From NCBI RefSeq assembly GCF_029853675.1, contig NZ_CP122539.1, forward strand, positions 124,001 to 188,000: a DNA stretch of 64,000 nt, written 5' to 3'. Both the position numbers and the translations under genes were made by a program. Of the stretch, positions 1-64,000 are shown piece by piece. Within the stretch, counting starts at the first letter, position 1. Each line of letters starts with the position of its first letter. The notes beneath the pieces are model-generated. The model was given only the letters and a program-made list of their open reading frames with translations, was not told where the DNA came from and did not search any database. This DNA comes from Tenacibaculum tangerinum. Its GTDB lineage: Bacteria; Bacteroidota; Bacteroidia; Flavobacteriales; Flavobacteriaceae.

Positions 1-68
1 CCATTAAAGGAAATTTTGAACAAAAAGTAGCAACATTAAATAAGCTAACAGAAAGTTTAGTAAAGTAA
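1..68 (+). CDS. C-terminal end of an upstream gene (cut by window edge)
   Basis: An open frame entering from the left edge (codons in phase with base 3) gives 21 residues ending in E-S-L-V-K before TAA at 66-68. The fragment is too short to identify. In related flavobacteria the genes before this ferredoxin reductase/ferredoxin/cysteine operon are usually siroheme synthase or sulfite reductase genes, so a sulfite-assimilation protein is a reasonable guess, but that rests on neighbourhood alone. Confidence 0.45.
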   Translation, partial: IKGNFEQKVATLNKLTESLVK

Positions 69-81
69 CGTCATTGCGAAT

Positions 82-191
82 CTTTCGACTAAGTTTATCT
101 TGAGCGAAGTCGAAAGGCTCAAGATAGATAAAAATGAAGTAACTATAAATTTATCAAATAGAAAGAGGTCACTGAGCGCAGTCGAAGTGAC
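82..191. repeat. Flavobacterial palindromic intergenic repeats
   Basis: Two related units share TGAGCG(A/C)AGTCGAA at 101-114 and 173-186. The first contains two overlapping perfect inverted repeats: 82-90 with 108-116 (9 bp) and 96-105 with 117-126 (10 bp). These cannot both form as simple hairpins. The second unit is flanked by GTCACT (168-173) and AGTGAC (186-191). The stretch has an open frame by chance, which would add 35 residues to the next gene, but its repeat character argues that it is non-coding. Confidence 0.7.
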
Positions 192-204
192 AAATAAAGA
201 GAAC

Positions 205-1260
205 ATGATACAAACAGATATATTAATTATTGGAGCAGGACCTACAGGACTATTTACCGTTTTTGAAGCAGGATTGTTAAAATTACGATGTCATCTAATT
301 GATGCTTTACCCCAACCAGGAGGGCAATGCTCAGAAATTTATCCGAAAAAGCCCATTTACGATATTCCAGCCTATCCAGAGATTTTAGCAGGCGACCTAA
401 CAACGAATTTGATGGAACAAATCAAGCAGTTTGAACCCGGATTTACTTTGGGCGAACGTGCTGATACCATCGAAAAACAAGACGACGGAACATTTATCGT
501 AACGACCAATAAAGGAACCAAACACCAAGCACCTGTGGTAGCCATTGCAGGAGGACTGGGGAGTTTTGAACCACGAAAACCACCGATTCCTAACATTACT
601 GATTTTGAAGATAAAGGAGTCGCCTACATGATTAAAGAACCAGAAATCTATCGTGATAAAGATGTGGTTATTGCTGGAGGAGGAGACTCTGCTTTAGATT
701 GGTCTATTTTCTTAACCGACGTTGCAAAATCAGTCACCCTAATTCACCGAAGAAATGAGTTTCGAGGAGCGTTAGATTCTGTTGAAAAAGTTCAAGAATT
801 AAAGAATTTAGGAAAAATCAATTTAATTACCCCTGCTGAGGTTAAAGCAATAGTAGGAGAAAACCAAGTAACAGGAGTTGTGATAGAAGAGAAGGGGAAG
901 GAGCCTTATATGATAGATGCCGACCACTTCATTCCACTATTTGGATTGGCTCCTAAATTAGGACCGATTGCGAATTGGGGATTAGAAATTGAAAAGAATG
1001 CCATTAAAGTAAACAATGCCTTAGATTACCAAACCAATGTAGATGGAATTTATGCTATTGGAGATGTGAATACCTATCCAGGAAAATTAAAATTGATTTT
1101 GTGTGGATTCCACGAAGCAACACTCATGTGTCAGAGTGCTTACAAACGTATCCATCCAAATAAAAAATATGTAATGAAGTATACCACGGTTGGCGGTGTA
1201 GAAGGTTTCGACGGAACAAGAAAAGAAGCGCCGAAAGCGGTAGTAAAAGCAATTCAATAA
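205..1260 (+). CDS. Ferredoxin--NADP(+) reductase, thioredoxin-reductase-like type
   Basis: Flavoprotein of 351 residues, predicted to pass electrons between NADPH and a ferredoxin. Near the N-terminus is the FAD dinucleotide motif G-A-G-P-T-G. Mid-protein is a second nucleotide-binding motif (A-G-G-G-D-S-A) followed by H-R-R-N-E-F-R, typical of NADPH 2'-phosphate binding. The C-terminal A-I-G-D-V contacts FAD. The redox-active CxxC of thioredoxin reductases is absent, which favours the YumC-type ferredoxin reductase. I start it at ATG 205 because the frame upstream runs through repeat DNA and the family begins just before the first beta strand. The ferredoxin gene at 1397 is the likely partner, probably supplying electrons for sulfite reduction in cysteine synthesis. 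Confidence 0.85.
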   Translation: MIQTDILIIGAGPTGLFTVFEAGLLKLRCHLIDALPQPGGQCSEIYPKKPIYDIPAYPEILAGDLTTNLMEQIKQFEPGFTLGERADTIEKQDDGTFIVTTNKGTKHQAPVVAIAGGLGSFEPRKPPIPNITDFEDKGVAYMIKEPEIYRDKDVVIAGGGDSALDWSIFLTDVAKSVTLIHRRNEFRGALDSVEKVQELKNLGKINLITPAEVKAIVGENQVTGVVIEEKGKEPYMIDADHFIPLFGLAPKLGPIANWGLEIEKNAIKVNNALDYQTNVDGIYAIGDVNTYPGKLKLILCGFHEATLMCQSAYKRIHPNKKYVMKYTTVGGVEGFDGTRKEAPKAVVKAIQ

Positions 1261-1277
1261 TGGGGAATTAGGATGAA

Positions 1278-1372
1278 AGTAGTTAGGAGTTTGGCATATA
1301 AGTTCGTTGTAATTACAAATTTTATGTAAGAAATCCTTCACCAACTCAACTATAATGGCCTGCCTAACTACT
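1278..1372. repeat. 10-bp inverted repeat between reductase and ferredoxin genes
   Basis: AGTAGTTAGG at 1278-1287 is exactly complementary to CCTAACTACT at 1363-1372, enclosing 75 bases. The gap between the two genes is unusually long for this operon. The element could be a decayed palindromic repeat or fold in the mRNA. No poly-T follows, so it does not look like an intrinsic terminator. Confidence 0.35.
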
Positions 1373-1396
1373 GATTCCTTTAAAAAATTGTGACCA

Positions 1397-1732
1397 ATGA
1401 AGAACCAAGACATCAATATAAAAATAACAGACCGTGAAGGTGTAATGCACGAGGTAGTGGCTCCGACAGATATGGCAATGAACTTAATGGAATTGGTTCG
1501 GTCATACGAACTAGCTCCTGAAGGAACTTTTGGAATCTGTGGAGGAATGGCAATGTGTGCCTCTTGTCAATGCTACGTAAAATCGAATCATAAATTACCA
1601 GAAATGAACGATGATGAAGAGGCAATGCTTGCAGAAGCGTTTTATGTAGCAGAAAATAGTCGATTAGGATGCCAAATTCAAATAATTCCTGAATTAGAAG
1701 GGTTAGAAATTGAATTAGCTCCCGAAAGTTAG
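1397..1732 (+). CDS. 2Fe-2S ferredoxin, adrenodoxin/ISC type
   Basis: A 111-residue soluble electron carrier. The cluster ligands are visible as C48-x5-C54-x2-C57 and C92, the spacing of the vertebrate-type/adrenodoxin ferredoxins rather than the plant type; C59 is an extra cysteine. The length is normal for the family. It lies directly downstream of a ferredoxin reductase and 20 bases upstream of serine acetyltransferase. It therefore probably carries electrons for an assimilatory enzyme, sulfite reductase being the obvious candidate outside the window. The role is inferred from context; the fold assignment is firm. Confidence 0.88.
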   Translation: MKNQDINIKITDREGVMHEVVAPTDMAMNLMELVRSYELAPEGTFGICGGMAMCASCQCYVKSNHKLPEMNDDEEAMLAEAFYVAENSRLGCQIQIIPELEGLEIELAPES

Positions 1733-1752
1733 TTATTTTTGAAAAAAAGTAC

Positions 1753-2496
1753 ATGGAATTCAAACAATACGATTTATCATTAAAAGACGAGGTAGAAAAC
1801 TTTACAAAGCAATTATTTTATGCATTGTTTAAAGATGTATGCCAAGAAAAAGCAGAACATTTAAAAGAAAAATTCGTAAAAATTTTAAATGGTCTTTTTG
1901 TTGAAAATCCTTCGGAAGTATGGCAAGTGTATCAACAAACATTTTGTGAAATACGAGAAAAGTTAGATTTAGATGCCCAAGCATTTGAAAAAACCGACCC
2001 AGCTTGTAAAAGCTTAGGAGAAGTGTATTTAGCCTATCCCGGGTTTCATGCTATTGCCGTATATCGATTGAGTCATGAATTGTACAAAATGGAAATTCCG
2101 ATTTTACCAAGAATGATGAGTGAATATGCACACGGATTAACTGGAACAGACATTCATCCAGGAGCAGTTATTGGGAATTCATTTTTTATAGACCACGCCA
2201 CAGGAATTGTGATTGGAGAAACCACCGTAATTAAAGAAAATGTAAAGATTTATCAAGGAGTTACTTTAGGAGGAATTCAAGTTAAAAAAGAATTGGCATC
2301 TACTAAAAGACACCCAACGATTGAAAATAATGTAACCATTTATGCCAATGCAACAATCTTAGGAGGAGATGTAGTGATAGGTAGCGATAGTGTAATAGGC
2401 GCCAACGTTTGCGTAACTACCTCTGTTCCTCAAGGATCTATAGTAACCTATGAGTCAGAAAATAAAATAACCACTAGAAAATCCTACGTTAGATAA
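1753..2496 (+). CDS. epsC: Serine O-acetyltransferase (EpsC/CysE family)
   Basis: Transfers acetyl from acetyl-CoA to L-serine, the first committed step of cysteine synthesis. The 247-residue protein has an alpha-helical N-terminal half and a left-handed beta-helix of hexapeptide repeats in the C-terminal half. The characteristic segment with D-I-H-P-G-A and D-H-A-T-G-I-V-I-G-E-T contains the catalytic Asp-His pair. The longer N-terminal domain matches the EpsC-type enzymes common in Bacteroidota. The cysteine synthase gene begins 19 bases downstream, so enzyme and partner are probably co-expressed. Confidence 0.92.
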   Translation: MEFKQYDLSLKDEVENFTKQLFYALFKDVCQEKAEHLKEKFVKILNGLFVENPSEVWQVYQQTFCEIREKLDLDAQAFEKTDPACKSLGEVYLAYPGFHAIAVYRLSHELYKMEIPILPRMMSEYAHGLTGTDIHPGAVIGNSFFIDHATGIVIGETTVIKENVKIYQGVTLGGIQVKKELASTKRHPTIENNVTIYANATILGGDVVIGSDSVIGANVCVTTSVPQGSIVTYESENKITTRKSYVR

Positions 2497-2515
2497 TGTA
2501 GGTGAAGAATCAACC

Positions 2516-3403
2516 ATGAAAACCAAAACAATTATAAACAGTATAGGAAATACACCACTTATAGAAGTTTCAAACATTTTTCAAAAAGAAGGCGTAAAAC
2601 TATTGTTAAAATTAGAAGGAAATAACCCTGGCGGAAGTGTAAAAGACAGAGCAGCTTTTAACATGATTTCGGAAGCTATTAAAAGAAAGAATATCCGTCA
2701 TGGAGACTATTTAGTTGAAGCCACTAGTGGAAATACAGGAATCGCCTTAGCACTCATGGCAAAAGTGTTAGATGTAAACATGGTATTAGTCATGCCAGAA
2801 AATGCTACGGAAGAACGTGTAAAAACGATGCGTGCTTACGGAGCTGAGGTTATTTTAACAGATGCAGCAAAAGGTATCGAAGGCTCTAGAGATGTAGCGA
2901 TGGAATTACGCTACAAGAAAGGGTATTTTATGCTAAATCAGTTTGAAAATACCGATAACTGGAAGGCACACTATAAAACCACAGGTCCCGAAATCTGGAA
3001 CGATACAGAAGGTGAAGTAACTCATTTTGTATCAGCTATGGGAACTACCGGAACCATTATGGGAGTTTCTACCTATTTAAAAGAACAAAACCCTGAAGTA
3101 CAAATTATAGGAGCACAGCCCAAAGACGGAGCAAAAATTCCAGGAATTCGTAAATGGACACCAGCCTATCAGCCAAAATTCTTTAACAAAAGTAAGGTAG
3201 ATCAAATCGTTGAGCTAGACGAAAACGATGCCAAAAATATGACAAGAAGACTTGCTAAAGAAGAAGGGATTTTTGCAGGAATGAGTAGTGGAGGAGCAGT
3301 ACATGCAGCACTAAAAACAGCAAAAAATATTGATAAAGGGGTAATTGTAGCCATTATTTGCGATAGAGGAGACCGCTATTTATCATCAGATTTGTTTCAA
3401 TAA
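2516..3403 (+). CDS. cysM: Cysteine synthase (O-acetylserine sulfhydrylase), CysM type
   Basis: PLP enzyme joining O-acetylserine and sulfide (or thiosulfate) to make cysteine. Lys43 in S-V-K-D-R is the Schiff-base lysine. T-S-G-N-T-G-I binds substrate, and G-T-T-G-T-I binds the PLP phosphate. At 295 residues it is short, as CysM enzymes are compared with CysK. It is the last gene of the operon and is followed eight bases later by a strong hairpin. CysM rather than CysK is my best reading from length; the two are not separable with certainty by eye. Confidence 0.9.
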   Translation: MKTKTIINSIGNTPLIEVSNIFQKEGVKLLLKLEGNNPGGSVKDRAAFNMISEAIKRKNIRHGDYLVEATSGNTGIALALMAKVLDVNMVLVMPENATEERVKTMRAYGAEVILTDAAKGIEGSRDVAMELRYKKGYFMLNQFENTDNWKAHYKTTGPEIWNDTEGEVTHFVSAMGTTGTIMGVSTYLKEQNPEVQIIGAQPKDGAKIPGIRKWTPAYQPKFFNKSKVDQIVELDENDAKNMTRRLAKEEGIFAGMSSGGAVHAALKTAKNIDKGVIVAIICDRGDRYLSSDLFQ

Positions 3404-3410
3404 AAATTAG

Positions 3411-3432
3411 GATTCCCGCAAAGGCGGGAATC
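3411..3432. terminator. Terminator hairpin after cysM
   Basis: Perfect 9-bp stem (GATTCCCGC at 3411-3419, GCGGGAATC at 3424-3432) with the loop AAAG, followed by TTT. It sits between convergent genes and could serve both strands. Similar GC-rich hairpins recur in flavobacterial genomes, so it may also be a dispersed repeat used as a terminator. Confidence 0.75.
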
Positions 3433-3473
3433 TTTAATTAGTGTTAATTTAGCGTGAACTTTATATTTTAAAA

Positions 3474-4910
3474 TCATTTACAAGTGCTGTATTCATCTAC
3501 AATGTTTTTTAAGTTTTCAAAATTACTCAAATCAAATTCTTGATTTTTGATATTTTCAGAAAGAGATTTACAGTCGCTTATATATTTAGATAAAGCCTTC
3601 GAAAGTTTATCATTACTACGATTATCAATCATAAAACCTACTTGATTATTTGCTAACTTTACTATAAATCTTTCTGGTTCGCCTGGCTTTGATAAAACCA
3701 TGTTATTTTCATTATTACTATATTCTATTTTGTAGAAATAAGAATTATCAAAACCAAGATTTGTTGCATTTGAAAACTTTTTAAAGGAGTTACCTTTTGT
3801 TTTCATTCCTAAAAATACTTTTTCTACATCATTATCAATTGCGCCAAACAAAATATTATTTCTTGCAGCAAAACGTTTTGTACGCAATTTCCCTTTATTA
3901 TTTTTATATTTAATACTTACAAATTTTCCAAATTTGTCAATAGAATTCATATCTATCAAATCATTTTCTTGTTGTGTTGGATCCAATTTTAGTTTTTCAA
4001 ATATAACATAAATCAATCCACTATATTTTTTACCATCCTTATCAATAACATAACCAGGAACACCATAAAGATTTATACTATTTTCTTTAGCAATTTTTAT
4101 TTTCTCTTGATGCAATTTTTCGTAATAGGTTTTAGCCTCACGTCCAAGTTTATAGTTTCTACCTAACATTTCCTCAACAAAAATTTGAGCAAAAGATCTT
4201 GAAAAACGACCAGTCATCATAGTCTTCGAACCATAGTCATAGTCGAATTCTTCGTTTGTAAATGTTTTTACTTTAACAGTTGTGCATGTGGTACATCCAG
4301 TTGCAGAACCAACTAAAATCTTATCTAAGTCTATAATACTATAAGAGTTATTTCCGTAGAAAACATAACCCATAATTTTTGTCCCTGTAGAACCTCCAAA
4401 AAGAATTGTTCCATCATCTTTTACAAACGGGTTATAAATACCAATTTTTGCTTGACGTTTAGACTGTTCTTCTTTTGCTTTAATAGCTATTTTTGTATAC
4501 TTTTCGCTCAATATTTCACGATCTTCTGCAAAAAATGCAGCTACTTTATCCATATCAATACCTTCAGAAGTAATTAAACCATATTTAGCACTGAGAAGTT
4601 TAATTATTAGTTTTGTTGAATTAAATGATGTCATTAAAACCTCGTAAGGAATTTCTGTTTTTTTACCATTGGCTGAAGTTATTTCTAACCATTGAAAACC
4701 TTCAGTATTTGAAGCAGAAACACCTTTAAAAACTACATCAAAAGCTTTTTCCCCAGAAAGGGTAGAAAACAAATAATTATCACGAAGGTCTGTATTAACT
4801 TTAGCAACTTCTTTTTTATCAAACGTAATTACTTCTTTTTTTATTTTGATTTTTTGAGCAAAGGTTATGGTTGGAACTATTAAGATGATAATTAGAATTT
4901 TTTTTATCAT
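3474..4910 (-). CDS. Secreted protein of unknown function
   Basis: A 478-residue protein with a clear signal peptide (charged start, hydrophobic I/L core, cleavage near T-F-A-Q). It has no lipobox and no further membrane segment. The mature part is rich in K, N, D and beta-type segments, and includes a G-C-T-T-C-T-T cysteine cluster near the middle and a G-V-P-G-Y-V-I-D-K-D-G element. I do not recognise the family. It is monocistronic as far as can be seen, and convergent with cysM. A periplasmic or surface role is likely from the signal peptide alone. Confidence 0.7.
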   Translation of the reverse strand: MIKKILIIILIVPTITFAQKIKIKKEVITFDKKEVAKVNTDLRDNYLFSTLSGEKAFDVVFKGVSASNTEGFQWLEITSANGKKTEIPYEVLMTSFNSTKLIIKLLSAKYGLITSEGIDMDKVAAFFAEDREILSEKYTKIAIKAKEEQSKRQAKIGIYNPFVKDDGTILFGGSTGTKIMGYVFYGNNSYSIIDLDKILVGSATGCTTCTTVKVKTFTNEEFDYDYGSKTMMTGRFSRSFAQIFVEEMLGRNYKLGREAKTYYEKLHQEKIKIAKENSINLYGVPGYVIDKDGKKYSGLIYVIFEKLKLDPTQQENDLIDMNSIDKFGKFVSIKYKNNKGKLRTKRFAARNNILFGAIDNDVEKVFLGMKTKGNSFKKFSNATNLGFDNSYFYKIEYSNNENNMVLSKPGEPERFIVKLANNQVGFMIDNRSNDKLSKALSKYISDCKSLSENIKNQEFDLSNFENLKNIVDEYSTCK

Positions 4911-5093
4911 AACTTTTATTTATTAATTTGTTTTTGAGTGATTTCGCTAATTTTTTATCAAAAGTAATTAAAAAAAATGGTTTTTCTTTTAAAAGATACT
5001 TTTTCAAAATAGCTTGAATCAATTAATTATTTGTTCAGTATAAAATATAGCTGTCGGTTACAGTTTAATTTACACTGTTTTTTGATTGATTAG

Positions 5094-6035
5094 TTACCAA
5101 GGAAGGTGAAGATTTTTAACTTCCGATTGGTAGAAATTTTCCAGTTCTTCTTTTAGCTTTTGTGAAATAGAAATAGTTGTACTTTGTACATTACCTTCGA
5201 GTTGTTTGATGGTCAGACTACCAGGAATAACTGTAGACACGGCATCGTACGCCAAACAAAATGCAATGGCAAATTGTGCTAGATTCTCTTCTTTTCCAAT
5301 TATAGATGTAACCTTGTTAACTAAACGAGCTCTTGTTTGAATATCTTCTTTAGACCATCTACTTCGAATATCGGTAAACGTACTTTTAGAGTTGTACTTA
5401 CCCGTTAACCAACCAGAATCTAGTGGGATTTTAGCAATAATACCCACATCGTTGTTTTTTGCAATTTCAAAACCTTGCAGGGTATCTTGATGAAAAATAT
5501 TAAAAAACGCCTCAATCACTTTTGAATTTGTCGTATCTATTAACAGCTTTAAATCTTCATAGGTATCTAAAGAAGCACCATAGGCTTTAATTTTTCCTTC
5601 CTCAATTAATCTCTCTAGTATTTCATAATGGTCGTTTTTATTTCCATCAAAATATTCAGAAGGAGGGTTATGAATAATAAGTGAATCAACATAATCGACT
5701 TGAAGTCTTCTTAAACTACCTTCTAACGACTCTCTAATATAATTAGAATTAAAGTTCAAAGTCCCTGTATGTGTATGACCAAATTTTGTATTGATTACCA
5801 GGTTGCTTCTGTCTTTCCCTTGAAGAGCTTTCCCCAAACGTTCCTCTCCAGTACCATGCCCATAATTCGGAGCGGTATCAAAAAAGTTTACGCCTAAATC
5901 TAGCGATTTATGAACGAGATTAATAGCTTCATTTTCTGTCATGCTTTTCCAACCAGAATTTTGTCCTAATTGCCAAGCTCCAAGTCCTATTTCAGAAATA
6001 GCTACAGAGTTTTTACTATATTTTCTGTACTTCAT
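5094..6035 (-). CDS. Aldo/keto reductase
   Basis: NAD(P)H-dependent oxidoreductase of 313 residues with a TIM-barrel fold. The catalytic tetrad is visible: D53 and Y58 in F-F-D-T-A-P-N-Y-G, K84 in N-T-K-F-G-H and H122 in I-I-H-N-P. The C-terminal half carries the usual cofactor region before the V-I-P-G-S motif. No signal peptide, so it is cytoplasmic. The substrate cannot be read from the sequence, and the neighbours give no pathway hint. Confidence 0.88.
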   Translation of the reverse strand: MKYRKYSKNSVAISEIGLGAWQLGQNSGWKSMTENEAINLVHKSLDLGVNFFDTAPNYGHGTGEERLGKALQGKDRSNLVINTKFGHTHTGTLNFNSNYIRESLEGSLRRLQVDYVDSLIIHNPPSEYFDGNKNDHYEILERLIEEGKIKAYGASLDTYEDLKLLIDTTNSKVIEAFFNIFHQDTLQGFEIAKNNDVGIIAKIPLDSGWLTGKYNSKSTFTDIRSRWSKEDIQTRARLVNKVTSIIGKEENLAQFAIAFCLAYDAVSTVIPGSLTIKQLEGNVQSTTISISQKLKEELENFYQSEVKNLHLPW

Positions 6036-6135
6036 GTTGATTTATATTAAATAGTTGAAATTTTTGTGGTGTTTTACAATGAAATTTACTTGCTAGTTTT
6101 TGTCTTATTGTATCAATATTTAATTCTATATTTCC

Positions 6136-6747
6136 TTAAATTTTAAATACAACTCCCAAATTCAAACTCACATAAAAGTTAACTCCTATTCTTTCTTTGT
6201 TTGTCTTTGTTAACCCTACCATATTTGAATTGTCAATTGCAACTATAAATTTAGGGGAGATTTTAAATTTATAGCCTATTCCGTTACTTATTCCGATTTG
6301 AATTGGATTTGTTGTGTCTTTTATGTCAACGAATCCATTTCCATCATTGTAATTAGCTTCTGCACTTGTTAATATTCCCATAAAAATTCCATTGTTAGCA
6401 TACCAATTTCTTTTGCCACCAAAATGGTAATTAATGGTTACGGGTAACGTAATGTAATTTGTCTTTTCAGAATAGTCATCTTTTAAAATTGAAAAATCTA
6501 TTTTTTCAGTTCCCATTTTTTGATATAGCAAACCCGAGCGTAAGCTCCATCGTTCGTTTAAAAAATAATTTCCATAAACTCCTAACTGAATTCCTGGAAC
6601 AGGAGGTGAGGCAAATACAAAAGAATGGATATGATAAGAAGCGCTGTACCCAATAATAGGAGTTAATTCAATAGTTCCTTTCTCTCTTATTTGACCAATA
6701 CTTAATGAACTGATAAAAAATAGTCCAATACAAAGAAAACTTCTCAT
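6136..6747 (-). CDS. Outer-membrane beta-barrel protein
   Basis: A 203-residue protein with a signal peptide (cleavage near S-I-G-Q) followed by alternating amphipathic strands with many aromatic and glycine residues, as in the small Bacteroidota outer-membrane barrels. Strand-like segments such as R-S-G-L-L-Y-Q and I-T-L-P-V-T-I-N-Y-H-F are typical. The predicted strand number (about eight) suits a small OmpA/OmpX-like barrel. Function is unknown; the gene stands alone. Confidence 0.75.
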   Translation of the reverse strand: MRSFLCIGLFFISSLSIGQIREKGTIELTPIIGYSASYHIHSFVFASPPVPGIQLGVYGNYFLNERWSLRSGLLYQKMGTEKIDFSILKDDYSEKTNYITLPVTINYHFGGKRNWYANNGIFMGILTSAEANYNDGNGFVDIKDTTNPIQIGISNGIGYKFKISPKFIVAIDNSNMVGLTKTNKERIGVNFYVSLNLGVVFKI

Positions 6748-7129
6748 AGAATTTTTGTTATTTACAGGTTAAATTTAATACTTTAATTTCACTTGTTGAT
6801 ATTTTTATACGTGAGTTAAATACTGTTTTTTTAATATTGTTTTGATATTTAACAAACTATTTTCTCGTTTCACCTACTAAAAATAACAAAACAGTGAAAT
6901 TTTTGTGTTTTTTATACAATTTACGAATAATTCCTTCGTATAATTTTCGATTCGAGATAATAGAAAAAAATGTCAAGCAAATGTAATTATAGTTATAGAA
7001 TTATTTTTGAATGGCAAAATTATTTTGATTAACGAGGCTACTAAAAAGCAACCCGTCATAATAATAATACTTTAGAAATCATGTTGGTGTAGAAAGAAGG
7101 ATTTTTTAGTAAAAACACACAGCGGTAAT
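6748..7129. other. Intergenic stretch, no gene seen
   Basis: About 380 very AT-rich bases between two leftward genes. I see only small inverted repeats (for example ACGAA/TTCGT near 6925) and no convincing open frame, RNA gene or terminator with a T-tract. It presumably carries the promoter of the outer-membrane barrel gene, but no consensus pair is clear. Confidence 0.5.
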
Positions 7130-8317
7130 TTATAAATACGATAATTTATCCAATTCACCTAAAATTAGGTTGCAGCCTTTTTCTAGCTCTTCGTCAGAAA
7201 TAGTGAGTGGAGGAGTGATACGAATCGCTCTACCTTCAAAAAGTAACCAAAACAAAATCAATCCTTTTTCTAAACAGTTTAAAATAACTTGAGAGGCAGC
7301 TTCAGGAGTGTCTAGCAATAGTGCTAACATCAACCCTTTACCTCTAATTTCTTTAACTACAGAGTGATGTTTAAATTTATTACGGATTAATGTTTCTTTC
7401 CTTAAAGCTTCTTCCATCAAGTTAGAAGTAACAATTTCTTGTACCGTAGCTAATCCAGCACTGGCAATCACAGGGTGCCCACCAAACGTAGTTATATGTC
7501 CTAACTTTGGATGCTCTTTTAAACAATTCATCACTTCAAAAGAGGCTATAAAAGCTCCGATCGGCATGCCACCGCCTAAACCTTTACCCGTAACAATAAT
7601 ATCTGGCGTAACGTTGTAATTTTCAAATCCCCAAAAGGTACCTGTACGTCCTATTCCCGATTGAATTTCGTCTAAAATCAACAAGGCACCCACTTCTTCA
7701 CAACGTTGTTTTACTTTTATCAAATAATTGTTTCTAGGTTCAATAAAGCCCGCACCTCCTTGAATGGTTTCTAAAATGACACCTGCCGTTTTAGACGTTA
7801 TTTTTTTTAGATGAGATTCGTTATTAAATTCAATAAACTTAGTTCCTGGAATTAGTGGACGAAAAGCTCTATTTTGTTGCTCTGCACCACAAACACTCAT
7901 CGCACCTTGCGTGTTTCCGTGATAGGCATTTTTAGCAGCAATAATTTCACTTCTTCCTGTATAACGTTTGGCTAATTTCAGCGCTCCTTCGGTAGCTTCG
8001 GTACCTGAGTTTACTAAATACACAGACGATAGGCTAGACGGTAAGATTGCTGCTAAAGCTTTGCATAATGCAAGCTGTGGTTTTTGGATGAATTCTCCAT
8101 ATACCATTACGTGTGTATACTGAGTTAATTGATTTTTTATAGCCTCGTTTACTTTGGGATGATTGTGACCTAAACTATTCGCAGAAACTCCTGCAACAAA
8201 GTCTAGCATAGCTTTTCCTTCACTGTCGTAAATATAACTTCCTTTAGCGTGTGATATCTCAATAGCTAAAGGATGTGGTGTCGTTTGTCCTTGATATTTT
8301 AAAAAATCATCTTTCAC
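7130..8317 (-). CDS. Class III aminotransferase (acetylornithine/ornithine aminotransferase-like)
   Basis: PLP-dependent transaminase of 395 residues. Lys245 in V-T-G-K-G-L-G-G-G is the Schiff-base lysine. L-I-L-D-E-I-Q-S-G-I-G-R-T-G (213-226) holds the cofactor aspartate, and N-S-G-T-E-A-T-E binds phosphate. No arginine-biosynthesis genes are adjacent, so the substrate is open; in flavobacteria this family is usually annotated simply as an aspartate aminotransferase-family protein. It starts five bases after the OstA-like gene ends, so the two are probably co-transcribed. Confidence 0.88.
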   Translation of the reverse strand: MKDDFLKYQGQTTPHPLAIEISHAKGSYIYDSEGKAMLDFVAGVSANSLGHNHPKVNEAIKNQLTQYTHVMVYGEFIQKPQLALCKALAAILPSSLSSVYLVNSGTEATEGALKLAKRYTGRSEIIAAKNAYHGNTQGAMSVCGAEQQNRAFRPLIPGTKFIEFNNESHLKKITSKTAGVILETIQGGAGFIEPRNNYLIKVKQRCEEVGALLILDEIQSGIGRTGTFWGFENYNVTPDIIVTGKGLGGGMPIGAFIASFEVMNCLKEHPKLGHITTFGGHPVIASAGLATVQEIVTSNLMEEALRKETLIRNKFKHHSVVKEIRGKGLMLALLLDTPEAASQVILNCLEKGLILFWLLFEGRAIRITPPLTISDEELEKGCNLILGELDKLSYL

Positions 8318-8322
8318 AGAAA

Positions 8323-9975
8323 CTATCTTAATTCTTTTATGTTAGGTTCTATGGGCATTAGTTGCTTTTTATTCTTTTTTGATGTTTCATCAAGAAATTT
8401 TTTCCGAGCTTTTTTAACGGCATTAGGTTCTTTTTTTGTTTTCGAATCGGTAGTAGTAGAATCGACATCTTTTATAAAGATATCCTCTACTGTTTTCGGT
8501 TGCTCTTCTCCACGCCATAAGAACCCTTTGAATTTTTTCTCTTCGGAAGGAAATTCAGAAGGAGGATAGGTTTTTCCTTCTGATTTTTTAAAATATGTAG
8601 TTTGTGAGATTTCTCCATCTTCTAAAATAAATTCGATATCGCTCGCAATTTCTTTGGTAATGGTTTCGAGTTTATGAGTATCTTCATTATTATTGTAGTA
8701 CAATGACTCGGCATTTCCTTTTACCATCATGGTTCGTAAATCATCGTTCTCAAATTTTCCAAAAATATCTCGACCTTTAATTTGATTAAAATTATCTATA
8801 TGTATGGAATCTTGTTGAATCATAAACGCATTTTGCAGTACTTTTAGGGAGTCTAGTTTGTTGTTTTCTTTATTTGTAAGTAGTTGGATACTGTCACCAG
8901 TTATCTGGCTGTTATTTGACCATAAAACAGGATTGTTAAACATTCGAGTTAATCCTGTTTCCTGACTGGTATGAATAGAATCGCATTTCCCTTGCAAATC
9001 AGATTTGAATATTTTTACATTATTAAAAATACGTACAATGCGTTTTTCTGGTTTTCCTGTAAGTAAAATTTTATCGCCTGCTACATGCATAGAATCTTTT
9101 TCAAAAACAGAAATAGCAACAGCTCTTTTAATAATAAACAACGAATCTTTATGCTCGTACAACTCTGCGTAGTTTCCTTTTGCTACCATATTCTGAACGG
9201 TATCTACCACTTTTATATTGTTCGTAGCAGAAGCAAAACCATTACGCTTATCATAGTATAAGCTATCAGCAGAAACGGTTCGCTCTTTTAAGAATAACTT
9301 TGCCTTTTTTACAAAATAAGAAATATCGGTGTTGGTATCGTAAAATCCTCTTTCAGAATATATTTTAGTACTATCTTTTAAATTGGTAATGGTACTTGGT
9401 CCGTATAAATAAGCGAGTTTTGTATTGGTGTAATAATCTAAACGATCAGAATCTAAGTGGTTCTCAGGGTTCACAACGGTTACTTTAGATTTTGCCGTAA
9501 ACTTTTTTTCCTTCAAAAAATAAGTCCCTTTAACACTTTTAAGAGTGTTTTTAGTATCGCGAATAGTTCCACCGCTAGGATAGTAGAGTACTTGATTAAT
9601 TCTATCAAAATGAAGCGTATCTGTTTTTAGCGTCATTTCTTTGTCGTTTATTTCTACATTTCCCCAAGACTTTGCTTTCTTGGTGTTTCCGTTATACGTA
9701 GCAAAATCACTGTATTGAATAATACTATCTCCTTGTTCTACAATGACTTCACCGATGGCTTTAAACAAATTTTCGTTTTTATAAAACAATGCTCGCTTAC
9801 AATCTAACGTAGCTCCCTCATGCGACATTTTAACTTTTCCTATCAGTATGGTAGCCCCAGGATACTTGCTTTCATCGGCAGTACTTAATTCAGTAGAAAG
9901 TATTTTAATTTTTTTTGTTTGAGAAAAACTGACAACAGAGAATACTATAAAAATTAGTAACAATAGTTTTTTCAA
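8323..9975 (-). CDS. OstA-like periplasmic protein
   Basis: A 550-residue exported protein with a signal peptide ending V-S-F-S-Q. Repeated beta-strand modules of the LptA/OstA type run through the protein (D-x-x-x-Y-Y-x-x-T and repeated G-x-Y-F segments), and the C-terminus is a lysine-rich low-complexity tail. The family is linked to lipopolysaccharide transport to the outer membrane. In Bacteroidota the long OstA-like form may act as or beside LptA. It is transcribed ahead of the aminotransferase. The family assignment is good; the exact transport role is inferred. Confidence 0.8.
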   Translation of the reverse strand: MKKLLLLIFIVFSVVSFSQTKKIKILSTELSTADESKYPGATILIGKVKMSHEGATLDCKRALFYKNENLFKAIGEVIVEQGDSIIQYSDFATYNGNTKKAKSWGNVEINDKEMTLKTDTLHFDRINQVLYYPSGGTIRDTKNTLKSVKGTYFLKEKKFTAKSKVTVVNPENHLDSDRLDYYTNTKLAYLYGPSTITNLKDSTKIYSERGFYDTNTDISYFVKKAKLFLKERTVSADSLYYDKRNGFASATNNIKVVDTVQNMVAKGNYAELYEHKDSLFIIKRAVAISVFEKDSMHVAGDKILLTGKPEKRIVRIFNNVKIFKSDLQGKCDSIHTSQETGLTRMFNNPVLWSNNSQITGDSIQLLTNKENNKLDSLKVLQNAFMIQQDSIHIDNFNQIKGRDIFGKFENDDLRTMMVKGNAESLYYNNNEDTHKLETITKEIASDIEFILEDGEISQTTYFKKSEGKTYPPSEFPSEEKKFKGFLWRGEEQPKTVEDIFIKDVDSTTTDSKTKKEPNAVKKARKKFLDETSKKNKKQLMPIEPNIKELR

Positions 9976-10034
9976 AATAATACGATTTAGTGTACAAAAA
10001 TAATGAAAAGTAACTACTAAATTTATTAAGGTTA

Positions 10035-10397
10035 TTATAAAATAGTTCGATCCATTTTATCTATTAATTTAGAATAAAAATAAATATGTATATAAGCTCC
10101 CAAAAAATAAAATAGCTTTCCCCAAAGCGGTAATGAAGTAAAAATAAATAAGTATAAGAAGGTGAAGATATAAACAAGGAATCGTAAAACGAATTTTACC
10201 ATTTTTTTACTAAAATATAAGTTTTGATACAAAAATGCTACTGCTATTAGTGGAAAAATGGCCACAAAAAGGGTAAATAAAAAAGAAGAGGATTTAAAAA
10301 AAAGGTTTAGGACAAAAGCAATAATCAAGGGGGATAAGAACATTAAAATATCCAAAGTAGTTTTTTGTATTAGTAAGTTGACTTCCCTGTCTTTCAT
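10035..10397 (-). CDS. Small membrane protein of unknown function
   Basis: A 120-residue protein consisting almost entirely of hydrophobic helices; about four membrane segments can be drawn (roughly residues 14-30, 37-55, 67-87 and 92-108), with charged ends. No catalytic motif is visible. It lies upstream of the OstA-like gene on the same strand with a 59-base gap and is divergent from the decarboxylase. An inner-membrane location is likely; function unknown. Confidence 0.65.
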   Translation of the reverse strand: MKDREVNLLIQKTTLDILMFLSPLIIAFVLNLFFKSSSFLFTLFVAIFPLIAVAFLYQNLYFSKKMVKFVLRFLVYIFTFLYLFIFTSLPLWGKLFYFLGAYIHIYFYSKLIDKMDRTIL

Positions 10398-10558
10398 AAC
10401 CCTTTTTTTATTGATGTTGATTTAAGTATTGTTAAGTATCTCTTGAACTCATTGCAATATGTGTTTATCTTTAAAAAGGTAACGTATTATAATGCTTTAA
10501 AGAAATAAAACGTACGAATATAAACCAAAAATAGGATAGCAAACGGTTTTAATTATCT

Positions 10559-10566
10559 TAATTTTG
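10559..10566 (+). promoter_or_regulatory. Candidate -7 promoter element of the decarboxylase gene
   Basis: TAATTTTG matches the Bacteroidota -7 consensus TAnnTTTG, 25 bases before the start codon. No clear TTG -33 partner is visible at the expected distance. Confidence 0.5.
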
Positions 10567-10591
10567 CAACAAAATTTAAAATTATAAAGAT

Positions 10592-12022
10592 ATGAGCGCT
10601 CATTTTGATTTATCAAAAGAAGAGATGAAGTCTTACGGATATAAAATTGTAGATATAATTGCAGAACATTGGGCTACTTTAGATCAAAAAAAGCCAGTCT
10701 CTAGTGCTTCTAGAAAAGAAATGGATAGTATTTTTTTACAAGAAGCTCCAAGTTCTGGAATGCCTGCCGAAGAAGTGTTAGATTTTGTGATGGAAAATGT
10801 GATACCGAACAGTACAGTTATTTTACATCCTAAAGCATATTCGTTTGTACCAGGCCCCAGTAATTTTATCAGTACGATGGCGGATAGTTTAGCGACGGGA
10901 TTCAATATTTTTTCTGGTGGATGGATGGTTTCTCCTGCGGCAGCAGAGCTAGAGATAGTAACTATGAATTGGTTATTGAAAATGTACAATTTTCCTGTAG
11001 AAAAAGGAGGAGGTATTTTTACCAGTGGTGGCTCTATGGCAAACTTAACCGCTTTGGTAACAGCAAGACGCATTAAATGTGGAGATGATTTTTCGAAGGC
11101 AGTAATTTACCTGTCAGACCAAGCGCACTCATCCAATATCAAGGCCATTCGTGTTTTAGGCTTTAAGAAAGAGCAAATTAGAATTTTACCTACTGATATT
11201 GAATTCAAAATAAGTATTAACAAGTTAAAAAGTGCGATAGCCAAAGACCGATTAGAAGGATTACAACCATTTTGTTACATCGCTTCAGCAGGAACTACGA
11301 ATACAGGTACGGTAGACCCTCTAGATGAAATAGCAGACATTTGCGAAGAGGAAGATTTGTGGTTTCATATAGACGGTGCGTATGGTGGAGCTGCAATTTT
11401 AGCTGAAAAAGGAGCGAAAGCTCTACGAGGAATTGAACGTGCCGATTCGCTAACGGTAGATCCACATAAATGGTTTTTTCAGCCTTATGAAATTGGGTGT
11501 TTATTGGTTAAAAATGCCTCTTGGTTAAGCAATACTTTTAGTGAAAAACCAGAGTATTTAAGAGATATTGAAGGGAATGAATCTGAAATTAATTTTTACG
11601 ACTACGGAATTCAGTTAACCCGACGTTTTCGAGCATTAAAGTTTTATATGTCTATCAAAACCTATGGATTAGATACTTTTAAAAAGGCAATTACTTACAA
11701 TATTGAATTGGCTGATAATGTAGAGAAATTATTGCGTAAAAGTAGAAATTGGGAAATTATTTCTCCTGCAACACTGGCAGTAATTAACTTTAGATACAAT
11801 CCTATTGGGTTGCACTTATCAGAAAAAGAAATTGACGAGTTAAATCAGAAAATTTCTCAAAAAATAATGGCATCTAGAGAAGCACTTTTAGTAACGACTA
11901 TACTGAACAAGCAAGTAGTGTTAAGAATGTGTTTGATTAATCCGAAAACAACTCTTGAAGATGTAGAAGAAACCTTGGAGTTATGCAATACATTCGGAGA
12001 AGAAATTTTGAAAGAAGAGTGA
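10592..12022 (+). CDS. PLP-dependent group II (aromatic-type) amino acid decarboxylase
   Basis: A 476-residue decarboxylase. Lys293 in D-P-H-K-W carries PLP. H179 in Q-A-H-S-S stacks on the cofactor, D261 in H-I-D-G-A-Y-G-G binds the pyridine nitrogen, and T-S-G-G-S-M-A-N binds phosphate. The overall layout is that of aromatic-L-amino-acid/tyrosine decarboxylases, though substrate specificity (DOPA, tryptophan, tyrosine or glutamate-like) cannot be decided. Product would be an amine plus CO2. It is monocistronic with its own -7 element and a strong terminator. Confidence 0.87.
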   Translation: MSAHFDLSKEEMKSYGYKIVDIIAEHWATLDQKKPVSSASRKEMDSIFLQEAPSSGMPAEEVLDFVMENVIPNSTVILHPKAYSFVPGPSNFISTMADSLATGFNIFSGGWMVSPAAAELEIVTMNWLLKMYNFPVEKGGGIFTSGGSMANLTALVTARRIKCGDDFSKAVIYLSDQAHSSNIKAIRVLGFKKEQIRILPTDIEFKISINKLKSAIAKDRLEGLQPFCYIASAGTTNTGTVDPLDEIADICEEEDLWFHIDGAYGGAAILAEKGAKALRGIERADSLTVDPHKWFFQPYEIGCLLVKNASWLSNTFSEKPEYLRDIEGNESEINFYDYGIQLTRRFRALKFYMSIKTYGLDTFKKAITYNIELADNVEKLLRKSRNWEIISPATLAVINFRYNPIGLHLSEKEIDELNQKISQKIMASREALLVTTILNKQVVLRMCLINPKTTLEDVEETLELCNTFGEEILKEE

Positions 12023-12119
12023 ATTATTTAAGCACAAGACTATAAGGCGTGCTAAGGATATTGGTTTAAAAAAATAACACAAGTATTGAAGCATTTAAGT
12101 TGCAATTAGTGAATAAATT

Positions 12120-12144
12120 AAAAGGAGCTGAAAAAGCTCCTTTT
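12120..12144 (+). terminator. Intrinsic terminator after the decarboxylase gene
   Basis: AAAAGGAGCT (12120-12129) pairs with AGCTCCTTTT (12135-12144) around the loop GAAAA, and the T-run continues to 12146. A classic rho-independent terminator; the A-run on the other side may let it also serve the convergent DUF1573 gene. Confidence 0.88.
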
Positions 12145-12186
12145 TTGTTTTCTATTGAAATAAAAACCGCATTGTAAAAATCGTTT

Positions 12187-12603
12187 CTACTTTGGTATGC
12201 TTAGAACTTTTCCTTTTAAGCGAACAACGGAAAAAGGAGGGTCTGTATTCATCTCAACTACCACAGAGTTAGAAACACGTTGACCTATATGTTCTTCTTT
12301 TGGAATAAACTGTACAGTTACTGTTAAGGATTCGTCTTTCTTAGCTATCGAATCCAGCAAATCAAAGGTTGTGCATCCGCAGCTCGTTGCTAAATTGTTT
12401 ATTTTTAAAGGAATATCCGTTGTATTCTTAATCTTAAAACTATGAGCAATCGTATCTTGCAATGTAATTTCTCCAAAGTCAAAATCTTTTTCTAAAATTT
12501 CAGCTTTTGCAACAGGATTATTTGATTTTTTCAAGCAAGAACTAGTGACTAAGCATAAAAGTAATACAATGATTAATGAATTATTCATTTTTAAACTTTT
12601 CAA
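12187..12603 (-). CDS. DUF1573 lipoprotein
   Basis: A 138-residue exported lipoprotein: hydrophobic signal, then the lipobox L-V-T-S-S-C. The mature part is one Ig-like beta-sandwich of the DUF1573 family (F-x-F-G-x-I, F-x-I-K-N-T, S-C-G-C-T near the middle). A second in-frame ATG at 12588 is equally plausible as the start. Its 5' end overlaps the stop of the TlpA-like gene, so it is translated from the same message. It is the third gene of the fulvocin C-like cassette. DUF1573 proteins often accompany secreted cysteine-rich peptides in Bacteroidota; their role is unknown. Confidence 0.8.
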   Translation of the reverse strand: MKSLKMNNSLIIVLLLCLVTSSCLKKSNNPVAKAEILEKDFDFGEITLQDTIAHSFKIKNTTDIPLKINNLATSCGCTTFDLLDSIAKKDESLTVTVQFIPKEEHIGQRVSNSVVVEMNTDPPFSVVRLKGKVLSIPK

Positions 12604-13429
12604 TTAAACGATTAAAATTGTTATAAAGTAAATATTTATTAGTATTCATAGCACCTCTAAAGCGAACTTTACCTTTTTTGTCTATCATTATAATTAAAGG
12701 CACTCCATCTATATTCAATTTCTCCCAACTACTAATATTTTCAGCATACAATTTAGGAAATGTATAGTTGCTCGTATAACTTTTAATGCTAAGAGCGGTA
12801 TCTCTTTTCAAAGGCAAATACAGAGAATATAATTTAACCGTAGAATCATTTTTATATAAGTTGTACTGCTTTTCAAAATCTGGAAATTTCTTTATACATG
12901 CTCCACAAGTAGTAGACCATAAGTCTAACACTGTAACTGTACCTTTTTTATCTTTAATGTGGAATTCCTCTCCGTTAGCATCTTTAATTACTACTTCTTC
13001 AGCAAGGTATTCATTCTCTATTTTTTCACTCCATCCTAAAATCCAATTGGTATACATATACCAGCCTAACAGTAAAGTGATTAAGTAGACTCCTATAGGT
13101 AAAATAATTGTTTTTCTCTCAGAAAGGTAAAAAGCCATAACCAGCGATAAAATACCAAACAGAACAGCAGGCAAAAGATTATTAAAACCTTGTTGATAAT
13201 AAGCGTATAAAGAAACCACAAGTACAAATAAAACAGGAACTAAAAAGAAAAATAAAACTTTCAGCTTTATATTTGGAAATTTTTTAAATACTATAAAAGA
13301 AATGAGAAAATAAATTAAATTAAAAAATATGAATCTATAAATAACATTTCCATTAGTCAAGAAAGCTAGAATAAGCTCTAAAAAAAAACAAAACAGTGAG
13401 ATAAAAAATAATTGAATGTTAGTTTTCAT
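12581..13429 (-). CDS. Membrane-anchored TlpA-like thiol-disulfide oxidoreductase
   Basis: A 282-residue protein with about four N-terminal membrane helices (to residue 130) and a C-terminal thioredoxin-fold domain exposed to the periplasm. The active site W-S-T-T-C-G-A-C (C175, C178) is visible, as is the cis-proline loop G-V-P-L-I. It would make or reduce disulfides in exported proteins. It starts two bases after the cysteine-rich lipoprotein gene ends and overlaps the DUF1573 gene, so its most likely client is the eight-cysteine neighbour. Confidence 0.85.
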   Translation of the reverse strand: MKTNIQLFFISLFCFFLELILAFLTNGNVIYRFIFFNLIYFLISFIVFKKFPNIKLKVLFFFLVPVLFVLVVSLYAYYQQGFNNLLPAVLFGILSLVMAFYLSERKTIILPIGVYLITLLLGWYMYTNWILGWSEKIENEYLAEEVVIKDANGEEFHIKDKKGTVTVLDLWSTTCGACIKKFPDFEKQYNLYKNDSTVKLYSLYLPLKRDTALSIKSYTSNYTFPKLYAENISSWEKLNIDGVPLIIMIDKKGKVRFRGAMNTNKYLLYNNFNRLIEKFKNE

Positions 13430-13431
13430 TA

Positions 13432-14028
13432 TTACAAAGGCTTTCTACAAATACCATTACAAGAGTAGGCTAAAAGAAACCCACAACCATCATATGATGA
13501 TTTACATGTTCTTTCTTCACATGAAGAAGTATTAAGCCATTGACATGAAACCATTGAGTTTCTATTACAATCACAATCTTTTGTTTCACCACCACCACCT
13601 TCATTATCGACATGAGTGATAGGGATTTTGTAGAAAGTTGTACCAATTTGATTAACCGTAAATTCTTTTTTTAACTCTCCCAAATATTTTGGAATATACA
13701 CATTCTTTAAAAAAAGTTGTTCGTCACTATCTGTTATAAAGTGTTTCGGTTTTAAAAATGCAATGAACTTATTAATGAGTAATCTCTGATTTTTGTTTAA
13801 CTTACCTTGACTTAAAACGGTTTTTAATTTGTTTATCCATAAATTGTATTTTTCATCTTTGTTTAAGAGTGTATAAGTCAATTTTTGTTCACTTTTGTTT
13901 TTAGCATTTAATACTTGTTCGATTTTGGTTTGATTTACAAATTCTGGTTCGTTCTGCATTTCATTTTCTGTACAAGACCAAAAAACTAATACAAATGCAC
14001 AAAGGCATAAAATTAAAGAGTTTTTCAT
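13432..14028 (-). CDS. Fulvocin C-related cysteine-rich exported protein
   Basis: A 198-residue precursor with an N-terminal signal ending F-W-S-C (possible lipobox, C19) and a helical, lysine/leucine-rich middle region. After a glycine run (144-147) comes a C-terminal segment with eight cysteines (152, 154, 162, 170, 175, 182, 190, 194). The cysteine spacing, with C-x-C at the start and G-C-G then C-N-G near the end, resembles fulvocin C, a 45-residue bacteriocin of Myxococcus fulvus with four disulfides (recalled, not searched). The adjacent thiol oxidoreductase fits disulfide formation. Activity is inferred; a signalling or structural peptide is also possible. Confidence 0.7.
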   Translation of the reverse strand: MKNSLILCLCAFVLVFWSCTENEMQNEPEFVNQTKIEQVLNAKNKSEQKLTYTLLNKDEKYNLWINKLKTVLSQGKLNKNQRLLINKFIAFLKPKHFITDSDEQLFLKNVYIPKYLGELKKEFTVNQIGTTFYKIPITHVDNEGGGGETKDCDCNRNSMVSCQWLNTSSCEERTCKSSYDGCGFLLAYSCNGICRKPL

Positions 14029-14121
14029 TTTTTTTGATTTTAGATTAACAATTTTTATTCAGGTAGTACACCTCAATTTTTTTGCTAACGTAAAAAAAAA
14101 AAAACGAAAAATCAAAATATT

Positions 14122-15186
14122 TTACTTATATGTTACATAAAACATCAAACTCTCTCTAATTAAGATTTCAGAAGCATTACAATTAATTTCAAAGTCTTCA
14201 TAGTTTCTTAAAAGCACAAAATTAATTTCGCCACCTACGTTTTTCTTATCATGTTTCATCAATTTAAGAATAGGGTCAAAATCTTCTTCATACAAAGCTA
14301 CTTTACCATATATGTTAACAATAGCCTCTTTTATTTCAGTAACTTGATTTTCTGGAAAACCTAAAACTTTTGATGATAAATAAGCCTCACACACCATTCC
14401 AATAGCAATTGCCTCACCATGTGTTAAAGCTTCTTTTTTATTATTTTCTAAAAAATACGATTCTATACCATGTCCAATCGTATGCCCCCAGTTTAAAACC
14501 TTACGAACACTTTGTTCTTTCGGATCTTCTAACACCACTTCATTTTTAATTTCTATCGAACGATGAATCAAGTCAACAATGTTAAGTTCGTCGTTATCTT
14601 TAATTTCATTAAAGAGGCGAATGTCGTGAGTCATTCCGTATTTGATGATTTCCGCAGTACCAGAACGAATTTCTCTTGGAGTCACAGTTTGCAAATATTC
14701 GGCATCAATAACAATCAATTCAGGGTTGGCAAATACTCCAATTTGGTTTTTTAACACTCCTAAATCGACCCCTGTTTTCCCTCCAACAGAAGCATCGACC
14801 ATACTTAACAAGGTAGTGGGAATGTTAACAAAATCAATTCCGCGTTTAAACGCAGAAGCCACAAAACCACCTAAATCGGTAATTACGCCACCACCTAAAG
14901 TAATTAACAAACTTTTTCTATCAGCGCCCAATTCGGTCATTGCATTCCATACGCCTACACAAGTTTCTATGTTTTTATGTACCTCACCAGCTTCAATTTG
15001 AATCACTTCCATAGGTTTGTTGGTAAAAAATAGTTCCATAAATCGAGGGTAGCAACAATTTGAAGTATTGTCATCTACTAAAACAAAAATCGAAGAATAA
15101 TTTCTTTCAGAAACCAAAGAAGTTAATTCTTGATAGCCTTTTTCTTCAAAATGAATAGGATATGTTGCTGCGTTAATCGTGGTCAT
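14122..15186 (-). CDS. aroB: 3-Dehydroquinate synthase
   Basis: Converts DAHP to 3-dehydroquinate, the second step of the shikimate pathway, using NAD and a metal. The 354-residue protein has the glycine-rich NAD motif L-G-G-G-V-I-T-D-L-G-G, the family signature with D-A-S-V-G-G-K-T-G-V, and metal-binding histidines in N-W-G-H-T-I-G-H. Length is normal. It is divergent from the proline dehydrogenase gene with about 105 bases between them. Confidence 0.95.
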   Translation of the reverse strand: MTTINAATYPIHFEEKGYQELTSLVSERNYSSIFVLVDDNTSNCCYPRFMELFFTNKPMEVIQIEAGEVHKNIETCVGVWNAMTELGADRKSLLITLGGGVITDLGGFVASAFKRGIDFVNIPTTLLSMVDASVGGKTGVDLGVLKNQIGVFANPELIVIDAEYLQTVTPREIRSGTAEIIKYGMTHDIRLFNEIKDNDELNIVDLIHRSIEIKNEVVLEDPKEQSVRKVLNWGHTIGHGIESYFLENNKKEALTHGEAIAIGMVCEAYLSSKVLGFPENQVTEIKEAIVNIYGKVALYEEDFDPILKLMKHDKKNVGGEINFVLLRNYEDFEINCNASEILIRESLMFYVTYK

Positions 15187-15249
15187 AATAACAAAAAAAT
15201 ATAAGGCGAAATTAAACAGAAAAAATTAAAAAATATCGCTCTACTGAAT

Positions 15250-15257
15250 TATATTTG
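15250..15257 (+). promoter_or_regulatory. Candidate -7 element of the proline dehydrogenase gene
   Basis: TATATTTG matches TAnnTTTG, 34 bases before the start codon. A -33 element is not obvious. Confidence 0.5.
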
Positions 15258-15291
15258 TCTCAATAAATAGAGATATAACTTTTCCTCAATA

Positions 15292-16455
15292 ATGAGACTT
15301 TTTGATAATACAGAAACAGCTTTTAAATTAAAATCTGACTCAGAGTTAGAACGTGCCTATTTTTTATTTAAAATGATTCAGAGTCAACCCATGGTTCGAA
15401 TAGGTACTGCGGTAACAAACTTTGCTTTAAAAGCACATTTGCCAGTTGAAGGATTAATCCGTTCAACAGTTTTTGATCATTTTTGTGGCGGCGTAAGTGA
15501 AAAAGATTGTTTACCAACAATTGAAAAAATGCACCAACAAGGTAAGGTGCATAGTATTTTAGATTATTCGGTAGAGGGAAAAGAAGATGAAGCACAGTTT
15601 GACGATGCTTTAAAAATGACCTTAAAAACAATCGATTTTGCTGAGGAGAAGCAGTCTATTCCTTTTGCAGTTTTTAAACCAACTGGTTTTGGTCGTTTTG
15701 CACTGTACCAAAAGTTAACTGAAGGAAAAGAGTTAATAGCAGAAGAAAAAGCAGAATGGGATAGAGTGGTAGCACGTTTTCATACCGTTTGTAAGGCGGC
15801 GAAAGCCAAAAATGTACCCTTGTTAATTGATGCTGAAGAAAGTTGGATGCAAGATGCAGCTGATGATTTAATTGAAGAATTGATGGGAATTTACAACAAA
15901 GAGAAAGCCATCGTTTTTAATACCTTGCAAATGTATCGCCATGATAGGATGGAATATTTAAGAGCTTTACACCTAAGGGCACATCAAAAAGGATATCATA
16001 TTGGTATGAAGTTGGTTCGTGGTGCTTACATGGAAAAAGAGCGAGAAAGAGCTAAAGAGAAAGGATACGAATCTCCAATTTGCGCAGACAAACAAGCAAC
16101 GGATAACAATTACAACGAGGCTGTTCGTTATATGATGGATCATAAAAACATGGCTATTTTTGCTGGAACCCATAATGAAGAAAGTTCTTATTTATTAATG
16201 GATTTAGCGAAAGAGCATCACATTGCTAAAGACGACAAACGCATGTGGTTTGGTCAGTTATACGGAATGAGCGATCATATAAGCTTTAATTTGGCAAAAG
16301 AAGGGTATAATGTAGCAAAATATGTACCTTTCGGGCCTGTTCGTGATGTGATGCCCTACCTGATACGTAGAGCAGAAGAAAATACTTCAGTAGCAGGACA
16401 AACGTCAAGAGAATTAAAACTTCTTAAGATTGAAAAAGCACGTAGAAAGCTTTAA
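15292..16455 (+). CDS. Proline dehydrogenase
   Basis: FAD enzyme oxidising proline to pyrroline-5-carboxylate. The 387-residue monofunctional form contains the TIM-barrel motifs D-A-E-E-S-W, K-L-V-R-G-A-Y and the C-terminal R-R-A-E-E-N substrate-binding arginines. It lacks the P5C dehydrogenase half found in PutA. No signal peptide; probably cytoplasmic, associated with the inner membrane. Its stop overlaps the start of the small LETM1-like gene (TAATG), so the two are translationally coupled. Confidence 0.92.
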   Translation: MRLFDNTETAFKLKSDSELERAYFLFKMIQSQPMVRIGTAVTNFALKAHLPVEGLIRSTVFDHFCGGVSEKDCLPTIEKMHQQGKVHSILDYSVEGKEDEAQFDDALKMTLKTIDFAEEKQSIPFAVFKPTGFGRFALYQKLTEGKELIAEEKAEWDRVVARFHTVCKAAKAKNVPLLIDAEESWMQDAADDLIEELMGIYNKEKAIVFNTLQMYRHDRMEYLRALHLRAHQKGYHIGMKLVRGAYMEKERERAKEKGYESPICADKQATDNNYNEAVRYMMDHKNMAIFAGTHNEESSYLLMDLAKEHHIAKDDKRMWFGQLYGMSDHISFNLAKEGYNVAKYVPFGPVRDVMPYLIRRAEENTSVAGQTSRELKLLKIEKARRKL

Positions 16456-16763
16456 TGAATACCGTTGATGAAATAAAAGAAGCTATCTATAAAAATAAAA
16501 AAAGATTAGCAATTGAGCTCCGAGAAAGCAAGGAGTTGGTTTTTCTTATAAAAAAATCATTAACCACACCATTAAACACAGAAGAAAAAGCAAAGGTAAA
16601 ATCACAAACACTCGATATTTGTAAGGCAATTCCTGCATTTACAATATTTATGCTACCAGGAGGAGCCTTGCTTTTACCTTTACTCATTAAGTTAATTCCC
16701 GATATTTTGCCAAGTGCTTTTAAGGCTGATGATAAAGAATTGAAAGACAAACAAGAAGTATAA
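16455..16763 (+). CDS. Small LETM1-like domain protein
   Basis: A 102-residue protein whose segment 60-88, with F-M-L-P-G-G, L-L-P and L-I-P-D-I-L-P-S-A-F, matches the core of the LETM1 ribosome-binding-like domain of mitochondrial inner-membrane proteins. The N-terminal half is a charged helix. One hydrophobic helix could insert in or lie on the membrane. Coupled to proline dehydrogenase by stop/start overlap. Similar short proteins occur in Bacteroidota; function is unknown. Confidence 0.65.
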   Translation: MNTVDEIKEAIYKNKKRLAIELRESKELVFLIKKSLTTPLNTEEKAKVKSQTLDICKAIPAFTIFMLPGGALLLPLLIKLIPDILPSAFKADDKELKDKQEV

Positions 16764-16922
16764 ATTTCTTTTTATATAAACGCATATATTTAGGGGGTTT
16801 TTGAGGGTAGAATTAAATGATAAAGTATGGACACATTCCATAAAACGGAGTGTTTTATACGTTTTAAAATTACTGCGACAATTCATATATAAAAAATTCG
16901 TAATTCATAACTAATAAAACAC

Positions 16923-16930
16923 TACTTTTG
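16923..16930 (+). promoter_or_regulatory. Candidate -7 promoter element of typA
   Basis: TACTTTTG is an exact TAnnTTTG match, 20 bases before the typA start, implying a very short leader. A possible TTC-type -33 element lies near 16897. Confidence 0.5.
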
Positions 16931-16950
16931 CAGCTTCAAAATAAGCAAGA

Positions 16951-18723
16951 ATGCAATCAATAAGAAATATTGCTATTATAGCACACGTTGACCACGGAAA
17001 GACAACCTTGGTAGACAAAATTATAGATCAAGCTAAAATTTTAGACGAACGTAAAGAGCGTACCGATTTATTGTTAGATAACAATGACTTAGAGCGTGAA
17101 CGTGGAATTACTATTTTATCTAAAAATGTATCCGTAACTTATAAAGGAGTAAAAATTAACGTTATCGATACTCCTGGGCACGCCGATTTTGGAGGTGAAG
17201 TAGAACGTGTATTAAAAATGGCAGATGGGGTTTTATTATTGGTTGATGCTTTTGAAGGTCCCATGCCACAAACACGTTTCGTATTAGGAAAAGCCATTGA
17301 ATTAGGATTAACTCCTATCGTGGTAGTAAATAAAGTAGACAAAGAAAATTGTACACCAGATTTAGTACATGAAAAAGTATTTGATTTAATGTTTGCCTTA
17401 GAAGCAAACGAAGAACAATTAGACTTTACAACTATATACGGTTCAGCAAAAAATGGATGGATGAGTACCGATTGGCAACAACCAACGGACGATATCGTTC
17501 CGTTACTAGATGCTGTTTTAGAAACAATTCCTGAAGCACCTTACCGTGAAGGCTCTCCTCAAATGCAAATTACCTCGTTAGATTATTCTTCATTTAAAGG
17601 AAGAATTGCTATCGGGCGTGTATACCGTGGAGACTTAGAAAAAAACAAAGACTATATGCTTTGTAAATCAGATGGAACTACGAAAAAAGTACGTATTAAA
17701 GAACTACACGTTTTTGAAGGAATGGGTAAAGCTGAGGCAGACAAAGTACGTAGTGGAGATATTTGTGCGGTTACTGGTTTAGACGATTTTGAAATTGGAG
17801 ATACGATTGCAGATTTAGACAATCCTGAAGCATTACCAAGAATTGAAGTAGATCAGCCTACCATGAGTATGTTGTTTACGATTAACAATTCACCTTTCTT
17901 TGGTAAAGAAGGGAAGTATGTAACCTCTCGTCACTTACGTGATCGTCTTTTTAAAGAAATGGAGAAAAACTTAGCATTGCGTGTTGATGAGACTGATACA
18001 GAAGATAAATTCAATGTTTTCGGGCGTGGTGTACTACACTTATCTGTATTGATTGAAACGATGCGTCGCGAAGGGTATGAATTGCAAGTAGGGCGTCCGC
18101 AGGTTATCATAAAAAACATTGATGGTGTAAAGAGCGAACCTTACGAAACCTTATCTATCGATGTACCAGAAGAAGTAGCTTCTAAAGCGATTAACCTAGT
18201 TTCTTTACGTAAAGGAGACTTGTTGGTGATGGAACCTAAAGGAGACTTACAACACTTAGAATTTACCATTCCGTCAAGAGGATTGATCGGTTTACGTAAT
18301 AAAATTTTAACAGCTACTGCTGGGCAAGCTATTATAAACCACCGATTTAGTGAATACGGACCTTTTAAAGGTGAGTTTACAGAAGAATTAAAAGGTGCTA
18401 TTGTTTCTTCGGAAACAGGAAAAGCGACGGCCTATGCAATAGACCGTTTACAGGATAGAGGACGTTTCTTTATCGACCCTAACCAAGAAATTTACAAAGG
18501 TCAGGTAGTCGGAGAAAACTCTAAAGCAGATGATTTAGCAGTAAACTTAATCAAAGGAAAAAAACTAACAAACGTACGTGCCTCAGGTTCTGATGATGGA
18601 GTAAAAATCGCTCCGAAAATAGATATGTCGTTAGAAGAGTGCATGGAATACATACGATCTGATGAGTATTTAGAAGTAACACCTGAGAGCTTACGTATGC
18701 GTAAAATAAATTTTGTAAAGTAA
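16951..18723 (+). CDS. typA: Translational GTPase TypA/BipA
   Basis: Ribosome-binding GTPase of the EF-G family involved in ribosome assembly and stress adaptation. The P-loop A-H-V-D-H-G-K-T-T (11-19), switch regions including R-G-I-T-I and the D-T-P-G-H motif, and N-K-V-D are all present. Later domains end in the TypA-specific C-terminal domain with G-L-R-N-K and the S-G-S-D-D-G loop. The 590 residues are the normal length. Own promoter element and strong terminator mark it as a single-gene unit. Confidence 0.95.
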   Translation: MQSIRNIAIIAHVDHGKTTLVDKIIDQAKILDERKERTDLLLDNNDLERERGITILSKNVSVTYKGVKINVIDTPGHADFGGEVERVLKMADGVLLLVDAFEGPMPQTRFVLGKAIELGLTPIVVVNKVDKENCTPDLVHEKVFDLMFALEANEEQLDFTTIYGSAKNGWMSTDWQQPTDDIVPLLDAVLETIPEAPYREGSPQMQITSLDYSSFKGRIAIGRVYRGDLEKNKDYMLCKSDGTTKKVRIKELHVFEGMGKAEADKVRSGDICAVTGLDDFEIGDTIADLDNPEALPRIEVDQPTMSMLFTINNSPFFGKEGKYVTSRHLRDRLFKEMEKNLALRVDETDTEDKFNVFGRGVLHLSVLIETMRREGYELQVGRPQVIIKNIDGVKSEPYETLSIDVPEEVASKAINLVSLRKGDLLVMEPKGDLQHLEFTIPSRGLIGLRNKILTATAGQAIINHRFSEYGPFKGEFTEELKGAIVSSETGKATAYAIDRLQDRGRFFIDPNQEIYKGQVVGENSKADDLAVNLIKGKKLTNVRASGSDDGVKIAPKIDMSLEECMEYIRSDEYLEVTPESLRMRKINFVK

Positions 18724-18783
18724 TATTCTTTGCTTGACTAGTTCCTAAAAAACCGTTACAGTTTTTGATGGATTAACAATACT

Positions 18784-18819
18784 AAATCTCTGAACAAAAT
18801 ATCATTTGTTCAGAGATTT
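18784..18819 (+). terminator. Intrinsic terminator after typA
   Basis: A perfect 15-bp stem (18784-18798 with 18805-18819) around a six-base loop, followed by a T-rich tract. It marks the end of the conserved flank on this side. Confidence 0.9.
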
Positions 18820-19384
18820 TCTTTTTCTATACTTTTATTTTGAGTTTAGTTTGTTTACGCATTTAATTAGGTGTTAGCATATAGTATCATAAGTGCGGTC
18901 TTTTTGAGTTGTAAATAGCAATACGTTACTTTATTATTTTTTGCATTATCGTTAGGTAATAATTAACGCAATGTTGGGGCAAAATATCTAAAAATCAATT
19001 TCTCCGTTTTTTTCCATGTTACCAATACAAATGTCATAGTATGTTTTTTGAATCTCTTTTTTTTCGAAGAGTTAGTCTAAAACAATAATACTTTGAGTCG
19101 TTTTCCAATTAATAACCTTTTCAAAAAAAGCACTTGTTTGGTTCAAAATTAGGTAACTATTTCTAGCTATCGATTACATTACGTTCTTACCTTTTTTTTA
19201 AACACTGGTAGAAAAAGTAGGGGTAACTTAATTATTATAATTTAATTTTAGAAGAAGTTTAAAAACATCATATATAAATTAAGAAAGACAACTACTTTCA
19301 AAAACGACAACGAATTACCAAACTAAAATAAGAGATGTTCATTTTATTTTTATAAGAGTACATCTGTTTTTATTGAACTAACTT
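18820..19384. other. Intergenic stretch before the eCIS island, no gene seen
   Basis: About 565 bases of AT-rich sequence with no supported open frame, RNA gene or insertion sequence. A weak 6-bp inverted repeat (AGATGT at 19333-19338, ACATCT at 19360-19365) lies just before the regulator gene. This is the likely left boundary of the accessory island. I see no integrase or att-like duplication. Confidence 0.5.
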
Positions 19385-20230
19385 TTGAAAAAAGATAACT
19401 ACATAATAGTTGCTTCTGACCAAACCCACACAGTATCGAAAATAGTAAAGAAACTGAGTGACTTAAGCGACTGTAATACAATCACTGTAAATTCAATTAA
19501 ATTATTAAGAGAGTTAATGCTCACGATTACTCCAAAGCTTATTATTGTAAGTTTTAGAAATAATAATTTAGAAATTAATTACTTACTCAATTCGCAAATC
19601 AAAATAACCGTACCTATTCTTTGTTTAACCAATGTATATGAAAACATTTTTTTTTCAAATAAGAATATTGTGCTAATGATTCAAAGTTTAGAGAATAGTT
19701 TGAAAAATGAACATTTACTGCATAACGTAAGAAGTATATTATCTCTTAGTGGTGCTTATCATAAGAACAAAGAAACTATTGACAAAGAAAGAAAATCTGG
19801 TTTTCTTTCCGAAAATAAAAATTTAGCCCGTTATGTATTAGAGTTAGATCAGAAGAAAGCATTATTAAAAAGCATGCTGGAAAGAATAAAGGAGCTAAGC
19901 TTGTCAGTAGATCATCCAACCAGAAGAAGATTAAATTCAATTGTTAACAATATTAGAATCAACACAAAAACAACCCATTGGGATGATTTTAAAGCATACT
20001 TTGAAAATGTAAATCCAGGTTTTATTAGAGAACTAACCAAAAAATATCCATGTTTAACTGTAAAAGACATCAAGTATTGTTGTTATTTAAAAATGAATAT
20101 GTCTAATGAAGACATAAGGTATATTTTAGGAATTAACAGAGAAAGTGTTCGAACACATAAATATCGGTTAAAGAAAAAAATGGTTTTAGAAAAAGAGCAA
20201 GATTTAAAAAGTTTTATCAGCTCTTTTTAA
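19385..20230 (+). CDS. LuxR-type regulator with degenerate receiver-like domain
   Basis: A 281-residue DNA-binding protein. Residues 1-115 look like a response-regulator receiver fold, but the strand that should end in the phospho-acceptor aspartate reads L-I-I-V-S-F, so phosphorylation is unlikely. A helical linker follows. The last 70 residues are the helix-turn-helix common in Bacteroidota (Y-P-C-L-T, N-M-S-N-E-D-I, then R-E-S-V-R-T-H-K-Y-R-L). A TAA codon lies one codon upstream of TTG 19385 in frame, so TTG is the probable start. It faces the eCIS operon and is the obvious candidate regulator; targets are inferred. Confidence 0.75.
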   Translation: MKKDNYIIVASDQTHTVSKIVKKLSDLSDCNTITVNSIKLLRELMLTITPKLIIVSFRNNNLEINYLLNSQIKITVPILCLTNVYENIFFSNKNIVLMIQSLENSLKNEHLLHNVRSILSLSGAYHKNKETIDKERKSGFLSENKNLARYVLELDQKKALLKSMLERIKELSLSVDHPTRRRLNSIVNNIRINTKTTHWDDFKAYFENVNPGFIRELTKKYPCLTVKDIKYCCYLKMNMSNEDIRYILGINRESVRTHKYRLKKKMVLEKEQDLKSFISSF

Positions 20231-20257
20231 AAGAAAGAATAAGTAAACAATTAATAG

Positions 20258-20282
20258 AAGTGACTCTCATGTAGTGTCACTT
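20258..20282 (+). terminator. Terminator between the regulator and the eCIS operon
   Basis: AAGTGAC (20258-20264) pairs with GTCACTT (20276-20282) over an 11-base loop, followed by TTTTT. It separates the regulator transcript from the structural genes, implying the latter have their own promoter. Confidence 0.6.
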
Positions 20283-20287
20283 TTTTA

Positions 20288-20317
20288 TTGCTTTATACAT
20301 GAGGTGTCTACGTTTTG
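20288..20317 (+). promoter_or_regulatory. Candidate promoter of the eCIS operon
   Basis: TTG at 20288-20290 and TACGTTTTG at 20309-20317 resemble the Bacteroidota -33/-7 pair with an 18-base spacer. The -7 region overlaps two copies of TGTCTACG. The match is imperfect. Confidence 0.35.
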
Positions 20318-20353
20318 TCTACGTAATAGAAGAAAGTTTACAATGTGTCTATG
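20305..20353 (+). repeat. Direct repeats TGTCTA(C/T)G, possible operator
   Basis: Copies at 20305-20312, 20316-20323 and 20346-20353 are spaced 11 and 30 bases apart, about one and three helical turns. Their position over the presumed promoter fits binding of a regulator, for instance the LuxR-type protein encoded upstream. Confidence 0.4.
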
Positions 20354-20433
20354 AATTGTATATGAGGGTTTTCATGAAAGTGTTTAAAGAACCGCTAACT
20401 TTGAAAAGACGAACCAAACTAACTACTATTCAA

Positions 20434-21006
20434 ATGATAGCGAAGTCATTTTACTATACAAAAAAGGTACTCGATCAATACTTAAAAAATAAGTTTGAGT
20501 TAACAGATTCTGTAGTAGTTGCAGATAGTTTGGTAAGCCAAAATGGCACAGTATCATCAGATAATAAGAATAAGGTAGTTATTACACTAATTCACATAGA
20601 ACAAGAAACGGTACAACCGTTTTACAATCGAAATCAAAAATTAGATACAGGTTCTTATGAACACACCTCTGTTAAAGAGCGTTACAATTTATATATACTG
20701 GTTACGTCTAGCTTTGATGATTATTATGAAACCTTAAAATTTTTAGACGCTTCCATCCAGTTTTTTCAAATAAATCAATTATTAGATGCTCATACCAATT
20801 CAGAAATTCCTGAGGGAATACACAAATTAGAGTTTGAATTTCAAAAAGGAGGTGATTATATGCAAATGCATAATTTATGGAGTGCTTTAGGAACAAAATA
20901 CCAACCCTCTGTAATCTATAAGATGAAACTACTTACCATAGGAGGAAATGAAGTGAAAGAGTTTATATCAGCAGTTGATCAACTAACCAATACAGCAACT
21001 CAATAA
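20434..21006 (+). CDS. eCIS tail terminator/cap protein, Pvc16/DUF4255 family
   Basis: First structural gene of the injection system. Related Pvc16/Afp16 proteins cap the end of the sheathed tube and stop polymerisation. The 190-residue product begins M-I-A-K-S-F and continues with the family pattern of an amphipathic helix ending Y-L-K-N-K-F, followed by strands including V-V-I-T-L-I-H-I-E. The open frame extends upstream to 20299, but those 45 residues lack family resemblance and run over the candidate promoter, so I use ATG 20434. It overlaps the next gene at a stop/start junction. Confidence 0.8.
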   Translation: MIAKSFYYTKKVLDQYLKNKFELTDSVVVADSLVSQNGTVSSDNKNKVVITLIHIEQETVQPFYNRNQKLDTGSYEHTSVKERYNLYILVTSSFDDYYETLKFLDASIQFFQINQLLDAHTNSEIPEGIHKLEFEFQKGGDYMQMHNLWSALGTKYQPSVIYKMKLLTIGGNEVKEFISAVDQLTNTATQ

Positions 21007-21812
21007 TGGTAAGTGGATATAAAAAAATAGTAGCTGTAAAGGTGTATCATCCCTATTTCTACAAAGGAATTTGTAAAGGGGTAGTGTATGAACCAACGGT
21101 TACAACTCAAACCATTATGCATAAGTACGGATTGAAGCTACAGCGGGAACAAAACGGATTTACATTGTATATTCCTTCTGCTACAGAGCTTCTCTCATTC
21201 TTAAAATATCTCTCTGAAGTTACAGCAGCAACGTCATTTACTTTTCGACTTACTACTTTAAAAACTGATTTTTATTTTTTTACAGAGTTTCCTGTTAATG
21301 AGAAAGGATACTATTTCTGCTCAACTTCTAATTTGGTAGATAAGTCTAAAAATGAACTTGTTCTGTCTTTTAAAAAAGAAGAAGATTTGTCAAATACAGT
21401 ATGTAAAATACAAATTGATTTTACAGATTTAATCAGTTCATCGGTAACAAATTATATCGTAAAGTTTGAGTCACGGTCAACGCAGTGGAATTATCTTATC
21501 ATTAATAATAAGAGTACATATTTTGAAGAGTTACATATTGAGGGAACCCCAACTATTCAATTTTCAAAGCCAGTTGATGTAACTCTTGAAAATGGACAAA
21601 AGGCCTTGTCGTTTTTGTCTGAAACAACAGCCATAACATTACAAGAAAAACCAAAATACAAACTAAATCTTATTGGAAAAGTTACAAAACTAGGCACTCA
21701 TAGAACACAAATGGTTTACAGCGGATTGCCCTTACCCAATCCATCTGTACTAGAAATCGTAAAACAAGGCACTAAACATGTCATAAGATCACTAATGTAT
21801 GTTTACATATAA
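21006..21812 (+). CDS. eCIS-associated protein of unknown function
   Basis: A 268-residue protein encoded between the cap and the sheath genes, starting on the last base of the cap gene's stop codon. No signal peptide or membrane helix. It is mostly predicted beta strand: an N-terminal half with alternating hydrophobics, then a segment with N-Y-I-V-K-F-E-S-R-S-T and a C-terminal G-L-P-L-P-N-P element. I do not recognise a family. Its position and coupling suggest a structural part of the tube end, such as a cap adaptor or second cap subunit; this is inference from synteny. Confidence 0.65.
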   Translation: MVSGYKKIVAVKVYHPYFYKGICKGVVYEPTVTTQTIMHKYGLKLQREQNGFTLYIPSATELLSFLKYLSEVTAATSFTFRLTTLKTDFYFFTEFPVNEKGYYFCSTSNLVDKSKNELVLSFKKEEDLSNTVCKIQIDFTDLISSSVTNYIVKFESRSTQWNYLIINNKSTYFEELHIEGTPTIQFSKPVDVTLENGQKALSFLSETTAITLQEKPKYKLNLIGKVTKLGTHRTQMVYSGLPLPNPSVLEIVKQGTKHVIRSLMYVYI

Positions 21813-21859
21813 AATGAATATAATTAATAGTATACTAATGAAAAATACAATCTAACCTT

Positions 21860-23440
21860 ATGAATTTATCTACTATCAAAACACCAGGAGTGTATATTAA
21901 TGAGATAAATGCTTTTGGAAACTCAGTTGTACCTGTTGCAACAGCAGTACCCGCATTTATCGGATATACACCACAGGCAATGTACGAAGGAAAATCGTAT
22001 GCCAATGTTCCAACAAAAATAACCTCTTTTACAGAGTTTAAAACGATTTTTTGTTATCCAGACCCACCTGCACCAGCCGACCCAGCAAAGCAGTACAATC
22101 CAGAGTATTATTTAGTAGCAGAAAAAAGCCAACCAGAAAAAGGAGACTACCTACTGATTGATGGAACCTATTACTCTATAGTGCCCGATCCTAATACCAT
22201 TTATTATCTATATAATAGTATTAGACTATTTTATGAAAATGGAGGAGGAGATGCTTATATTGTATCTGTTGGAACTTATGGAACTTCTTCGGGAAAACCG
22301 ATGACTCCAGGAGACCAAATAGTGAATCCGAATGTACAACTAAACGATTTAACCAGTGGTTTAGAACTGTTAAAAAATGAAGATGAACCTACGATGTATA
22401 TCTGTCCAGAAGCAACCTTGTTATCACCAGATAACAATGGAACCTTAATGCAGCAAATGCTATTGCAGTGTACAGAGATGCAAACAGCCATAAGTGTTTT
22501 TGATGTTATCGGAGGAAGAAATCCAGACCCGATTATGTGGACTCAGGATATTGAGAATTTCAGAAATGCTACAGGGACTAATGGACTAGATTACGGTACG
22601 GCGTATTATCCTTTTATTGGAACGACCATCATGCAAACATCTGACATAGATTACACCAATTTATTTGGAGGTGATTTAAAGCAATTGCAGCCATTATTAA
22701 GTCCTGCCAGCAATCCGAACCAAGCGGTAGAAACGATTATTTCAAATATTGAAAAACCACCAGGAAACCCACTAACAACCAGTCAGTATAACAATTCTTT
22801 AATTGCGGCAAGTAAGACCTATAGTACCATTATTAATCATGTACTTAACGATGCTAATACTTTACCGCCAAGCGGAGGAATGGCAGGAGTAATTACAGTA
22901 ACGGATAATGCAGTAGGACCTTGGCAGGCACCTGCAAATACTTCTATCGTAGGGGCTTCGAGTTTACCTATTAAGTTATCAGATTCACAACAAGCAGGAT
23001 TGAATGTAGATGCCGTTTCAGGAAAATCAATTAATGCGATTCGTTTTTTTAACGGACTAGGCATACTAATTTGGGGTGCCAGAACCTTAGATGGAAATAG
23101 TTTAGACTGGCGTTATGTTCCTGTACGAAGAACAATGACCTTTTTAGAACAATCCTGTAAACTAGCTTGTCAGGCTTATGTATTTGAACCTAATGATAAA
23201 AATACTTGGGAAGCCGTAAAGGCGATGATTGGCAGCTTCTTGAATGGAATTTGGAAGCAAGGTGGATTGCAAGGAGCCAGTGCAGCAGATGCCTATTCTG
23301 TTCAATGTGGTTTAGGAACTACTATGACTTCAGAAGATATTTTAAATGGGTTTATGAATGTAACTATAAAGGTTGCCGTGGTAAGACCTGCTGAATTTAT
23401 TGTGCTGACGTTCCAACAAGAAATGGCAAAATCTAGCTAA
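21860..23440 (+). CDS. eCIS contractile sheath protein
   Basis: Homologue of phage tail sheath and Pvc2-4/Afp2-4. The N-terminus K-T-P-G-V-Y-I-N-E-I followed by V-A-T-A-V-P-A-F-I-G-Y-T is the signature of this family. The C-terminal domain (about 390-526) contains the conserved W-G-A-R-T-L, W-R-Y-V-P-V-R-R and F-E-P-N-D stretch that joins neighbouring subunits. At 526 residues it is a full-length sheath. Only one sheath gene is present, whereas Afp and PVC encode three. It contracts to drive the inner tube into the target cell. Confidence 0.93.
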   Translation: MNLSTIKTPGVYINEINAFGNSVVPVATAVPAFIGYTPQAMYEGKSYANVPTKITSFTEFKTIFCYPDPPAPADPAKQYNPEYYLVAEKSQPEKGDYLLIDGTYYSIVPDPNTIYYLYNSIRLFYENGGGDAYIVSVGTYGTSSGKPMTPGDQIVNPNVQLNDLTSGLELLKNEDEPTMYICPEATLLSPDNNGTLMQQMLLQCTEMQTAISVFDVIGGRNPDPIMWTQDIENFRNATGTNGLDYGTAYYPFIGTTIMQTSDIDYTNLFGGDLKQLQPLLSPASNPNQAVETIISNIEKPPGNPLTTSQYNNSLIAASKTYSTIINHVLNDANTLPPSGGMAGVITVTDNAVGPWQAPANTSIVGASSLPIKLSDSQQAGLNVDAVSGKSINAIRFFNGLGILIWGARTLDGNSLDWRYVPVRRTMTFLEQSCKLACQAYVFEPNDKNTWEAVKAMIGSFLNGIWKQGGLQGASAADAYSVQCGLGTTMTSEDILNGFMNVTIKVAVVRPAEFIVLTFQQEMAKSS

Positions 23441-23492
23441 ACAAAAAAATAATAATAAACCAAATCTTTAAAAAACTAAAAAAAATACAATT

Positions 23493-23960
23493 ATGGCAAC
23501 AGATGACGGAAGCGTAGAAGGCGCAACATGGCCCATGCCAAAGTTCAGATTTGAAGTTGACTTGGGTACCGAATTAAAGGGAGTAGCATTTCAGGAAGTT
23601 TCTGGAATGGACGTAGAAAATCAAATTATAGAATACCGTAAAAGCAATAGCAAGCTTTTTTCAACAGAAAAAATGCCAGGTATTGTAAAATATGGTAATG
23701 TAACCATGAAACGAGGGGTATTTGTAAACGACAATACCTTTTGGAATTGGCATGCAGAAATTACCATGAATACTATTAAAAGGCGCACAGTGCTTATTAA
23801 ACTTTTAGATGAAAAGGGGAGTGTAACGATGCAATGGCAGCTTAACAACGCATGGCCTACCAAAATTACGAGCACCGACTTAAAGTCTGACGGGAATGAA
23901 GTGGCAGTAGACACGTTGGAAATCGCTCACGAACAACTAATCATTACTAATGGAAAGTAG
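23493..23960 (+). CDS. eCIS inner tube protein (Pvc1-like)
   Basis: Member of the T4 gp19/Hcp-like tube family, 155 residues. The typical opening P-M-P-K-F-R-F-E-V-D-L and F-Q-E-V-S-G-M-D, then K-R-G-V-F and W-Q-L-N-N-A-W-P, are all present. It is expected to be the main stacked-ring tube subunit. The next tube gene begins within its last codons (11-base overlap). Confidence 0.92.
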   Translation: MATDDGSVEGATWPMPKFRFEVDLGTELKGVAFQEVSGMDVENQIIEYRKSNSKLFSTEKMPGIVKYGNVTMKRGVFVNDNTFWNWHAEITMNTIKRRTVLIKLLDEKGSVTMQWQLNNAWPTKITSTDLKSDGNEVAVDTLEIAHEQLIITNGK

Positions 23961-24417
23961 TGATTATCCAGTAGGATTTTATTTCGAACTTTCATTTAAA
24001 GGACAAGATGCGGCATTTAAAGAAGTATCAGGAATTTCTAAAGAAATGACTATGGAAGAAGTTACGTGTGGTGGAGAAAATCGTTTTAAATATCGACTCC
24101 CCACAGTTTCTTCGACCAAAAACATCGTTTTAAAACGCGCCTTAATCCCTGAAGGATCACCATTGATTGATTGGTGTTCGAGCTCTTTAGATGAAGGATT
24201 AGCAAATCCTATTGAAGCACATGATGTATCTGTAAATTTATTAGATGCAGATGGTCAAGTATCGGTAATGTGGACTTTTTTTAATGCCTATCCTGTGAAA
24301 TATTCCATATCCGATTTAAAATCACAAGAAAGCGAAATTGTGATGGAATCTATTGAATTGGCTTATACCTATTTTGAAATTACGCCAGATACTTCTATAG
24401 CTGATTTATTTGCCTAA
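23950..24417 (+). CDS. Second eCIS tube protein (Pvc5-like, tube initiator)
   Basis: A 155-residue paralogue of the preceding tube protein with the same fold markers (F-K-E-V-S-G-I, K-R-A-L-I-P, W-T-F-F-N-A-Y-P) but low identity to it. In Afp and PVC the second gene of this type (Afp5/Pvc5) forms the first ring joining tube and baseplate spike. The order here, directly after the main tube gene and ahead of the baseplate genes, supports the same role. Confidence 0.87.
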   Translation: MESSDYPVGFYFELSFKGQDAAFKEVSGISKEMTMEEVTCGGENRFKYRLPTVSSTKNIVLKRALIPEGSPLIDWCSSSLDEGLANPIEAHDVSVNLLDADGQVSVMWTFFNAYPVKYSISDLKSQESEIVMESIELAYTYFEITPDTSIADLFA

Positions 24418-24589
24418 CCAGACCAATTGTATAAGTGCAATTACCATTTTAGGAAAAGAGTTTTCGTTGAATAGAATGCGATAATCTTCTATAAGAATAC
24501 CAATAAATAAATTACAAGAAGAAGTTATTATTGAAGAGCAGCGGAGTAGGAATCAAAGAACCTACCCGATACACTAAATAAAAAACAAT

Positions 24590-24760
24590 ATGCCTGTAGA
24601 GATACGAGAATTAGTAATAAAAACAGAAATAAAATCTGTAGAACAACATACAACGTCAACTATTGCTGAGCATCGATTAAATGAGTTAAAAACAGAATTG
24701 ATTGAAAGTTGTAAACGTATGATTACAGAGAGTACCAAAAGGAAAGCATATAATCGATAA
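24590..24760 (+). CDS. Small DUF5908/Pvc6-like eCIS protein
   Basis: A 56-codon gene beginning ATG 24590 and ending TAA 24758-24760. The product starts M-P-V-E-I-R-E-L-V-I-K, the hallmark of the DUF5908 family, and ends with basic residues. The same tiny gene stands at this place, between the second tube protein and the LysM protein, in most Afp/PVC-like clusters (Afp6/Pvc6). Function is not established. A 172-base gap precedes it, with no other feature I can identify. Confidence 0.8.
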   Translation: MPVEIRELVIKTEIKSVEQHTTSTIAEHRLNELKTELIESCKRMITESTKRKAYNR

Positions 24761-24770
24761 AAAAAGCATT

Positions 24771-25445
24771 ATGGCTAGTTTAGAGTTAATGAAAATAACG
24801 GGATATCAAGATGAAGACTTTAATGAAGAGGTAAGCAATGGAACTTATACGGTAATGTTGAACCCAGAAAGTGTAAAGTGGAATAGAGCCATTGAATATA
24901 CCAAACAACAATCTTTAGACGCTATGGCTCCTAGTCAAAAATATAAGAGTGCGCCAGCAGAACAATTAAGTTTTGATATTGTAATTGATTGTACAGGTAT
25001 TGTGGATGGGAAACGTACTAGCATGTCAAAAGAAATAACGGCACTTGAAAGTATTGTGTACACCTATAATGGAAAAATTCACCGACCTAATTTTGTAAAA
25101 GTACAATGGGGAGACATCTCTTTTAATTGTGTGTTAACCTCGTTGAACACTTCCTATACCTTGTTCAAACCAGACGGAAGTCCGTTGAGAGCCAAAATAT
25201 CCTTGAGTTTTGACAGTTACTATTCGTACAAAAAAAGAAAAAAATTAGAAAGTAAAAGTTCACCTGATATGACCCACCTTGTAGAGGTTGTGGAGGGAGA
25301 TTCGCTGCCTCAGTTGTGTAATAGGATATGGAATTCACCCGATTACTATATACAAGTGGCGGCGTACAATAAACTGAATAAGTTTAGACAGCTTACAGGA
25401 GGGCAGCAGTTAATTTTTCCACCCATAGAAAAACCAGTTTCATGA
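24771..25445 (+). CDS. eCIS baseplate hub protein with LysM domain (Pvc7-like)
   Basis: A 224-residue homologue of Pvc7/Afp7, comparable to T4 gp53. The N-terminal part (1-165) has the family's M-L-N-P-E-S-V-K-W and L-S-F-D-I-V-I-D segments. Residues 173-224 form a LysM-type module (V-V-E-G-D-S-L-P-Q-L-C, then G-G-Q-Q-L-I-F-P-P). In contractile systems it clamps tube, spike and wedge together. Its stop codon overlaps the spike gene's ATG. Confidence 0.87.
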   Translation: MASLELMKITGYQDEDFNEEVSNGTYTVMLNPESVKWNRAIEYTKQQSLDAMAPSQKYKSAPAEQLSFDIVIDCTGIVDGKRTSMSKEITALESIVYTYNGKIHRPNFVKVQWGDISFNCVLTSLNTSYTLFKPDGSPLRAKISLSFDSYYSYKKRKKLESKSSPDMTHLVEVVEGDSLPQLCNRIWNSPDYYIQVAAYNKLNKFRQLTGGQQLIFPPIEKPVS

Positions 25446-27241
25446 GTAGTTCAGCAACCAACATAACTAGTGGAGGATTAGCCACAACTACCGTAAAAGT
25501 TAGCGGAAATGATGTTACACATACTGTAGAGATTAAAAATATTGAGGTGGTTAAAAACATCAATAAAATCTCGTTTGCCAAAATAGTTATCTTAGACGGT
25601 AATGCGGCTGAAGAAAGTTTTACAGTAAGCTCTTCTTCAACTTTTGTACCAGGGAATGAAGTGGTGATAGAAGCAGGGTATGACTCTAAAAATGAGGTAG
25701 TTTTTAAAGGAATTATCACCAGTCAGCATATAGATATACATCCCTCAGAAGGGGCTGTATTAGAGGTAATATGTAGAGACAAGGCTATCAAAATGGTGGT
25801 GGGAAGAAAAAATAAAACCTACGCCAAAAAGAAAGATAGTGATATTATTTCGAGTATTATAGGAAGCTATTCAGGACTTTCATCTGAGGTAACAGCCACT
25901 ACTACAGAATGGCAAGAACAAGTACAATACTATGTAACCGATTGGGATTTTATCCTAGCCAGAGCAGAAGCTAACGGACTCATGGTAACAACCTTAGAAA
26001 ATAAAGTTTCCGTTTTTGAGCCAGCAGCCAATACTACTTCAGTAATAACTATTGAGTACGGTAATAATTTAATGGCATTCAATGCAAATTTGAATGCAGT
26101 AACACAACTGGGAGACGTAAAGGCTAGTTCGTGGGATTTTCAAAATCAACAAATTACTACGGGTCAGCAAACGAACAGCTATACAGGTCCTGGAAATTTA
26201 TCTTCAAAAAAACTGTCGGAAGTGGTGGGACTCTCAGATTTTGATTTGCAAAGTACAGCACCCATTCAGAGTTCAGATTTAACAAATTGGTCAAAGGCTC
26301 AGTTGGTTAAAAGTAACTATGCAAAGATTAGAGGAGAAGTTACCTTTCAAGGGAGTAATTTGGTAAATCCTGGAAACTATATTACCCTCAGTGGGTTAGG
26401 AGACCGCTTTGATGGAGATCATTTAATTTCTGGAGTAATTCAAACTATTGAAGGAGGAAATTGGATTACCGAAGTAGCCATAGGAATGTCTCCTATATGG
26501 TTTACCGAAGAACCAGACGTTATGGCACCAGCCGCATCTGGATTATTACCGGGAGCAAAAGGACTTTTCAATGGAACCGTAAAGAAAATGTATGAAGATA
26601 CCGATACTCAATTTCGTGTATTGGTAGATGTTCCTATGTTTGATGCAAACGGAGAAGGTATTTGGGCTAGACTTACCAATTTTTATGCAACCTCAGGAGC
26701 AGGAGCCTTTTTTATGCCAGAGGTAGGAGATGAAGTTGTTCTTGGGTTTTTAAATGAAGATCCGCGCTATCCCATTATTCTTGGTAGTGTATATAGCAAT
26801 AGCAAAAATAAACCGTACACGGGATTAGAGCCCGATGAGAAAAACTCTAAAAAAGCAATCGTGTCTAAAGAAGGTATTTTTATTCAGTTTGACGATGAAA
26901 ATAAAATCTTCACGATTGAAACACCCAATAAAAACACAGCGATTTTTAGCGATAAAGACAAACAAATAACCCTTAAAGATCAAAATGGAAATAGTATTGT
27001 AATGTCTGAAAGTGGTATTACTATTAAAAGTGGTAAAAGCATCAATATTGAGGCAGACCAAGAAGTAACTATTAAAGGAACTCAGGGAGTAACTGTGCAG
27101 GCAACGCAAGATGTTCAAATAAAAGGAATGAATATCAAATCCTCTGCCGATGTGCAATATTCCGCAAAAGGCGGAGCGAGTGCTCAGTTTGAAGGTGGAG
27201 GAGAAACAACGATTAAGGGAGCCATGGTAATGATTAATTAA
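25442..27241 (+). CDS. eCIS central spike protein (Pvc8-like, VgrG family)
   Basis: A 599-residue gp27-gp5 fusion like VgrG. The N-terminal two thirds are gp27-like beta-barrels. An OB-fold starts about residue 375 (L-F-N-G-T-V, then G-A-F-F-M-P-E-V-G-D-E-V-V-L-G-F). From about 470 to the end, short repeats (I-T-I-K-S-G, I-N-I-E-A-D, V-T-I-K-G-T) form the triple-stranded beta-helix needle. No lysozyme or toxin domain is inserted. The PAAR gene downstream supplies the tip. Confidence 0.92.
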   Translation: MSSSATNITSGGLATTTVKVSGNDVTHTVEIKNIEVVKNINKISFAKIVILDGNAAEESFTVSSSSTFVPGNEVVIEAGYDSKNEVVFKGIITSQHIDIHPSEGAVLEVICRDKAIKMVVGRKNKTYAKKKDSDIISSIIGSYSGLSSEVTATTTEWQEQVQYYVTDWDFILARAEANGLMVTTLENKVSVFEPAANTTSVITIEYGNNLMAFNANLNAVTQLGDVKASSWDFQNQQITTGQQTNSYTGPGNLSSKKLSEVVGLSDFDLQSTAPIQSSDLTNWSKAQLVKSNYAKIRGEVTFQGSNLVNPGNYITLSGLGDRFDGDHLISGVIQTIEGGNWITEVAIGMSPIWFTEEPDVMAPAASGLLPGAKGLFNGTVKKMYEDTDTQFRVLVDVPMFDANGEGIWARLTNFYATSGAGAFFMPEVGDEVVLGFLNEDPRYPIILGSVYSNSKNKPYTGLEPDEKNSKKAIVSKEGIFIQFDDENKIFTIETPNKNTAIFSDKDKQITLKDQNGNSIVMSESGITIKSGKSINIEADQEVTIKGTQGVTVQATQDVQIKGMNIKSSADVQYSAKGGASAQFEGGGETTIKGAMVMIN

Positions 27242-27252
27242 AAAATAAAAAG

Positions 27253-27555
27253 ATGCCACCAGCAGCAAGACTTACAGATTTTCACGAATGCCCAATGCAA
27301 ACTCCAGCAGTACCGTCACCCATACCACATGTGGGAGGACCCGTTACTGGTCCTGGAGAGCCCACAGTGTTAATAGGGAAATTACCTGCAGCAAGAGTAG
27401 GTGATATGTTGGTATGTGTAGGACCGCCCGACTCTATCGTAGAAGGTTCAACAACGGTACTTATAGGAGGGATGCCAGCCGCAAGAGTAGGAGACTCTAC
27501 TGCACACGGAGGTACCATAGTATTAGGATGTTTTACAGTGTTCATAGGAGGATGA
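27253..27555 (+). CDS. PAAR-repeat spike tip protein (Pvc10-like)
   Basis: A 100-residue protein that sharpens the spike. It literally contains P-A-A-R three times, each followed by L-T-D or V-G-D, and G-G-P-V-T-G-P-G. Several His and Cys residues (H11, C13, H26 and others) could bind the structural metal. There is no C-terminal effector extension. The PAAR gene precedes gp25 here, the reverse of the Afp/PVC order. Confidence 0.92.
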   Translation: MPPAARLTDFHECPMQTPAVPSPIPHVGGPVTGPGEPTVLIGKLPAARVGDMLVCVGPPDSIVEGSTTVLIGGMPAARVGDSTAHGGTIVLGCFTVFIGG

Positions 27556-27556
27556 T

Positions 27557-27979
27557 ATGGAAACAAAAATGACCAAAGAATTTTTAGGATCAGGATGGGC
27601 TTTTCCTGTAACATTTTCCGAAGGAAATTATGAATTACGTATCACCAAATACGAGGCAAACATAGAAGATAGTATTGATATTATTATGCAAACCAATTTT
27701 GGAGAGCACCCTATGAAACCCGATTTTGGTTCAGGCTTACAACGTTTCTTTTTTAAAAAAATGAACAAAGCACTCAAAGCAGATATTGAAGAAACAGTAA
27801 GAAGTAGTTTGCTGCAAAATGAACCGAGAATAACTGTGAAAAACGTTGAGGTAGTCTATAAAGACCTGCAAACAGGATTGGTAGAAATTACTGTAGACTA
27901 TGTGTATAACCAAACCAATACAAGGCATAATTACGTATATCCGTTTCACCTAAAAGAAGGAACCAATTTATTGACATAA
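27557..27979 (+). CDS. gp25-like baseplate wedge protein (Pvc9-like)
   Basis: A 140-residue GPW/gp25 family protein. It shows the G-S-G-W-A-F-P-V start, L-Q-T-like helix, H-P-x-x-P-D-F-G-S-G-L sheath-initiator motif and N-E-P-R-I strand. gp25 nucleates sheath polymerisation on the baseplate. One base separates it from the PAAR gene, four from the next. Confidence 0.92.
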   Translation: METKMTKEFLGSGWAFPVTFSEGNYELRITKYEANIEDSIDIIMQTNFGEHPMKPDFGSGLQRFFFKKMNKALKADIEETVRSSLLQNEPRITVKNVEVVYKDLQTGLVEITVDYVYNQTNTRHNYVYPFHLKEGTNLLT

Positions 27980-27983
27980 TCGT

Positions 27984-30900
27984 ATGAACAAGGTCACTCA
28001 AAATACAATGCAAACATCTATACATACCGCTTTGCTAGCTACCCAAAACTTGGTAGATGGTAGAACGGAAATGGATTATGTGTATTTTTTAACTGAGTTT
28101 GCCTCCTTAATAAATTTTTACGATGAATCGAATAGAATAAAAGGTAATTGGTCGCCCTTTTTATTAAAAGACCCACTTTTTTTATTAGGAACAATTGCTA
28201 AAACACCGTTTAAAAAGCTTCAAGAATTTTATGTAAATACCCTTGTAAAATTTGAAAAAGAACTAGAAAAAGAAGCATCAGAAATTGTAGAAAATACAGT
28301 CATAACCAATCTAGTTAACAGTTTCTTTAGTCAGGTTACCCATATTTTTCAATTACTGGATAAATGGATAGGCTATATGCTACAATCCTCTTACAATTAT
28401 CATTTTAAAGAGTATGTGCTAAAAAAAGTAAAAGAAACGTATAGCGTAGTATTTTGGGCACTTATAAAATTGCAAGAACAATGGTGTTTGTGTGCACAAT
28501 TGCCTATAATAACATCTGTAAATTGGTCTGAACTTACTTCTTTTAACAAACCTATATGGATAGAAAATAAAGGGAAATATCCTTATTGGGAAGTTTTCAA
28601 TTTAAAAGCATCATTAAAAGAATTGTTGGCAACAACAACATCAGCAGCAGAAATAAAAGAACTTTTATATGAGTTGTTTAAAGGTTTCAAAGCTGTAGGA
28701 GATACTGTTTTTTCATTTTTGTACACAGTAATTTCAGGAGCAAAAGAAGCGTATTTCAGTTTCAAAAAACAAAAGAATAAATATCCAGATACGATGTTGC
28801 TGCGAACATTTTCTCAGCTATTACAACCTTATACTTCTCAAATAAATTCATTAGCAAATAAGCATCTAGACTTTTATTATCAGGATATTTTAAGACAGGA
28901 AAGTCTACAAGGAACACCAGATTCAGTAGTGGTTACTGTTGATTTATTACCAAAGAAGACGCCTTATATGCTCCCAAAGAACACCTTGTTTACTGCAGGT
29001 TTAGATGCATATAAAAACACAATACTGTTTCAGTCAGAAGAAAATGTTTGGTTAAATCCAGCAACGATTACCAATGCCTATACGCTCACAAAAAGTAAAG
29101 CAAATAGCAACAACTTACAGCAGCTGTATCTAGCCAGCATACCAACACCCAGCATATTAAAAAAAGATAAGGAAGAAAAAACAAGCTCATGGGCTACTTT
29201 TGGAAGTCGCTTTACCCTAGCCAACGAAAAGACAGAAAGTATGGCTTTGGTTATCGCATCTCCTATGCTGTTAGCCAAAGAAGGAGTTAGAATAATAACG
29301 GTGACTCTCAGTTTTACAGAAACTGTACCGAGTACTTTGTTACAAGGAACTACTTGGTATTTGAGTACGCAATCGGCTTGGTACGAAGTTTCTGAAAGCA
29401 ACAAAAACGCAAGTTTTCAATTAACCGATAAAAAGTTAGTTCTTACCATCACACTACAAAAAACAGCACCACCAATAGTCCCTTTTGCTAAAGAAACGGA
29501 CGGAATTAAGAGCAATTGGGCGATGTTGAAAATAGTGTTTACACAATTTACCAATCTAACCAATCCTCCAAAACTAAAAAGTTTACAAATAGCAGTAGCT
29601 GTTCAGAAAGCAATAAATTTTGAACTGTACAACGATTTTGGAGCATTGGCAGTAAACAAACCATTTCAGCCATTAGGACCTACGCCCGAAAAAGAAGCAT
29701 CTTTTGTCATAGGAAACAAAGAAGCTTTTAGCAAGCCAATATCAACCTTAGGAATTGATTTAGAATGGGGGAATTTACCAGAAGTTACTAAAACACTAGA
29801 TAACTTTAGTAATTATTATCAGCAGTATAACAAATATTTAGAGGGAGATTTTACTGAGATTACTGTAGGTACGACAAGCAATAAAACATCAAATAAAACC
29901 CCTATTTCTCTTGAAAAATTTACCAATACGGCATTTAAAGTACAAGGTCAGTTACTGCAAAATGGTTGGATGACCATTCCTGTAAATACACCGACTACAC
30001 AGCAAGAAATGGTAACAACCCTTTTTCAAGAAAAAGAAATTCCAAATACCCCAGAAGAAAACAACAAGCCAGTTACACCAAAAGAAGGATGGTTCAAACG
30101 TCTTTTGGCATGGTTTAATCTTTCTAAAGAAAATGAACCAACACCCAAATTACCTCCTTCAAGAGAATTACTAGCGAATAGCAATTTTTCTTTTGTCAAT
30201 GTATATAAAAACCAAGAGGTAAATGCTACTATTCAAACAGCGCATACAATTTTTTCAGAAAAATCAACTTCAGGATATATCAGATTACAACTTACCAATC
30301 CAACAGAAGGTTTTGGAAACTTATTGTATCCTCAAGTAGTCAATGCAGTAGCATTATCTAATGCAAATGCCATAGCCGGTGCTTATAAAAACGGAAAAGA
30401 AGTATCTGTTACCAACACTCCTAAAGCCCCTTTTATTCCTACGGTAAATGTTTTTACAGGAAGTTATACTGCATCGAAAACTTATTATTTTGAAGTAGAC
30501 AAGGTGAATTATGGCACTTTAGAAATCAATTTAGATCAGTTGAAAATCGTAGCCGATATGTGTGAAATCTCTATGTGGAAAGTTGCTACTGATTTGATAG
30601 ATATAGTTATCAATTTTCTCTTTAGCCAAGAGGCTGTTGTCAATGAAATGAAAAGTTGGCTAGTAATGGTTGATAATATTTTAAAAACCTTAATTCAACG
30701 CTTAAAGGCAATCATTGAAGAGGCGAAAGGCAATCTAGCATTTCAAGAGATTTCGGCTGATTTTGAGCAAGAATTTGCATCCTTTTTTTCAGAAATAACC
30801 ACAAAAGAAGCATTGCTTACTCCCGTAGAACAGGTGTTAGGAGACGTATTTACCAGTTTGTATGATAAAATAACCTCTAAGCACGTAACAGCCACGATAA

Positions 30901-32570
30901 AGAATGGACAATTTCAACAAGAAATCATTCACGAGCTTATTAAGCAATGTATTGCTGAGGTTAAACCAAAACTGCAACAATCTTTGATTCGCTATTCAAA
31001 GAGTTTGGAAGCACAAACTAGTAAAAAGTTAGCAGTACTGAAACAGGAAAGTGTGCAGCACAGTAGTACAGAGGTTTCTTCAGAAGAAAAAGCCAATTCT
31101 TGGATTGAAGCATTGGTTGCTAAACTAACCACTTGCGAGGAACAATTACACCAATTTATAACACATTTACAGCTAATTATTTCAGACAAGGAAGCTGTTA
31201 AAATTGTAAACGAGTATATTCAAAACACCTATATAACTCCTTTACAGCAAGATATTGAACGTTATGAATTAGCCATTAAAGGAATTAAAGAAAAATATCC
31301 TTTAGACTGCTTTTATAAAACTCCTTTTGCCACGTATCAATTTTATGAGAGTAGTAAGGGAGTACTTTCTCAAGGTACCGTGATAGGAAATATCAGTTCA
31401 GGTACATCCGTTCCATTATATCCATCTTTTTCAGAAGAAGGGCAATTGTTTATAGAAATGAACAACCTTAGTGTAGATACGACCATGAATTTGTTTTTTG
31501 AACTAGAAAGACAGTACACTTCTTCAGATACAACAACACATTCTTCGCTTACCTATTATGGTTTAGGAACTGATGGGTGGGAAGAACTAACAGTTGTAAG
31601 CGATACAACCAATAATTTAGTGTGTTCGGGAATGGTAACCTTGCAAATTCCTAGTTCAATAGGCAAAAACGGAGTAACCATGCCTAGAACGACTAGTTTT
31701 TGGATAAGTGTAGCAACCAACGCCAATCCTGATGTTTTTGCAAAAACCGTAGTAGTAAGTGTCAATGGTGTTTTATTAAAACGCTCAGGAAATAGGTATG
31801 TATCAAGCGATACCAAACCAGAATTACCAGCAAAAAGTATTACGAGCCTGCTTGTTTCAAATCCGAAAATAGCCTCGGTAAACCAACCCTTTAAGTCGTT
31901 TGGAGGAAGTGCTTATGAAAGCAAATCAATTATGAAAACGCGGGTAAGCAACCGAATCCGTACAAAAGGCAGATGTGTAACCCCTTTTGATTTTTATACC
32001 CAGGTACAGCAAAACTTTACAGAGGTATTTTACACTCGAGTAGCATTTAACAAAAAGTGCAATGCAACAGAAGTTTTTGTGGTTAAAAAAGTAGCTGATA
32101 GCAAAAGTGCGAGTGCATTTGTGCCTATGGTAAGCGAGTGCGTAGAATTAAAAATAGCAACCTACTTAAAAGCCATTAGCTCGCCCACCTCACCTGTAAC
32201 AGTAACCAATTTTAAGTATAGATATGTAAAGGTTTCAGGAACCTTTATAGTCCATCCATTAGAGGAAATAAAAACAGCACAGCAAGAAATTAATGCCGCG
32301 ATGAATGTGTTTTTATCACCTTGGATTGAAACCCAACAAGCACAAATAGAAATTGATACTGGCGTAAATGCCTCTCAAATTTCCTCTTTTGTAAAAGGAT
32401 ATACACAGATAACAGAAGTAAAAGAGTTAACACTACAACTAGGGAAGAAAAATAAAGAAACGGGTGTTATAGAATATGCGGAAGCTACCAATACAATCAA
32501 TCCGTTATCTGCCGGATATCTACTAGTACCCTCATTAAATTATGATGCTGTAATATACACGAAATGGTAG
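27984..32570 (+). CDS. Large baseplate wedge protein, baseplate J/gp6-like (Pvc11-like)
   Basis: A 1528-residue protein. The diagnostic region lies near residues 1309-1360: K-S-I-M-K-T-R-V-S-N-R-I-R-T-K-G-R, then P-F-D-F-Y and V-F-Y-T-R-V, matching the J-like wedge core. The N-terminus is helical (to about 300). Around residues 690-730 lies a lysine/proline-rich insert, and residues about 870-1110 form a long charged helical section. It looks larger than typical Pvc11 proteins, which may reflect an extended baseplate. Overlaps the next gene by seven bases. Confidence 0.85.
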   Translation: MNKVTQNTMQTSIHTALLATQNLVDGRTEMDYVYFLTEFASLINFYDESNRIKGNWSPFLLKDPLFLLGTIAKTPFKKLQEFYVNTLVKFEKELEKEASEIVENTVITNLVNSFFSQVTHIFQLLDKWIGYMLQSSYNYHFKEYVLKKVKETYSVVFWALIKLQEQWCLCAQLPIITSVNWSELTSFNKPIWIENKGKYPYWEVFNLKASLKELLATTTSAAEIKELLYELFKGFKAVGDTVFSFLYTVISGAKEAYFSFKKQKNKYPDTMLLRTFSQLLQPYTSQINSLANKHLDFYYQDILRQESLQGTPDSVVVTVDLLPKKTPYMLPKNTLFTAGLDAYKNTILFQSEENVWLNPATITNAYTLTKSKANSNNLQQLYLASIPTPSILKKDKEEKTSSWATFGSRFTLANEKTESMALVIASPMLLAKEGVRIITVTLSFTETVPSTLLQGTTWYLSTQSAWYEVSESNKNASFQLTDKKLVLTITLQKTAPPIVPFAKETDGIKSNWAMLKIVFTQFTNLTNPPKLKSLQIAVAVQKAINFELYNDFGALAVNKPFQPLGPTPEKEASFVIGNKEAFSKPISTLGIDLEWGNLPEVTKTLDNFSNYYQQYNKYLEGDFTEITVGTTSNKTSNKTPISLEKFTNTAFKVQGQLLQNGWMTIPVNTPTTQQEMVTTLFQEKEIPNTPEENNKPVTPKEGWFKRLLAWFNLSKENEPTPKLPPSRELLANSNFSFVNVYKNQEVNATIQTAHTIFSEKSTSGYIRLQLTNPTEGFGNLLYPQVVNAVALSNANAIAGAYKNGKEVSVTNTPKAPFIPTVNVFTGSYTASKTYYFEVDKVNYGTLEINLDQLKIVADMCEISMWKVATDLIDIVINFLFSQEAVVNEMKSWLVMVDNILKTLIQRLKAIIEEAKGNLAFQEISADFEQEFASFFSEITTKEALLTPVEQVLGDVFTSLYDKITSKHVTATIKNGQFQQEIIHELIKQCIAEVKPKLQQSLIRYSKSLEAQTSKKLAVLKQESVQHSSTEVSSEEKANSWIEALVAKLTTCEEQLHQFITHLQLIISDKEAVKIVNEYIQNTYITPLQQDIERYELAIKGIKEKYPLDCFYKTPFATYQFYESSKGVLSQGTVIGNISSGTSVPLYPSFSEEGQLFIEMNNLSVDTTMNLFFELERQYTSSDTTTHSSLTYYGLGTDGWEELTVVSDTTNNLVCSGMVTLQIPSSIGKNGVTMPRTTSFWISVATNANPDVFAKTVVVSVNGVLLKRSGNRYVSSDTKPELPAKSITSLLVSNPKIASVNQPFKSFGGSAYESKSIMKTRVSNRIRTKGRCVTPFDFYTQVQQNFTEVFYTRVAFNKKCNATEVFVVKKVADSKSASAFVPMVSECVELKIATYLKAISSPTSPVTVTNFKYRYVKVSGTFIVHPLEEIKTAQQEINAAMNVFLSPWIETQQAQIEIDTGVNASQISSFVKGYTQITEVKELTLQLGKKNKETGVIEYAEATNTINPLSAGYLLVPSLNYDAVIYTKW

Positions 32571-35236
32571 GAGAAAATCACATACAAGACATTCAGCTTC
32601 CTACTACTTTAAATTTTAAAGTACTGAAGGAAGAAGGACTTTCTTATATACAAGAGGGAAGTAGTTCTGAATGGACAAATTTGAATCCTAGTGACCCTGG
32701 TGTTACTATTCTAGATCAGTTGTGTTTTGCTCTTACCGAGTTGGGGTATTGTATGAACTTTCCTATGAAAGACATTTTAACAGATGCCACAGGAGAATTA
32801 CAGATAGCGAATCAATTCTTTTTACCCGATACCATCTTAACAACGGCTGCTATTACCGAAAACGACTATGTGAAATTGATTATCGACACCGTTTCAGAAG
32901 TCAAAAACTGTATGATTAGTCCAATACCAACAAGTGTAAGTTTTTTACGAGGTATCTATCAGACTTATCTGTATATCAACCCCAAAATAACTGACCAAGA
33001 AGAAAGACAAAACATTTGCAAAGCGGTATACATTCAGCTAAATACCAATAGAAATATTAACGAACTTTTTTTAATACCTATAGCTTTAAAACCAAAGGAA
33101 TATAAGGTACAATGCCAGCTACAACTGGAAGATGGATATACTTTTAAAAGTATCATTGTAGCAATTCAACAGGCTATTAACAACTATATTTTTCCAAACA
33201 TACCTCAAACAGGGTACGATCAGTTGAGAGAAGAGGGAATCGCTGTGAATGAAATTTTTAACGGACCCAAATTAAAAAATGGGTGGATTAAAAATGTAGA
33301 TATTCAACCCAAAAAAGATACACTGCACGCTTTTGAAATTACGGAAGTATTGTTAGCGGTAAAAGGAATAAGCAGTGTGCAGAATTTGTTTTTTTATACT
33401 GAAGACGTGTCGAACAAATTGTATACGGTTACTTCAAAGAAAGAGGAATTGCTCTGTATAAAGGTGCTTCCTTCGTCAACAGAAAAAAACGTATTGGGAG
33501 CAGCGAAAGATGCGTTTTTTGAAAATAAAACAGCGGTGTATTTCTCGAATAACCTAAACGATTTATTCCAAGCATCAAAACCCAAAGAAGATATTGAGGC
33601 AGTGCAAATGACACCCGAAGTACCCAAAGGAACATTTCGCGACATCAACTCATATTATTCTATTCAAAACACCTTTCCTACTGCTTATAAAGTGGGGTTA
33701 AATGCCCTAAATAGCAATGCTCCAGCATTTCAAATAGCACAATCAAGACAGTTAAAAGGGTATTTAACGCTTTTTGATCAGGTATTGGCAAATGAGTTTT
33801 CGCAATTGGCAAACTTAAAAACGTTGTTTTCATTTAAAAATGCAATCAGTGGTACTCCTTCTGACATAGAGGAATATAATCAGTTAAAAGATGCTTATGA
33901 AAAAGCACATCCTAAATATCCAGCCCCTTTTGTAAGTTTCTCACCTACCTATTTTTATCAATCTTTATACAACAGTGTTCCGAATATAAAACCACTGCTC
34001 AAAAACAACAAAAAATTCAATTTTAGCTACGAAGTTTTATCAGCACAGACGTTAGATAATGAGTCTTGGTTAGACTATCAAGAAGACCCATACAATTCCT
34101 ATGTGTGGGGTTTAAAAACCATTATGGAAGATGAAGCGTTGAATGTAAATCGCAGAAATGAATTGCTCAATCATCTGTTGGCAAGACATGGAGAAGCACC
34201 CTTGTATATAAACACCATTTGTGCTGTACCTACTTATACGGGAGATATAGTAAAAGATCAGGTGATTAGTAAGAGTATTTATCTTCAAAACTATCAAAAG
34301 CTCTCTTATAATAGAGCCAAAGCGTATAATTTTTTAGGAGCCAACAAGTTGTATTTAGATAAAAAGACCAAATCAGTGATTGATTTTGCGCCAGTTACTG
34401 AAAAAATTCAGGAGGAATTTAAAAAAGGCAGACAAGTAGATTTTATACCCGATATTCAAAAAATAGAACGCAAACAATACATTTCCCCTTCCGACATTAT
34501 CAATTATTCTACCCTAGATTTAAAACTGAATCTGCTGTTTGCATTAGATGTATATTATCAAAATTACCTCATAGAGAATACTACAGAAACCGCATGGTGG
34601 TTATTGCACAACCGAAAAGGGTTTATAAGTATCGAAACAAGTTTATTACTAAAGAATGCTCAATTTGAAGTTGTTTTTAAAGAAGAAATCAATGCGAATG
34701 TTTATTGGACAACTGCACGAAAACTCACCTACGATGAATTGTTGATACTGAATGCAATGGTAGAAGAATGTAAGCCCTCTAAAGAAGATGTAGATTCGTT
34801 TATTGCCATAAAAAAAGCCTACCAATTACACAAAAAAGAAAATGTAAGATTTGACGAAAGTGAGTATTGCAGTATAACCAACTCAGTAAGTTGGTCCGTT
34901 ACCGCCTTTTTTGAAGAGGGCAGTATCGTGGTAACTTCGGTAGCCTCATTGTTTAGTGCGACGGTATGGTATATTTTTCCGAGTTACATTCCACAATTTA
35001 CAAGCACAACATTTCAAAAAAGATTGCACTTGTTTTTTGAAAATGAACTACCAGTAACTACAGCAGCAAAATTTGTTTTTGTAGAAGATGATTTACTGAA
35101 AACTCTTATTAAAGCCTATGTGCAATGGCACAATGAGTTAATAGCTACGAATGATTATACAAATCAAGGAATTTCGTTACTCGAAAAGAGTAATCTACTA
35201 GCAAAAACGATCATTCAAAACTTTGTAAGCGAATGA
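32564..35236 (+). CDS. Second large baseplate protein (Pvc12-like)
   Basis: An 890-residue protein recognised by its N-terminal signature: W-T-N-L-N-P-S-D-P-G-V-T-I-L-D-Q-L and a following L-G-Y-C-M-N-F-P segment. These correspond to the D-P-G-I-T-L-L motif of Pvc12/Afp12 and other wedge proteins. The rest is mixed alpha/beta without further motifs. It would form heterodimeric wedges with the preceding protein. Its stop overlaps the tape-measure gene start (ATGA). Confidence 0.82.
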   Translation: MVGENHIQDIQLPTTLNFKVLKEEGLSYIQEGSSSEWTNLNPSDPGVTILDQLCFALTELGYCMNFPMKDILTDATGELQIANQFFLPDTILTTAAITENDYVKLIIDTVSEVKNCMISPIPTSVSFLRGIYQTYLYINPKITDQEERQNICKAVYIQLNTNRNINELFLIPIALKPKEYKVQCQLQLEDGYTFKSIIVAIQQAINNYIFPNIPQTGYDQLREEGIAVNEIFNGPKLKNGWIKNVDIQPKKDTLHAFEITEVLLAVKGISSVQNLFFYTEDVSNKLYTVTSKKEELLCIKVLPSSTEKNVLGAAKDAFFENKTAVYFSNNLNDLFQASKPKEDIEAVQMTPEVPKGTFRDINSYYSIQNTFPTAYKVGLNALNSNAPAFQIAQSRQLKGYLTLFDQVLANEFSQLANLKTLFSFKNAISGTPSDIEEYNQLKDAYEKAHPKYPAPFVSFSPTYFYQSLYNSVPNIKPLLKNNKKFNFSYEVLSAQTLDNESWLDYQEDPYNSYVWGLKTIMEDEALNVNRRNELLNHLLARHGEAPLYINTICAVPTYTGDIVKDQVISKSIYLQNYQKLSYNRAKAYNFLGANKLYLDKKTKSVIDFAPVTEKIQEEFKKGRQVDFIPDIQKIERKQYISPSDIINYSTLDLKLNLLFALDVYYQNYLIENTTETAWWLLHNRKGFISIETSLLLKNAQFEVVFKEEINANVYWTTARKLTYDELLILNAMVEECKPSKEDVDSFIAIKKAYQLHKKENVRFDESEYCSITNSVSWSVTAFFEEGSIVVTSVASLFSATVWYIFPSYIPQFTSTTFQKRLHLFFENELPVTTAAKFVFVEDDLLKTLIKAYVQWHNELIATNDYTNQGISLLEKSNLLAKTIIQNFVSE

Positions 35237-38200
35237 GAAATAACGAGCGACATATTGTAGCCACTTGTGTTTGGGATACTCAGTTTGATGATAAACACAA
35301 AGCAGTTGACTTACAAAATAGTTTGAGTCATTGGAGTCAATACCACCTGCAAGAAGCATTGATTGCGGTGTTCAATGAAGTATGTCCGGAGGAACAAACA
35401 CTTAAAATTAAAAAGTTAGAACTTCATTTAGGAGAAGTAAACTATGACAATTTGAAGGAAGACCTTTCAGAAAAAATTAAAAAAGAGTTGTATAAAAAAC
35501 TACAACAGATTCTTTTGTATCCGACGAGATACCAGCAAGAGGTTGAAATACTTCATGAAAAAACGTCTCAAATAAAGGTCTTAGAATATTTTTTACTAAG
35601 AGGAACGTTGCCATGGGATTATCAAACAGCGTACGGAGCCTTGAATCAGCTATTGGAAACTCAATGGCAAAACAATAAACAAGAACTGATTGCCATGCTT
35701 TGGTCTGTTGGAACTCATGAAAATGCTCGAAGACGCATTGCATGGCAGTTAACAGAAAAAAACATCGTTACCATAGTAGAAAATATAGCGTCGAACAATC
35801 AAGAATATGTACAAAATATAGCCAAAGAATTGGTTAAAATTCAGGAAAAAGAAAATGTAGTTCAAATAGGATTGCATGATTTTAAGCGAAATGTATGGTT
35901 TTGGATTTTAAATTATATGTTCGTTGAAAGAGGTACCATGTTCAACAAAGTTGCTTTTGTAAAAAGTATGATTCGTCAAATGGCAAATCATTTTAATATG
36001 GAGTATAGCGAGCTCTTAGAAATTATAGAAGAAGCTGTAAATAACGTTAAAAATCAGTACTTCATTAAAAATGAGTTTATTACCATCATCAACGAACTGT
36101 CTAAAGAACAATTAACAGGAACGGTTACCACACACAGTACAGACAAACAGTTGGAGTATTATTGGGAATTCTTATTCAATCAGTTGAACAATTCAGAACT
36201 AAGAAGTACTTCTGTGCAGAAAAAGGAGTTGAATGAACTACTTCTTAGTTTGAAAAAGCAAGATGAGCAACGCTTTAAAAGAATACTAAAACCCTTACTT
36301 AATAAAAACGAAACTTTTTGGAAGGGAATTTTAAAAGATATAACCCCTGAGGTTATAGAAGCACTAATTTCGGCGTTGAATGCCTCTACAAGTTCGTTGA
36401 GAAATCAAATTCGGTTTTTAAATGCACTACAGCTTCCTGTCGAGTTAAAAACAACGGCTCAACAATTATGGGGGATTGGTTTTTTGTATGCAAAGAAAGT
36501 ATTGGTTAGTTCATCAAATCAGCAACCATTTTTAAACTATCTAGTTACTCAACTAAGTAAAACCACTCAAAAAGATAAAGAAGAGGTAATCACTAGCATC
36601 TTATCGGCAGAAATACAATCTCGTGCAAAACTGATTCATCACCTACCACTGTACACCGATTTAAAAGAAGCGTATTTACAAGCCCTTATAAAATCGGATT
36701 ATAAATTGAAAGGGGAGCATATTGAAGAAGTAGTACAACAGCTACATAGATTGTTTGAAACAACGAGTACCGATGTAGCATTGATAGAAAAACTTCAAGA
36801 AATCATGCTGTATTGGATGGTTACCAGACCTACCAGCTCTTTAGTGGTATTGAAGAAATATCAGGAAGACGAAAAATTCCGTAAAACAATCAAAAATATA
36901 TTGGCAGATGAAACTATAGCCTATCAGGTACTTAAAATTTTAGATGCAAAGGCAGCCAAAATACTAGATGTTTTAGAGGGAATTTTAGATGATTTGTTAA
37001 TAAATGAAACTCAGAGAATTGGTGTTTTTCAAGACATTAGAAAGCATGTAACAAGTATTGTAGTAAAAATTACAGTAAAAAGAACCACGACTACAACGTA
37101 TGAATTTTTACAGAAATTTATAGAGGAATTGAAGTTGCAATCTCATATACATTCTTCGGAAGATTTTAAAATATGCGTACTCAAAATAGTAACACATAAA
37201 AAATGGAAACTTCTAAGACTTACCTCTCAACAAAAGAGGGCTTTAGAACAAAAAGTGATGAATTTTACATCGAGGAATATGCTAGGGTTTCTAGTTGCTT
37301 CCATCAAAAATAACGAGTACACACCACAAGAAATAGCCAAGGCACTAGCAACGATTATTCATGCTAAGCAATATGAGCATGTTGAATTTAAAAAACAGGA
37401 AACTACTTTTATAACATACCTTATTCCTAAAGCGCACGCTTCCCTAAAAACATATTGGGTACAGGTATATACAAACCAATTACGAAAGACAGGATATAAA
37501 GAGTCTACTCAAAAAATTCAACAGGTATTAGAAGGGCTTTTTTGGCAGTGTTTGGTTAATTATGCTCATTACAAAGGTAGTGAAACCCGTTTTATAAGGA
37601 TGCTTCAGGAAGCCGTGGAACAAAACTATAAGAAGATACAAGCTTCTGAAAATTATGGGAAAAAGCGTCAAAGAGTTTCTGAAGATCATGAAAATTCGAT
37701 AACTAAGAACACCTCATCTTGGGAGTTTTTTAATAGCGTTTTGCATGAATTGGAACAGCCAAAGGCAGGAGAGTTGCTAAAGTTTAAAAACAAGACAAAA
37801 ACCTTAGAAAATGCGTTGCTGTGGTCGTTAGAAATGGTGCCATACCCTATTAAAAATAAGTTGATTAACAGGAAAACAATGCATCAGTTAAAAAAACATA
37901 TTTCGTTTGAACAACTGTTGTCGCTACTTATCGCCGATACCTCTTTGAAGGAAACTCAAAGAGAATTTTATAAAGGACTTTTGGTCCTGTTTACGATAGC
38001 TACGACCATTCAGCAATCGACAAAATTTAAAGAGTTTTTCTGGAATACTTTCGTTGATAGGTATCATACGAGTGAAAGTGAATCAGCATTAAAAACAATA
38101 ACATTAAAAACGTTTTCTGAGCTACAGAAGGAAAATGAGTTCAATTCAGAAATACTACTTCGTATTGTAAAAGATAAAAAAGTATTGGTGCCTAAAATGT

Positions 38201-39417
38201 TGCTGAATATTCTTAAAGAACAACATACAAGGTTCGTACAGTTAGCGCAACCTGATAAAGAGGTAGTTTCTGAGCTGTTACGCCATTTTCAAGCAGATAA
38301 GTTAGAAAAAGTAGCCATTCATGTATTAAAGTATCAGGAAATTCCGCATTGGCTACATTACCAAAAAACCGTTACAATCCGACAATTAATCAATGAAATA
38401 GCAGTGTTTCACCCTTTGTTATTTTTGAAAACACTACGCTCAGAGTATATTTCAAAAATTCAATTTACAGCATTAAGTAAAGAACTTAATTTCAATCTAG
38501 TTATTCAAAAACTACAACAACTGTATCCTGTTCGACGCAAACAATTAGGAGTTATAACGAAACTACATCAGGTATTGAGTAGTGTTAAGATTAAAGGAGT
38601 ACCAACCTATCAAGTACAAAGTATTATAGAAGTTTTAGTGTTAAAAGCATGGATAAATGTACAGTGGAAATTGATAGATAGTATCACTATATGGAATGAA
38701 TTGTTGTGGGAATTAAGTACAAGAAGAAGACTTGCTGCGAAAGATTTTTTTTCAGCTTTCGATAAATTAAAAGAACAATTGCCCATTCCGTTGCAACTTA
38801 CTTATGAAGGAATGAGCAGAGCAGCCCCCCCAGAAGAAAGAAAAATTGAAACCAAACAAGAAACAAAAAAAATAAATAGTAAAACAAACATAAAACAAAC
38901 AAACATGTCAAAAACACAAGTTATGGTAAGAAATGCAGGAATGGTACTATTAAATAGTTACTTTTCCATGCTACTAGAACGATTGAATCTAGTAAAAAAT
39001 AATGATTTCGTATCTGAAGAAGCACAACAAAAAGCAGCACTTTATTTACAATATGTAGTCACAGGTTTGGAGAGTACTGAAGAGCAGTTGTTGCCATTAA
39101 ACAAAGTGTTATGTGGGATTCCTGTAGAAACACCCATAGCAGTGAGTATTGAGATTTCAAATTCAGAAAAAGAATTAATTAACGGATTACTTAATTCCTG
39201 TATTGACTATTGGTCGGCCATAGGGTCTTCTACAGTAGATGGCTTTAGAGGAAACTGGTTGGTAAGAGAAGGGCTCTTAAAAGAAGAAGAAGAACGTTGG
39301 CAACTTACCGTTGAAAAAAGACCTTATGATGTACTCATGCTAAAGTCTCCTTTTTTCTTTTCTATTATCAAACTGCCTTGGATGTCAAAACCCTTGCATG
39401 TATCATGGCCATTTTAA
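35233..39417 (+). CDS. eCIS tape-measure protein (Pvc14-like)
   Basis: A 1394-residue, almost wholly helical protein. The N-terminus (I-K-K-L-E-L-H-L-G-E-V near residue 60) and the C-terminal 170 residues (N-A-G-M-V-L-L, L-Q-Y-V-V-T-G, L-N-K-V-L-C-G-I, then I-K-L-P-W-M) match the conserved ends of contractile-injection-system tape measures. The long variable middle is expected to set tube length. Just before the conserved C-terminus is a K/T/N-rich low-complexity linker (about residues 1203-1225), which may be a processing or hinge region. Confidence 0.88.
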   Translation: MRNNERHIVATCVWDTQFDDKHKAVDLQNSLSHWSQYHLQEALIAVFNEVCPEEQTLKIKKLELHLGEVNYDNLKEDLSEKIKKELYKKLQQILLYPTRYQQEVEILHEKTSQIKVLEYFLLRGTLPWDYQTAYGALNQLLETQWQNNKQELIAMLWSVGTHENARRRIAWQLTEKNIVTIVENIASNNQEYVQNIAKELVKIQEKENVVQIGLHDFKRNVWFWILNYMFVERGTMFNKVAFVKSMIRQMANHFNMEYSELLEIIEEAVNNVKNQYFIKNEFITIINELSKEQLTGTVTTHSTDKQLEYYWEFLFNQLNNSELRSTSVQKKELNELLLSLKKQDEQRFKRILKPLLNKNETFWKGILKDITPEVIEALISALNASTSSLRNQIRFLNALQLPVELKTTAQQLWGIGFLYAKKVLVSSSNQQPFLNYLVTQLSKTTQKDKEEVITSILSAEIQSRAKLIHHLPLYTDLKEAYLQALIKSDYKLKGEHIEEVVQQLHRLFETTSTDVALIEKLQEIMLYWMVTRPTSSLVVLKKYQEDEKFRKTIKNILADETIAYQVLKILDAKAAKILDVLEGILDDLLINETQRIGVFQDIRKHVTSIVVKITVKRTTTTTYEFLQKFIEELKLQSHIHSSEDFKICVLKIVTHKKWKLLRLTSQQKRALEQKVMNFTSRNMLGFLVASIKNNEYTPQEIAKALATIIHAKQYEHVEFKKQETTFITYLIPKAHASLKTYWVQVYTNQLRKTGYKESTQKIQQVLEGLFWQCLVNYAHYKGSETRFIRMLQEAVEQNYKKIQASENYGKKRQRVSEDHENSITKNTSSWEFFNSVLHELEQPKAGELLKFKNKTKTLENALLWSLEMVPYPIKNKLINRKTMHQLKKHISFEQLLSLLIADTSLKETQREFYKGLLVLFTIATTIQQSTKFKEFFWNTFVDRYHTSESESALKTITLKTFSELQKENEFNSEILLRIVKDKKVLVPKMLLNILKEQHTRFVQLAQPDKEVVSELLRHFQADKLEKVAIHVLKYQEIPHWLHYQKTVTIRQLINEIAVFHPLLFLKTLRSEYISKIQFTALSKELNFNLVIQKLQQLYPVRRKQLGVITKLHQVLSSVKIKGVPTYQVQSIIEVLVLKAWINVQWKLIDSITIWNELLWELSTRRRLAAKDFFSAFDKLKEQLPIPLQLTYEGMSRAAPPEERKIETKQETKKINSKTNIKQTNMSKTQVMVRNAGMVLLNSYFSMLLERLNLVKNNDFVSEEAQQKAALYLQYVVTGLESTEEQLLPLNKVLCGIPVETPIAVSIEISNSEKELINGLLNSCIDYWSAIGSSTVDGFRGNWLVREGLLKEEEERWQLTVEKRPYDVLMLKSPFFFSIIKLPWMSKPLHVSWPF

Positions 39418-39463
39418 ATTAAAAAATAACAAAAAGTATATTAACTAAATAAAACAAAAACTT

Positions 39464-41602
39464 ATGAACTCGTACAATGAAAATTTACATTCTGGTGTTT
39501 CGACTTCTTTAGGCAATCAAGAGACTGCTTTAAAAAAAGCCCAAGCACAATTAGACGCCACTATGTTTTCCTTATACTACGCACAAGGAAATTACATAAC
39601 TATTTATGAAAAGTTGGGTATAGAAAATAATAAATACCAATTTAACCAAAAGTTGTATAATGAAATGGTGATTGATAGTGATTTGTCAACCAATTTGTTG
39701 TCTTCTGTTAATCAAGGAAAAACGTTGGTAACTACATCCATTTCAAATGCAAGTGTAGCCGCTTCAAACGTACAAATTGCTTCCAATGCTATTTTAAAAT
39801 TAGCGAGTGATATGGGAAGTATTTTTAACATAGTAAGTGCAGCCGACTTTGATTCCGAAATTTACCAGCAAAGTAAAGATGCCAACAGTTTAATGAGTGA
39901 AACAGCGTATTTAGCAGAGGTACTTTCTCAATATTCTATGAAAACCTCTTCATTAATAGCAGAGGTATCAGCAGAAAAATTGTCTGAAACCGCTGCGACA
40001 AGCGATGCAAGTGTTAAAAATTTATTACAAGTTGTAAAAACAGAATTTGACAAAGCAGCTACTCAGGTAAATAATGATAACAATGCCTTGGCGCAGGCAA
40101 GTACAGATGAGAAAAAGCTAGAAGGAAGTTTGGAAGATGCCAAAGTAAACTACGACGCTTCAAAAGATGCTTATGCAATAACCAATCAAGAACTCAACTT
40201 AGATTTAGTGGTTACCAAGGAGAATCTAAAAGGAAGAGAAATTAAATATACCGTAAGTTTCTTACCCTATCAAAGTCCTTTTGGAGTAGAGAATGCTCCT
40301 TCAGGATATCCTGTAGACAACTATTATATCTTTTTAGTAAAAGAAAGTAAAAAGAAAACTTTTTCAATGTCGGTTGCAGAAGGAATATTGGTAAAAGACC
40401 CAGAGGCTAAAGGAAAAAATGGCTATCCATATATAGTAATAAAAGGAGGAAAGTCTACCGAAAAAGGAGTGAGTAAAACACTTATGTTTAATGCATTGGA
40501 AGATACCGATGAAGATGCTTTACAATTGGGAGAAAACTATGTGGTTTTTGTTTTAGCAAGTTTAAGTAGTACATATAAAAAACTAATCAACAATTTTGAG
40601 GATTATTTAACGGCTCCGTCTGCTTCATTTAGTTTAACCAATCAATTAATAGCCCCTGTAGCAGATGATATTAAAGTAGGAAATGAAAAAACTGAAAAGG
40701 ACAAAAAAATATCATTAGAAAGTAAGATAATAAGTGCTGTTAGTATCTCTAGAGAAGATTTAGCAGGAAAAAATACTGAGTCTAAAAAAATTGTAAATCA
40801 GGTGTTATCATTTCCAACGAATCAAAATACTCACTTTAAAGTAGAATATCGTTGTATGTTTTTACCAGACAATTCTGAGCTTATTAAAGGATTACTAACA
40901 AATCAAGAGTTACTTGCTAAAGAAGAAGAGGCTAAAGTATTAGAACAAATTTCTAATAAATACGACCCTAAGATTTCCGAACTAGAGTTGAAAATTAATG
41001 CGTTGGAGTCTGAATTGGAAGTATTAGAAGCAACGGCAGATAGCGATATAGAAGCTTGGGTAGCAAGTGTTGAAAATTCAATAGCAGCCAAGAAAACCCA
41101 TACCTTAGAAGAAGTTAAAACTCTCACTGAAGGAGGAGAAGACAATATAGATGCCATTTATAAAAAGCTAGGAGTTAAAAAAAGTAGTGAAAAAATAGTA
41201 GAAAAAGATATTCTAAAAATTATTGCAGTAATGCTAGAAATAGCACTAGCAAAAATAGAATTTGATGCCCTTAAAAAATCTAAAGAAGAGGCATTTAAGG
41301 GGTTGGATGAAAAAGCCTTGAACTTGCATCCAGGGTTTATGTTTAATGAAACCATTGCTGAAAGAGTGACAGCGAGTAATTACTTTGTAGCCAGCCCATC
41401 AAAAGATGATGACCAAAATTTTGAAGTTAAACTCAAACCAGAAATGACCGATAATTTCGGAAACCGTTTAATCCCCGGAAGCTTATACATACCCGTAGTA
41501 TTGGTGGTAAATAACCAAGGAGCAGAAATTAGTAAACAATTTAGCAGTGCACTATCTGATTTTCAAAATACCAAACCATTTACTTACAAATATAAAAACT
41601 AA
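39464..41602 (+). CDS. eCIS-associated coiled-coil protein of unknown function
   Basis: A 712-residue protein with no signal peptide. Residues 1-245 and about 480-600 are long Ala/Ser/Lys-rich helices with heptad character. Between and after them are beta-rich domains (about 250-450 and 615-712; for example Y-P-V-D-N-Y-Y-I-F-L-V and L-I-P-G-S-L-Y-I-P-V-V). It occupies the approximate place of the tail-fibre gene (Pvc13/Afp13) but shows no adenovirus-like knob or fibre repeats that I can recognise. It may be a fibre, a baseplate extension or a chaperone. The next gene resembles its helical part. Confidence 0.65.
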   Translation: MNSYNENLHSGVSTSLGNQETALKKAQAQLDATMFSLYYAQGNYITIYEKLGIENNKYQFNQKLYNEMVIDSDLSTNLLSSVNQGKTLVTTSISNASVAASNVQIASNAILKLASDMGSIFNIVSAADFDSEIYQQSKDANSLMSETAYLAEVLSQYSMKTSSLIAEVSAEKLSETAATSDASVKNLLQVVKTEFDKAATQVNNDNNALAQASTDEKKLEGSLEDAKVNYDASKDAYAITNQELNLDLVVTKENLKGREIKYTVSFLPYQSPFGVENAPSGYPVDNYYIFLVKESKKKTFSMSVAEGILVKDPEAKGKNGYPYIVIKGGKSTEKGVSKTLMFNALEDTDEDALQLGENYVVFVLASLSSTYKKLINNFEDYLTAPSASFSLTNQLIAPVADDIKVGNEKTEKDKKISLESKIISAVSISREDLAGKNTESKKIVNQVLSFPTNQNTHFKVEYRCMFLPDNSELIKGLLTNQELLAKEEEAKVLEQISNKYDPKISELELKINALESELEVLEATADSDIEAWVASVENSIAAKKTHTLEEVKTLTEGGEDNIDAIYKKLGVKKSSEKIVEKDILKIIAVMLEIALAKIEFDALKKSKEEAFKGLDEKALNLHPGFMFNETIAERVTASNYFVASPSKDDDQNFEVKLKPEMTDNFGNRLIPGSLYIPVVLVVNNQGAEISKQFSSALSDFQNTKPFTYKYKN

Positions 41603-41623
41603 CCTTATTAAAAAATAACAATC

Positions 41624-42472
41624 ATGGCAAGCATTTATACCAATACCTTATTGAAGGATACTTCGACTAAAAATAGAAAATACGGGGTAACAGAAAGAAA
41701 AAAAGCGACTTTAGATCAGTTGTCTAACCAAGTGTTAGATGCAGAGAATGAAGTAGAGCAGTTACAAGCAATTGTACAATCGTTAACCGAAAAATCAAAT
41801 AAATTTTCGGCACAACTAAGTTTGGCAGAACAAAACAGAAAACAGGCACGAAACAATATGGAACTTGGTGAAGAGGTAGGAACTAAGCTTAAAGAACTTA
41901 AAGACCTTTCAAACACCGCATTTAACGAAGTAGTTTTAGCAAAAAAAGAAGTACAAGATACTGCCCAAAAAACCAATACAGTTATAAATAAACTTATTTA
42001 TTCTGCCGAAGTGATTAACAAACTATCAAACTTAGTTATTAGAAAAAAAGCGATGAACCCGTTAATTTCTGATGATTTGGTAAGTATGATTACCAAAGCA
42101 GGTTCTGATGCGAACAATGCAGTAGCTTTAACACTTACGGCATTAAAATCGGTATTTGCTTCTCAAGCTACCATTTTAGAATCAGAGGCAACCCTATCGT
42201 TAGAGTATATTCAAGCAGTAAAATTAGTAGAGTGTTTTACAGGAGTTGAAGCAGAAGACATCAGCAATCAATTACCAGAAAAAGGGGTTTTATCCTTGCT
42301 GCAAACTGCCTATACCGTTTCAGAGCAGTTATACAAGGGTTCATTTACCGCATTTAACGATACCGTAAAACAACTTAATGCAGCACAAAGTGAGCTTAAC
42401 AAAGCCAATGTTAAACTAAGCTCATTACAATCTGGTTTGGCAGCAGCCAATGCAGCAGCACTAGCCTCATAA
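41624..42472 (+). CDS. eCIS-associated alpha-helical coiled-coil protein
   Basis: A 282-residue all-helical protein, highly charged with clear heptads (residues 25-135 and 235-275) and ending in an alanine-rich stretch. The helix composition resembles the N-terminal part of the preceding 712-residue protein, suggesting the two assemble together or arose by duplication. No known domain is seen. Followed by a large RNA hairpin rather than an immediate next gene. Confidence 0.65.
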   Translation: MASIYTNTLLKDTSTKNRKYGVTERKKATLDQLSNQVLDAENEVEQLQAIVQSLTEKSNKFSAQLSLAEQNRKQARNNMELGEEVGTKLKELKDLSNTAFNEVVLAKKEVQDTAQKTNTVINKLIYSAEVINKLSNLVIRKKAMNPLISDDLVSMITKAGSDANNAVALTLTALKSVFASQATILESEATLSLEYIQAVKLVECFTGVEAEDISNQLPEKGVLSLLQTAYTVSEQLYKGSFTAFNDTVKQLNAAQSELNKANVKLSSLQSGLAAANAAALAS

Positions 42473-42484
42473 ACGAGTAGAAAA

Positions 42485-42533
42485 TTATAGCGTAGTTGAA
42501 ATTGAGCACATTCGTATTTCAACTATGCTGTAA
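42485..42533 (+). promoter_or_regulatory. Large RNA hairpin inside the eCIS operon
   Basis: Bases 42485-42502 pair with 42516-42533: 18 pairs, of which two are G-U wobbles, around a 13-base loop. No T-tract follows, so it is more likely a processing, stability or attenuation element than a full terminator. It could set different amounts of the structural genes and the ATPase/cargo genes. Confidence 0.65.
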
Positions 42534-42564
42534 TTCAATCAAATAATTACTAAAATTTAAACGT

Positions 42565-43485
42565 GTGAAAAATGTATTCAAACAATTTTATGAAAACTGT
42601 TATCTGAAAACACAAGGATTCATTCCCGTAAAACCTTTAGATCAATACTTGTTTCCAGGAGATTTTTTTCAAATTAAAAACGGAAATATTGTGCTTTTAG
42701 GAAATGTTTTTGAAGGAGGTGTTATTGATTCAGAAGAAGTATCTTTTTCAGAAGGATTGAAACTCAATGAAGCAAGCTGGTTTTTTAGTAAAGACGTTTC
42801 TAAAGTGTATTCAGGAAGAGAAGTAGGAGAGGCAGAATTAGAGGAAGTCTTTACGTTTAGTAAGCAGATATTAGCGTTTAAAGGATTGGGAAGTTTTTAT
42901 TTTAAAGCACAGCACCCTGAGTTGATAAAAATTGAAAATTGGAATCAAATGTATCAGGAACTTATTATCAAGTTAACACAGACTATGTATTCCTTTAGAG
43001 AAGTATATGTAGTCACCGAAGTGGTAACTGCCGAAAATTGGACACTGGCTGTAGGTGGCGCTAAAAATGCGGAGTTGGAAATCGTTACCAAAAATAAAAA
43101 TTTTGGCTTGGTAGATATTTTTGGCAATAGCAACTCTCAAACAGTACAAGCCCGTAATATTGAATATTATCATGAAGAAACCACTAGAAAACCCTCCTTT
43201 TTTAAAGCAAAAAAGCTCGTTGTAAGACCACAGCATTTAGATACTTTTATAAGTGAGTTGTTGCTAAAACAAAAGGGGAGATTTGATTGGGTACAGCAAT
43301 TCTATACCTACGATTTTAATTGTGAGGCCGTCGATTTTTCAGCACGCATTCCCTACAATGTTAACGAAAGCGTTTTAGATATGCTGCAATCAAATCAGCT
43401 AAATCCGAATACTGCTTTGTTGTATTTTGATTGGGTAGACGCTTCTTTAGACGATGTGGAAAAACTTTTTAATGAAGTGAAATGA
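42565..43485 (+). CDS. eCIS-associated protein of unknown function
   Basis: A 306-residue cytoplasmic-type protein encoded immediately before the ATPase and overlapping its start by four bases; it begins with GTG 42565 or a nearby codon (V-K-N-V-F-K, read as Met). The first 60 residues have an amphipathic helix then G-F-I-P-V-K-P-L-D and F-P-G-D-F-F-Q-I. The remainder alternates strands and helices and has D-W-V-Q-Q-F-Y near residue 240. I do not recognise a family. Tight coupling to the ATPase suggests an assembly or loading role. Confidence 0.65.
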   Translation: MKNVFKQFYENCYLKTQGFIPVKPLDQYLFPGDFFQIKNGNIVLLGNVFEGGVIDSEEVSFSEGLKLNEASWFFSKDVSKVYSGREVGEAELEEVFTFSKQILAFKGLGSFYFKAQHPELIKIENWNQMYQELIIKLTQTMYSFREVYVVTEVVTAENWTLAVGGAKNAELEIVTKNKNFGLVDIFGNSNSQTVQARNIEYYHEETTRKPSFFKAKKLVVRPQHLDTFISELLLKQKGRFDWVQQFYTYDFNCEAVDFSARIPYNVNESVLDMLQSNQLNPNTALLYFDWVDASLDDVEKLFNEVK

Positions 43486-44828
43486 AGGCAGCAAAGAACA
43501 TACAAGCCCTACACAAAGAAATTCATTGGTTAGAACAGGTGATTCATAACGTAATCAGCAGGTATTTACAGCACGAAGGCGAATGGTCACATTGGACGGA
43601 TTTAGCAATGCCAGAAGAAGACGATTCTATATATCAGCAATGGATACAAAAGAATTCCATAACCCAGTACCAACGGTTGGCATTAGCACTCGCCATGACA
43701 CCGCAACTCAAACCAGAAGTGTTAGATGTCTTCTTCGGAAAAAATCAATTGTATGATAGAGGATTTACCGAATTTGGAGGCATATTAGATGCAAATCATA
43801 GCGGATTTTTACCTACAGGGCAAACCTTACTGTTTTTAATTACCGCCACAGAACCCGAACTCAGATACGAAGTAACTGCCTTATTTGATACCACCAGTAT
43901 TTTTTCTGTAGAACAGATACTCTTACTAGAAAATATTCCGTCACACATTCCAAAGTTAAATGGCATATTAACACTCAATAAAAGATGGTTAGCCTACTTT
44001 GAAACAGGAGAAATGCAAGATATAGAACAGAGTGCCGAGTTTCCTGCAAAACGTATTACCACCCACTTAGAATGGGAAGATGTGGTGCTAAACGACATCG
44101 TAATGGATCAGGTGCTAGAACTCAAAACATGGCTATTGCACGGAGACGAGTTAATGAACGACTGGGGTTTGTACAAAAAGGTAAAGCGAGGATACCGAAC
44201 CTTGTTTTACGGACCTCCAGGAACTGGAAAAACCTTAACCGTAACCTTATTAGGAAAAGTTACTGATAGAGAAGTTTATCGGGTAGACCTGTCGATGATA
44301 GTCTCAAAATACATAGGAGAAACAGAGAAAAATCTATCCAAAATATTTGATATCGCAGAGCATAAAAACTGGATTTTATTTTTTGATGAAGCAGATGCCT
44401 TATTTGGAAAACGAACAGAAGCCAATTCGTCTAACGACCGACATGCCAATCAGCAAACCTCATATTTATTACAACGTATAGAAGATTTTCCAGGTGTGGT
44501 GATTCTCGCTTCCAATTTAAAAACCAATATGGATGCTGCTTTTACCAGAAGATTCCAGTCGATGATTCATTTTACCATGCCTGCCGTTAACGAACGCTAT
44601 CAATTATGGAAAAATGCCTTTACAGGTACCTGTACTTTACATTCCGATATTAATCTATGGAAAATAGCTGAAGAGTATGAATTGGCTGGAGGTGCTATTA
44701 TCAATGTATTGCGCTTTTGTGCCTTGTCTGCCATTCAAAGAAACGATACCGTGGTACTAGCTCATGAATTGATAGAAGGTATTCGCAAAGAGTTTAAAAA
44801 GGAAAACAAAACAGTTACTGTTTTTTAA
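43482..44828 (+). CDS. eCIS AAA+ ATPase (Pvc15-like)
   Basis: A 448-residue ATPase with one AAA module in the C-terminal half. Walker A is G-P-P-G-T-G-K-T (244-251) and Walker B is W-I-L-F-F-D-E-A-D (297-305). Sensor 1 is the Asn in L-A-S-N (345), and the arginine finger candidates are R356/R357. The N-terminal domain is specific to the eCIS group. Unlike ClpV of type VI secretion it has only one ATPase module. Pvc15/Afp15-type ATPases are needed for assembly or cargo loading, which fits its place directly before the cargo genes. Confidence 0.92.
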   Translation: MKAAKNIQALHKEIHWLEQVIHNVISRYLQHEGEWSHWTDLAMPEEDDSIYQQWIQKNSITQYQRLALALAMTPQLKPEVLDVFFGKNQLYDRGFTEFGGILDANHSGFLPTGQTLLFLITATEPELRYEVTALFDTTSIFSVEQILLLENIPSHIPKLNGILTLNKRWLAYFETGEMQDIEQSAEFPAKRITTHLEWEDVVLNDIVMDQVLELKTWLLHGDELMNDWGLYKKVKRGYRTLFYGPPGTGKTLTVTLLGKVTDREVYRVDLSMIVSKYIGETEKNLSKIFDIAEHKNWILFFDEADALFGKRTEANSSNDRHANQQTSYLLQRIEDFPGVVILASNLKTNMDAAFTRRFQSMIHFTMPAVNERYQLWKNAFTGTCTLHSDINLWKIAEEYELAGGAIINVLRFCALSAIQRNDTVVLAHELIEGIRKEFKKENKTVTVF

Positions 44829-44829
44829 G

Positions 44830-45522
44830 ATGAAAGCATTGGTACACAAACCTAGGAATGAAATAGTACTCACTAACGCAAGAGTGGTTCAAAAAAAGAC
44901 CTCACAAGGAATGGTTTTAGAAGATAATAGACATACTTCTTTGAAAATAGCACAATTAAACTCAGATGATAGTGACGAAGAATACAAACCACCAGGACAT
45001 GGTAAACAAAAAAGATTTTCTTTTCGAACAGGATTGGCTGAAAAAGTAATAAAAAAAACAGCCCATAGGAGAAAACATTATCATAAAAAGAAATACAAAT
45101 CCGTATATACCTGCCCTGCCTGTAGAAGACCTTTAGGTTTTGTAAAAAAAGGAATTAGTAAGTTAAATCTAACAAAGTTCTCTTACACAAGTAAACATGG
45201 AAATTTAAAAAGTCAAAGAGCATTAACCTTAGATCATTACCCACCATGGGCAGGAAGACTTCGCAAGTTAGAAAGTAGAAAAGCAACAGATGAAGAAATG
45301 AAAGACGATTATAACGATGTAAACAGATTGCGTGCTTTGTGTAAAAAGTGTAACGAAAGTCATCAATATGAAAGTAAGAAACATATAGATTATGAGAGTG
45401 ATGAAGACGAGGAAGGATACATGACCGATAGTGATGAATCAGAGAATAAAGGAGAATACAGTCCTTTCCGATATAAAAAAGACGATGATGATGACATGGG
45501 CGGGGATGGAATTACAGCATAA
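44830..45522 (+). CDS. Putative eCIS cargo: tagged HNH-type nuclease
   Basis: A 230-residue protein. Residues 26-34 carry the shared cargo motif Q-G-M-V-L-E-D-N-R. From 95 on there is a zinc-ribbon HNH arrangement: C95-P-A-C98, L-D-H-Y-P-P-W (D135, H136), N165, then C171-K-K-C174 and H178. This is the layout of HNH/endonuclease VII-type nuclease toxins. The basic middle (residues 60-92) could bind nucleic acid. The C-terminal 40 residues are strongly acidic (D/E-rich), perhaps holding the nuclease inactive. It begins one base after the ATPase stop. Target and activity are inferred. Confidence 0.72.
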   Translation: MKALVHKPRNEIVLTNARVVQKKTSQGMVLEDNRHTSLKIAQLNSDDSDEEYKPPGHGKQKRFSFRTGLAEKVIKKTAHRRKHYHKKKYKSVYTCPACRRPLGFVKKGISKLNLTKFSYTSKHGNLKSQRALTLDHYPPWAGRLRKLESRKATDEEMKDDYNDVNRLRALCKKCNESHQYESKKHIDYESDEDEEGYMTDSDESENKGEYSPFRYKKDDDDDMGGDGITA

Positions 45523-45533
45523 CAACTAATCAA

Positions 45534-46037
45534 ATGACCATAGATTCAATACTCAGCAAGAAACAGGAACATGCCTTTCTTCTATACCTTAAGTTGTGGA
45601 GGAAAGAAATACCCGTTGCCTGTAGAAATGTAATCATTGCAGAAGCGTTAAACCATTGTGTGTACTATGAAAATATGATGATTAAAGGGTATTGGTTGAG
45701 AGATAAAAAACTATATCTGATAATTCATACAGAAGCACAAAACGTAGAGGAGTTATTAGAAGTTTTTGCCAAACAAGTATTGAGAGGAATCCATCAATAC
45801 AATCAGCAAAAAGAAAAGTATACAGGCATGGTAAAAAAAGCGAATGTAGGTAACGAGTTGTTCCTCAAATTTCCGTTGAACGATGTTGTCCTACAAAAGT
45901 TACTTACAGGAAAAAAAATAGCGCAAGTGTATACCCAGTATGTAGTAAAAATCACAAATCAAATGAACCAGAGTAACTATTGCTCTGTGGTAGATTATTC
46001 AGGAGCCCTAGGGCCTGTAAAAGTAACGATAGATTAA
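45534..46037 (+). CDS. Protein of unknown function between cargo genes (possible immunity or adaptor)
   Basis: A 167-residue protein without the D-N-R tag or a signal peptide. Residues 36-80 (I-I-A-E-A-L, G-Y-W-L-R-D-K-K-L-Y-L-I-I-H) recall the strand-helix core of Y1/IS200-like transposase domains, but the H-x-H motif and a catalytic tyrosine context are missing. Being untagged and 11 bases downstream of the HNH nuclease gene, it could be that toxin's immunity protein or a loading chaperone. None of this is proven by sequence. Confidence 0.55.
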   Translation: MTIDSILSKKQEHAFLLYLKLWRKEIPVACRNVIIAEALNHCVYYENMMIKGYWLRDKKLYLIIHTEAQNVEELLEVFAKQVLRGIHQYNQQKEKYTGMVKKANVGNELFLKFPLNDVVLQKLLTGKKIAQVYTQYVVKITNQMNQSNYCSVVDYSGALGPVKVTID

Positions 46038-46053
46038 TTTAAAAATAAAACGT

Positions 46054-46479
46054 ATGGAGTACCAAAAGAAAAAACCGCAACCTACCCAAACGTCCATACA
46101 AAAGGTGGCGAACAATGCACAGGCATTGAAAGACAATCGTACACAAAGCACGATTCAAAAGAAAGCTAACAATACAGGCTTACCTGACAATTTAAAATCA
46201 GGAATAGAAAATATATCCGGTTATTCTATGGATGATGTAAAAGTACATTACAATTCTAGCAAACCAGCACAACTCAATGCACATGCCTATGCCCAAGGGA
46301 CGGATATTCATTTGGGTGTTGGACAAGAAAAACACTTGCCTCACGAAGCATGGCATGTGGTACAGCAAAAACAAGGTAGAGTACAACCTACTACTTCAGT
46401 AAATGGAGCAAAAATAAATGATAATGTTGGTTTGGAAAAAGAAGCAGATGTAATGGGAGCAAAGGCATTGTCGAAGTAA
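46054..46479 (+). CDS. Minimal DUF4157 protein with cargo tag
   Basis: A 141-residue protein. An N-terminal tag region (A-L-K-D-N-R at 24-29, Q-K-K at 35-37) is followed by a complete DUF4157 domain: G-Y-S-M-D-D-V-K-V-H-Y, A-Y-A-Q-G-T-D-I-H, L-P-H-E-A-W-H (H97, E98, H101) and L-E-K-E-A-D. The HExxH and later E-A-D are expected zinc ligands and catalytic residues of a metallopeptidase. DUF4157 is the domain most often linked to eCIS cargo; here it stands alone, with no further toxin domain. It may be a protease effector or a cargo-maturation enzyme. Confidence 0.85.
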   Translation: MEYQKKKPQPTQTSIQKVANNAQALKDNRTQSTIQKKANNTGLPDNLKSGIENISGYSMDDVKVHYNSSKPAQLNAHAYAQGTDIHLGVGQEKHLPHEAWHVVQQKQGRVQPTTSVNGAKINDNVGLEKEADVMGAKALSK

Positions 46480-46528
46480 CTTGATACAATACATCTTAAT
46501 AAATCATAAATCGTAATTCACACAAGAT

Positions 46529-46855
46529 ATGTACACATCAAAAAACACACCTAAAGCGCATAAAAATCGACCTGTTACTCAACGGAAAAGCGAGAGTAAA
46601 CAAGGTATGGAACTAGAGGATAATAGAAGAGAAACAACTACACAAAGAAAAGTTAATAATTCAGTTAGTCAAAACGTTGTACAATTTGGAGGAGGAAGTC
46701 ATTATTGGAGAAGGCAGAATGGAGGGCCATGGATATATAGTGGAAAAATGGGGAATCATAAAACCGCAACAAAATGGCATATAGCTAGAGGCTATACAAA
46801 TGGTAAAGGATGGCAATTTAGTCAAGGAGGTAAAAAAAATCCACCAGGAACATAG
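46529..46855 (+). CDS. Small putative eCIS cargo with shared N-terminal tag
   Basis: A 108-residue protein. The first 50 residues are the tag: M-Y-T start, then Q-G-M-E-L-E-D-N-R (25-33) and T-Q-R-K. The C-terminal 55 residues begin V-V-Q-F-G-G-G and are rich in Gly, Trp, His and Lys (H-Y-W-R-R, N-H-K-T-A-T-K-W-H), suggesting a small basic toxin or nucleic-acid-binding domain. No cysteine, signal peptide or known motif. I do not recognise the C-terminal domain. Confidence 0.65.
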   Translation: MYTSKNTPKAHKNRPVTQRKSESKQGMELEDNRRETTTQRKVNNSVSQNVVQFGGGSHYWRRQNGGPWIYSGKMGNHKTATKWHIARGYTNGKGWQFSQGGKKNPPGT

Positions 46856-46895
46856 AAATAGAAAATAAAAAGTAAATCAATCAAAAACGCAATAT

Positions 46896-47846
46896 ATGTA
46901 CACCCAACAAGCCAAACCAAAAGAACATCAAAGCCAGTCGTGCGCTGATGCTGTTGCTCAAAAAATGAGTGTTAGAGAGAAGGGTATTGAGTTGGTGGAT
47001 AATAGGGGTAAATCGATTGTGCAAAATAAACTCAAGGAGCACCCTAATAAAACCACCTTGGTGAATCCAGTAACACAATTAATGTTTAAAGGATTTAAAG
47101 CAAGTATTTTTGGAAATGAAGTACCAGAGGGTGTTGAAGAATATAAAGTTTTAGGAGGAGGATATGGAGTTGGTTATAAAAAATCAAATCAAACCGTTTA
47201 TTTATATGGCTCCAATGGAATTATAGCGCATGTTAACATTCAAACACATGGAGAAGATTCTAATATTTCTCTTCATACAGGAACAGATTCAGGTACTGAA
47301 GGAGGTCAAGGACACATGACTGCCATGTTTCCTGTGGCTTTAAAAGTTGTAGCTAGATATTTTGGAGATTACCCAGGTATTGATATGGCTCCTGCTTTAG
47401 GGGCAGCCACTAAAGGACTCATTAGTCAGTTAGCTCGATTACGCCAACAGGTAGAACCACCAACACCAAGAAAGAGGTTTGGAGATTCAAGAATGTTTAT
47501 GGCAAGTAGATTTATTAGTCTTTCAGATGAACTTAGAGAGAGGAGAAAAAGAAAAGAAGAATCAGGAAAAAAACAACGTCCCGAAGCACAAGAATGGGAT
47601 GCAGAGACGATGATGGAAACAGCTCATGAATTAAATGCGTTAAGAGAAATGGAAGCTGCAAATCCATTAGGGATTGACATTGTAGGGTTAAATGGAAAGT
47701 TTAATGAACGATTGGTAGGTAAAAATTCACCTTATCTTAATGGAGGGGCATTCGCATGGCATGAAAGTTCAACAAAACAGGGGCAAGGGATGCTACAGCT
47801 TAAAATACCAATGGAAGCAGTAAAACTTTTTGCAAAATCTGTATAA
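46896..47846 (+). CDS. Putative eCIS cargo with shared N-terminal tag, unknown payload domain
   Basis: A 316-residue protein. Residues 1-55 are the tag region: M-Y-T, K-P-K-E-H-Q-S-Q-S, A-D-A-V-A-Q-K-M-S, then G-I-E-L-V-D-N-R and Q-N-K. The first 75 bases are nearly the same as those of the next cargo gene. The payload begins about residue 60 (L-M-F-K-G-F) and includes a beta-rich part (60-130), a G-G-Q-G-H-M segment, a helical section with a basic run (R-E-R-R-K-R-K, about 215) and a C-terminal W-H-E-S-S-T-K. No catalytic signature that I can name. Confidence 0.65.
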   Translation: MYTQQAKPKEHQSQSCADAVAQKMSVREKGIELVDNRGKSIVQNKLKEHPNKTTLVNPVTQLMFKGFKASIFGNEVPEGVEEYKVLGGGYGVGYKKSNQTVYLYGSNGIIAHVNIQTHGEDSNISLHTGTDSGTEGGQGHMTAMFPVALKVVARYFGDYPGIDMAPALGAATKGLISQLARLRQQVEPPTPRKRFGDSRMFMASRFISLSDELRERRKRKEESGKKQRPEAQEWDAETMMETAHELNALREMEAANPLGIDIVGLNGKFNERLVGKNSPYLNGGAFAWHESSTKQGQGMLQLKIPMEAVKLFAKSV

Positions 47847-47987
47847 GTGTTTTTGAGCTGTGGTCTTAGTTTTTTATTCTAAAATCAATGGGTTTTTTCT
47901 ATCAAACTCTTGAAATAGAAAGGTGATTGTTCAGAAAACAAGATAAAAAATAGTAGAAAGAATTTATACAGGCCCAAAAACTGAAAT

Positions 47988-49142
47988 ATGTATTATGGAC
48001 AAATAGAAAAACCAAAAGGACATCAAAGCCAGTCGGTCGCTGATGCTGTTACTCAAAAAATGAGTACTACAGGGAACGGTGTTGGGTTGGTAGATAATCG
48101 ACCTGAAGTAGTTAGTCAAAGAAGAATGCAGATACTTTTCAATAATTCTATCGCTCAATCAGTGCAGAAAAAGGGAAGTAATATGCGCAATAAAGATTTG
48201 GATTCACCGATCATTGGAACAAGGGTATCTCAAAGAAAGATTATTGTCAATGATACCGAGGTAAATAAAGATGCAATTCTTGATGATTTGGTATCGAATA
48301 CTGCTGGACGTGTGCATACGTGGCTGACCAGTAATGGAATGACTTCAATATTGAAAAGGAATAGTCAGGATGTAAAAGCAGAAATAACTGCTACAGAATC
48401 GAATTCCAAAGCTAGGAAGTATCTCGAAGCGAATCTTCGTAACCAAATTAATTCTATACTTGCCAAGTACAACTCTGATGATAGAACTTTTGAAGATAAT
48501 AATCACTTTGAGTCTCAGTTGATTCAGGATGTTAAATTGAGCATCTTAAGATTGAATGATATTGTTGGAATTGATCATCACAACGGTCAATTTTCTAGAA
48601 CAGATCAAAGTGGTCGTGGAAAAGCTTTAAGAATCTATCGAACCACTAAACGAGCCGATTGGAATACTTATTTGCAGTCACGTAGCCTTGCAGGACTTCT
48701 TCATGGACACGGAGGCTCATTGGGACAAGCATTAGATTATTTCTATAAATCTAAAAATCCTAATAATAAGAATGCTAGTAATCCATTTTATGATAATGTA
48801 ATCTTTGAACTCAAGTTTACAAAAGACGCTTCAAATGCAATTAACTATGATGAAATTTCTTCGGGAGGAGAAGGAGGAGGCCCAAGATCAGACAAGTTAA
48901 CAGGGAAAAAAGAGCAAAACGATATACTCGGTGAAGCAGATAGTTTCAGTGTGAATTTAGGAGCATGCAGAGATCTTATAGTATCTATGGATCCAGTTGT
49001 TAGACGAGTTGACGAAATGAAGGGAGAGGACACCCAGTATAGTAAAAGGTTGATGGAGCTTGGACTAAAACACGGCCAATATCCTCCTACGAATCTAACT
49101 GAAATGGAAAAAACAGAATTAGAAGGGTTAAGAGGTCTTTAA
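47988..49142 (+). CDS. Putative eCIS cargo with shared N-terminal tag, possible ADP-ribosyltransferase-like payload
   Basis: A 384-residue protein whose first 55 residues repeat the tag of the preceding gene (K-P-K-G-H-Q-S-Q-S, A-D-A-V-T-Q-K-M-S, L-V-D-N-R, Q-R-R). The middle (70-190) is helical. The C-terminal part has L-R-I-Y-R-T-T, then H-G-H-G-G-S-L-G-Q-A-L-D-Y-F and a strand V-I-F-E-L-K-F, a pattern that loosely resembles the R-S-E type ADP-ribosyltransferase fold. A G-E-A-D-S-F-S segment could hold an acidic residue. The fold assignment is tentative; cargo status rests on the tag and position. Confidence 0.6.
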   Translation: MYYGQIEKPKGHQSQSVADAVTQKMSTTGNGVGLVDNRPEVVSQRRMQILFNNSIAQSVQKKGSNMRNKDLDSPIIGTRVSQRKIIVNDTEVNKDAILDDLVSNTAGRVHTWLTSNGMTSILKRNSQDVKAEITATESNSKARKYLEANLRNQINSILAKYNSDDRTFEDNNHFESQLIQDVKLSILRLNDIVGIDHHNGQFSRTDQSGRGKALRIYRTTKRADWNTYLQSRSLAGLLHGHGGSLGQALDYFYKSKNPNNKNASNPFYDNVIFELKFTKDASNAINYDEISSGGEGGGPRSDKLTGKKEQNDILGEADSFSVNLGACRDLIVSMDPVVRRVDEMKGEDTQYSKRLMELGLKHGQYPPTNLTEMEKTELEGLRGL

Positions 49143-49226
49143 GTAAATACAATCATAATTGTGAACAAAACTACAGATAAGGCTGTTAAAAGTATATAAC
49201 AAAACCTAAAATCCATTGAAGGTAAC

Positions 49227-49254
49227 AAAAGGAAAACGGATAGTGATTCCTTTT
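49227..49254 (+). terminator. Possible terminator of the cargo operon
   Basis: AAAAGGAA (49227-49234) pairs with TTCCTTTT (49247-49254) around a 12-base loop; the T-run is short. It lies in the 228-base gap before the GH17 gene, so that gene may have its own promoter. Confidence 0.4.
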
Positions 49255-49370
49255 CTGTTCATAAGAAAAACACCCTTACCGCTTATAGGCACGCTTAAAG
49301 ATGTTTTTATATATGGTTGCTAATAGTGTTCTAACTTTAATAACCGAAAAATTACAAAAACGAACCAATC

Positions 49371-50390
49371 ATGAACAATTCATTATTTAACGGTACAGTA
49401 GGTGTTAACTTCAGCAATACCTTTCAAAGTGCAGCAACACGAGTAAGTGCAACAACCGCAGCAACACAAATAAAAGCAACAGGTGTTAAAACAGTAAAAA
49501 TGTTTACGTACAATCAGGCAGCTTGTATTAGTGCTTTTGCTAAAGAAGGTCTAGAAGTTTTAGTGGATATTCCTAATGGAGATTTACAAGCCTGTGCTAA
49601 TAATGATACAACTACTATTAATACAATTGTAGATGTGTTATCTAATAACGCTAGCTCCATTCCTATGATTTGTGTAGGAAATGAGCCTTTAGGAAGTTGG
49701 TGGAATAATGCCTATGCCTCTTATCTTGTAAAAGCGTTAACAAATATTAAAAGTGCCATTGCAACGAAAGGACTTACTACCAAAGTAACTGTTCCCTTTA
49801 ATTATGCTATTATGGGAAACTCGTATCCGCCTTCTGCAGGAGCTTTTAATCATGGTTTAAAAAACACAATTTTAGATATTTGTGCTATTTTAAAAGCAGA
49901 TAACTCGGTATTTATGGTAAATGTATACCCATTCCTTACTCACAATAGTCAGCCAAATAATATTCCTTTAGACTATTGTTTATTTACCGCAAATAGCAAT
50001 CCTGGAGTTTGGGTTCATGATAATGGTTATACCTACAAAAATATTTTTGACGCCATGTACGATGCTCTATTAGTAGCTCTTGAAAATAATGGCTATGGAA
50101 GTTTACCTATTGTTATTGGAGAAGCAGGATGGCCTGCTTTTGCAACTAAAGCCTATCCTTCTGCCACCGTAGCAAATGCACAAACGTTTAATCAGAACTT
50201 GATTAATCATTGTAAAAGTGGTAACGGAACACCACGGAATCCGAATGTAGAAATCCCTTGTTTTCTCTTTGAAATGTACGATGAAAACTTAAAGCCAACT
50301 AATGCAGGGGCTTTTGAGCAACATTGGGGAGTTTATGGCTACAATACTCAAAGCAAAAACTACCAAGCTAAGTATAGTTTAACATGGTAG
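49371..50390 (+). CDS. Plant-type GH17 beta-1,3-glucanase-like protein without signal peptide
   Basis: A 339-residue TIM-barrel glycosidase. The opening G-V-N-F-S, the V-K-M-F-T-Y strand, V-G-N-E-P with acid/base E105, V-N-V-Y-P-F, G-E-A-G-W-P with nucleophile E251, and the C-terminal F-E-M-Y-D-E-N-L-K-P followed by H-W-G-V-Y all match plant-type family GH17. Such enzymes cut beta-1,3-glucans (laminarin, callose, fungal wall). No signal peptide, lipobox or carbohydrate-binding module, and no sugar-utilisation genes nearby. Its place at the end of the cargo region makes injection by the eCIS possible; it lacks the D-N-R tag, so this is uncertain. Confidence 0.85.
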   Translation: MNNSLFNGTVGVNFSNTFQSAATRVSATTAATQIKATGVKTVKMFTYNQAACISAFAKEGLEVLVDIPNGDLQACANNDTTTINTIVDVLSNNASSIPMICVGNEPLGSWWNNAYASYLVKALTNIKSAIATKGLTTKVTVPFNYAIMGNSYPPSAGAFNHGLKNTILDICAILKADNSVFMVNVYPFLTHNSQPNNIPLDYCLFTANSNPGVWVHDNGYTYKNIFDAMYDALLVALENNGYGSLPIVIGEAGWPAFATKAYPSATVANAQTFNQNLINHCKSGNGTPRNPNVEIPCFLFEMYDENLKPTNAGAFEQHWGVYGYNTQSKNYQAKYSLTW

Positions 50391-50410
50391 GTTCGCTTTA
50401 TAGCTATAAT

Positions 50411-50435
50411 AAGGATAGCGAATTAAACTATCCTT
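50411..50435. terminator. Terminator between GH17 gene and tricorn-like gene
   Basis: AAGGATAG (50411-50418) pairs with CTATCCTT (50428-50435), nine-base loop, followed by five more Ts. It lies between convergent genes and closes the island on the right. Confidence 0.8.
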
Positions 50436-50442
50436 TTTTTAT

Positions 50443-53400
50443 TTAATATCCAGAAGGTCTTTTCCAACGCGTAGGTGGAGCAGGTTCGGGTTTATATATA
50501 AACTCTTTACTTCTTAATAAACGTAACGCTTCTTTAACGGCTATTTCTAGTTGAGGGTCATGACCATTCAATACCGTGCTAGGGTCTTGATGCACTTCAA
50601 TATCAGGAGCAACACCTTCGCCTTCTACAGCCCAATTTCCATCCAAGTCAAAAAAACCACCACGAGGAGCCACCATTCTACCACCGTCGATAAAATTTGG
50701 GGTGTCCCAAGTTCCTACCAAGCCTCCCCAAGTACGAGTTCCTACCAATGGACCAATTTTTCTTTCTTTAAACATATAAGGAAACAAATCACCTCCTGAG
50801 CCAGCACGTTCGTTAATAATCATCACTTTTGGTCCCCAAATACCTGCGATAGGAGTGGTCCATGGTTTTCTTTTATTTGCTTTGCTATTAAAATAGCCAA
50901 AAGGTTTTCTCGATAATATATCAATCATATAATCAGCAGCATTACCACCACCGTTGTTTCTTTCGTCTATAATTACCCCTTTCTTATTTTGCTGAGAAAA
51001 ATAATAACGATTAAAAGATGTAAATCCGTTATATGATGTATTAGGAACATAAACATAAGCCAGTTTACCATCAGATAGTTTATCTACTTTTCTCCTATTT
51101 TCTTCTACCCAGTCGATAGAACGCAAACTTCTTTCACTAAAAACAGGTTTTACTAAAACAATGTTAGCTCCTTTAGGAGTAGGTTTAGAGTTAACTTTAA
51201 TATAAATTTCTCTTCCAGCGGTTTGTTCTAGCACTTTATATGGATTGTCTTTTGAAGTTAATGTAACGCCATTAATTTCTAGTAAATAATCTCCTTCTTT
51301 AACCTCAATACCTGGAAGACCCAGTGGAGCTTTGATACTAGGATTCCAGCGTTCTCCTTTATATATTTTAGAAAATCTGTAGAAGCCGTTTGTCTCTTCA
51401 AAATCACAACCTAATAGTCCAACAGAAACATACTTGGTTTTAGGGGTATCTCCTCCGTAAACATATGAGTGACCAATGGCAACTTCACCACTCATAATAT
51501 CAACTACATAGTTTAAGTCGGTTCTGTGTCGTACGTGGTCAATCCACGGTGCATACCATTCATAGATTTTATTCCATGGAGCACCATGTACATTGTCTAC
51601 ATACAGGAAATCTCTCATGTAACGCCAACCTTCTTTAAAGATTTGATGAGCTTCAGCTTTAGGGTCTACCTTAATTTTTAAGTTTGTTTTTATAGAGCCT
51701 TCAGTCGATTTTGCTGGAGATTTACTACTTACAATGCTCCAGTTTCCTTTACTCGATAATAAAACAGATTCTCTATCTTCTGAAACTGTTATTAAACTGA
51801 CTCCTTTGGAGAATTCAGTAGCCTTTTCTTTAGAAATATCATAGTCATGGATAATTACATTAAGTGTGTTTTGCACAGATTCAGCTATGAACACATGGTT
51901 TTTAGGTGCTTTGTATAAACCTGTATAGTTTTTTGCAGGAAGTTGTAAGGCAATGGCTCGGTTAAAAATTCCATCTTCATCAATAACTACTTTGATTTTA
52001 TTAGTGTCTTTCGATTCTTTCTTATCACTTTTTTTCTTGTTTTTATCTTCCTTATTTGTGTCTTTTTTTTCAGCTTCTTCTTCGTCTGTTTTTGGCAGGT
52101 TAGGAGCTTGGTCTTTGCTATTCAGAACAATAGCATATAAACTACGTGTTACTGATGGGTCGTAAGAACTCATGTCTAACCATCCAGAAGTTAATCCATA
52201 ATTTGTACTAGCCAAAGTGTATAGATACTTTCCAGAAGCATCCCAAACAGGTGAAATAGCATCTGCTAACGGATCTGTGATTTGAACTGTTTTTTGAGTA
52301 CTGATTTGGTATGCATAAATAGACTTAAAATGATTTTCGTTTTGTTTTGCATAAGCAATCCAATCACTATCTGGAGACCACTTAGGATTCATGGTCCTAT
52401 TAGGGTGTGCAAAATTATCTGTAGCTACTTTTTCAGCTTTTTCGGTTTCTAAATTAAGAATCCAAATATTATAATGTGTATCGGTAAATGATAAATACTT
52501 TCCGTTAGGAGACCAGTCGGGCCTGAAATAAAAAGTAGGGGTAGGTATAGTAATGTATGACTTGTTGTCTCCGTTTTGGTCAGCAATTACTACTTGATAT
52601 TCTCCGTTTTTATCAGAAAACCAAGCAATTTTATCGCCTTTTGGAGACCATATAGGATATCTATCTGCAACTCCAGAAGAGTTGGTTACGTTTCTCCAAG
52701 TACCATTTTCTTTTGGAACAGTAAAAATTTCACCTCGGTATTCAAAAATGGCTCTTTTTCCTTTTGGTGAAATATTTGGGTTGGTTAAGTTTCTTCCTTT
52801 TACATTCATCCAACGAGTTCTTGCGTAATTCAAATCACCATGAACTGTTATTGGAATTTGTTTTGTACTTGAGGTTTCAGGATTTAAAAAGTGAATGTAA
52901 CCTCCCTGTTCATAGATAATTCCGTTCGAATTAGCATCGAGGCTTTTTACATCAAATCTTTTGTGAAATGTAAGTTGCTTTTCTTGTTTTGTAGTTAGGT
53001 TATATGACCAGATATTACTGGTGTAATCTCTCTCAGAAATGTAGTAAACAACTCCATTATACCAAACAGGGTCTAAATGTCTTTCTTTATCTTTTTGAGG
53101 AGTTTTTATAAGTTGTTGATTTTGCATATTTAAAATCCAAATTGGCATTGCTTGGCCACCACGATAATTTCTCCATTCTGCATCCCAACTAGTAATGGGA
53201 GTATAGGCAATATAGTTACCGTTTTCAGAAAATTCTCCATAAGCTGCTCTGGGTACTTTTACAGCTTTAGGTAAACCTCCTTCTAATGAAACGGTGTAAA
53301 ATTTACTAGTTTGGGTTGGTTTACCCTCTCTGGATGAACGGAACAGAATTTTGTTGTCAGGTGTCCAGCCCTGCACAAAATCATCACTGGGATGATAAGT

Positions 53401-53697
53401 TAAGCGTTTAGGCTCTCCACCAGTAGAAGGAATAATATAGACATCTGTGTTTCCATCATACTGTGCAGTAAAAGCAATCATGCTACCATCATTGGAAAAA
53501 TGTGGATTAGATTCATAACCATCGGCGCTGGTAAGTCGTATGGCATTTCCTCCTTGAATGGGAGCTTTCCATAGGTCATTGGCATATATAAAAACAATTT
53601 CAGAATTAGATATTGTAGGTTGTCTTAATAGGCGTGTTCCCTGAGAAAAACTTACATGGAAAATTGTTAAAGTGAGTAAGGTTAGTATTTTTTTCAT
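50443..53697 (-). CDS. Tricorn-like S41 serine protease
   Basis: A 1084-residue exported protease with a signal peptide ending V-S-F-S-Q. Two beta-propeller regions (repeated W-S-P-x-G/D-x-x-x-I/L-A-x-x blades) cover roughly residues 25-530. A Lys/Glu/Asp-rich linker follows (about 545-575), then a core and PDZ domain (about 745-850) and the C-terminal S41 catalytic domain with the nucleophile in A-G-S-G-G-D. The propellers probably gate peptide access, as in archaeal tricorn. A periplasmic peptide-degrading role is expected. Length is normal for the Bacteroidota group. Confidence 0.9.
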   Translation of the reverse strand: MKKILTLLTLTIFHVSFSQGTRLLRQPTISNSEIVFIYANDLWKAPIQGGNAIRLTSADGYESNPHFSNDGSMIAFTAQYDGNTDVYIIPSTGGEPKRLTYHPSDDFVQGWTPDNKILFRSSREGKPTQTSKFYTVSLEGGLPKAVKVPRAAYGEFSENGNYIAYTPITSWDAEWRNYRGGQAMPIWILNMQNQQLIKTPQKDKERHLDPVWYNGVVYYISERDYTSNIWSYNLTTKQEKQLTFHKRFDVKSLDANSNGIIYEQGGYIHFLNPETSSTKQIPITVHGDLNYARTRWMNVKGRNLTNPNISPKGKRAIFEYRGEIFTVPKENGTWRNVTNSSGVADRYPIWSPKGDKIAWFSDKNGEYQVVIADQNGDNKSYITIPTPTFYFRPDWSPNGKYLSFTDTHYNIWILNLETEKAEKVATDNFAHPNRTMNPKWSPDSDWIAYAKQNENHFKSIYAYQISTQKTVQITDPLADAISPVWDASGKYLYTLASTNYGLTSGWLDMSSYDPSVTRSLYAIVLNSKDQAPNLPKTDEEEAEKKDTNKEDKNKKKSDKKESKDTNKIKVVIDEDGIFNRAIALQLPAKNYTGLYKAPKNHVFIAESVQNTLNVIIHDYDISKEKATEFSKGVSLITVSEDRESVLLSSKGNWSIVSSKSPAKSTEGSIKTNLKIKVDPKAEAHQIFKEGWRYMRDFLYVDNVHGAPWNKIYEWYAPWIDHVRHRTDLNYVVDIMSGEVAIGHSYVYGGDTPKTKYVSVGLLGCDFEETNGFYRFSKIYKGERWNPSIKAPLGLPGIEVKEGDYLLEINGVTLTSKDNPYKVLEQTAGREIYIKVNSKPTPKGANIVLVKPVFSERSLRSIDWVEENRRKVDKLSDGKLAYVYVPNTSYNGFTSFNRYYFSQQNKKGVIIDERNNGGGNAADYMIDILSRKPFGYFNSKANKRKPWTTPIAGIWGPKVMIINERAGSGGDLFPYMFKERKIGPLVGTRTWGGLVGTWDTPNFIDGGRMVAPRGGFFDLDGNWAVEGEGVAPDIEVHQDPSTVLNGHDPQLEIAVKEALRLLRSKEFIYKPEPAPPTRWKRPSGY

Positions 53698-53760
53698 ATG
53701 TTCTTGAAATTTTAAACCTCAAAGCTATTTAATTAAGGGTGAAAATAAGTGAAAAATTTG

Positions 53761-55440
53761 TTAAAACCCTACAGCAGTATCATCACCTCTTGGGTCGGCC
53801 CCTCCTTCTAATTTTCCATTAGAAAGTACTAAAATAGCGTCTACTTTACCAATAACAGGTGAGTTCGTTTCGTCTAATTCGTATCCTAGTTGTTGTAACT
53901 CTTTTTTAACTTGTTTTTTAAATCCTTTTGGTTCCATTTTAATTACATCGGGTAACCATTGATGGTGAAAACGAGGTTGGTTTACGGCTTGCTGCATTCC
54001 CATATTAAATTCATGTACGTTTAAAATGGTTTGTAATACAGAAGTGATGATAGTCGATCCGCCGGGTGTTCCTACCACCATGTATAGGTTTCCGTTTTTC
54101 TCTACAATAGTAGGGGTCATAGAGCTCAACATGCGTTTTTCGGGTTCAATTTTATTGGCTTCAGCTCCAACTAAACCAAACATGTTTGGTACTCCTGGTT
54201 TGCTTGAAAAATCATCCATTTCATTATTTAAGAAGAATCCTAAATCGGAACAATATAGTTTAGAACCATAAGCTCCATTGATTGTTGTGGTGACCGAAAC
54301 TGCATTTCCGAATTGATCGACGATAGCGTAGTGGGTGGTTTCATCACTCTCTGTCATGGTTATACTTCCGTGAGAAACATCGGCTGAAGAAGTCGCTTTT
54401 TCAAAAGAAAAATTGTCCATTCTTTTTTTAGTGTATTCTTTACTGATGAGTGTTTTAACTGGGATTTTTACAAAATCAGGGTCTCCTAAATAAAAACTTC
54501 TATCGGCATAAGCTCTTCGTTCCGCTTCAGTAATTACCTGTATGGCTTTTGTTGAATTATGTCCGAGTTTATTCAAATCAAACGGTTCAATTCCGTTCAT
54601 AATTTGTGCTAAACAAATACCTCCACTTGCAGGGGGTGACATGGAAATGATTCGTAAATCGTCATAGGTAAAGGTAATAGGGGTTCGCCATTTAGCTTCG
54701 TATTTTGCCAAGTCTTCTTCAGTTAAGATTCCGCCATTGTCTTGCATAAATGTAACGAGGCGTTTGGCGGTTTCTCCTTTGTAAAACTCGTCACGACCGT
54801 TTTTTGCAATGCGTTCTAACGTTGCAGCTAAAGCAGGGTATTTTATGGTGTCTCCTTTTTTCCAAGGTTTATCAAGAATAATAGAGTCTTTATTTACTTC
54901 TAAAAAGTAATGTTGGTATTTTTTTATACGGTCTTCTTGTTTTTGAGTTACTACAACTCCTTTTTTGGCTAAAGTTATGACTGGTTTTAAAATTTCTTGA
55001 ACAGGTAACGAACCGAATTTTTTATGTGTAGCAAAAACACCAGCGATTGTTCCTGGAACTCCTACTGCCATGGCTCCTAAGGTACTTTTATTCTCGATCA
55101 CATTTCCTAAGCTATCTAAATACATGTTTTTGTGAGCGGCAAGTGGTGCTTTTTCACGATAATCTAGTGCACCAATTTCTCCTGAGTTTTTGCGGTAGAC
55201 CATAAAACCACCACCTCCAAGATTACCAGCATAGGGATACGCAACTGCCAGTGCTAGTTCGGTCGCTACCATAGCATCGAAAGCATTTCCTCCTTTTTGT
55301 AAAATATAAGTGCCAATGTTTGAAGCTTCTTTACGAGCAGAAACTACCATCGCTTTTTCGGTGATTGTACCTACAATTTTTTCTTTTTTACAATTGTATA
55401 ATACTATGAGTGTTAAGAAAAATAAGAATGTTTTTTTCAT
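53761..55440 (-). CDS. ggt: Gamma-glutamyltranspeptidase
   Basis: A 559-residue lipoprotein (L-Y-N-C lipobox). It splits gamma-glutamyl bonds such as that of glutathione. The precursor cleaves itself before the catalytic threonine in D-E-T-T-H-Y-A-I-V-D. The oxyanion and substrate loops G-T-P-G-G-S and M-L-S-S-M-T-P-T are present in the small subunit. Probably periplasmic. It is leftward, between the AcpH-like and tricorn-like genes. Confidence 0.93.
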   Translation of the reverse strand: MKKTFLFFLTLIVLYNCKKEKIVGTITEKAMVVSARKEASNIGTYILQKGGNAFDAMVATELALAVAYPYAGNLGGGGFMVYRKNSGEIGALDYREKAPLAAHKNMYLDSLGNVIENKSTLGAMAVGVPGTIAGVFATHKKFGSLPVQEILKPVITLAKKGVVVTQKQEDRIKKYQHYFLEVNKDSIILDKPWKKGDTIKYPALAATLERIAKNGRDEFYKGETAKRLVTFMQDNGGILTEEDLAKYEAKWRTPITFTYDDLRIISMSPPASGGICLAQIMNGIEPFDLNKLGHNSTKAIQVITEAERRAYADRSFYLGDPDFVKIPVKTLISKEYTKKRMDNFSFEKATSSADVSHGSITMTESDETTHYAIVDQFGNAVSVTTTINGAYGSKLYCSDLGFFLNNEMDDFSSKPGVPNMFGLVGAEANKIEPEKRMLSSMTPTIVEKNGNLYMVVGTPGGSTIITSVLQTILNVHEFNMGMQQAVNQPRFHHQWLPDVIKMEPKGFKKQVKKELQQLGYELDETNSPVIGKVDAILVLSNGKLEGGADPRGDDTAVGF

Positions 55441-55446
55441 TTATTT

Positions 55447-56034
55447 TTAGCTTAGTTCTAGTAGTTTTTGATGAGAAAATGCACGAAGATCTTCGAAAAA
55501 GGTAGTAAAATCGTCTTCAAAAATTTGATAATTCTCCAACAAGTCTTCTATAGCTAAATTCATTTTTGATTTTCCGTTGGTACGTCTATTCATTCCGTTT
55601 AATACTTCTTGAATTCCTTTGGCAAATTGATAATTATATAACCAATTATATTGCACTATATAAGGGAGCATGTCTTGTGTTTTTTCAGGGAGAATATCAA
55701 AGTTTTCTTCAAGTAATCGATATACGGAGTTTACATAAATATTTAGCGGTATTTGTGAATAGTTTTTCCAGTTTTTAGCTAGGTAATGGTCATAAAAAAT
55801 ATCAATAATTACTCCGTCGTAGTGTCGGTAACGTTCATGCAATCGGCGTTTGCTTATCCTAACAATTTCATGTGCATCGGTGTAGGTATCAATTTCACGA
55901 TGAAGTAAAATTCCTTTTTGAATATCTTGATGATAGTGAGAAAATTTATTGCCTTTCACATGATCTGCTATAAAGTTACCAATCATAATATTTGTATTAC
56001 TCTCAGAAAGGTATAAGTGCGCTAAAAAATTCAT
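55447..56034 (-). CDS. Acyl carrier protein phosphodiesterase (AcpH-like)
   Basis: A 195-residue protein with the family's M-N-F-L-A-H-L-Y-L-S start, G-N-F-I-A-D-H-V-K-G, H-R-E-I-D-T-Y-T-D and Y-D-H-Y-L-A-K-N motifs. The His/Asp residues bind the metal used to remove 4'-phosphopantetheine from ACP. The frame reaches back to 56061, but the extra nine residues are not family-like, so I use ATG 56034. Six bases separate it from the gamma-glutamyltranspeptidase gene. Confidence 0.85.
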   Translation of the reverse strand: MNFLAHLYLSESNTNIMIGNFIADHVKGNKFSHYHQDIQKGILLHREIDTYTDAHEIVRISKRRLHERYRHYDGVIIDIFYDHYLAKNWKNYSQIPLNIYVNSVYRLLEENFDILPEKTQDMLPYIVQYNWLYNYQFAKGIQEVLNGMNRRTNGKSKMNLAIEDLLENYQIFEDDFTTFFEDLRAFSHQKLLELS

Positions 56035-56070
56035 TGCATAAATGTAAACAAAAAACCACAATTGATGTGT

Positions 56071-57282
56071 TTAATCAACCCAAAAATCGGGTTTAGTAAC
56101 TGATCCCAAGACAGTGCAATCGCCACATATTCTTTTTACAAGTGTATAGGGGCCTTCTGGATTTAATAGGTCAGCTACGGGAATGTTGTCTGTATAAAAA
56201 ATATAACCTGCTTTGATAAAATCTAAAAGAGGAGTTTGATTACCTCTGTCGTAGAAAATAGGAGAATATAAGACGCACTCATCGGGAAATGGTGGATAAA
56301 AAGGGGTTACATCTTCCCGATTGATAAAGATACGTTTCGATGATACGTTATTAACTTCAAAATACCCTATGACTTTCGTATCAGGATTGGAAATAGATTT
56401 TATATTTCCTTGTAGAAACCCTACTTGATTTTCAGAGAAGACATTATCTGAATTTGAAAATTTTTTGAGTATTTGATAATAATTATGGGCATTGTAGTTT
56501 TGAACGAATTGTTTTACTAAAATGCTGTATCTGTGGGAAATCATAAAGTCATTCGTAGGAAAAGAGCGAACTGGTAAGTTTTCAATTCTATCTTTATCTA
56601 AGCCTGTAGTCTCTGTTAAAATTATTTGATTAGAGTATAACGTCTTATAACAAACTTTGCTTTTAATTTTTCGAGGAACTTTTGTAACTCTGTAACTTAT
56701 GCTTCCACTATAGGTATAAACTTCTAAGGAGTCATTACTGTAGTACGGAGCTACAATTTTATAGGTTTCTTCATATTCAAATTTATAAAATTGAGCATCG
56801 TTATTAGGGGTAGCACTACTAACTTTAATGCTAACAATTTCCTCTCCGCTATCATTGACTTCTACAGCTGCAGCTATTTCATTTAAAGAGCTTTCAGGGG
56901 TCAATATTTCCTGATCAGAAGCAAAAATTTCTCCGTCTTGTGTTTCAATATGCAAGATATATGTTTCATTTCTTTCGGCCGAAAAGGGGTTTAAAGGCTC
57001 ATAAATTCCTTCTTCAACTTCAGTGAATTGATACTTTTTATTCAAATTAGTTGCAATGTAGAGGTTGGCATTTCGCTCAGGAAAAAAACCAGAGGTATCA
57101 ATTCGATAGGTTCTAGATAATTTAATTCGATGCTTTTTGTGTTCGTTCGTTATTTTACCATCTACTACTAGTAAGTTTTCATACGATATAGTCAATGGAG
57201 AAAACGGCTCAAGACAACTTGTAATTGATATGAGTAAAAATAAACAACCGACAATGAATGTTCGTGATTTTAAAACTTTCAT
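56071..57282 (-). CDS. DUF4249 lipoprotein (copy 1)
   Basis: A 403-residue lipoprotein (lipobox I-T-S-C) of the DUF4249 family, which accompanies TonB-dependent receptors in Bacteroidota. The mature start L-E-P-F-S-P-L-T-I-S-Y-E-N-L-L-V-V-D-G-K-I is typical, followed by Ig-like strands. The C-terminus ends C-G-D-C-T-V-L-G-S. It is highly similar over its length to the DUF4249 gene at 59002-60216, so the two arose by duplication. Presumed surface-exposed or periplasmic partner of the receptor. Confidence 0.85.
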   Translation of the reverse strand: MKVLKSRTFIVGCLFLLISITSCLEPFSPLTISYENLLVVDGKITNEHKKHRIKLSRTYRIDTSGFFPERNANLYIATNLNKKYQFTEVEEGIYEPLNPFSAERNETYILHIETQDGEIFASDQEILTPESSLNEIAAAVEVNDSGEEIVSIKVSSATPNNDAQFYKFEYEETYKIVAPYYSNDSLEVYTYSGSISYRVTKVPRKIKSKVCYKTLYSNQIILTETTGLDKDRIENLPVRSFPTNDFMISHRYSILVKQFVQNYNAHNYYQILKKFSNSDNVFSENQVGFLQGNIKSISNPDTKVIGYFEVNNVSSKRIFINREDVTPFYPPFPDECVLYSPIFYDRGNQTPLLDFIKAGYIFYTDNIPVADLLNPEGPYTLVKRICGDCTVLGSVTKPDFWVD

Positions 57283-57325
57283 AACCTCTTAAAATGAGTG
57301 AGCTTGAGTAAAAATTTTCTCCATA

Positions 57326-58990
57326 TTATTTAACAGTAAAAAACTTTTGTATTGAAATTGGGTTTCCTGAGCTATCAAAACCTTCCACTTCGATTACAAA
57401 TTTTCCTGAAATATCGGAAGTGTAAAAAAAGAGATTCTTGCTGTTATTATCAAAATTAGGTTCCCAAAACAATTGCACCCTGTAATCGGGAATTCTTTCT
57501 TTTGAATTCAAAGAATAATTTTCTTGGTAATATTTTTTGAATGGTAATGGTTTTAAAATTGTAAACTTCTGATAATTCATTTGATCATCACCAAAATTAT
57601 GCTTAAAAGTATCTACATACATGATACCTTGATAAATATTATTTCCAAAGACATGCTTTTCTTGTGATAAAGAAACTGTTTTTATTTTTTTTGGATCAAA
57701 ATCAAAAAAATCAGTATGATTGCTTACAATTAAACCGTCTACTATGAGGAGTGAGGGAAAACTAGTATCGGTATTTTTGTTTGCATCTCTAACGTGAATT
57801 TTGAACTGGTTGTTTTCTTTTGTAAACCATACATTTTCGAGTACTTCTATGATGGTTTCTCTAATAGAATTAAAACGCGTGTAATCATCTAAATGTACCA
57901 CTTGGTTTATACTCGTTAAGAGTGAAGAACTTGTAGAAGTATAAAAAGAGCTATCTTTTTTTATCAAACTATAGGCATTTTCAATTTGAGCATAGATGCT
58001 TCTTTCAAGTATAAAATCTTTTTCGTTTGGAGTTAATGCTATTGCTTTTACAGTATTGTTCTTCTTATTATAAGAAAATTTTTGGTTTGATATACTTATT
58101 TTATAATCAGTATTTTTCTTATCTAATACTTGCAAAATGATTTCTGAAGTACTCAAATTTTCTACACTAAAATAGAACTTTCCACTTTTGTTTGTAGTAG
58201 CAATTTTGGTAATGGGTTTTTTACCAGCTATCGACAACCCTATTTTCAACCCTTTTACGCCTTTTGATTTGTCAATAGGTATAATTTCTCCCTCAATTAA
58301 ATTACCTCTTAATTCAGGTAAAATGATTTTTTTTTGAAAAGTGTCATCCTGAATAAAGTTTTCTCCTATGTTCAAGTTTTTTAAAGTTTTTTTATAACTA
58401 TCATTACTATTAGCTAGTCTTACAGATACTGAATAGTTTCCAGAAGATAAATTGTTTAAAAAATCTAATGTTAATTTTTGCCTCTTATTTTGTGTGCTTA
58501 GTTCATTTTCTTTTTTTACATCTAAATTTTTATGGGCTGATTGAATGGTTTCGGAAATACTTTCAAAGTCTGTTGTATAGGGATTAATAATTTGGATAGT
58601 ATCTTCAAAAAAAGTACGATAATTATTCATCCATTTTGTATATGATATGATTTTGTATGTTCCAGTTTCTATGGTATTGTTGATAAAAAAATCTCCGTAA
58701 CCAACACCGTTATTTAGATTTATTTTTTGTTTTAGAACGCTTTCGTTTTTTGAATTAATTACTTCAAAGTAGGCAATTTTACTAATTTTAGAAGGTTGAT
58801 TATTTTTATTAAGACAGTATAGCTTATAAAAAAACTGCTCTCCAGAAACAATTTGGTTTGTATTGTAATGCACAAATATCTTTTCTATGGGAAGTTCTTT
58901 TGTGTGAATGCTATTTTTGGTATTGTTTTGAGATAATACAAACCCAATATGTAGCGTGAAAATTATATATAAGAGTGTCTTTCTTTTCAT
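57326..58990 (-). CDS. Exported protein of the TonB receptor/DUF4249 locus
   Basis: A 554-residue protein with a signal peptide (cleavage near V-L-S-Q). The N-terminal half has macroglobulin-like strands (F-V-H-Y-N-T-N-Q-I-V-S-G-E-Q-F-F-Y-K near residue 40), and a carboxypeptidase-regulatory-like segment lies around 230-300. Residues 340-470 resemble a receptor plug remnant (L-I-V-D-G-L-I-V). It sits between the two DUF4249 copies with 11- and 43-base gaps. Probably periplasmic or outer-membrane associated; substrate unknown. Confidence 0.7.
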   Translation of the reverse strand: MKRKTLLYIIFTLHIGFVLSQNNTKNSIHTKELPIEKIFVHYNTNQIVSGEQFFYKLYCLNKNNQPSKISKIAYFEVINSKNESVLKQKINLNNGVGYGDFFINNTIETGTYKIISYTKWMNNYRTFFEDTIQIINPYTTDFESISETIQSAHKNLDVKKENELSTQNKRQKLTLDFLNNLSSGNYSVSVRLANSNDSYKKTLKNLNIGENFIQDDTFQKKIILPELRGNLIEGEIIPIDKSKGVKGLKIGLSIAGKKPITKIATTNKSGKFYFSVENLSTSEIILQVLDKKNTDYKISISNQKFSYNKKNNTVKAIALTPNEKDFILERSIYAQIENAYSLIKKDSSFYTSTSSSLLTSINQVVHLDDYTRFNSIRETIIEVLENVWFTKENNQFKIHVRDANKNTDTSFPSLLIVDGLIVSNHTDFFDFDPKKIKTVSLSQEKHVFGNNIYQGIMYVDTFKHNFGDDQMNYQKFTILKPLPFKKYYQENYSLNSKERIPDYRVQLFWEPNFDNNSKNLFFYTSDISGKFVIEVEGFDSSGNPISIQKFFTVK

Positions 58991-59001
58991 GATTTACGTA
59001 T

Positions 59002-60216
59002 TTAATCTATCCAAAAATCGGGTTTTACAATTGAACCTAATACTGTACAGTCACCGCATATTTCTTTTACAACCACATACGGACCTTCTGGTGTTAGCGG
59101 GTCAGGATTAGGATTGTTATTTTCGTCAAAATAAATGTATCCATTTAAAAGCGCATCTAACAAGGGTCTGGCGCCACTTATATCATAAAAAGTAGGAGCA
59201 AAGGTATAACATTCATCAGGAAAGGAGATGTAAGTAGATCTGATATCTTCCCGATTGATAAAGATACGTTTCTCAGATACGCTATTAACTTCAAAATACC
59301 CTATTACTTTCTCATCAGGGTCAGAAATGGATTTTATATTTCCAGATAAGAAACCTACTTGATTTTCTGAGAAAACATTGTCTGAATTCGAGAATTTTTT
59401 CAGTATTTCATAATAATTATGGGCATCGTAGCTTTGAATAAACTGCTTTATTAAAATACTATATCTGTAAGAAATCATAAAATCATTGGTTTGAAAAGAT
59501 CGAACAGGAAAATTTTCAATTCTATCTTCATCTAAACCCGTAGTCTCCGTTAAAATTATTCCATTAGAATATTGGGTTTTGTAACAAACTCTTTTGTTAA
59601 CGGGTCGTATAAGTTTTCGTACCTTATAAGAACCACCACTGAGACTGTAATCGTAAGGTTCTAAATAATAATTACTGTAGTATGGGGCTACAATTTTATA
59701 GGTTTCTTCATATTCAAACTTATAAAACTGAGCATCGTTATTAGGGCTAGCGCTACTAACTTTAATAGTAACAACTTCGTCTCCGGTATTATTAACTTCT
59801 ACATCAGCAATTAAGTTATTTATAAAACTTTCAGATGTTAATGTTTCTTCGTTTGAAGTAAAAACTTCACCATTTTTTGTTTCAATATGTAAGGTATATG
59901 TTTCATTTCTTTTTGCAGAAAAAGACTCGATAGATTCATAAATTCCTTCTTCAATTTCAGAAAATTGATATTTTGTATTCAAATTAGTTGTAATATATAG
60001 GTTTGCATTTCGCTCAGGAAAGTACCCTGTAGTATCGATACGATAGGTTCTAGATAGTTTAATTTGGTGTTTTTTCTGTTCGTTCGTTATTTTTCCATCC
60101 ACCACCAGTAAGTTTTCATACGATATGGTCGATGGTGAAAACGGCTCAACGCAGCTTGTAATAAATACCAACAGATACAAACCAGCAAGTAATCTTAATA
60201 ATTTAAAAGTTTTCAT
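59002..60216 (-). CDS. DUF4249 lipoprotein (copy 2)
   Basis: A 404-residue paralogue of the 56071-57282 gene, with the same lipobox region (F-I-T-S-C), the same N-terminal T-I-S-Y-E-N-L-L-V-V-D-G-K-I-T-N-E and many near-identical long blocks (for example around D-A-Q-F-Y-K-F-E-Y-E-E-T-Y-K-I-V). It diverges mainly in the signal peptide, around residues 100-125 and 195-210, and near the C-terminus. It lies six bases after the receptor gene, so it is probably the original receptor partner and copy 1 the later duplicate. Confidence 0.85.
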   Translation of the reverse strand: MKTFKLLRLLAGLYLLVFITSCVEPFSPSTISYENLLVVDGKITNEQKKHQIKLSRTYRIDTTGYFPERNANLYITTNLNTKYQFSEIEEGIYESIESFSAKRNETYTLHIETKNGEVFTSNEETLTSESFINNLIADVEVNNTGDEVVTIKVSSASPNNDAQFYKFEYEETYKIVAPYYSNYYLEPYDYSLSGGSYKVRKLIRPVNKRVCYKTQYSNGIILTETTGLDEDRIENFPVRSFQTNDFMISYRYSILIKQFIQSYDAHNYYEILKKFSNSDNVFSENQVGFLSGNIKSISDPDEKVIGYFEVNSVSEKRIFINREDIRSTYISFPDECYTFAPTFYDISGARPLLDALLNGYIYFDENNNPNPDPLTPEGPYVVVKEICGDCTVLGSIVKPDFWID

Positions 60217-60222
60217 AGCACT

Positions 60223-62946
60223 TTAGAATTTAAAATTATACGTAATCGTTGGTACTGGAACTGAAAAAATCGAGCTTTTAAAACCGTTTACATTTCCATT
60301 TTCAGCCTCGAAAAAAACAGAATAAGGGTTGTTGCGACCTAAAACATTGTAAATGGAAATGTTCCAAAAGCTATGGGCAAGCTTTTTTATTTTATGATTT
60401 CCTTCTATATTAAGACCAATATCTAGACGATAATAATCAGGAATTCTGAATTCATTTCTGTCGCTATAATACTGATATTCTGAATTTCCTTGCAGGTATT
60501 TACCTGCTGGGTAGGTAACAGGTCGCCCAGTTTGAAATGAAAAATTGCTAGACAGGCTAAAGCGTTTCGTTAATTTATAATTTAGGACCAAGGTCAAATC
60601 ATGCGGTTTGTCATAATTTGTTGGAAAATACTTACCTGCATTTACAATTTCTTCACTAAAATAACTATCAAGCTTAATAAATGATCGAGAATACGTATAG
60701 CTCAACCATCCATTTAGTATGCCTTTATTTTTTCTGAATAGAAATTCGGCACCATACGATTTACCCGGTCCTTGAATCACTTCAGTTTCAATGGCTTCAT
60801 TTAACAACAAATTGGCTCCTATTTTATAGTCTACTATATTTTTAAACTTCTTGTAATAGGTTTCAAAACTGACTTCATAATCGGAATTTTCAAAATTCTT
60901 AAACAGTCCGATAGAAAACTGATCGGCCTCTTGAGGTTTTATATTAATGTCAGATAACCTCCACGTGTCAAGTGGAGAAGCAGTAGTGTTGTTACTAAGT
61001 CTATGAATGTATTGAAAAGATCTGTTGTAGCTGCCTTTTAATGAAAGGTTGTCTGTTAAAGAATAGCTTCCCGACAATCGATAACTTAGGTTGTAATACG
61101 ATTTGTGTACTTCGTTATGTTTATAGTTTTTTGTTTCAACTAGCGTAGAGGAATTTTTAGGAGCGTTGTCTTGATATATTCGTTGATTTGTTGCTCCCAA
61201 TGCTAAGTATTGCGACATACGTAGTCCTAAATATAAATTCAGTTTTTTGCCTACATTATACTTGTCTGATACAAATAAACTATTTTCTAAAGCTCTTTCG
61301 TTGGGTATTATTAGAGGAGTTACATCTGAATCTTTTCCACTTGGAAAAATTGAACCTGGAGATATATTGTATAATTTAGACTCAAGTCCATAATTAAAAT
61401 GATGTTGTTTAGAGTGTAAATACTTAAACAGTAATTTTAAGTTAGTTTCGTTTATGCTATACTTTAAATTAAAGTTTTTATTGCCATCACTCTCATAATC
61501 AATATTAAAATCATACTTACTGTTAGAGACAAATAAACTACTACTATTTTTTTTATTAAATGTATGTTCCCAATTCAAAGTTACTAAGCTGTTACCATAA
61601 GAGTTTATAGAGTCTGAGGCAATTTGAAAAGAGTCTTCACTATAATACCCAGTAATGTCTATAGTGTTATGATCGTTTATTTGATGATTGTATTTTGCAA
61701 TAGCATCGAAAAAAGAAGCACTACTGTTTTTTAGTTTCTTGTCATCCAACACTTTTAAAACCCAATCAGAGTAGGTGGTTCTAACTCCAACCATCAACCC
61801 AGATTTTTCTTTTATTATGGGAGTCTCGATACTTAAATTACTAGTTACGGGTCCGATTGACCCTTCTCCTTTTATTGTTTCTGTGTTCGGTTTTTTTGTT
61901 TTCATATCGAAAACAGATGAAAGCCTGCCGCCAAATTCAGAAGGAATGTTACCCTTGTAAATTTTTAAATCGCTTGTTGTAAATGGGTTTATAGCCGAAA
62001 ATAACCCTAAAAAATGAGTAGGATTGTAAATTGTTCCATTGTCAAGTAAAAATAAATTTTGATCTACTTTTCCTCCTCTTACATTCAAACCTTCAGCACC
62101 TTCACCTGCAGATTTAATACCAGGTAGCGTAGTTGCCACTTTTAGTATATCTCTTTCTCCCAAAACCTGAGGTATAGTTTTTATATCTTGAACTTTAATC
62201 TGTGTAACACCTGTTATGGGCTGTTTCAATTTAAGTCTTCTTTTAGTACTGATAGTAATTTCGTCTAGTTGTTCTGAAATTTCCTGTAATTTAAAGTTCA
62301 AACTACTGTTGTTGTATAAAATAATTTCTTCATACTCCTTTAAGTAGCCTGTTAAAGAAGTTTCAATTAGATTTTTTCCAAGTGGTAGCTTCAATTGGTA
62401 AAATCCCTTATTGTTTGTTGTAGTAAATAGGTTTTTGTCTTTTTCTGAAACAATTACCCCTCCAATAGGTTTACCATTTTTAAAATCTGTTACTAAACCA
62501 CTTAGCGTATAATAACTCTTTTTTATAGATTCTTCTTTTCCTAGTATAACTATTTGGTTATTGTTTTTTTGTGGATTAATAAAAATAGGGCTTTCATGTA
62601 TTGTACTCTTTTGGTTTTCTTTTACATTAGTAATTAAGTTTCCTTTAGTTAGAATTATTTTTTTATCATCGGTAATAAAGTAGTTTACCTGAGTTTCATA
62701 AAAGATAGTATCTAATATTTGATGAATGCTGACGTTGATAAAATTCTTGTTAATACTACTTTTATTATCCAACCATTTATCAATAAAAAAGAAATGATAA
62801 TTAGAATTGTCTTCAATGAGTTTAATAGCTTCTAGTTGACTACTATTATTAAACTTTATTGACAATTTTAAGGAATCCTTTTGTGCATAGGAATTTAAAA
62901 AAGCAAATAGTAAGAAGAAAATTGGAAGTGTTTTTTTGTATAGCAT
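60223..62946 (-). CDS. TonB-dependent outer-membrane receptor with STN and carboxypeptidase-like domains
   Basis: A 907-residue receptor. Signal peptide to about residue 21, STN domain (about 25-95), a carboxypeptidase-regulatory-like beta-sandwich (145-220), the plug (about 240-350, with L-N-V-R-G-G and F-L-L-D-N-G-T-I-Y-N) and a 22-strand barrel ending F-N-F-K-F. STN domains usually signal to an anti-sigma factor, but no sigma/FecR pair is visible in the window. It probably imports a substrate captured by the DUF4249 lipoproteins. Confidence 0.92.
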   Translation of the reverse strand: MLYKKTLPIFFLLFAFLNSYAQKDSLKLSIKFNNSSQLEAIKLIEDNSNYHFFFIDKWLDNKSSINKNFINVSIHQILDTIFYETQVNYFITDDKKIILTKGNLITNVKENQKSTIHESPIFINPQKNNNQIVILGKEESIKKSYYTLSGLVTDFKNGKPIGGVIVSEKDKNLFTTTNNKGFYQLKLPLGKNLIETSLTGYLKEYEEIILYNNSSLNFKLQEISEQLDEITISTKRRLKLKQPITGVTQIKVQDIKTIPQVLGERDILKVATTLPGIKSAGEGAEGLNVRGGKVDQNLFLLDNGTIYNPTHFLGLFSAINPFTTSDLKIYKGNIPSEFGGRLSSVFDMKTKKPNTETIKGEGSIGPVTSNLSIETPIIKEKSGLMVGVRTTYSDWVLKVLDDKKLKNSSASFFDAIAKYNHQINDHNTIDITGYYSEDSFQIASDSINSYGNSLVTLNWEHTFNKKNSSSLFVSNSKYDFNIDYESDGNKNFNLKYSINETNLKLLFKYLHSKQHHFNYGLESKLYNISPGSIFPSGKDSDVTPLIIPNERALENSLFVSDKYNVGKKLNLYLGLRMSQYLALGATNQRIYQDNAPKNSSTLVETKNYKHNEVHKSYYNLSYRLSGSYSLTDNLSLKGSYNRSFQYIHRLSNNTTASPLDTWRLSDINIKPQEADQFSIGLFKNFENSDYEVSFETYYKKFKNIVDYKIGANLLLNEAIETEVIQGPGKSYGAEFLFRKNKGILNGWLSYTYSRSFIKLDSYFSEEIVNAGKYFPTNYDKPHDLTLVLNYKLTKRFSLSSNFSFQTGRPVTYPAGKYLQGNSEYQYYSDRNEFRIPDYYRLDIGLNIEGNHKIKKLAHSFWNISIYNVLGRNNPYSVFFEAENGNVNGFKSSIFSVPVPTITYNFKF

Positions 62947-62949
62947 TTT

Positions 62950-63624
62950 TTATTTCAGATTATTTAAATACTTAATGAGATTAATCATAAATAAATCAGA
63001 ATTTTTCCTTTTTAATTTATTGTTTGCTCTAAAATAATTGGTAATAGCTTTTTTCATTTCTGGCAAAACTTTTATAAAATCATTTTTATTTTTGAACTCG
63101 TACATTGTATTCTTGTATTCAAAAAAATAGTTTTCTTCTTCCTTGAATTTGAAATAAGTATAGCGTTGGTCAAGTTTTTTTTGTTTTGTCTTATAGTGCT
63201 TTTTAAATACTGAGAGTTGGTCTGATAAATGCAATATTTCTAAAAAACCGTATTTTTTAGAATTTAAAAAACTAAAATTATTAATTCTAAAATTCGAGAT
63301 TAGAACGTCATTTAAAACAATCTCTTTTAAATTTATTTTAGTAATTAGTTTATCGTTTAAAAGATCGTATTTTAAATTAACATTGTAGTACTTATGATTA
63401 TTATAAGTTAGGTCTCCTACATTATAGTTTAAGCTCTCAAAATAAGGATGGTTTTTATTATCTATTCTAAAATTACTAGTATAGAGTTTTCCATAGCTTA
63501 AGTCAGAATTTTCTAGAGATACAGTCGAATCAAAAATTAAACTGATTTCCTTGAGTGAATCGTCTTGGCAGTAACTACATAAACTCACCAAAAAAAATAA
63601 GAGTGTACAAAAAGACTTTTCCAT
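62950..63624 (-). CDS. Exported protein upstream of the TonB receptor, unknown function
   Basis: A 224-residue protein with a signal peptide (M-E-K-S-F, hydrophobic core, cleavage near S-Y-C-Q). The rest is rich in Lys, Asn, Tyr and Phe, ending in basic helices. I start it at ATG 63624; the frame is open to 63657, but that would begin inside the terminator stem of the preceding gene. Three bases separate it from the receptor gene, so it belongs to the same locus. No family recognised. Confidence 0.65.
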   Translation of the reverse strand: MEKSFCTLLFFLVSLCSYCQDDSLKEISLIFDSTVSLENSDLSYGKLYTSNFRIDNKNHPYFESLNYNVGDLTYNNHKYYNVNLKYDLLNDKLITKINLKEIVLNDVLISNFRINNFSFLNSKKYGFLEILHLSDQLSVFKKHYKTKQKKLDQRYTYFKFKEEENYFFEYKNTMYEFKNKNDFIKVLPEMKKAITNYFRANNKLKRKNSDLFMINLIKYLNNLK

Positions 63625-63651
63625 ATGTTTTTTTTCTAAAAATACAAAAAA

Positions 63652-63675
63652 AACCACAACTAAAATGTTGTGGTT
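63652..63675 (-). terminator. Intrinsic terminator of the pepD-like gene
   Basis: AACCACAAC and GTTGTGGTT (63652-63660, 63667-63675) form a perfect 9-bp stem with a six-base loop. On the minus strand it is followed by six Ts. It lies about 80 bases after the stop of the dipeptidase gene. Confidence 0.85.
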
Positions 63676-63752
63676 AAAAAAAATTGTGTATACAACTTTA
63701 ATATTTAGGTATTGCTATAAGGCTTATCCAGTAAAAAGGTGAACTATTTATT

Positions 63753-64000
63753 TTAATTTTTAACAGGAGTATTTTTTAAAATTTCTAACAAAAATTTCCA
63801 GAATTTTTGAGTAGATGATATTTGTGCACGTTCATCAGGTGAATGAGCACCTTTAATGTTAGGTCCGAAAGAAACCATATCCATTTTTGGATAGTTTTGC
63901 CCTAAAATACCACATTCTAATCCTGCATGACAAGCGGCTACGATAGGCTTTTCGTTGTGTAACTTTTCATATAAATCAGTAACCGTCTTTAATATTTCAG
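63753..64000 (-). CDS. pepD: C-terminal part of an M20 aminoacyl-histidine dipeptidase (PepD-like), cut by window edge
   Basis: The last 82 codons of a leftward gene, stop at 63753-63755; the start lies beyond the window. The visible part contains C-H-A-G-L-E-C-G-I-L and S-F-G-P-N-I-K-G-A-H-S-P-D-E, conserved C-terminal motifs of PepD (the glutamate and histidine contribute metal and substrate binding). The enzyme hydrolyses Xaa-His and other dipeptides in the cytoplasm. Only the C-terminus can be judged. Confidence 0.85.
   Translation of the reverse strand, partial: EILKTVTDLYEKLHNEKPIVAACHAGLECGILGQNYPKMDMVSFGPNIKGAHSPDERAQISSTQKFWKFLLEILKNTPVKN

Follow-up and report, generated by a model that had tools for sequence, protein, structure and literature searches.

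A D-N-R leader shared by five proteins encoded behind an eCIS ATPase

Five proteins encoded in the window, the 64,000-nucleotide stretch of Tenacibaculum tangerinum DNA analysed here, share an N-terminal D-N-R leader. Comparison across genomes indicates that this leader is probably a cargo address tag of the eCIS lineage with a long tape-measure protein, and it is a candidate loading signal. The five tagged ORFs are all encoded behind an AAA+ ATPase and adjoin the eCIS cluster. The features are as follows.

20299..43485, + strand: eCIS structural cluster (Pvc16_N, sheath, two gp19 tubes, CIS_tube, baseplate V/GPD, gp25, tape measure)
35233..39417, + strand: long tape-measure protein, 1394 aa (CIS_TMP, E 2.2e-91)
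43482..44828, + strand: Pvc15-like AAA+ ATPase, proposed tag reader (AAA, E 5.8e-27); its clade carries the tag
44830..45522, + strand: tagged cargo candidate 1; LEDNR leader (L30 to R34), C-terminal GH-E/HNH nuclease domain (GH-E, E 3.7e-8)
45534..46037, + strand: untagged small ORF amid the tagged genes
46054..46479, + strand: tagged cargo candidate 2; LKDNR leader, then eCIS_core (DUF4157, HEAWH type; E 2.4e-10) and nothing further
46529..46855, + strand: tagged cargo candidate 3; LEDNR...QRK leader, small uncharacterised payload
46896..47846, + strand: tagged cargo candidate 4; LVDNR...QNK leader, uncharacterised payload
47988..49142, + strand: tagged cargo candidate 5; leader with LVDNRPEVVSQRR; its payload may have an ADP-ribosyltransferase-like fold, with a weak signal

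A long tape measure marks the eCIS lineage with which the tag is associated. We assigned a system to this type when its CIS_TMP frame exceeded 1,100 aa, a limit chosen from the survey data; the open frame of the 35233 tape measure (1407) is above it, so the window system belongs to this lineage. The cluster also holds large ORFs without a Pfam match and the uncharacterised ORFs 39464, 41624 and 42565. A Pfam scan of these three and of ORF 45534 gave nothing above the cut-off. ORFs resembling 45534, as judged by eye, lie shortly 3' of the ATPase in three other loci (L025, L026 and L072).

The DUF4157 match of 46054 (PF13699) scored 40.9 bits against a curated cut-off of 22, and the Pfam scan gave no DUF4157 match in the other four tagged window proteins. 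A PDB sequence search with payload profiles of 47988 and 46896 gave no matches. Among the listed matches of 44830, query counted, D/N-N-R was present in the leader of 17 of 22. Among the relatives of 46896, P0016 is a fusion to DUF4157, and P0017-P0020 are without the 46896-type leader.

Sequence and position of the leader

The initial annotation had described a common D-N-R leader on five ORFs, and all five exist as described. The window leader reads [LF]-x-D-N-R, followed six residues on by Q-[RK]-K. An alignment of the five N-termini was invariant at M1, P8, Q21, L30, D32, N33 and R34 (numbering of the first sequence). The P and a V/I-x-Q-[KR] element are conserved 5' of the motif; thus, the shared part reaches upstream of D-N-R. 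D-N-R starts at residues 32, 27, 31, 35 and 36. The Q-[RKN]-[KR] element noted earlier for four of the proteins was found with its Q exactly six residues past R (QKK, QRK, QNK and QRR), and in the fifth, 44830, Q is shifted by two residues, as it is in the relatives P0023-P0025. The shared leader is not due to chance; when the five 60-aa N-termini were shuffled, the mean number of proteins with D-N-R in this zone was 0.013 of five, and no round out of 20,000 gave more than one. Leader profiles, built partly from the five window leaders themselves, matched five places in the 3.6-Mb genome of the organism, which are the five window ORFs only.

It had also been claimed that nothing after the tag is shared. 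This was borne out when 88 tagged proteins were aligned over their available length: the sole invariant column was the R of D-N-R, and M1, D, N and one G column were near-invariant, with the caveat that DUF4157 directly follows the tag in 46054 and is present in 33 of the 88. A wider core, [LF]-x-D-N-R-P-E-[SA]-[IV]-x-Q-[RK]-K, lies at a nearly constant distance from the N-terminus, mostly 31-35 residues. D, N and R were retained at 94-100% over 110 leaders, which were anchored on D-N-R itself after removal of 10 of 120 frames without the anchor, and most other positions drift. Some of the removed frames have D-N-R outside the searched zone, and others have a variant or none.

At the DNA level, only the leaders of 46896 and 47988 align well (local score 70), and the other nine pairs scored 11-26. 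Recent 5' duplication as the full explanation was therefore rejected, as one pair out of ten is similar in DNA.

The first 35 residues of the five proteins have a mean hydropathy of -0.50 to -2.04, polar and with no Sec-type hydrophobic stretch, and the first 35-45 residues are predicted to be unstructured. When two leaders were modelled, pLDDT was below 50 over residues 1-82 in one and 43-63 over residues 1-40 in 46054, for whose leader the model predicts no secondary structure. Polarity alone does not single out the tagged genes, which rank 1, 2, 5, 8 and 14 among 40 window genes.

Distribution of the leader among genomes

We sampled 648 genomes (296 + 373 − 21 shared; we inferred the overlap of 21, and the split is our own reckoning). 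The leader was present in 21 of 22 genomes with a long-tape-measure eCIS, and the profile search found it in 0 of 90 genomes with other eCIS types and in 0 of 536 without a CIS_TMP match at E 0.001 or better, our definition of 'no eCIS'. Equal frequency in eCIS-free genomes, which would have spoken against the proposal, was thus not observed. A tag general to eCIS was rejected on the 0 of 90. In the 352 new genomes of the family sample, the leader was found in 14 of 15 long-tape-measure genomes and in 0 of the remaining 337; one genome (G393), whose CIS_TMP match was below the curated cut-off, was counted under other eCIS. Leader-positive genomes span 13 of the 237 genera of the family sample. 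In G653, which has a long tape measure, a HEAWH-type DUF4157 protein encoded behind the ATPase carries no tag.

Phylum-sample genomes supplied part of the input to profiles A3 and A6. For profile A2 the input was the five window leaders plus nine from database relatives, and this profile recovered six of the seven phylum-sample positives. Thresholds differed between leader searches (E 0.01 in one, 0.001 in the others), and Fisher values for the association of tag and tape measure are inflated by genome relatedness. Some gammaproteobacterial tags escape the leader profile: L083, L088 and L089 were profile-negative and by eye carry LEDNR, LPDNR or LQDNR.

Tagged genes near and away from the ATPase

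In the best 80 of 560 ATPase loci, 58 profile matches of at least 15 bits were found in 22 loci, and none in reversed sequences. All 58 were on the ATPase strand, and 56 were downstream of the ATPase. The density comparison proposed at the outset covered 28 tag-clade loci and used [LFIV]x[DN]NR at residues 19-45, a pattern picked after the tags were seen. Of the genes located behind the ATPase on its strand, 70 of 151 carried it, versus 0 of 195 other genes.

Sixty-four tagged places were located in the 21 genomes. Of these, 28 lie no more than 20 kb from the long tape measure, 13 are farther away on the same contig and 23 are on other contigs. With 36 of the 64 outside the eCIS locus, the association is not explained by linkage alone. 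The earlier suggestion of an eCIS loading tag stands as an address by association, limited to one eCIS lineage and extended to many unlinked genes.

Payloads of tagged proteins

The 109 payloads formed 84 clusters, 72 of them singletons; many payloads were cut off by the ends of the 3-kb loci. The Pfam domains of tagged proteins were toxin-like and included nucleases, deaminases, RNase A-like, peptidase M91 and PARP domains. An NCBIfam scan of the 88 tagged proteins gave four families with one or two members each, one of which is a type III effector family. DUF4157 was present in 43 of 87 tagged genes of the 35 tag stretches. The tag as a part of DUF4157 was rejected, given the share of the 88 proteins noted above and the four window proteins with no match.

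ATPase phylogeny and other leader types

The ATPase tree contained one 31-row clade (SH-aLRT 100) with 26 tag loci by profile and three by eye, and the other leader described below was found at none of its loci. Four tagged loci (L024, L130, L132 and L143) fall outside the clade. In a larger tree, three of these (L130, L132 and L143) were off the clade's side, as were the ATPases of G092 and G282, which are tagged genomes; both trees were quick ones with weak deep forks. Of the 14 tagged genomes new in the family sample, two (G452 and G623) gave no ATPase in the stretch examined. Among 34 genomes whose sampled ATPase is outside the clade, at a locus without either leader, 13 carry the tag elsewhere, which rejects a strict rule of one tag per ATPase clade. 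Concentration of the clade-specific ATPase residues in the N-terminal part was also rejected: 10 of 26 lie in 170 of 448 residues, the share expected.

In seven genomes with both eCIS types, the tag was not found in the stretch examined at the ordinary cluster. In five of the seven, this cluster carries a different motif, Q-x-K-L-x-[IV]-G...D-x-[YF]-E-x-E-A-D. Over 102 stretches, the tag was found in 35, the other leader in 16 and both in none.

Two further leader types, read by eye, are leads only. PP-x-[FL]-QLK is present in nine of nine HEAWH DUF4157 proteins examined from G064, G158 and G322; stretches L175, L272 and L273 gave no such protein, and G322 also has a D-N-R-tagged DUF4157 protein (L157) beside this type. 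An LPAV-like leader was seen in 6 of 13 proteins from G305, G313, G316, G324, G327 and G336; one of the seven others (L286) has D-N-R, and two stretches of G325 gave no protein for this reading. Other leaders coexist with D-N-R in some of the genomes that have the tag despite an off-clade sampled ATPase. Thus, leader types and ATPases do not correspond one to one.

Discussion

We favour the reading that the leader commits a protein to the cargo of the long-tape-measure eCIS. In the producer cytoplasm, the Pvc15-like AAA+ ATPase of the system would capture the tag and help to thread the payload into the tube lumen as the particle assembles, and contraction would then inject it. Because the tag is separable, a payload that gains it would become cargo regardless of gene location. 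Weighing against this reading are the untagged DUF4157 protein of G653, the untagged ORF 45534 inside the tagged run, and the tags found outside the 31-row ATPase clade. We give the ATPase an even chance of being the reader; the lack of concentration of its clade-specific residues in the N-terminal part lowers this chance slightly.

The reader may instead be a DUF4157 (eCIS_core, HEAWH-type) chaperone or adaptor acting in cis or trans, with the ATPase seeing the complex, which is a sub-case of address-tag reading. At least one tagged DUF4157 protein occurs in 25 of the 35 tag stretches, the tag often leads directly into the domain, and Danov et al. suggest that DUF4157 may have a chaperone role in cis or trans (PMC11297309). 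The DUF4157 subtype co-varies with the tag, and a DUF4157 protein could therefore be the reader. However, the other 10 stretches are without a tagged DUF4157 protein in the DNA covered, and G092 and G282 have tagged non-DUF4157 genes and, on separate contigs, HEAWH DUF4157 proteins without D-N-R, one of these proteins (in L178) having D-K-R. We regard a DUF4157 reader as unlikely, at roughly one chance in five.

A role after delivery (tube release, refolding, trafficking or processing in the target cell) would suit a leader that is common to unrelated payloads and lineage-specific, as fibres or targets may be. By itself it predicts no leader difference between two machines of one cell, and known eCIS N-terminal signals function in loading according to PMC11495950 and PMC11297309, so that we consider it improbable. 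Less probable still is a functionless relic of toxin genes that swap 3' ends and keep the 5' end. The 5' DNA common to 46896 and 47988 fits such a history, as does P0021 of Tenacibaculum larymnensis, whose best local alignment with 46896 (78% identical) spans 14% of the protein, the leader only. Against it are the little DNA similarity in the other nine leader pairs, the retention of D, N and R while most positions drift, and the fact that no unlinked tagged genes were found in sampled genomes without the machine. The leader is short and N-terminal, as might also be true of a signal that these bacteria use for export or folding in general, independently of eCIS. Such a signal was rejected and is given almost no weight, since the leader was found in none of the 626 sampled genomes that lack a long-tape-measure eCIS and the tagged N-termini are polar, with mean hydropathy below 0.

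The address-tag reading can be set beside known systems. N-terminal eCIS signal peptides are already known and are described as disordered (PMC11297309), a feature called specific to Afp homologues in PMC11495950; a DUF4157 cargo candidate without a disordered N-terminus is described in PMC12210884. The effectors of PVC and Afp systems with Pvc15 (Photorhabdus, Serratia) resemble the tagged proteins in having a short disordered leader on unrelated payloads behind the ATPase, and their payload association is Pvc15-assisted (PMC11495950, PMC11297309). Danov et al. report that no conserved sequence was detected in these signals (PMC11297309), yet homology groups are given in PMC11495950, which leaves undecided whether specificity comes from the signal, the ATPase or both. 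In contrast, the tag is one core motif found across genera on unrelated payloads, and it predicts the machine type. The signal-peptide score of Danov et al. 2024 (an SVM on hydrophobicity, disorder and aromaticity) depends on composition and is not specific to any lineage, whereas the tag is a sequence motif bound to a single one. In being polar and predicted to be disordered, the tagged N-termini are as the score would expect.

AlgoCIS of Algoriphagus machipongonensis is likewise a Bacteroidota eCIS, and its tube is filled by two DUF4157 proteins with disordered N-termini, Cgo1 and Cgo2, located in the lumen (PMC8894135). The likeness is one of architecture, leader sequences aside, and four of the five window proteins differ in having no DUF4157 match. 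MIX and RIX of T6SS also mark the polymorphic effectors of one machine (PMC10673891, PMC10435454), but they are domains of T6SS effectors, while the tag is a linear peptide on eCIS cargo candidates. The open-access PMC literature searched, including PMC8213781 and PMC12923769, yielded no conserved lineage-bound eCIS tag.

More broadly, it is an evenly balanced proposition that eCIS use an address code, in which each machine lineage would recognise its own short tag at the N-terminus of its cargo. D-N-R...Q-[RK]-K would serve the long-tape-measure lineage and Q-x-K-L-x-[IV]-G...E-x-E-A-D ordinary eCIS, with perhaps [FL]-x-PP-x-[FL]-QLK in Saprospiraceae-like and G-[IV]-x-LPAV in Chitinophaga-like systems. 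If true, such a code would separate two injection machines that share a cell and would allow a machine to draw its cargo from genes dispersed around the chromosome; the injected proteins of a genome could therefore be listed by their tags from sequence alone. With a machine-specific conserved tag, cargo choice and the source of specificity in eCIS become directly testable with a short peptide. The tag would also let the cargo of the whole lineage be listed from genomes, including genes distant from the eCIS locus.

Sequence and predicted character of the leader

In the alignment of the five window leaders (proteins starting at 44830, 46054, 46529, 46896 and 47988), L-x-D-N-R was among the seven invariant columns. 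We collected 120 non-redundant leader-bearing frames from the analysed loci, of which 110 could be anchored on D/N-N/T-R and ten could not. R, N and D were conserved in 100%, 97% and 94% of the anchored leaders, these three residues being the anchor itself. L or F preceded D-N-R in 91%; after it, P was found in 65%, Q at +8 in 80%, R/K at +9 in 70%, and K at +10 in 69%. D-N-R usually started at residue 31–35. When 88 tagged proteins were aligned, R was the sole invariant column. The five window leaders ranked 1, 2, 5, 8 and 14 in polarity among 40 window genes, and the leader was predicted to be unstructured in both models made.

Tandem tags or tag-like stretches were observed on some proteins (loci L162:1267-2727, L070:16305-17297 and L088). 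In two homologs of the 44830 nuclease, P0026 and P0029, D-M-R replaces D-N-R at an unchanged leader position.

Distribution among eCIS types

In the genomes sampled, the tag is restricted to one eCIS lineage and is not common to every eCIS. The tape-measure family CIS_TMP was present in 61 of 296 phylum-sample genomes; seven had frames of 1207–1407 aa (long type, >1,100 aa), three had frames of 825–907 aa, and the remainder were shorter or split. Profile A2, comprising the five window leaders and nine leaders of database relatives, matched six genomes, every one within the seven long-tape-measure genomes. Profiles A3 and A6 incorporated leaders of the long-tape-measure genomes in this same sample; they matched all seven and none of the remaining 289. 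In the family sample (373 genomes), A6 matched 16 genomes, all within the 17 having frames of 1135–1551 aa (G653 was unmatched). It matched none of the 38 remaining genomes with CIS_TMP and none of the 318 lacking it. Pooling gave 648 genomes (21 common to both samples), with the leader in 21/22 long-tape-measure, 0/90 other eCIS and 0/536 CIS_TMP-free genomes. Among the 352 family genomes absent from the phylum sample, the counts were 14/15 and 0/337 for long-tape-measure and other genomes, respectively. Fisher values were computed on these counts, ignoring kinship between genomes. The single exception in 22 genomes is G653, whose long-tape-measure eCIS (L225) encodes an untagged HEAWH-type DUF4157 (eCIS_core) protein with an acidic N-terminal stretch.

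Seven genomes contain both eCIS types (G000, G174, G289, G444, G510, G680 and G690). The second, ordinary-type eCIS of T. tangerinum itself, at 1.93–1.95 Mb (C1:1930001-1950000, L007), encodes a separate ATPase. Its two DUF4157 proteins begin with FIQPKLNIGKPGDKYEVEAD and a variant of FIQPKLNIGKPGDKYEVEAD; their leader is Q-x-K-L-x-[IF]-G...E-x-E-A-D, not D-N-R. In the stretches read at the ordinary clusters (up to 20 kb each), the D-N-R leader occurred in none of the seven genomes and a K-L-x-[IV]-G...E-A-D leader in five, while G510 and G680 showed neither. A scan of 102 stretches detected the tag in 35, the other leader in 16 and both together in none.

Linkage alone does not account for this distribution. 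Among 64 profile matches in 21 genomes (G000 and G088 counted once), 28 were at most 20 kb from the long tape measure and 13 were farther away but shared its contig; the remaining 23 were on different contigs, most of them from draft assemblies. G452 is a single-contig genome with the tape measure at 1.85 Mb; its tagged frames map near 1.18 Mb (two frames), 1.85 Mb, 1.87 Mb and 1.91 Mb, and the frame at 1.91 Mb has an internal stop.

ATPase phylogeny and gene position

A tree of 95 ATPases contained one clade of 31 (SH-aLRT 100) from Bacteroidota and Gammaproteobacteria. The tag was present at 26 of its loci by profile and at three more by eye (L083, L088 and L089); the untagged rows were L072, where the sequence extends 2.1 kb past the ATPase, and L077, without recognisable cargo. 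Four more tagged loci fell outside the clade. With 17 ATPases added, all 12 from tagged long-tape-measure genomes were on the clade's side, and none of the 12 grouped with the 20 ordinary ones; deep forks were weakly supported, and tagged L130, L132 and L143 and ATPases of tagged genomes G092 and G282 stood on the opposite side. Tape-measure length agrees in part with the ATPase clades: 24 of 27 found in the clade were at least 1200 aa, all 12 found in the ordinary set were at most 799 aa (some being fragments), and lengths elsewhere were mixed.

In the best 80 of 560 ATPase loci from the scan of genome contigs, A3 gave 58 matches of at least 15 bits, distributed over 22 loci; reversed sequences gave no match. 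Every match was on the ATPase strand, 56 behind the ATPase and two just before it (L130 and L143). At 28 tag-clade loci, the tag pattern marked 70 of the 151 genes that follow the ATPase on its strand, versus 0 of 195 others.

A small untagged ORF occupies 45534–46037 of the window, and similar-looking ones occur soon behind the ATPase at L025:8345-8902, L026:6187-6744 and L072 (first ORF). Pfam gave no match over the cut-off for these ORFs, which possibly encode an adaptor, immunity or accessory protein. An untagged glycosyl hydrolase family 17 gene (49371–50390) adjoins the tagged run downstream.

Other leaders and payloads

In 34 genomes, the sampled ATPase fell outside the 31-member clade and its locus showed neither leader; 13 of these genomes carry the tag elsewhere. 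Some have HEAWH-type DUF4157 proteins with non-D-N-R leaders. All nine such proteins printed from G064, G158 and G322 bore [FL]-x-PP-x-[FL]-QLK (L172–L174, L176, L177 and L269–L271; L175, L272 and L273 printed no protein). An LPAV-like stretch lay within the leader of six of 13 printed DUF4157 proteins (L274, L275, L278, L279, L282 and L284), from Chitinophaga-, Sediminibacterium- and Pedobacter-type genomes. Thus, machine lineage and leader correlate without a one-to-one match, or these genomes contain further, unsampled eCIS.

The 109 payloads of at least 60 aa formed 84 clusters at E 1e-4, including 72 singletons; many of the payloads are truncated by 3-kb locus ends. Pfam assigned eCIS_core to 33 of 88 tagged proteins, GH-E to eight and Endonuclea_NS_2 to three, with single matches to Peptidase_M91, RNAse_A_bac, actin-fragmin kinase, PARP, HipA_2, HNH, TraB and each of two deaminases. 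Homologs of the 47988 payload showed four N-terminal states (D-N-R alone, D-N-R plus DUF4157, DUF4157 without D-N-R, and neither at that place); judged from these sequences, payloads switch between leaders.

Proposed reading of the tag

By analogy, we infer that the ATPase would read the tag: in PVC, signal peptides and a role of the ATPase Pvc15 are established (PMC11495950). The main rival is that a DUF4157 adaptor would read it instead. We found 26 ATPase residues at least 90% conserved in the clade and at most 20% in the ordinary set. Ten were within the first 170 of 448 residues, just their expected share without N-terminal concentration, and are therefore uninformative on the site of tag reading.

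PVC signals were grouped by homology, and disordered signals were termed an Afp-homologue-specific feature, in PMC11495950. DUF4157 cargo fills the AlgoCIS tube, as described in PMC8894135. Unlike the eCIS signal peptides for which, according to PMC11297309, no conserved sequence was detected, the D-N-R tag is conserved. Given these systems, the leader is best classified, within the open-access PMC literature, as a putative cargo address that is conserved and lineage-bound.
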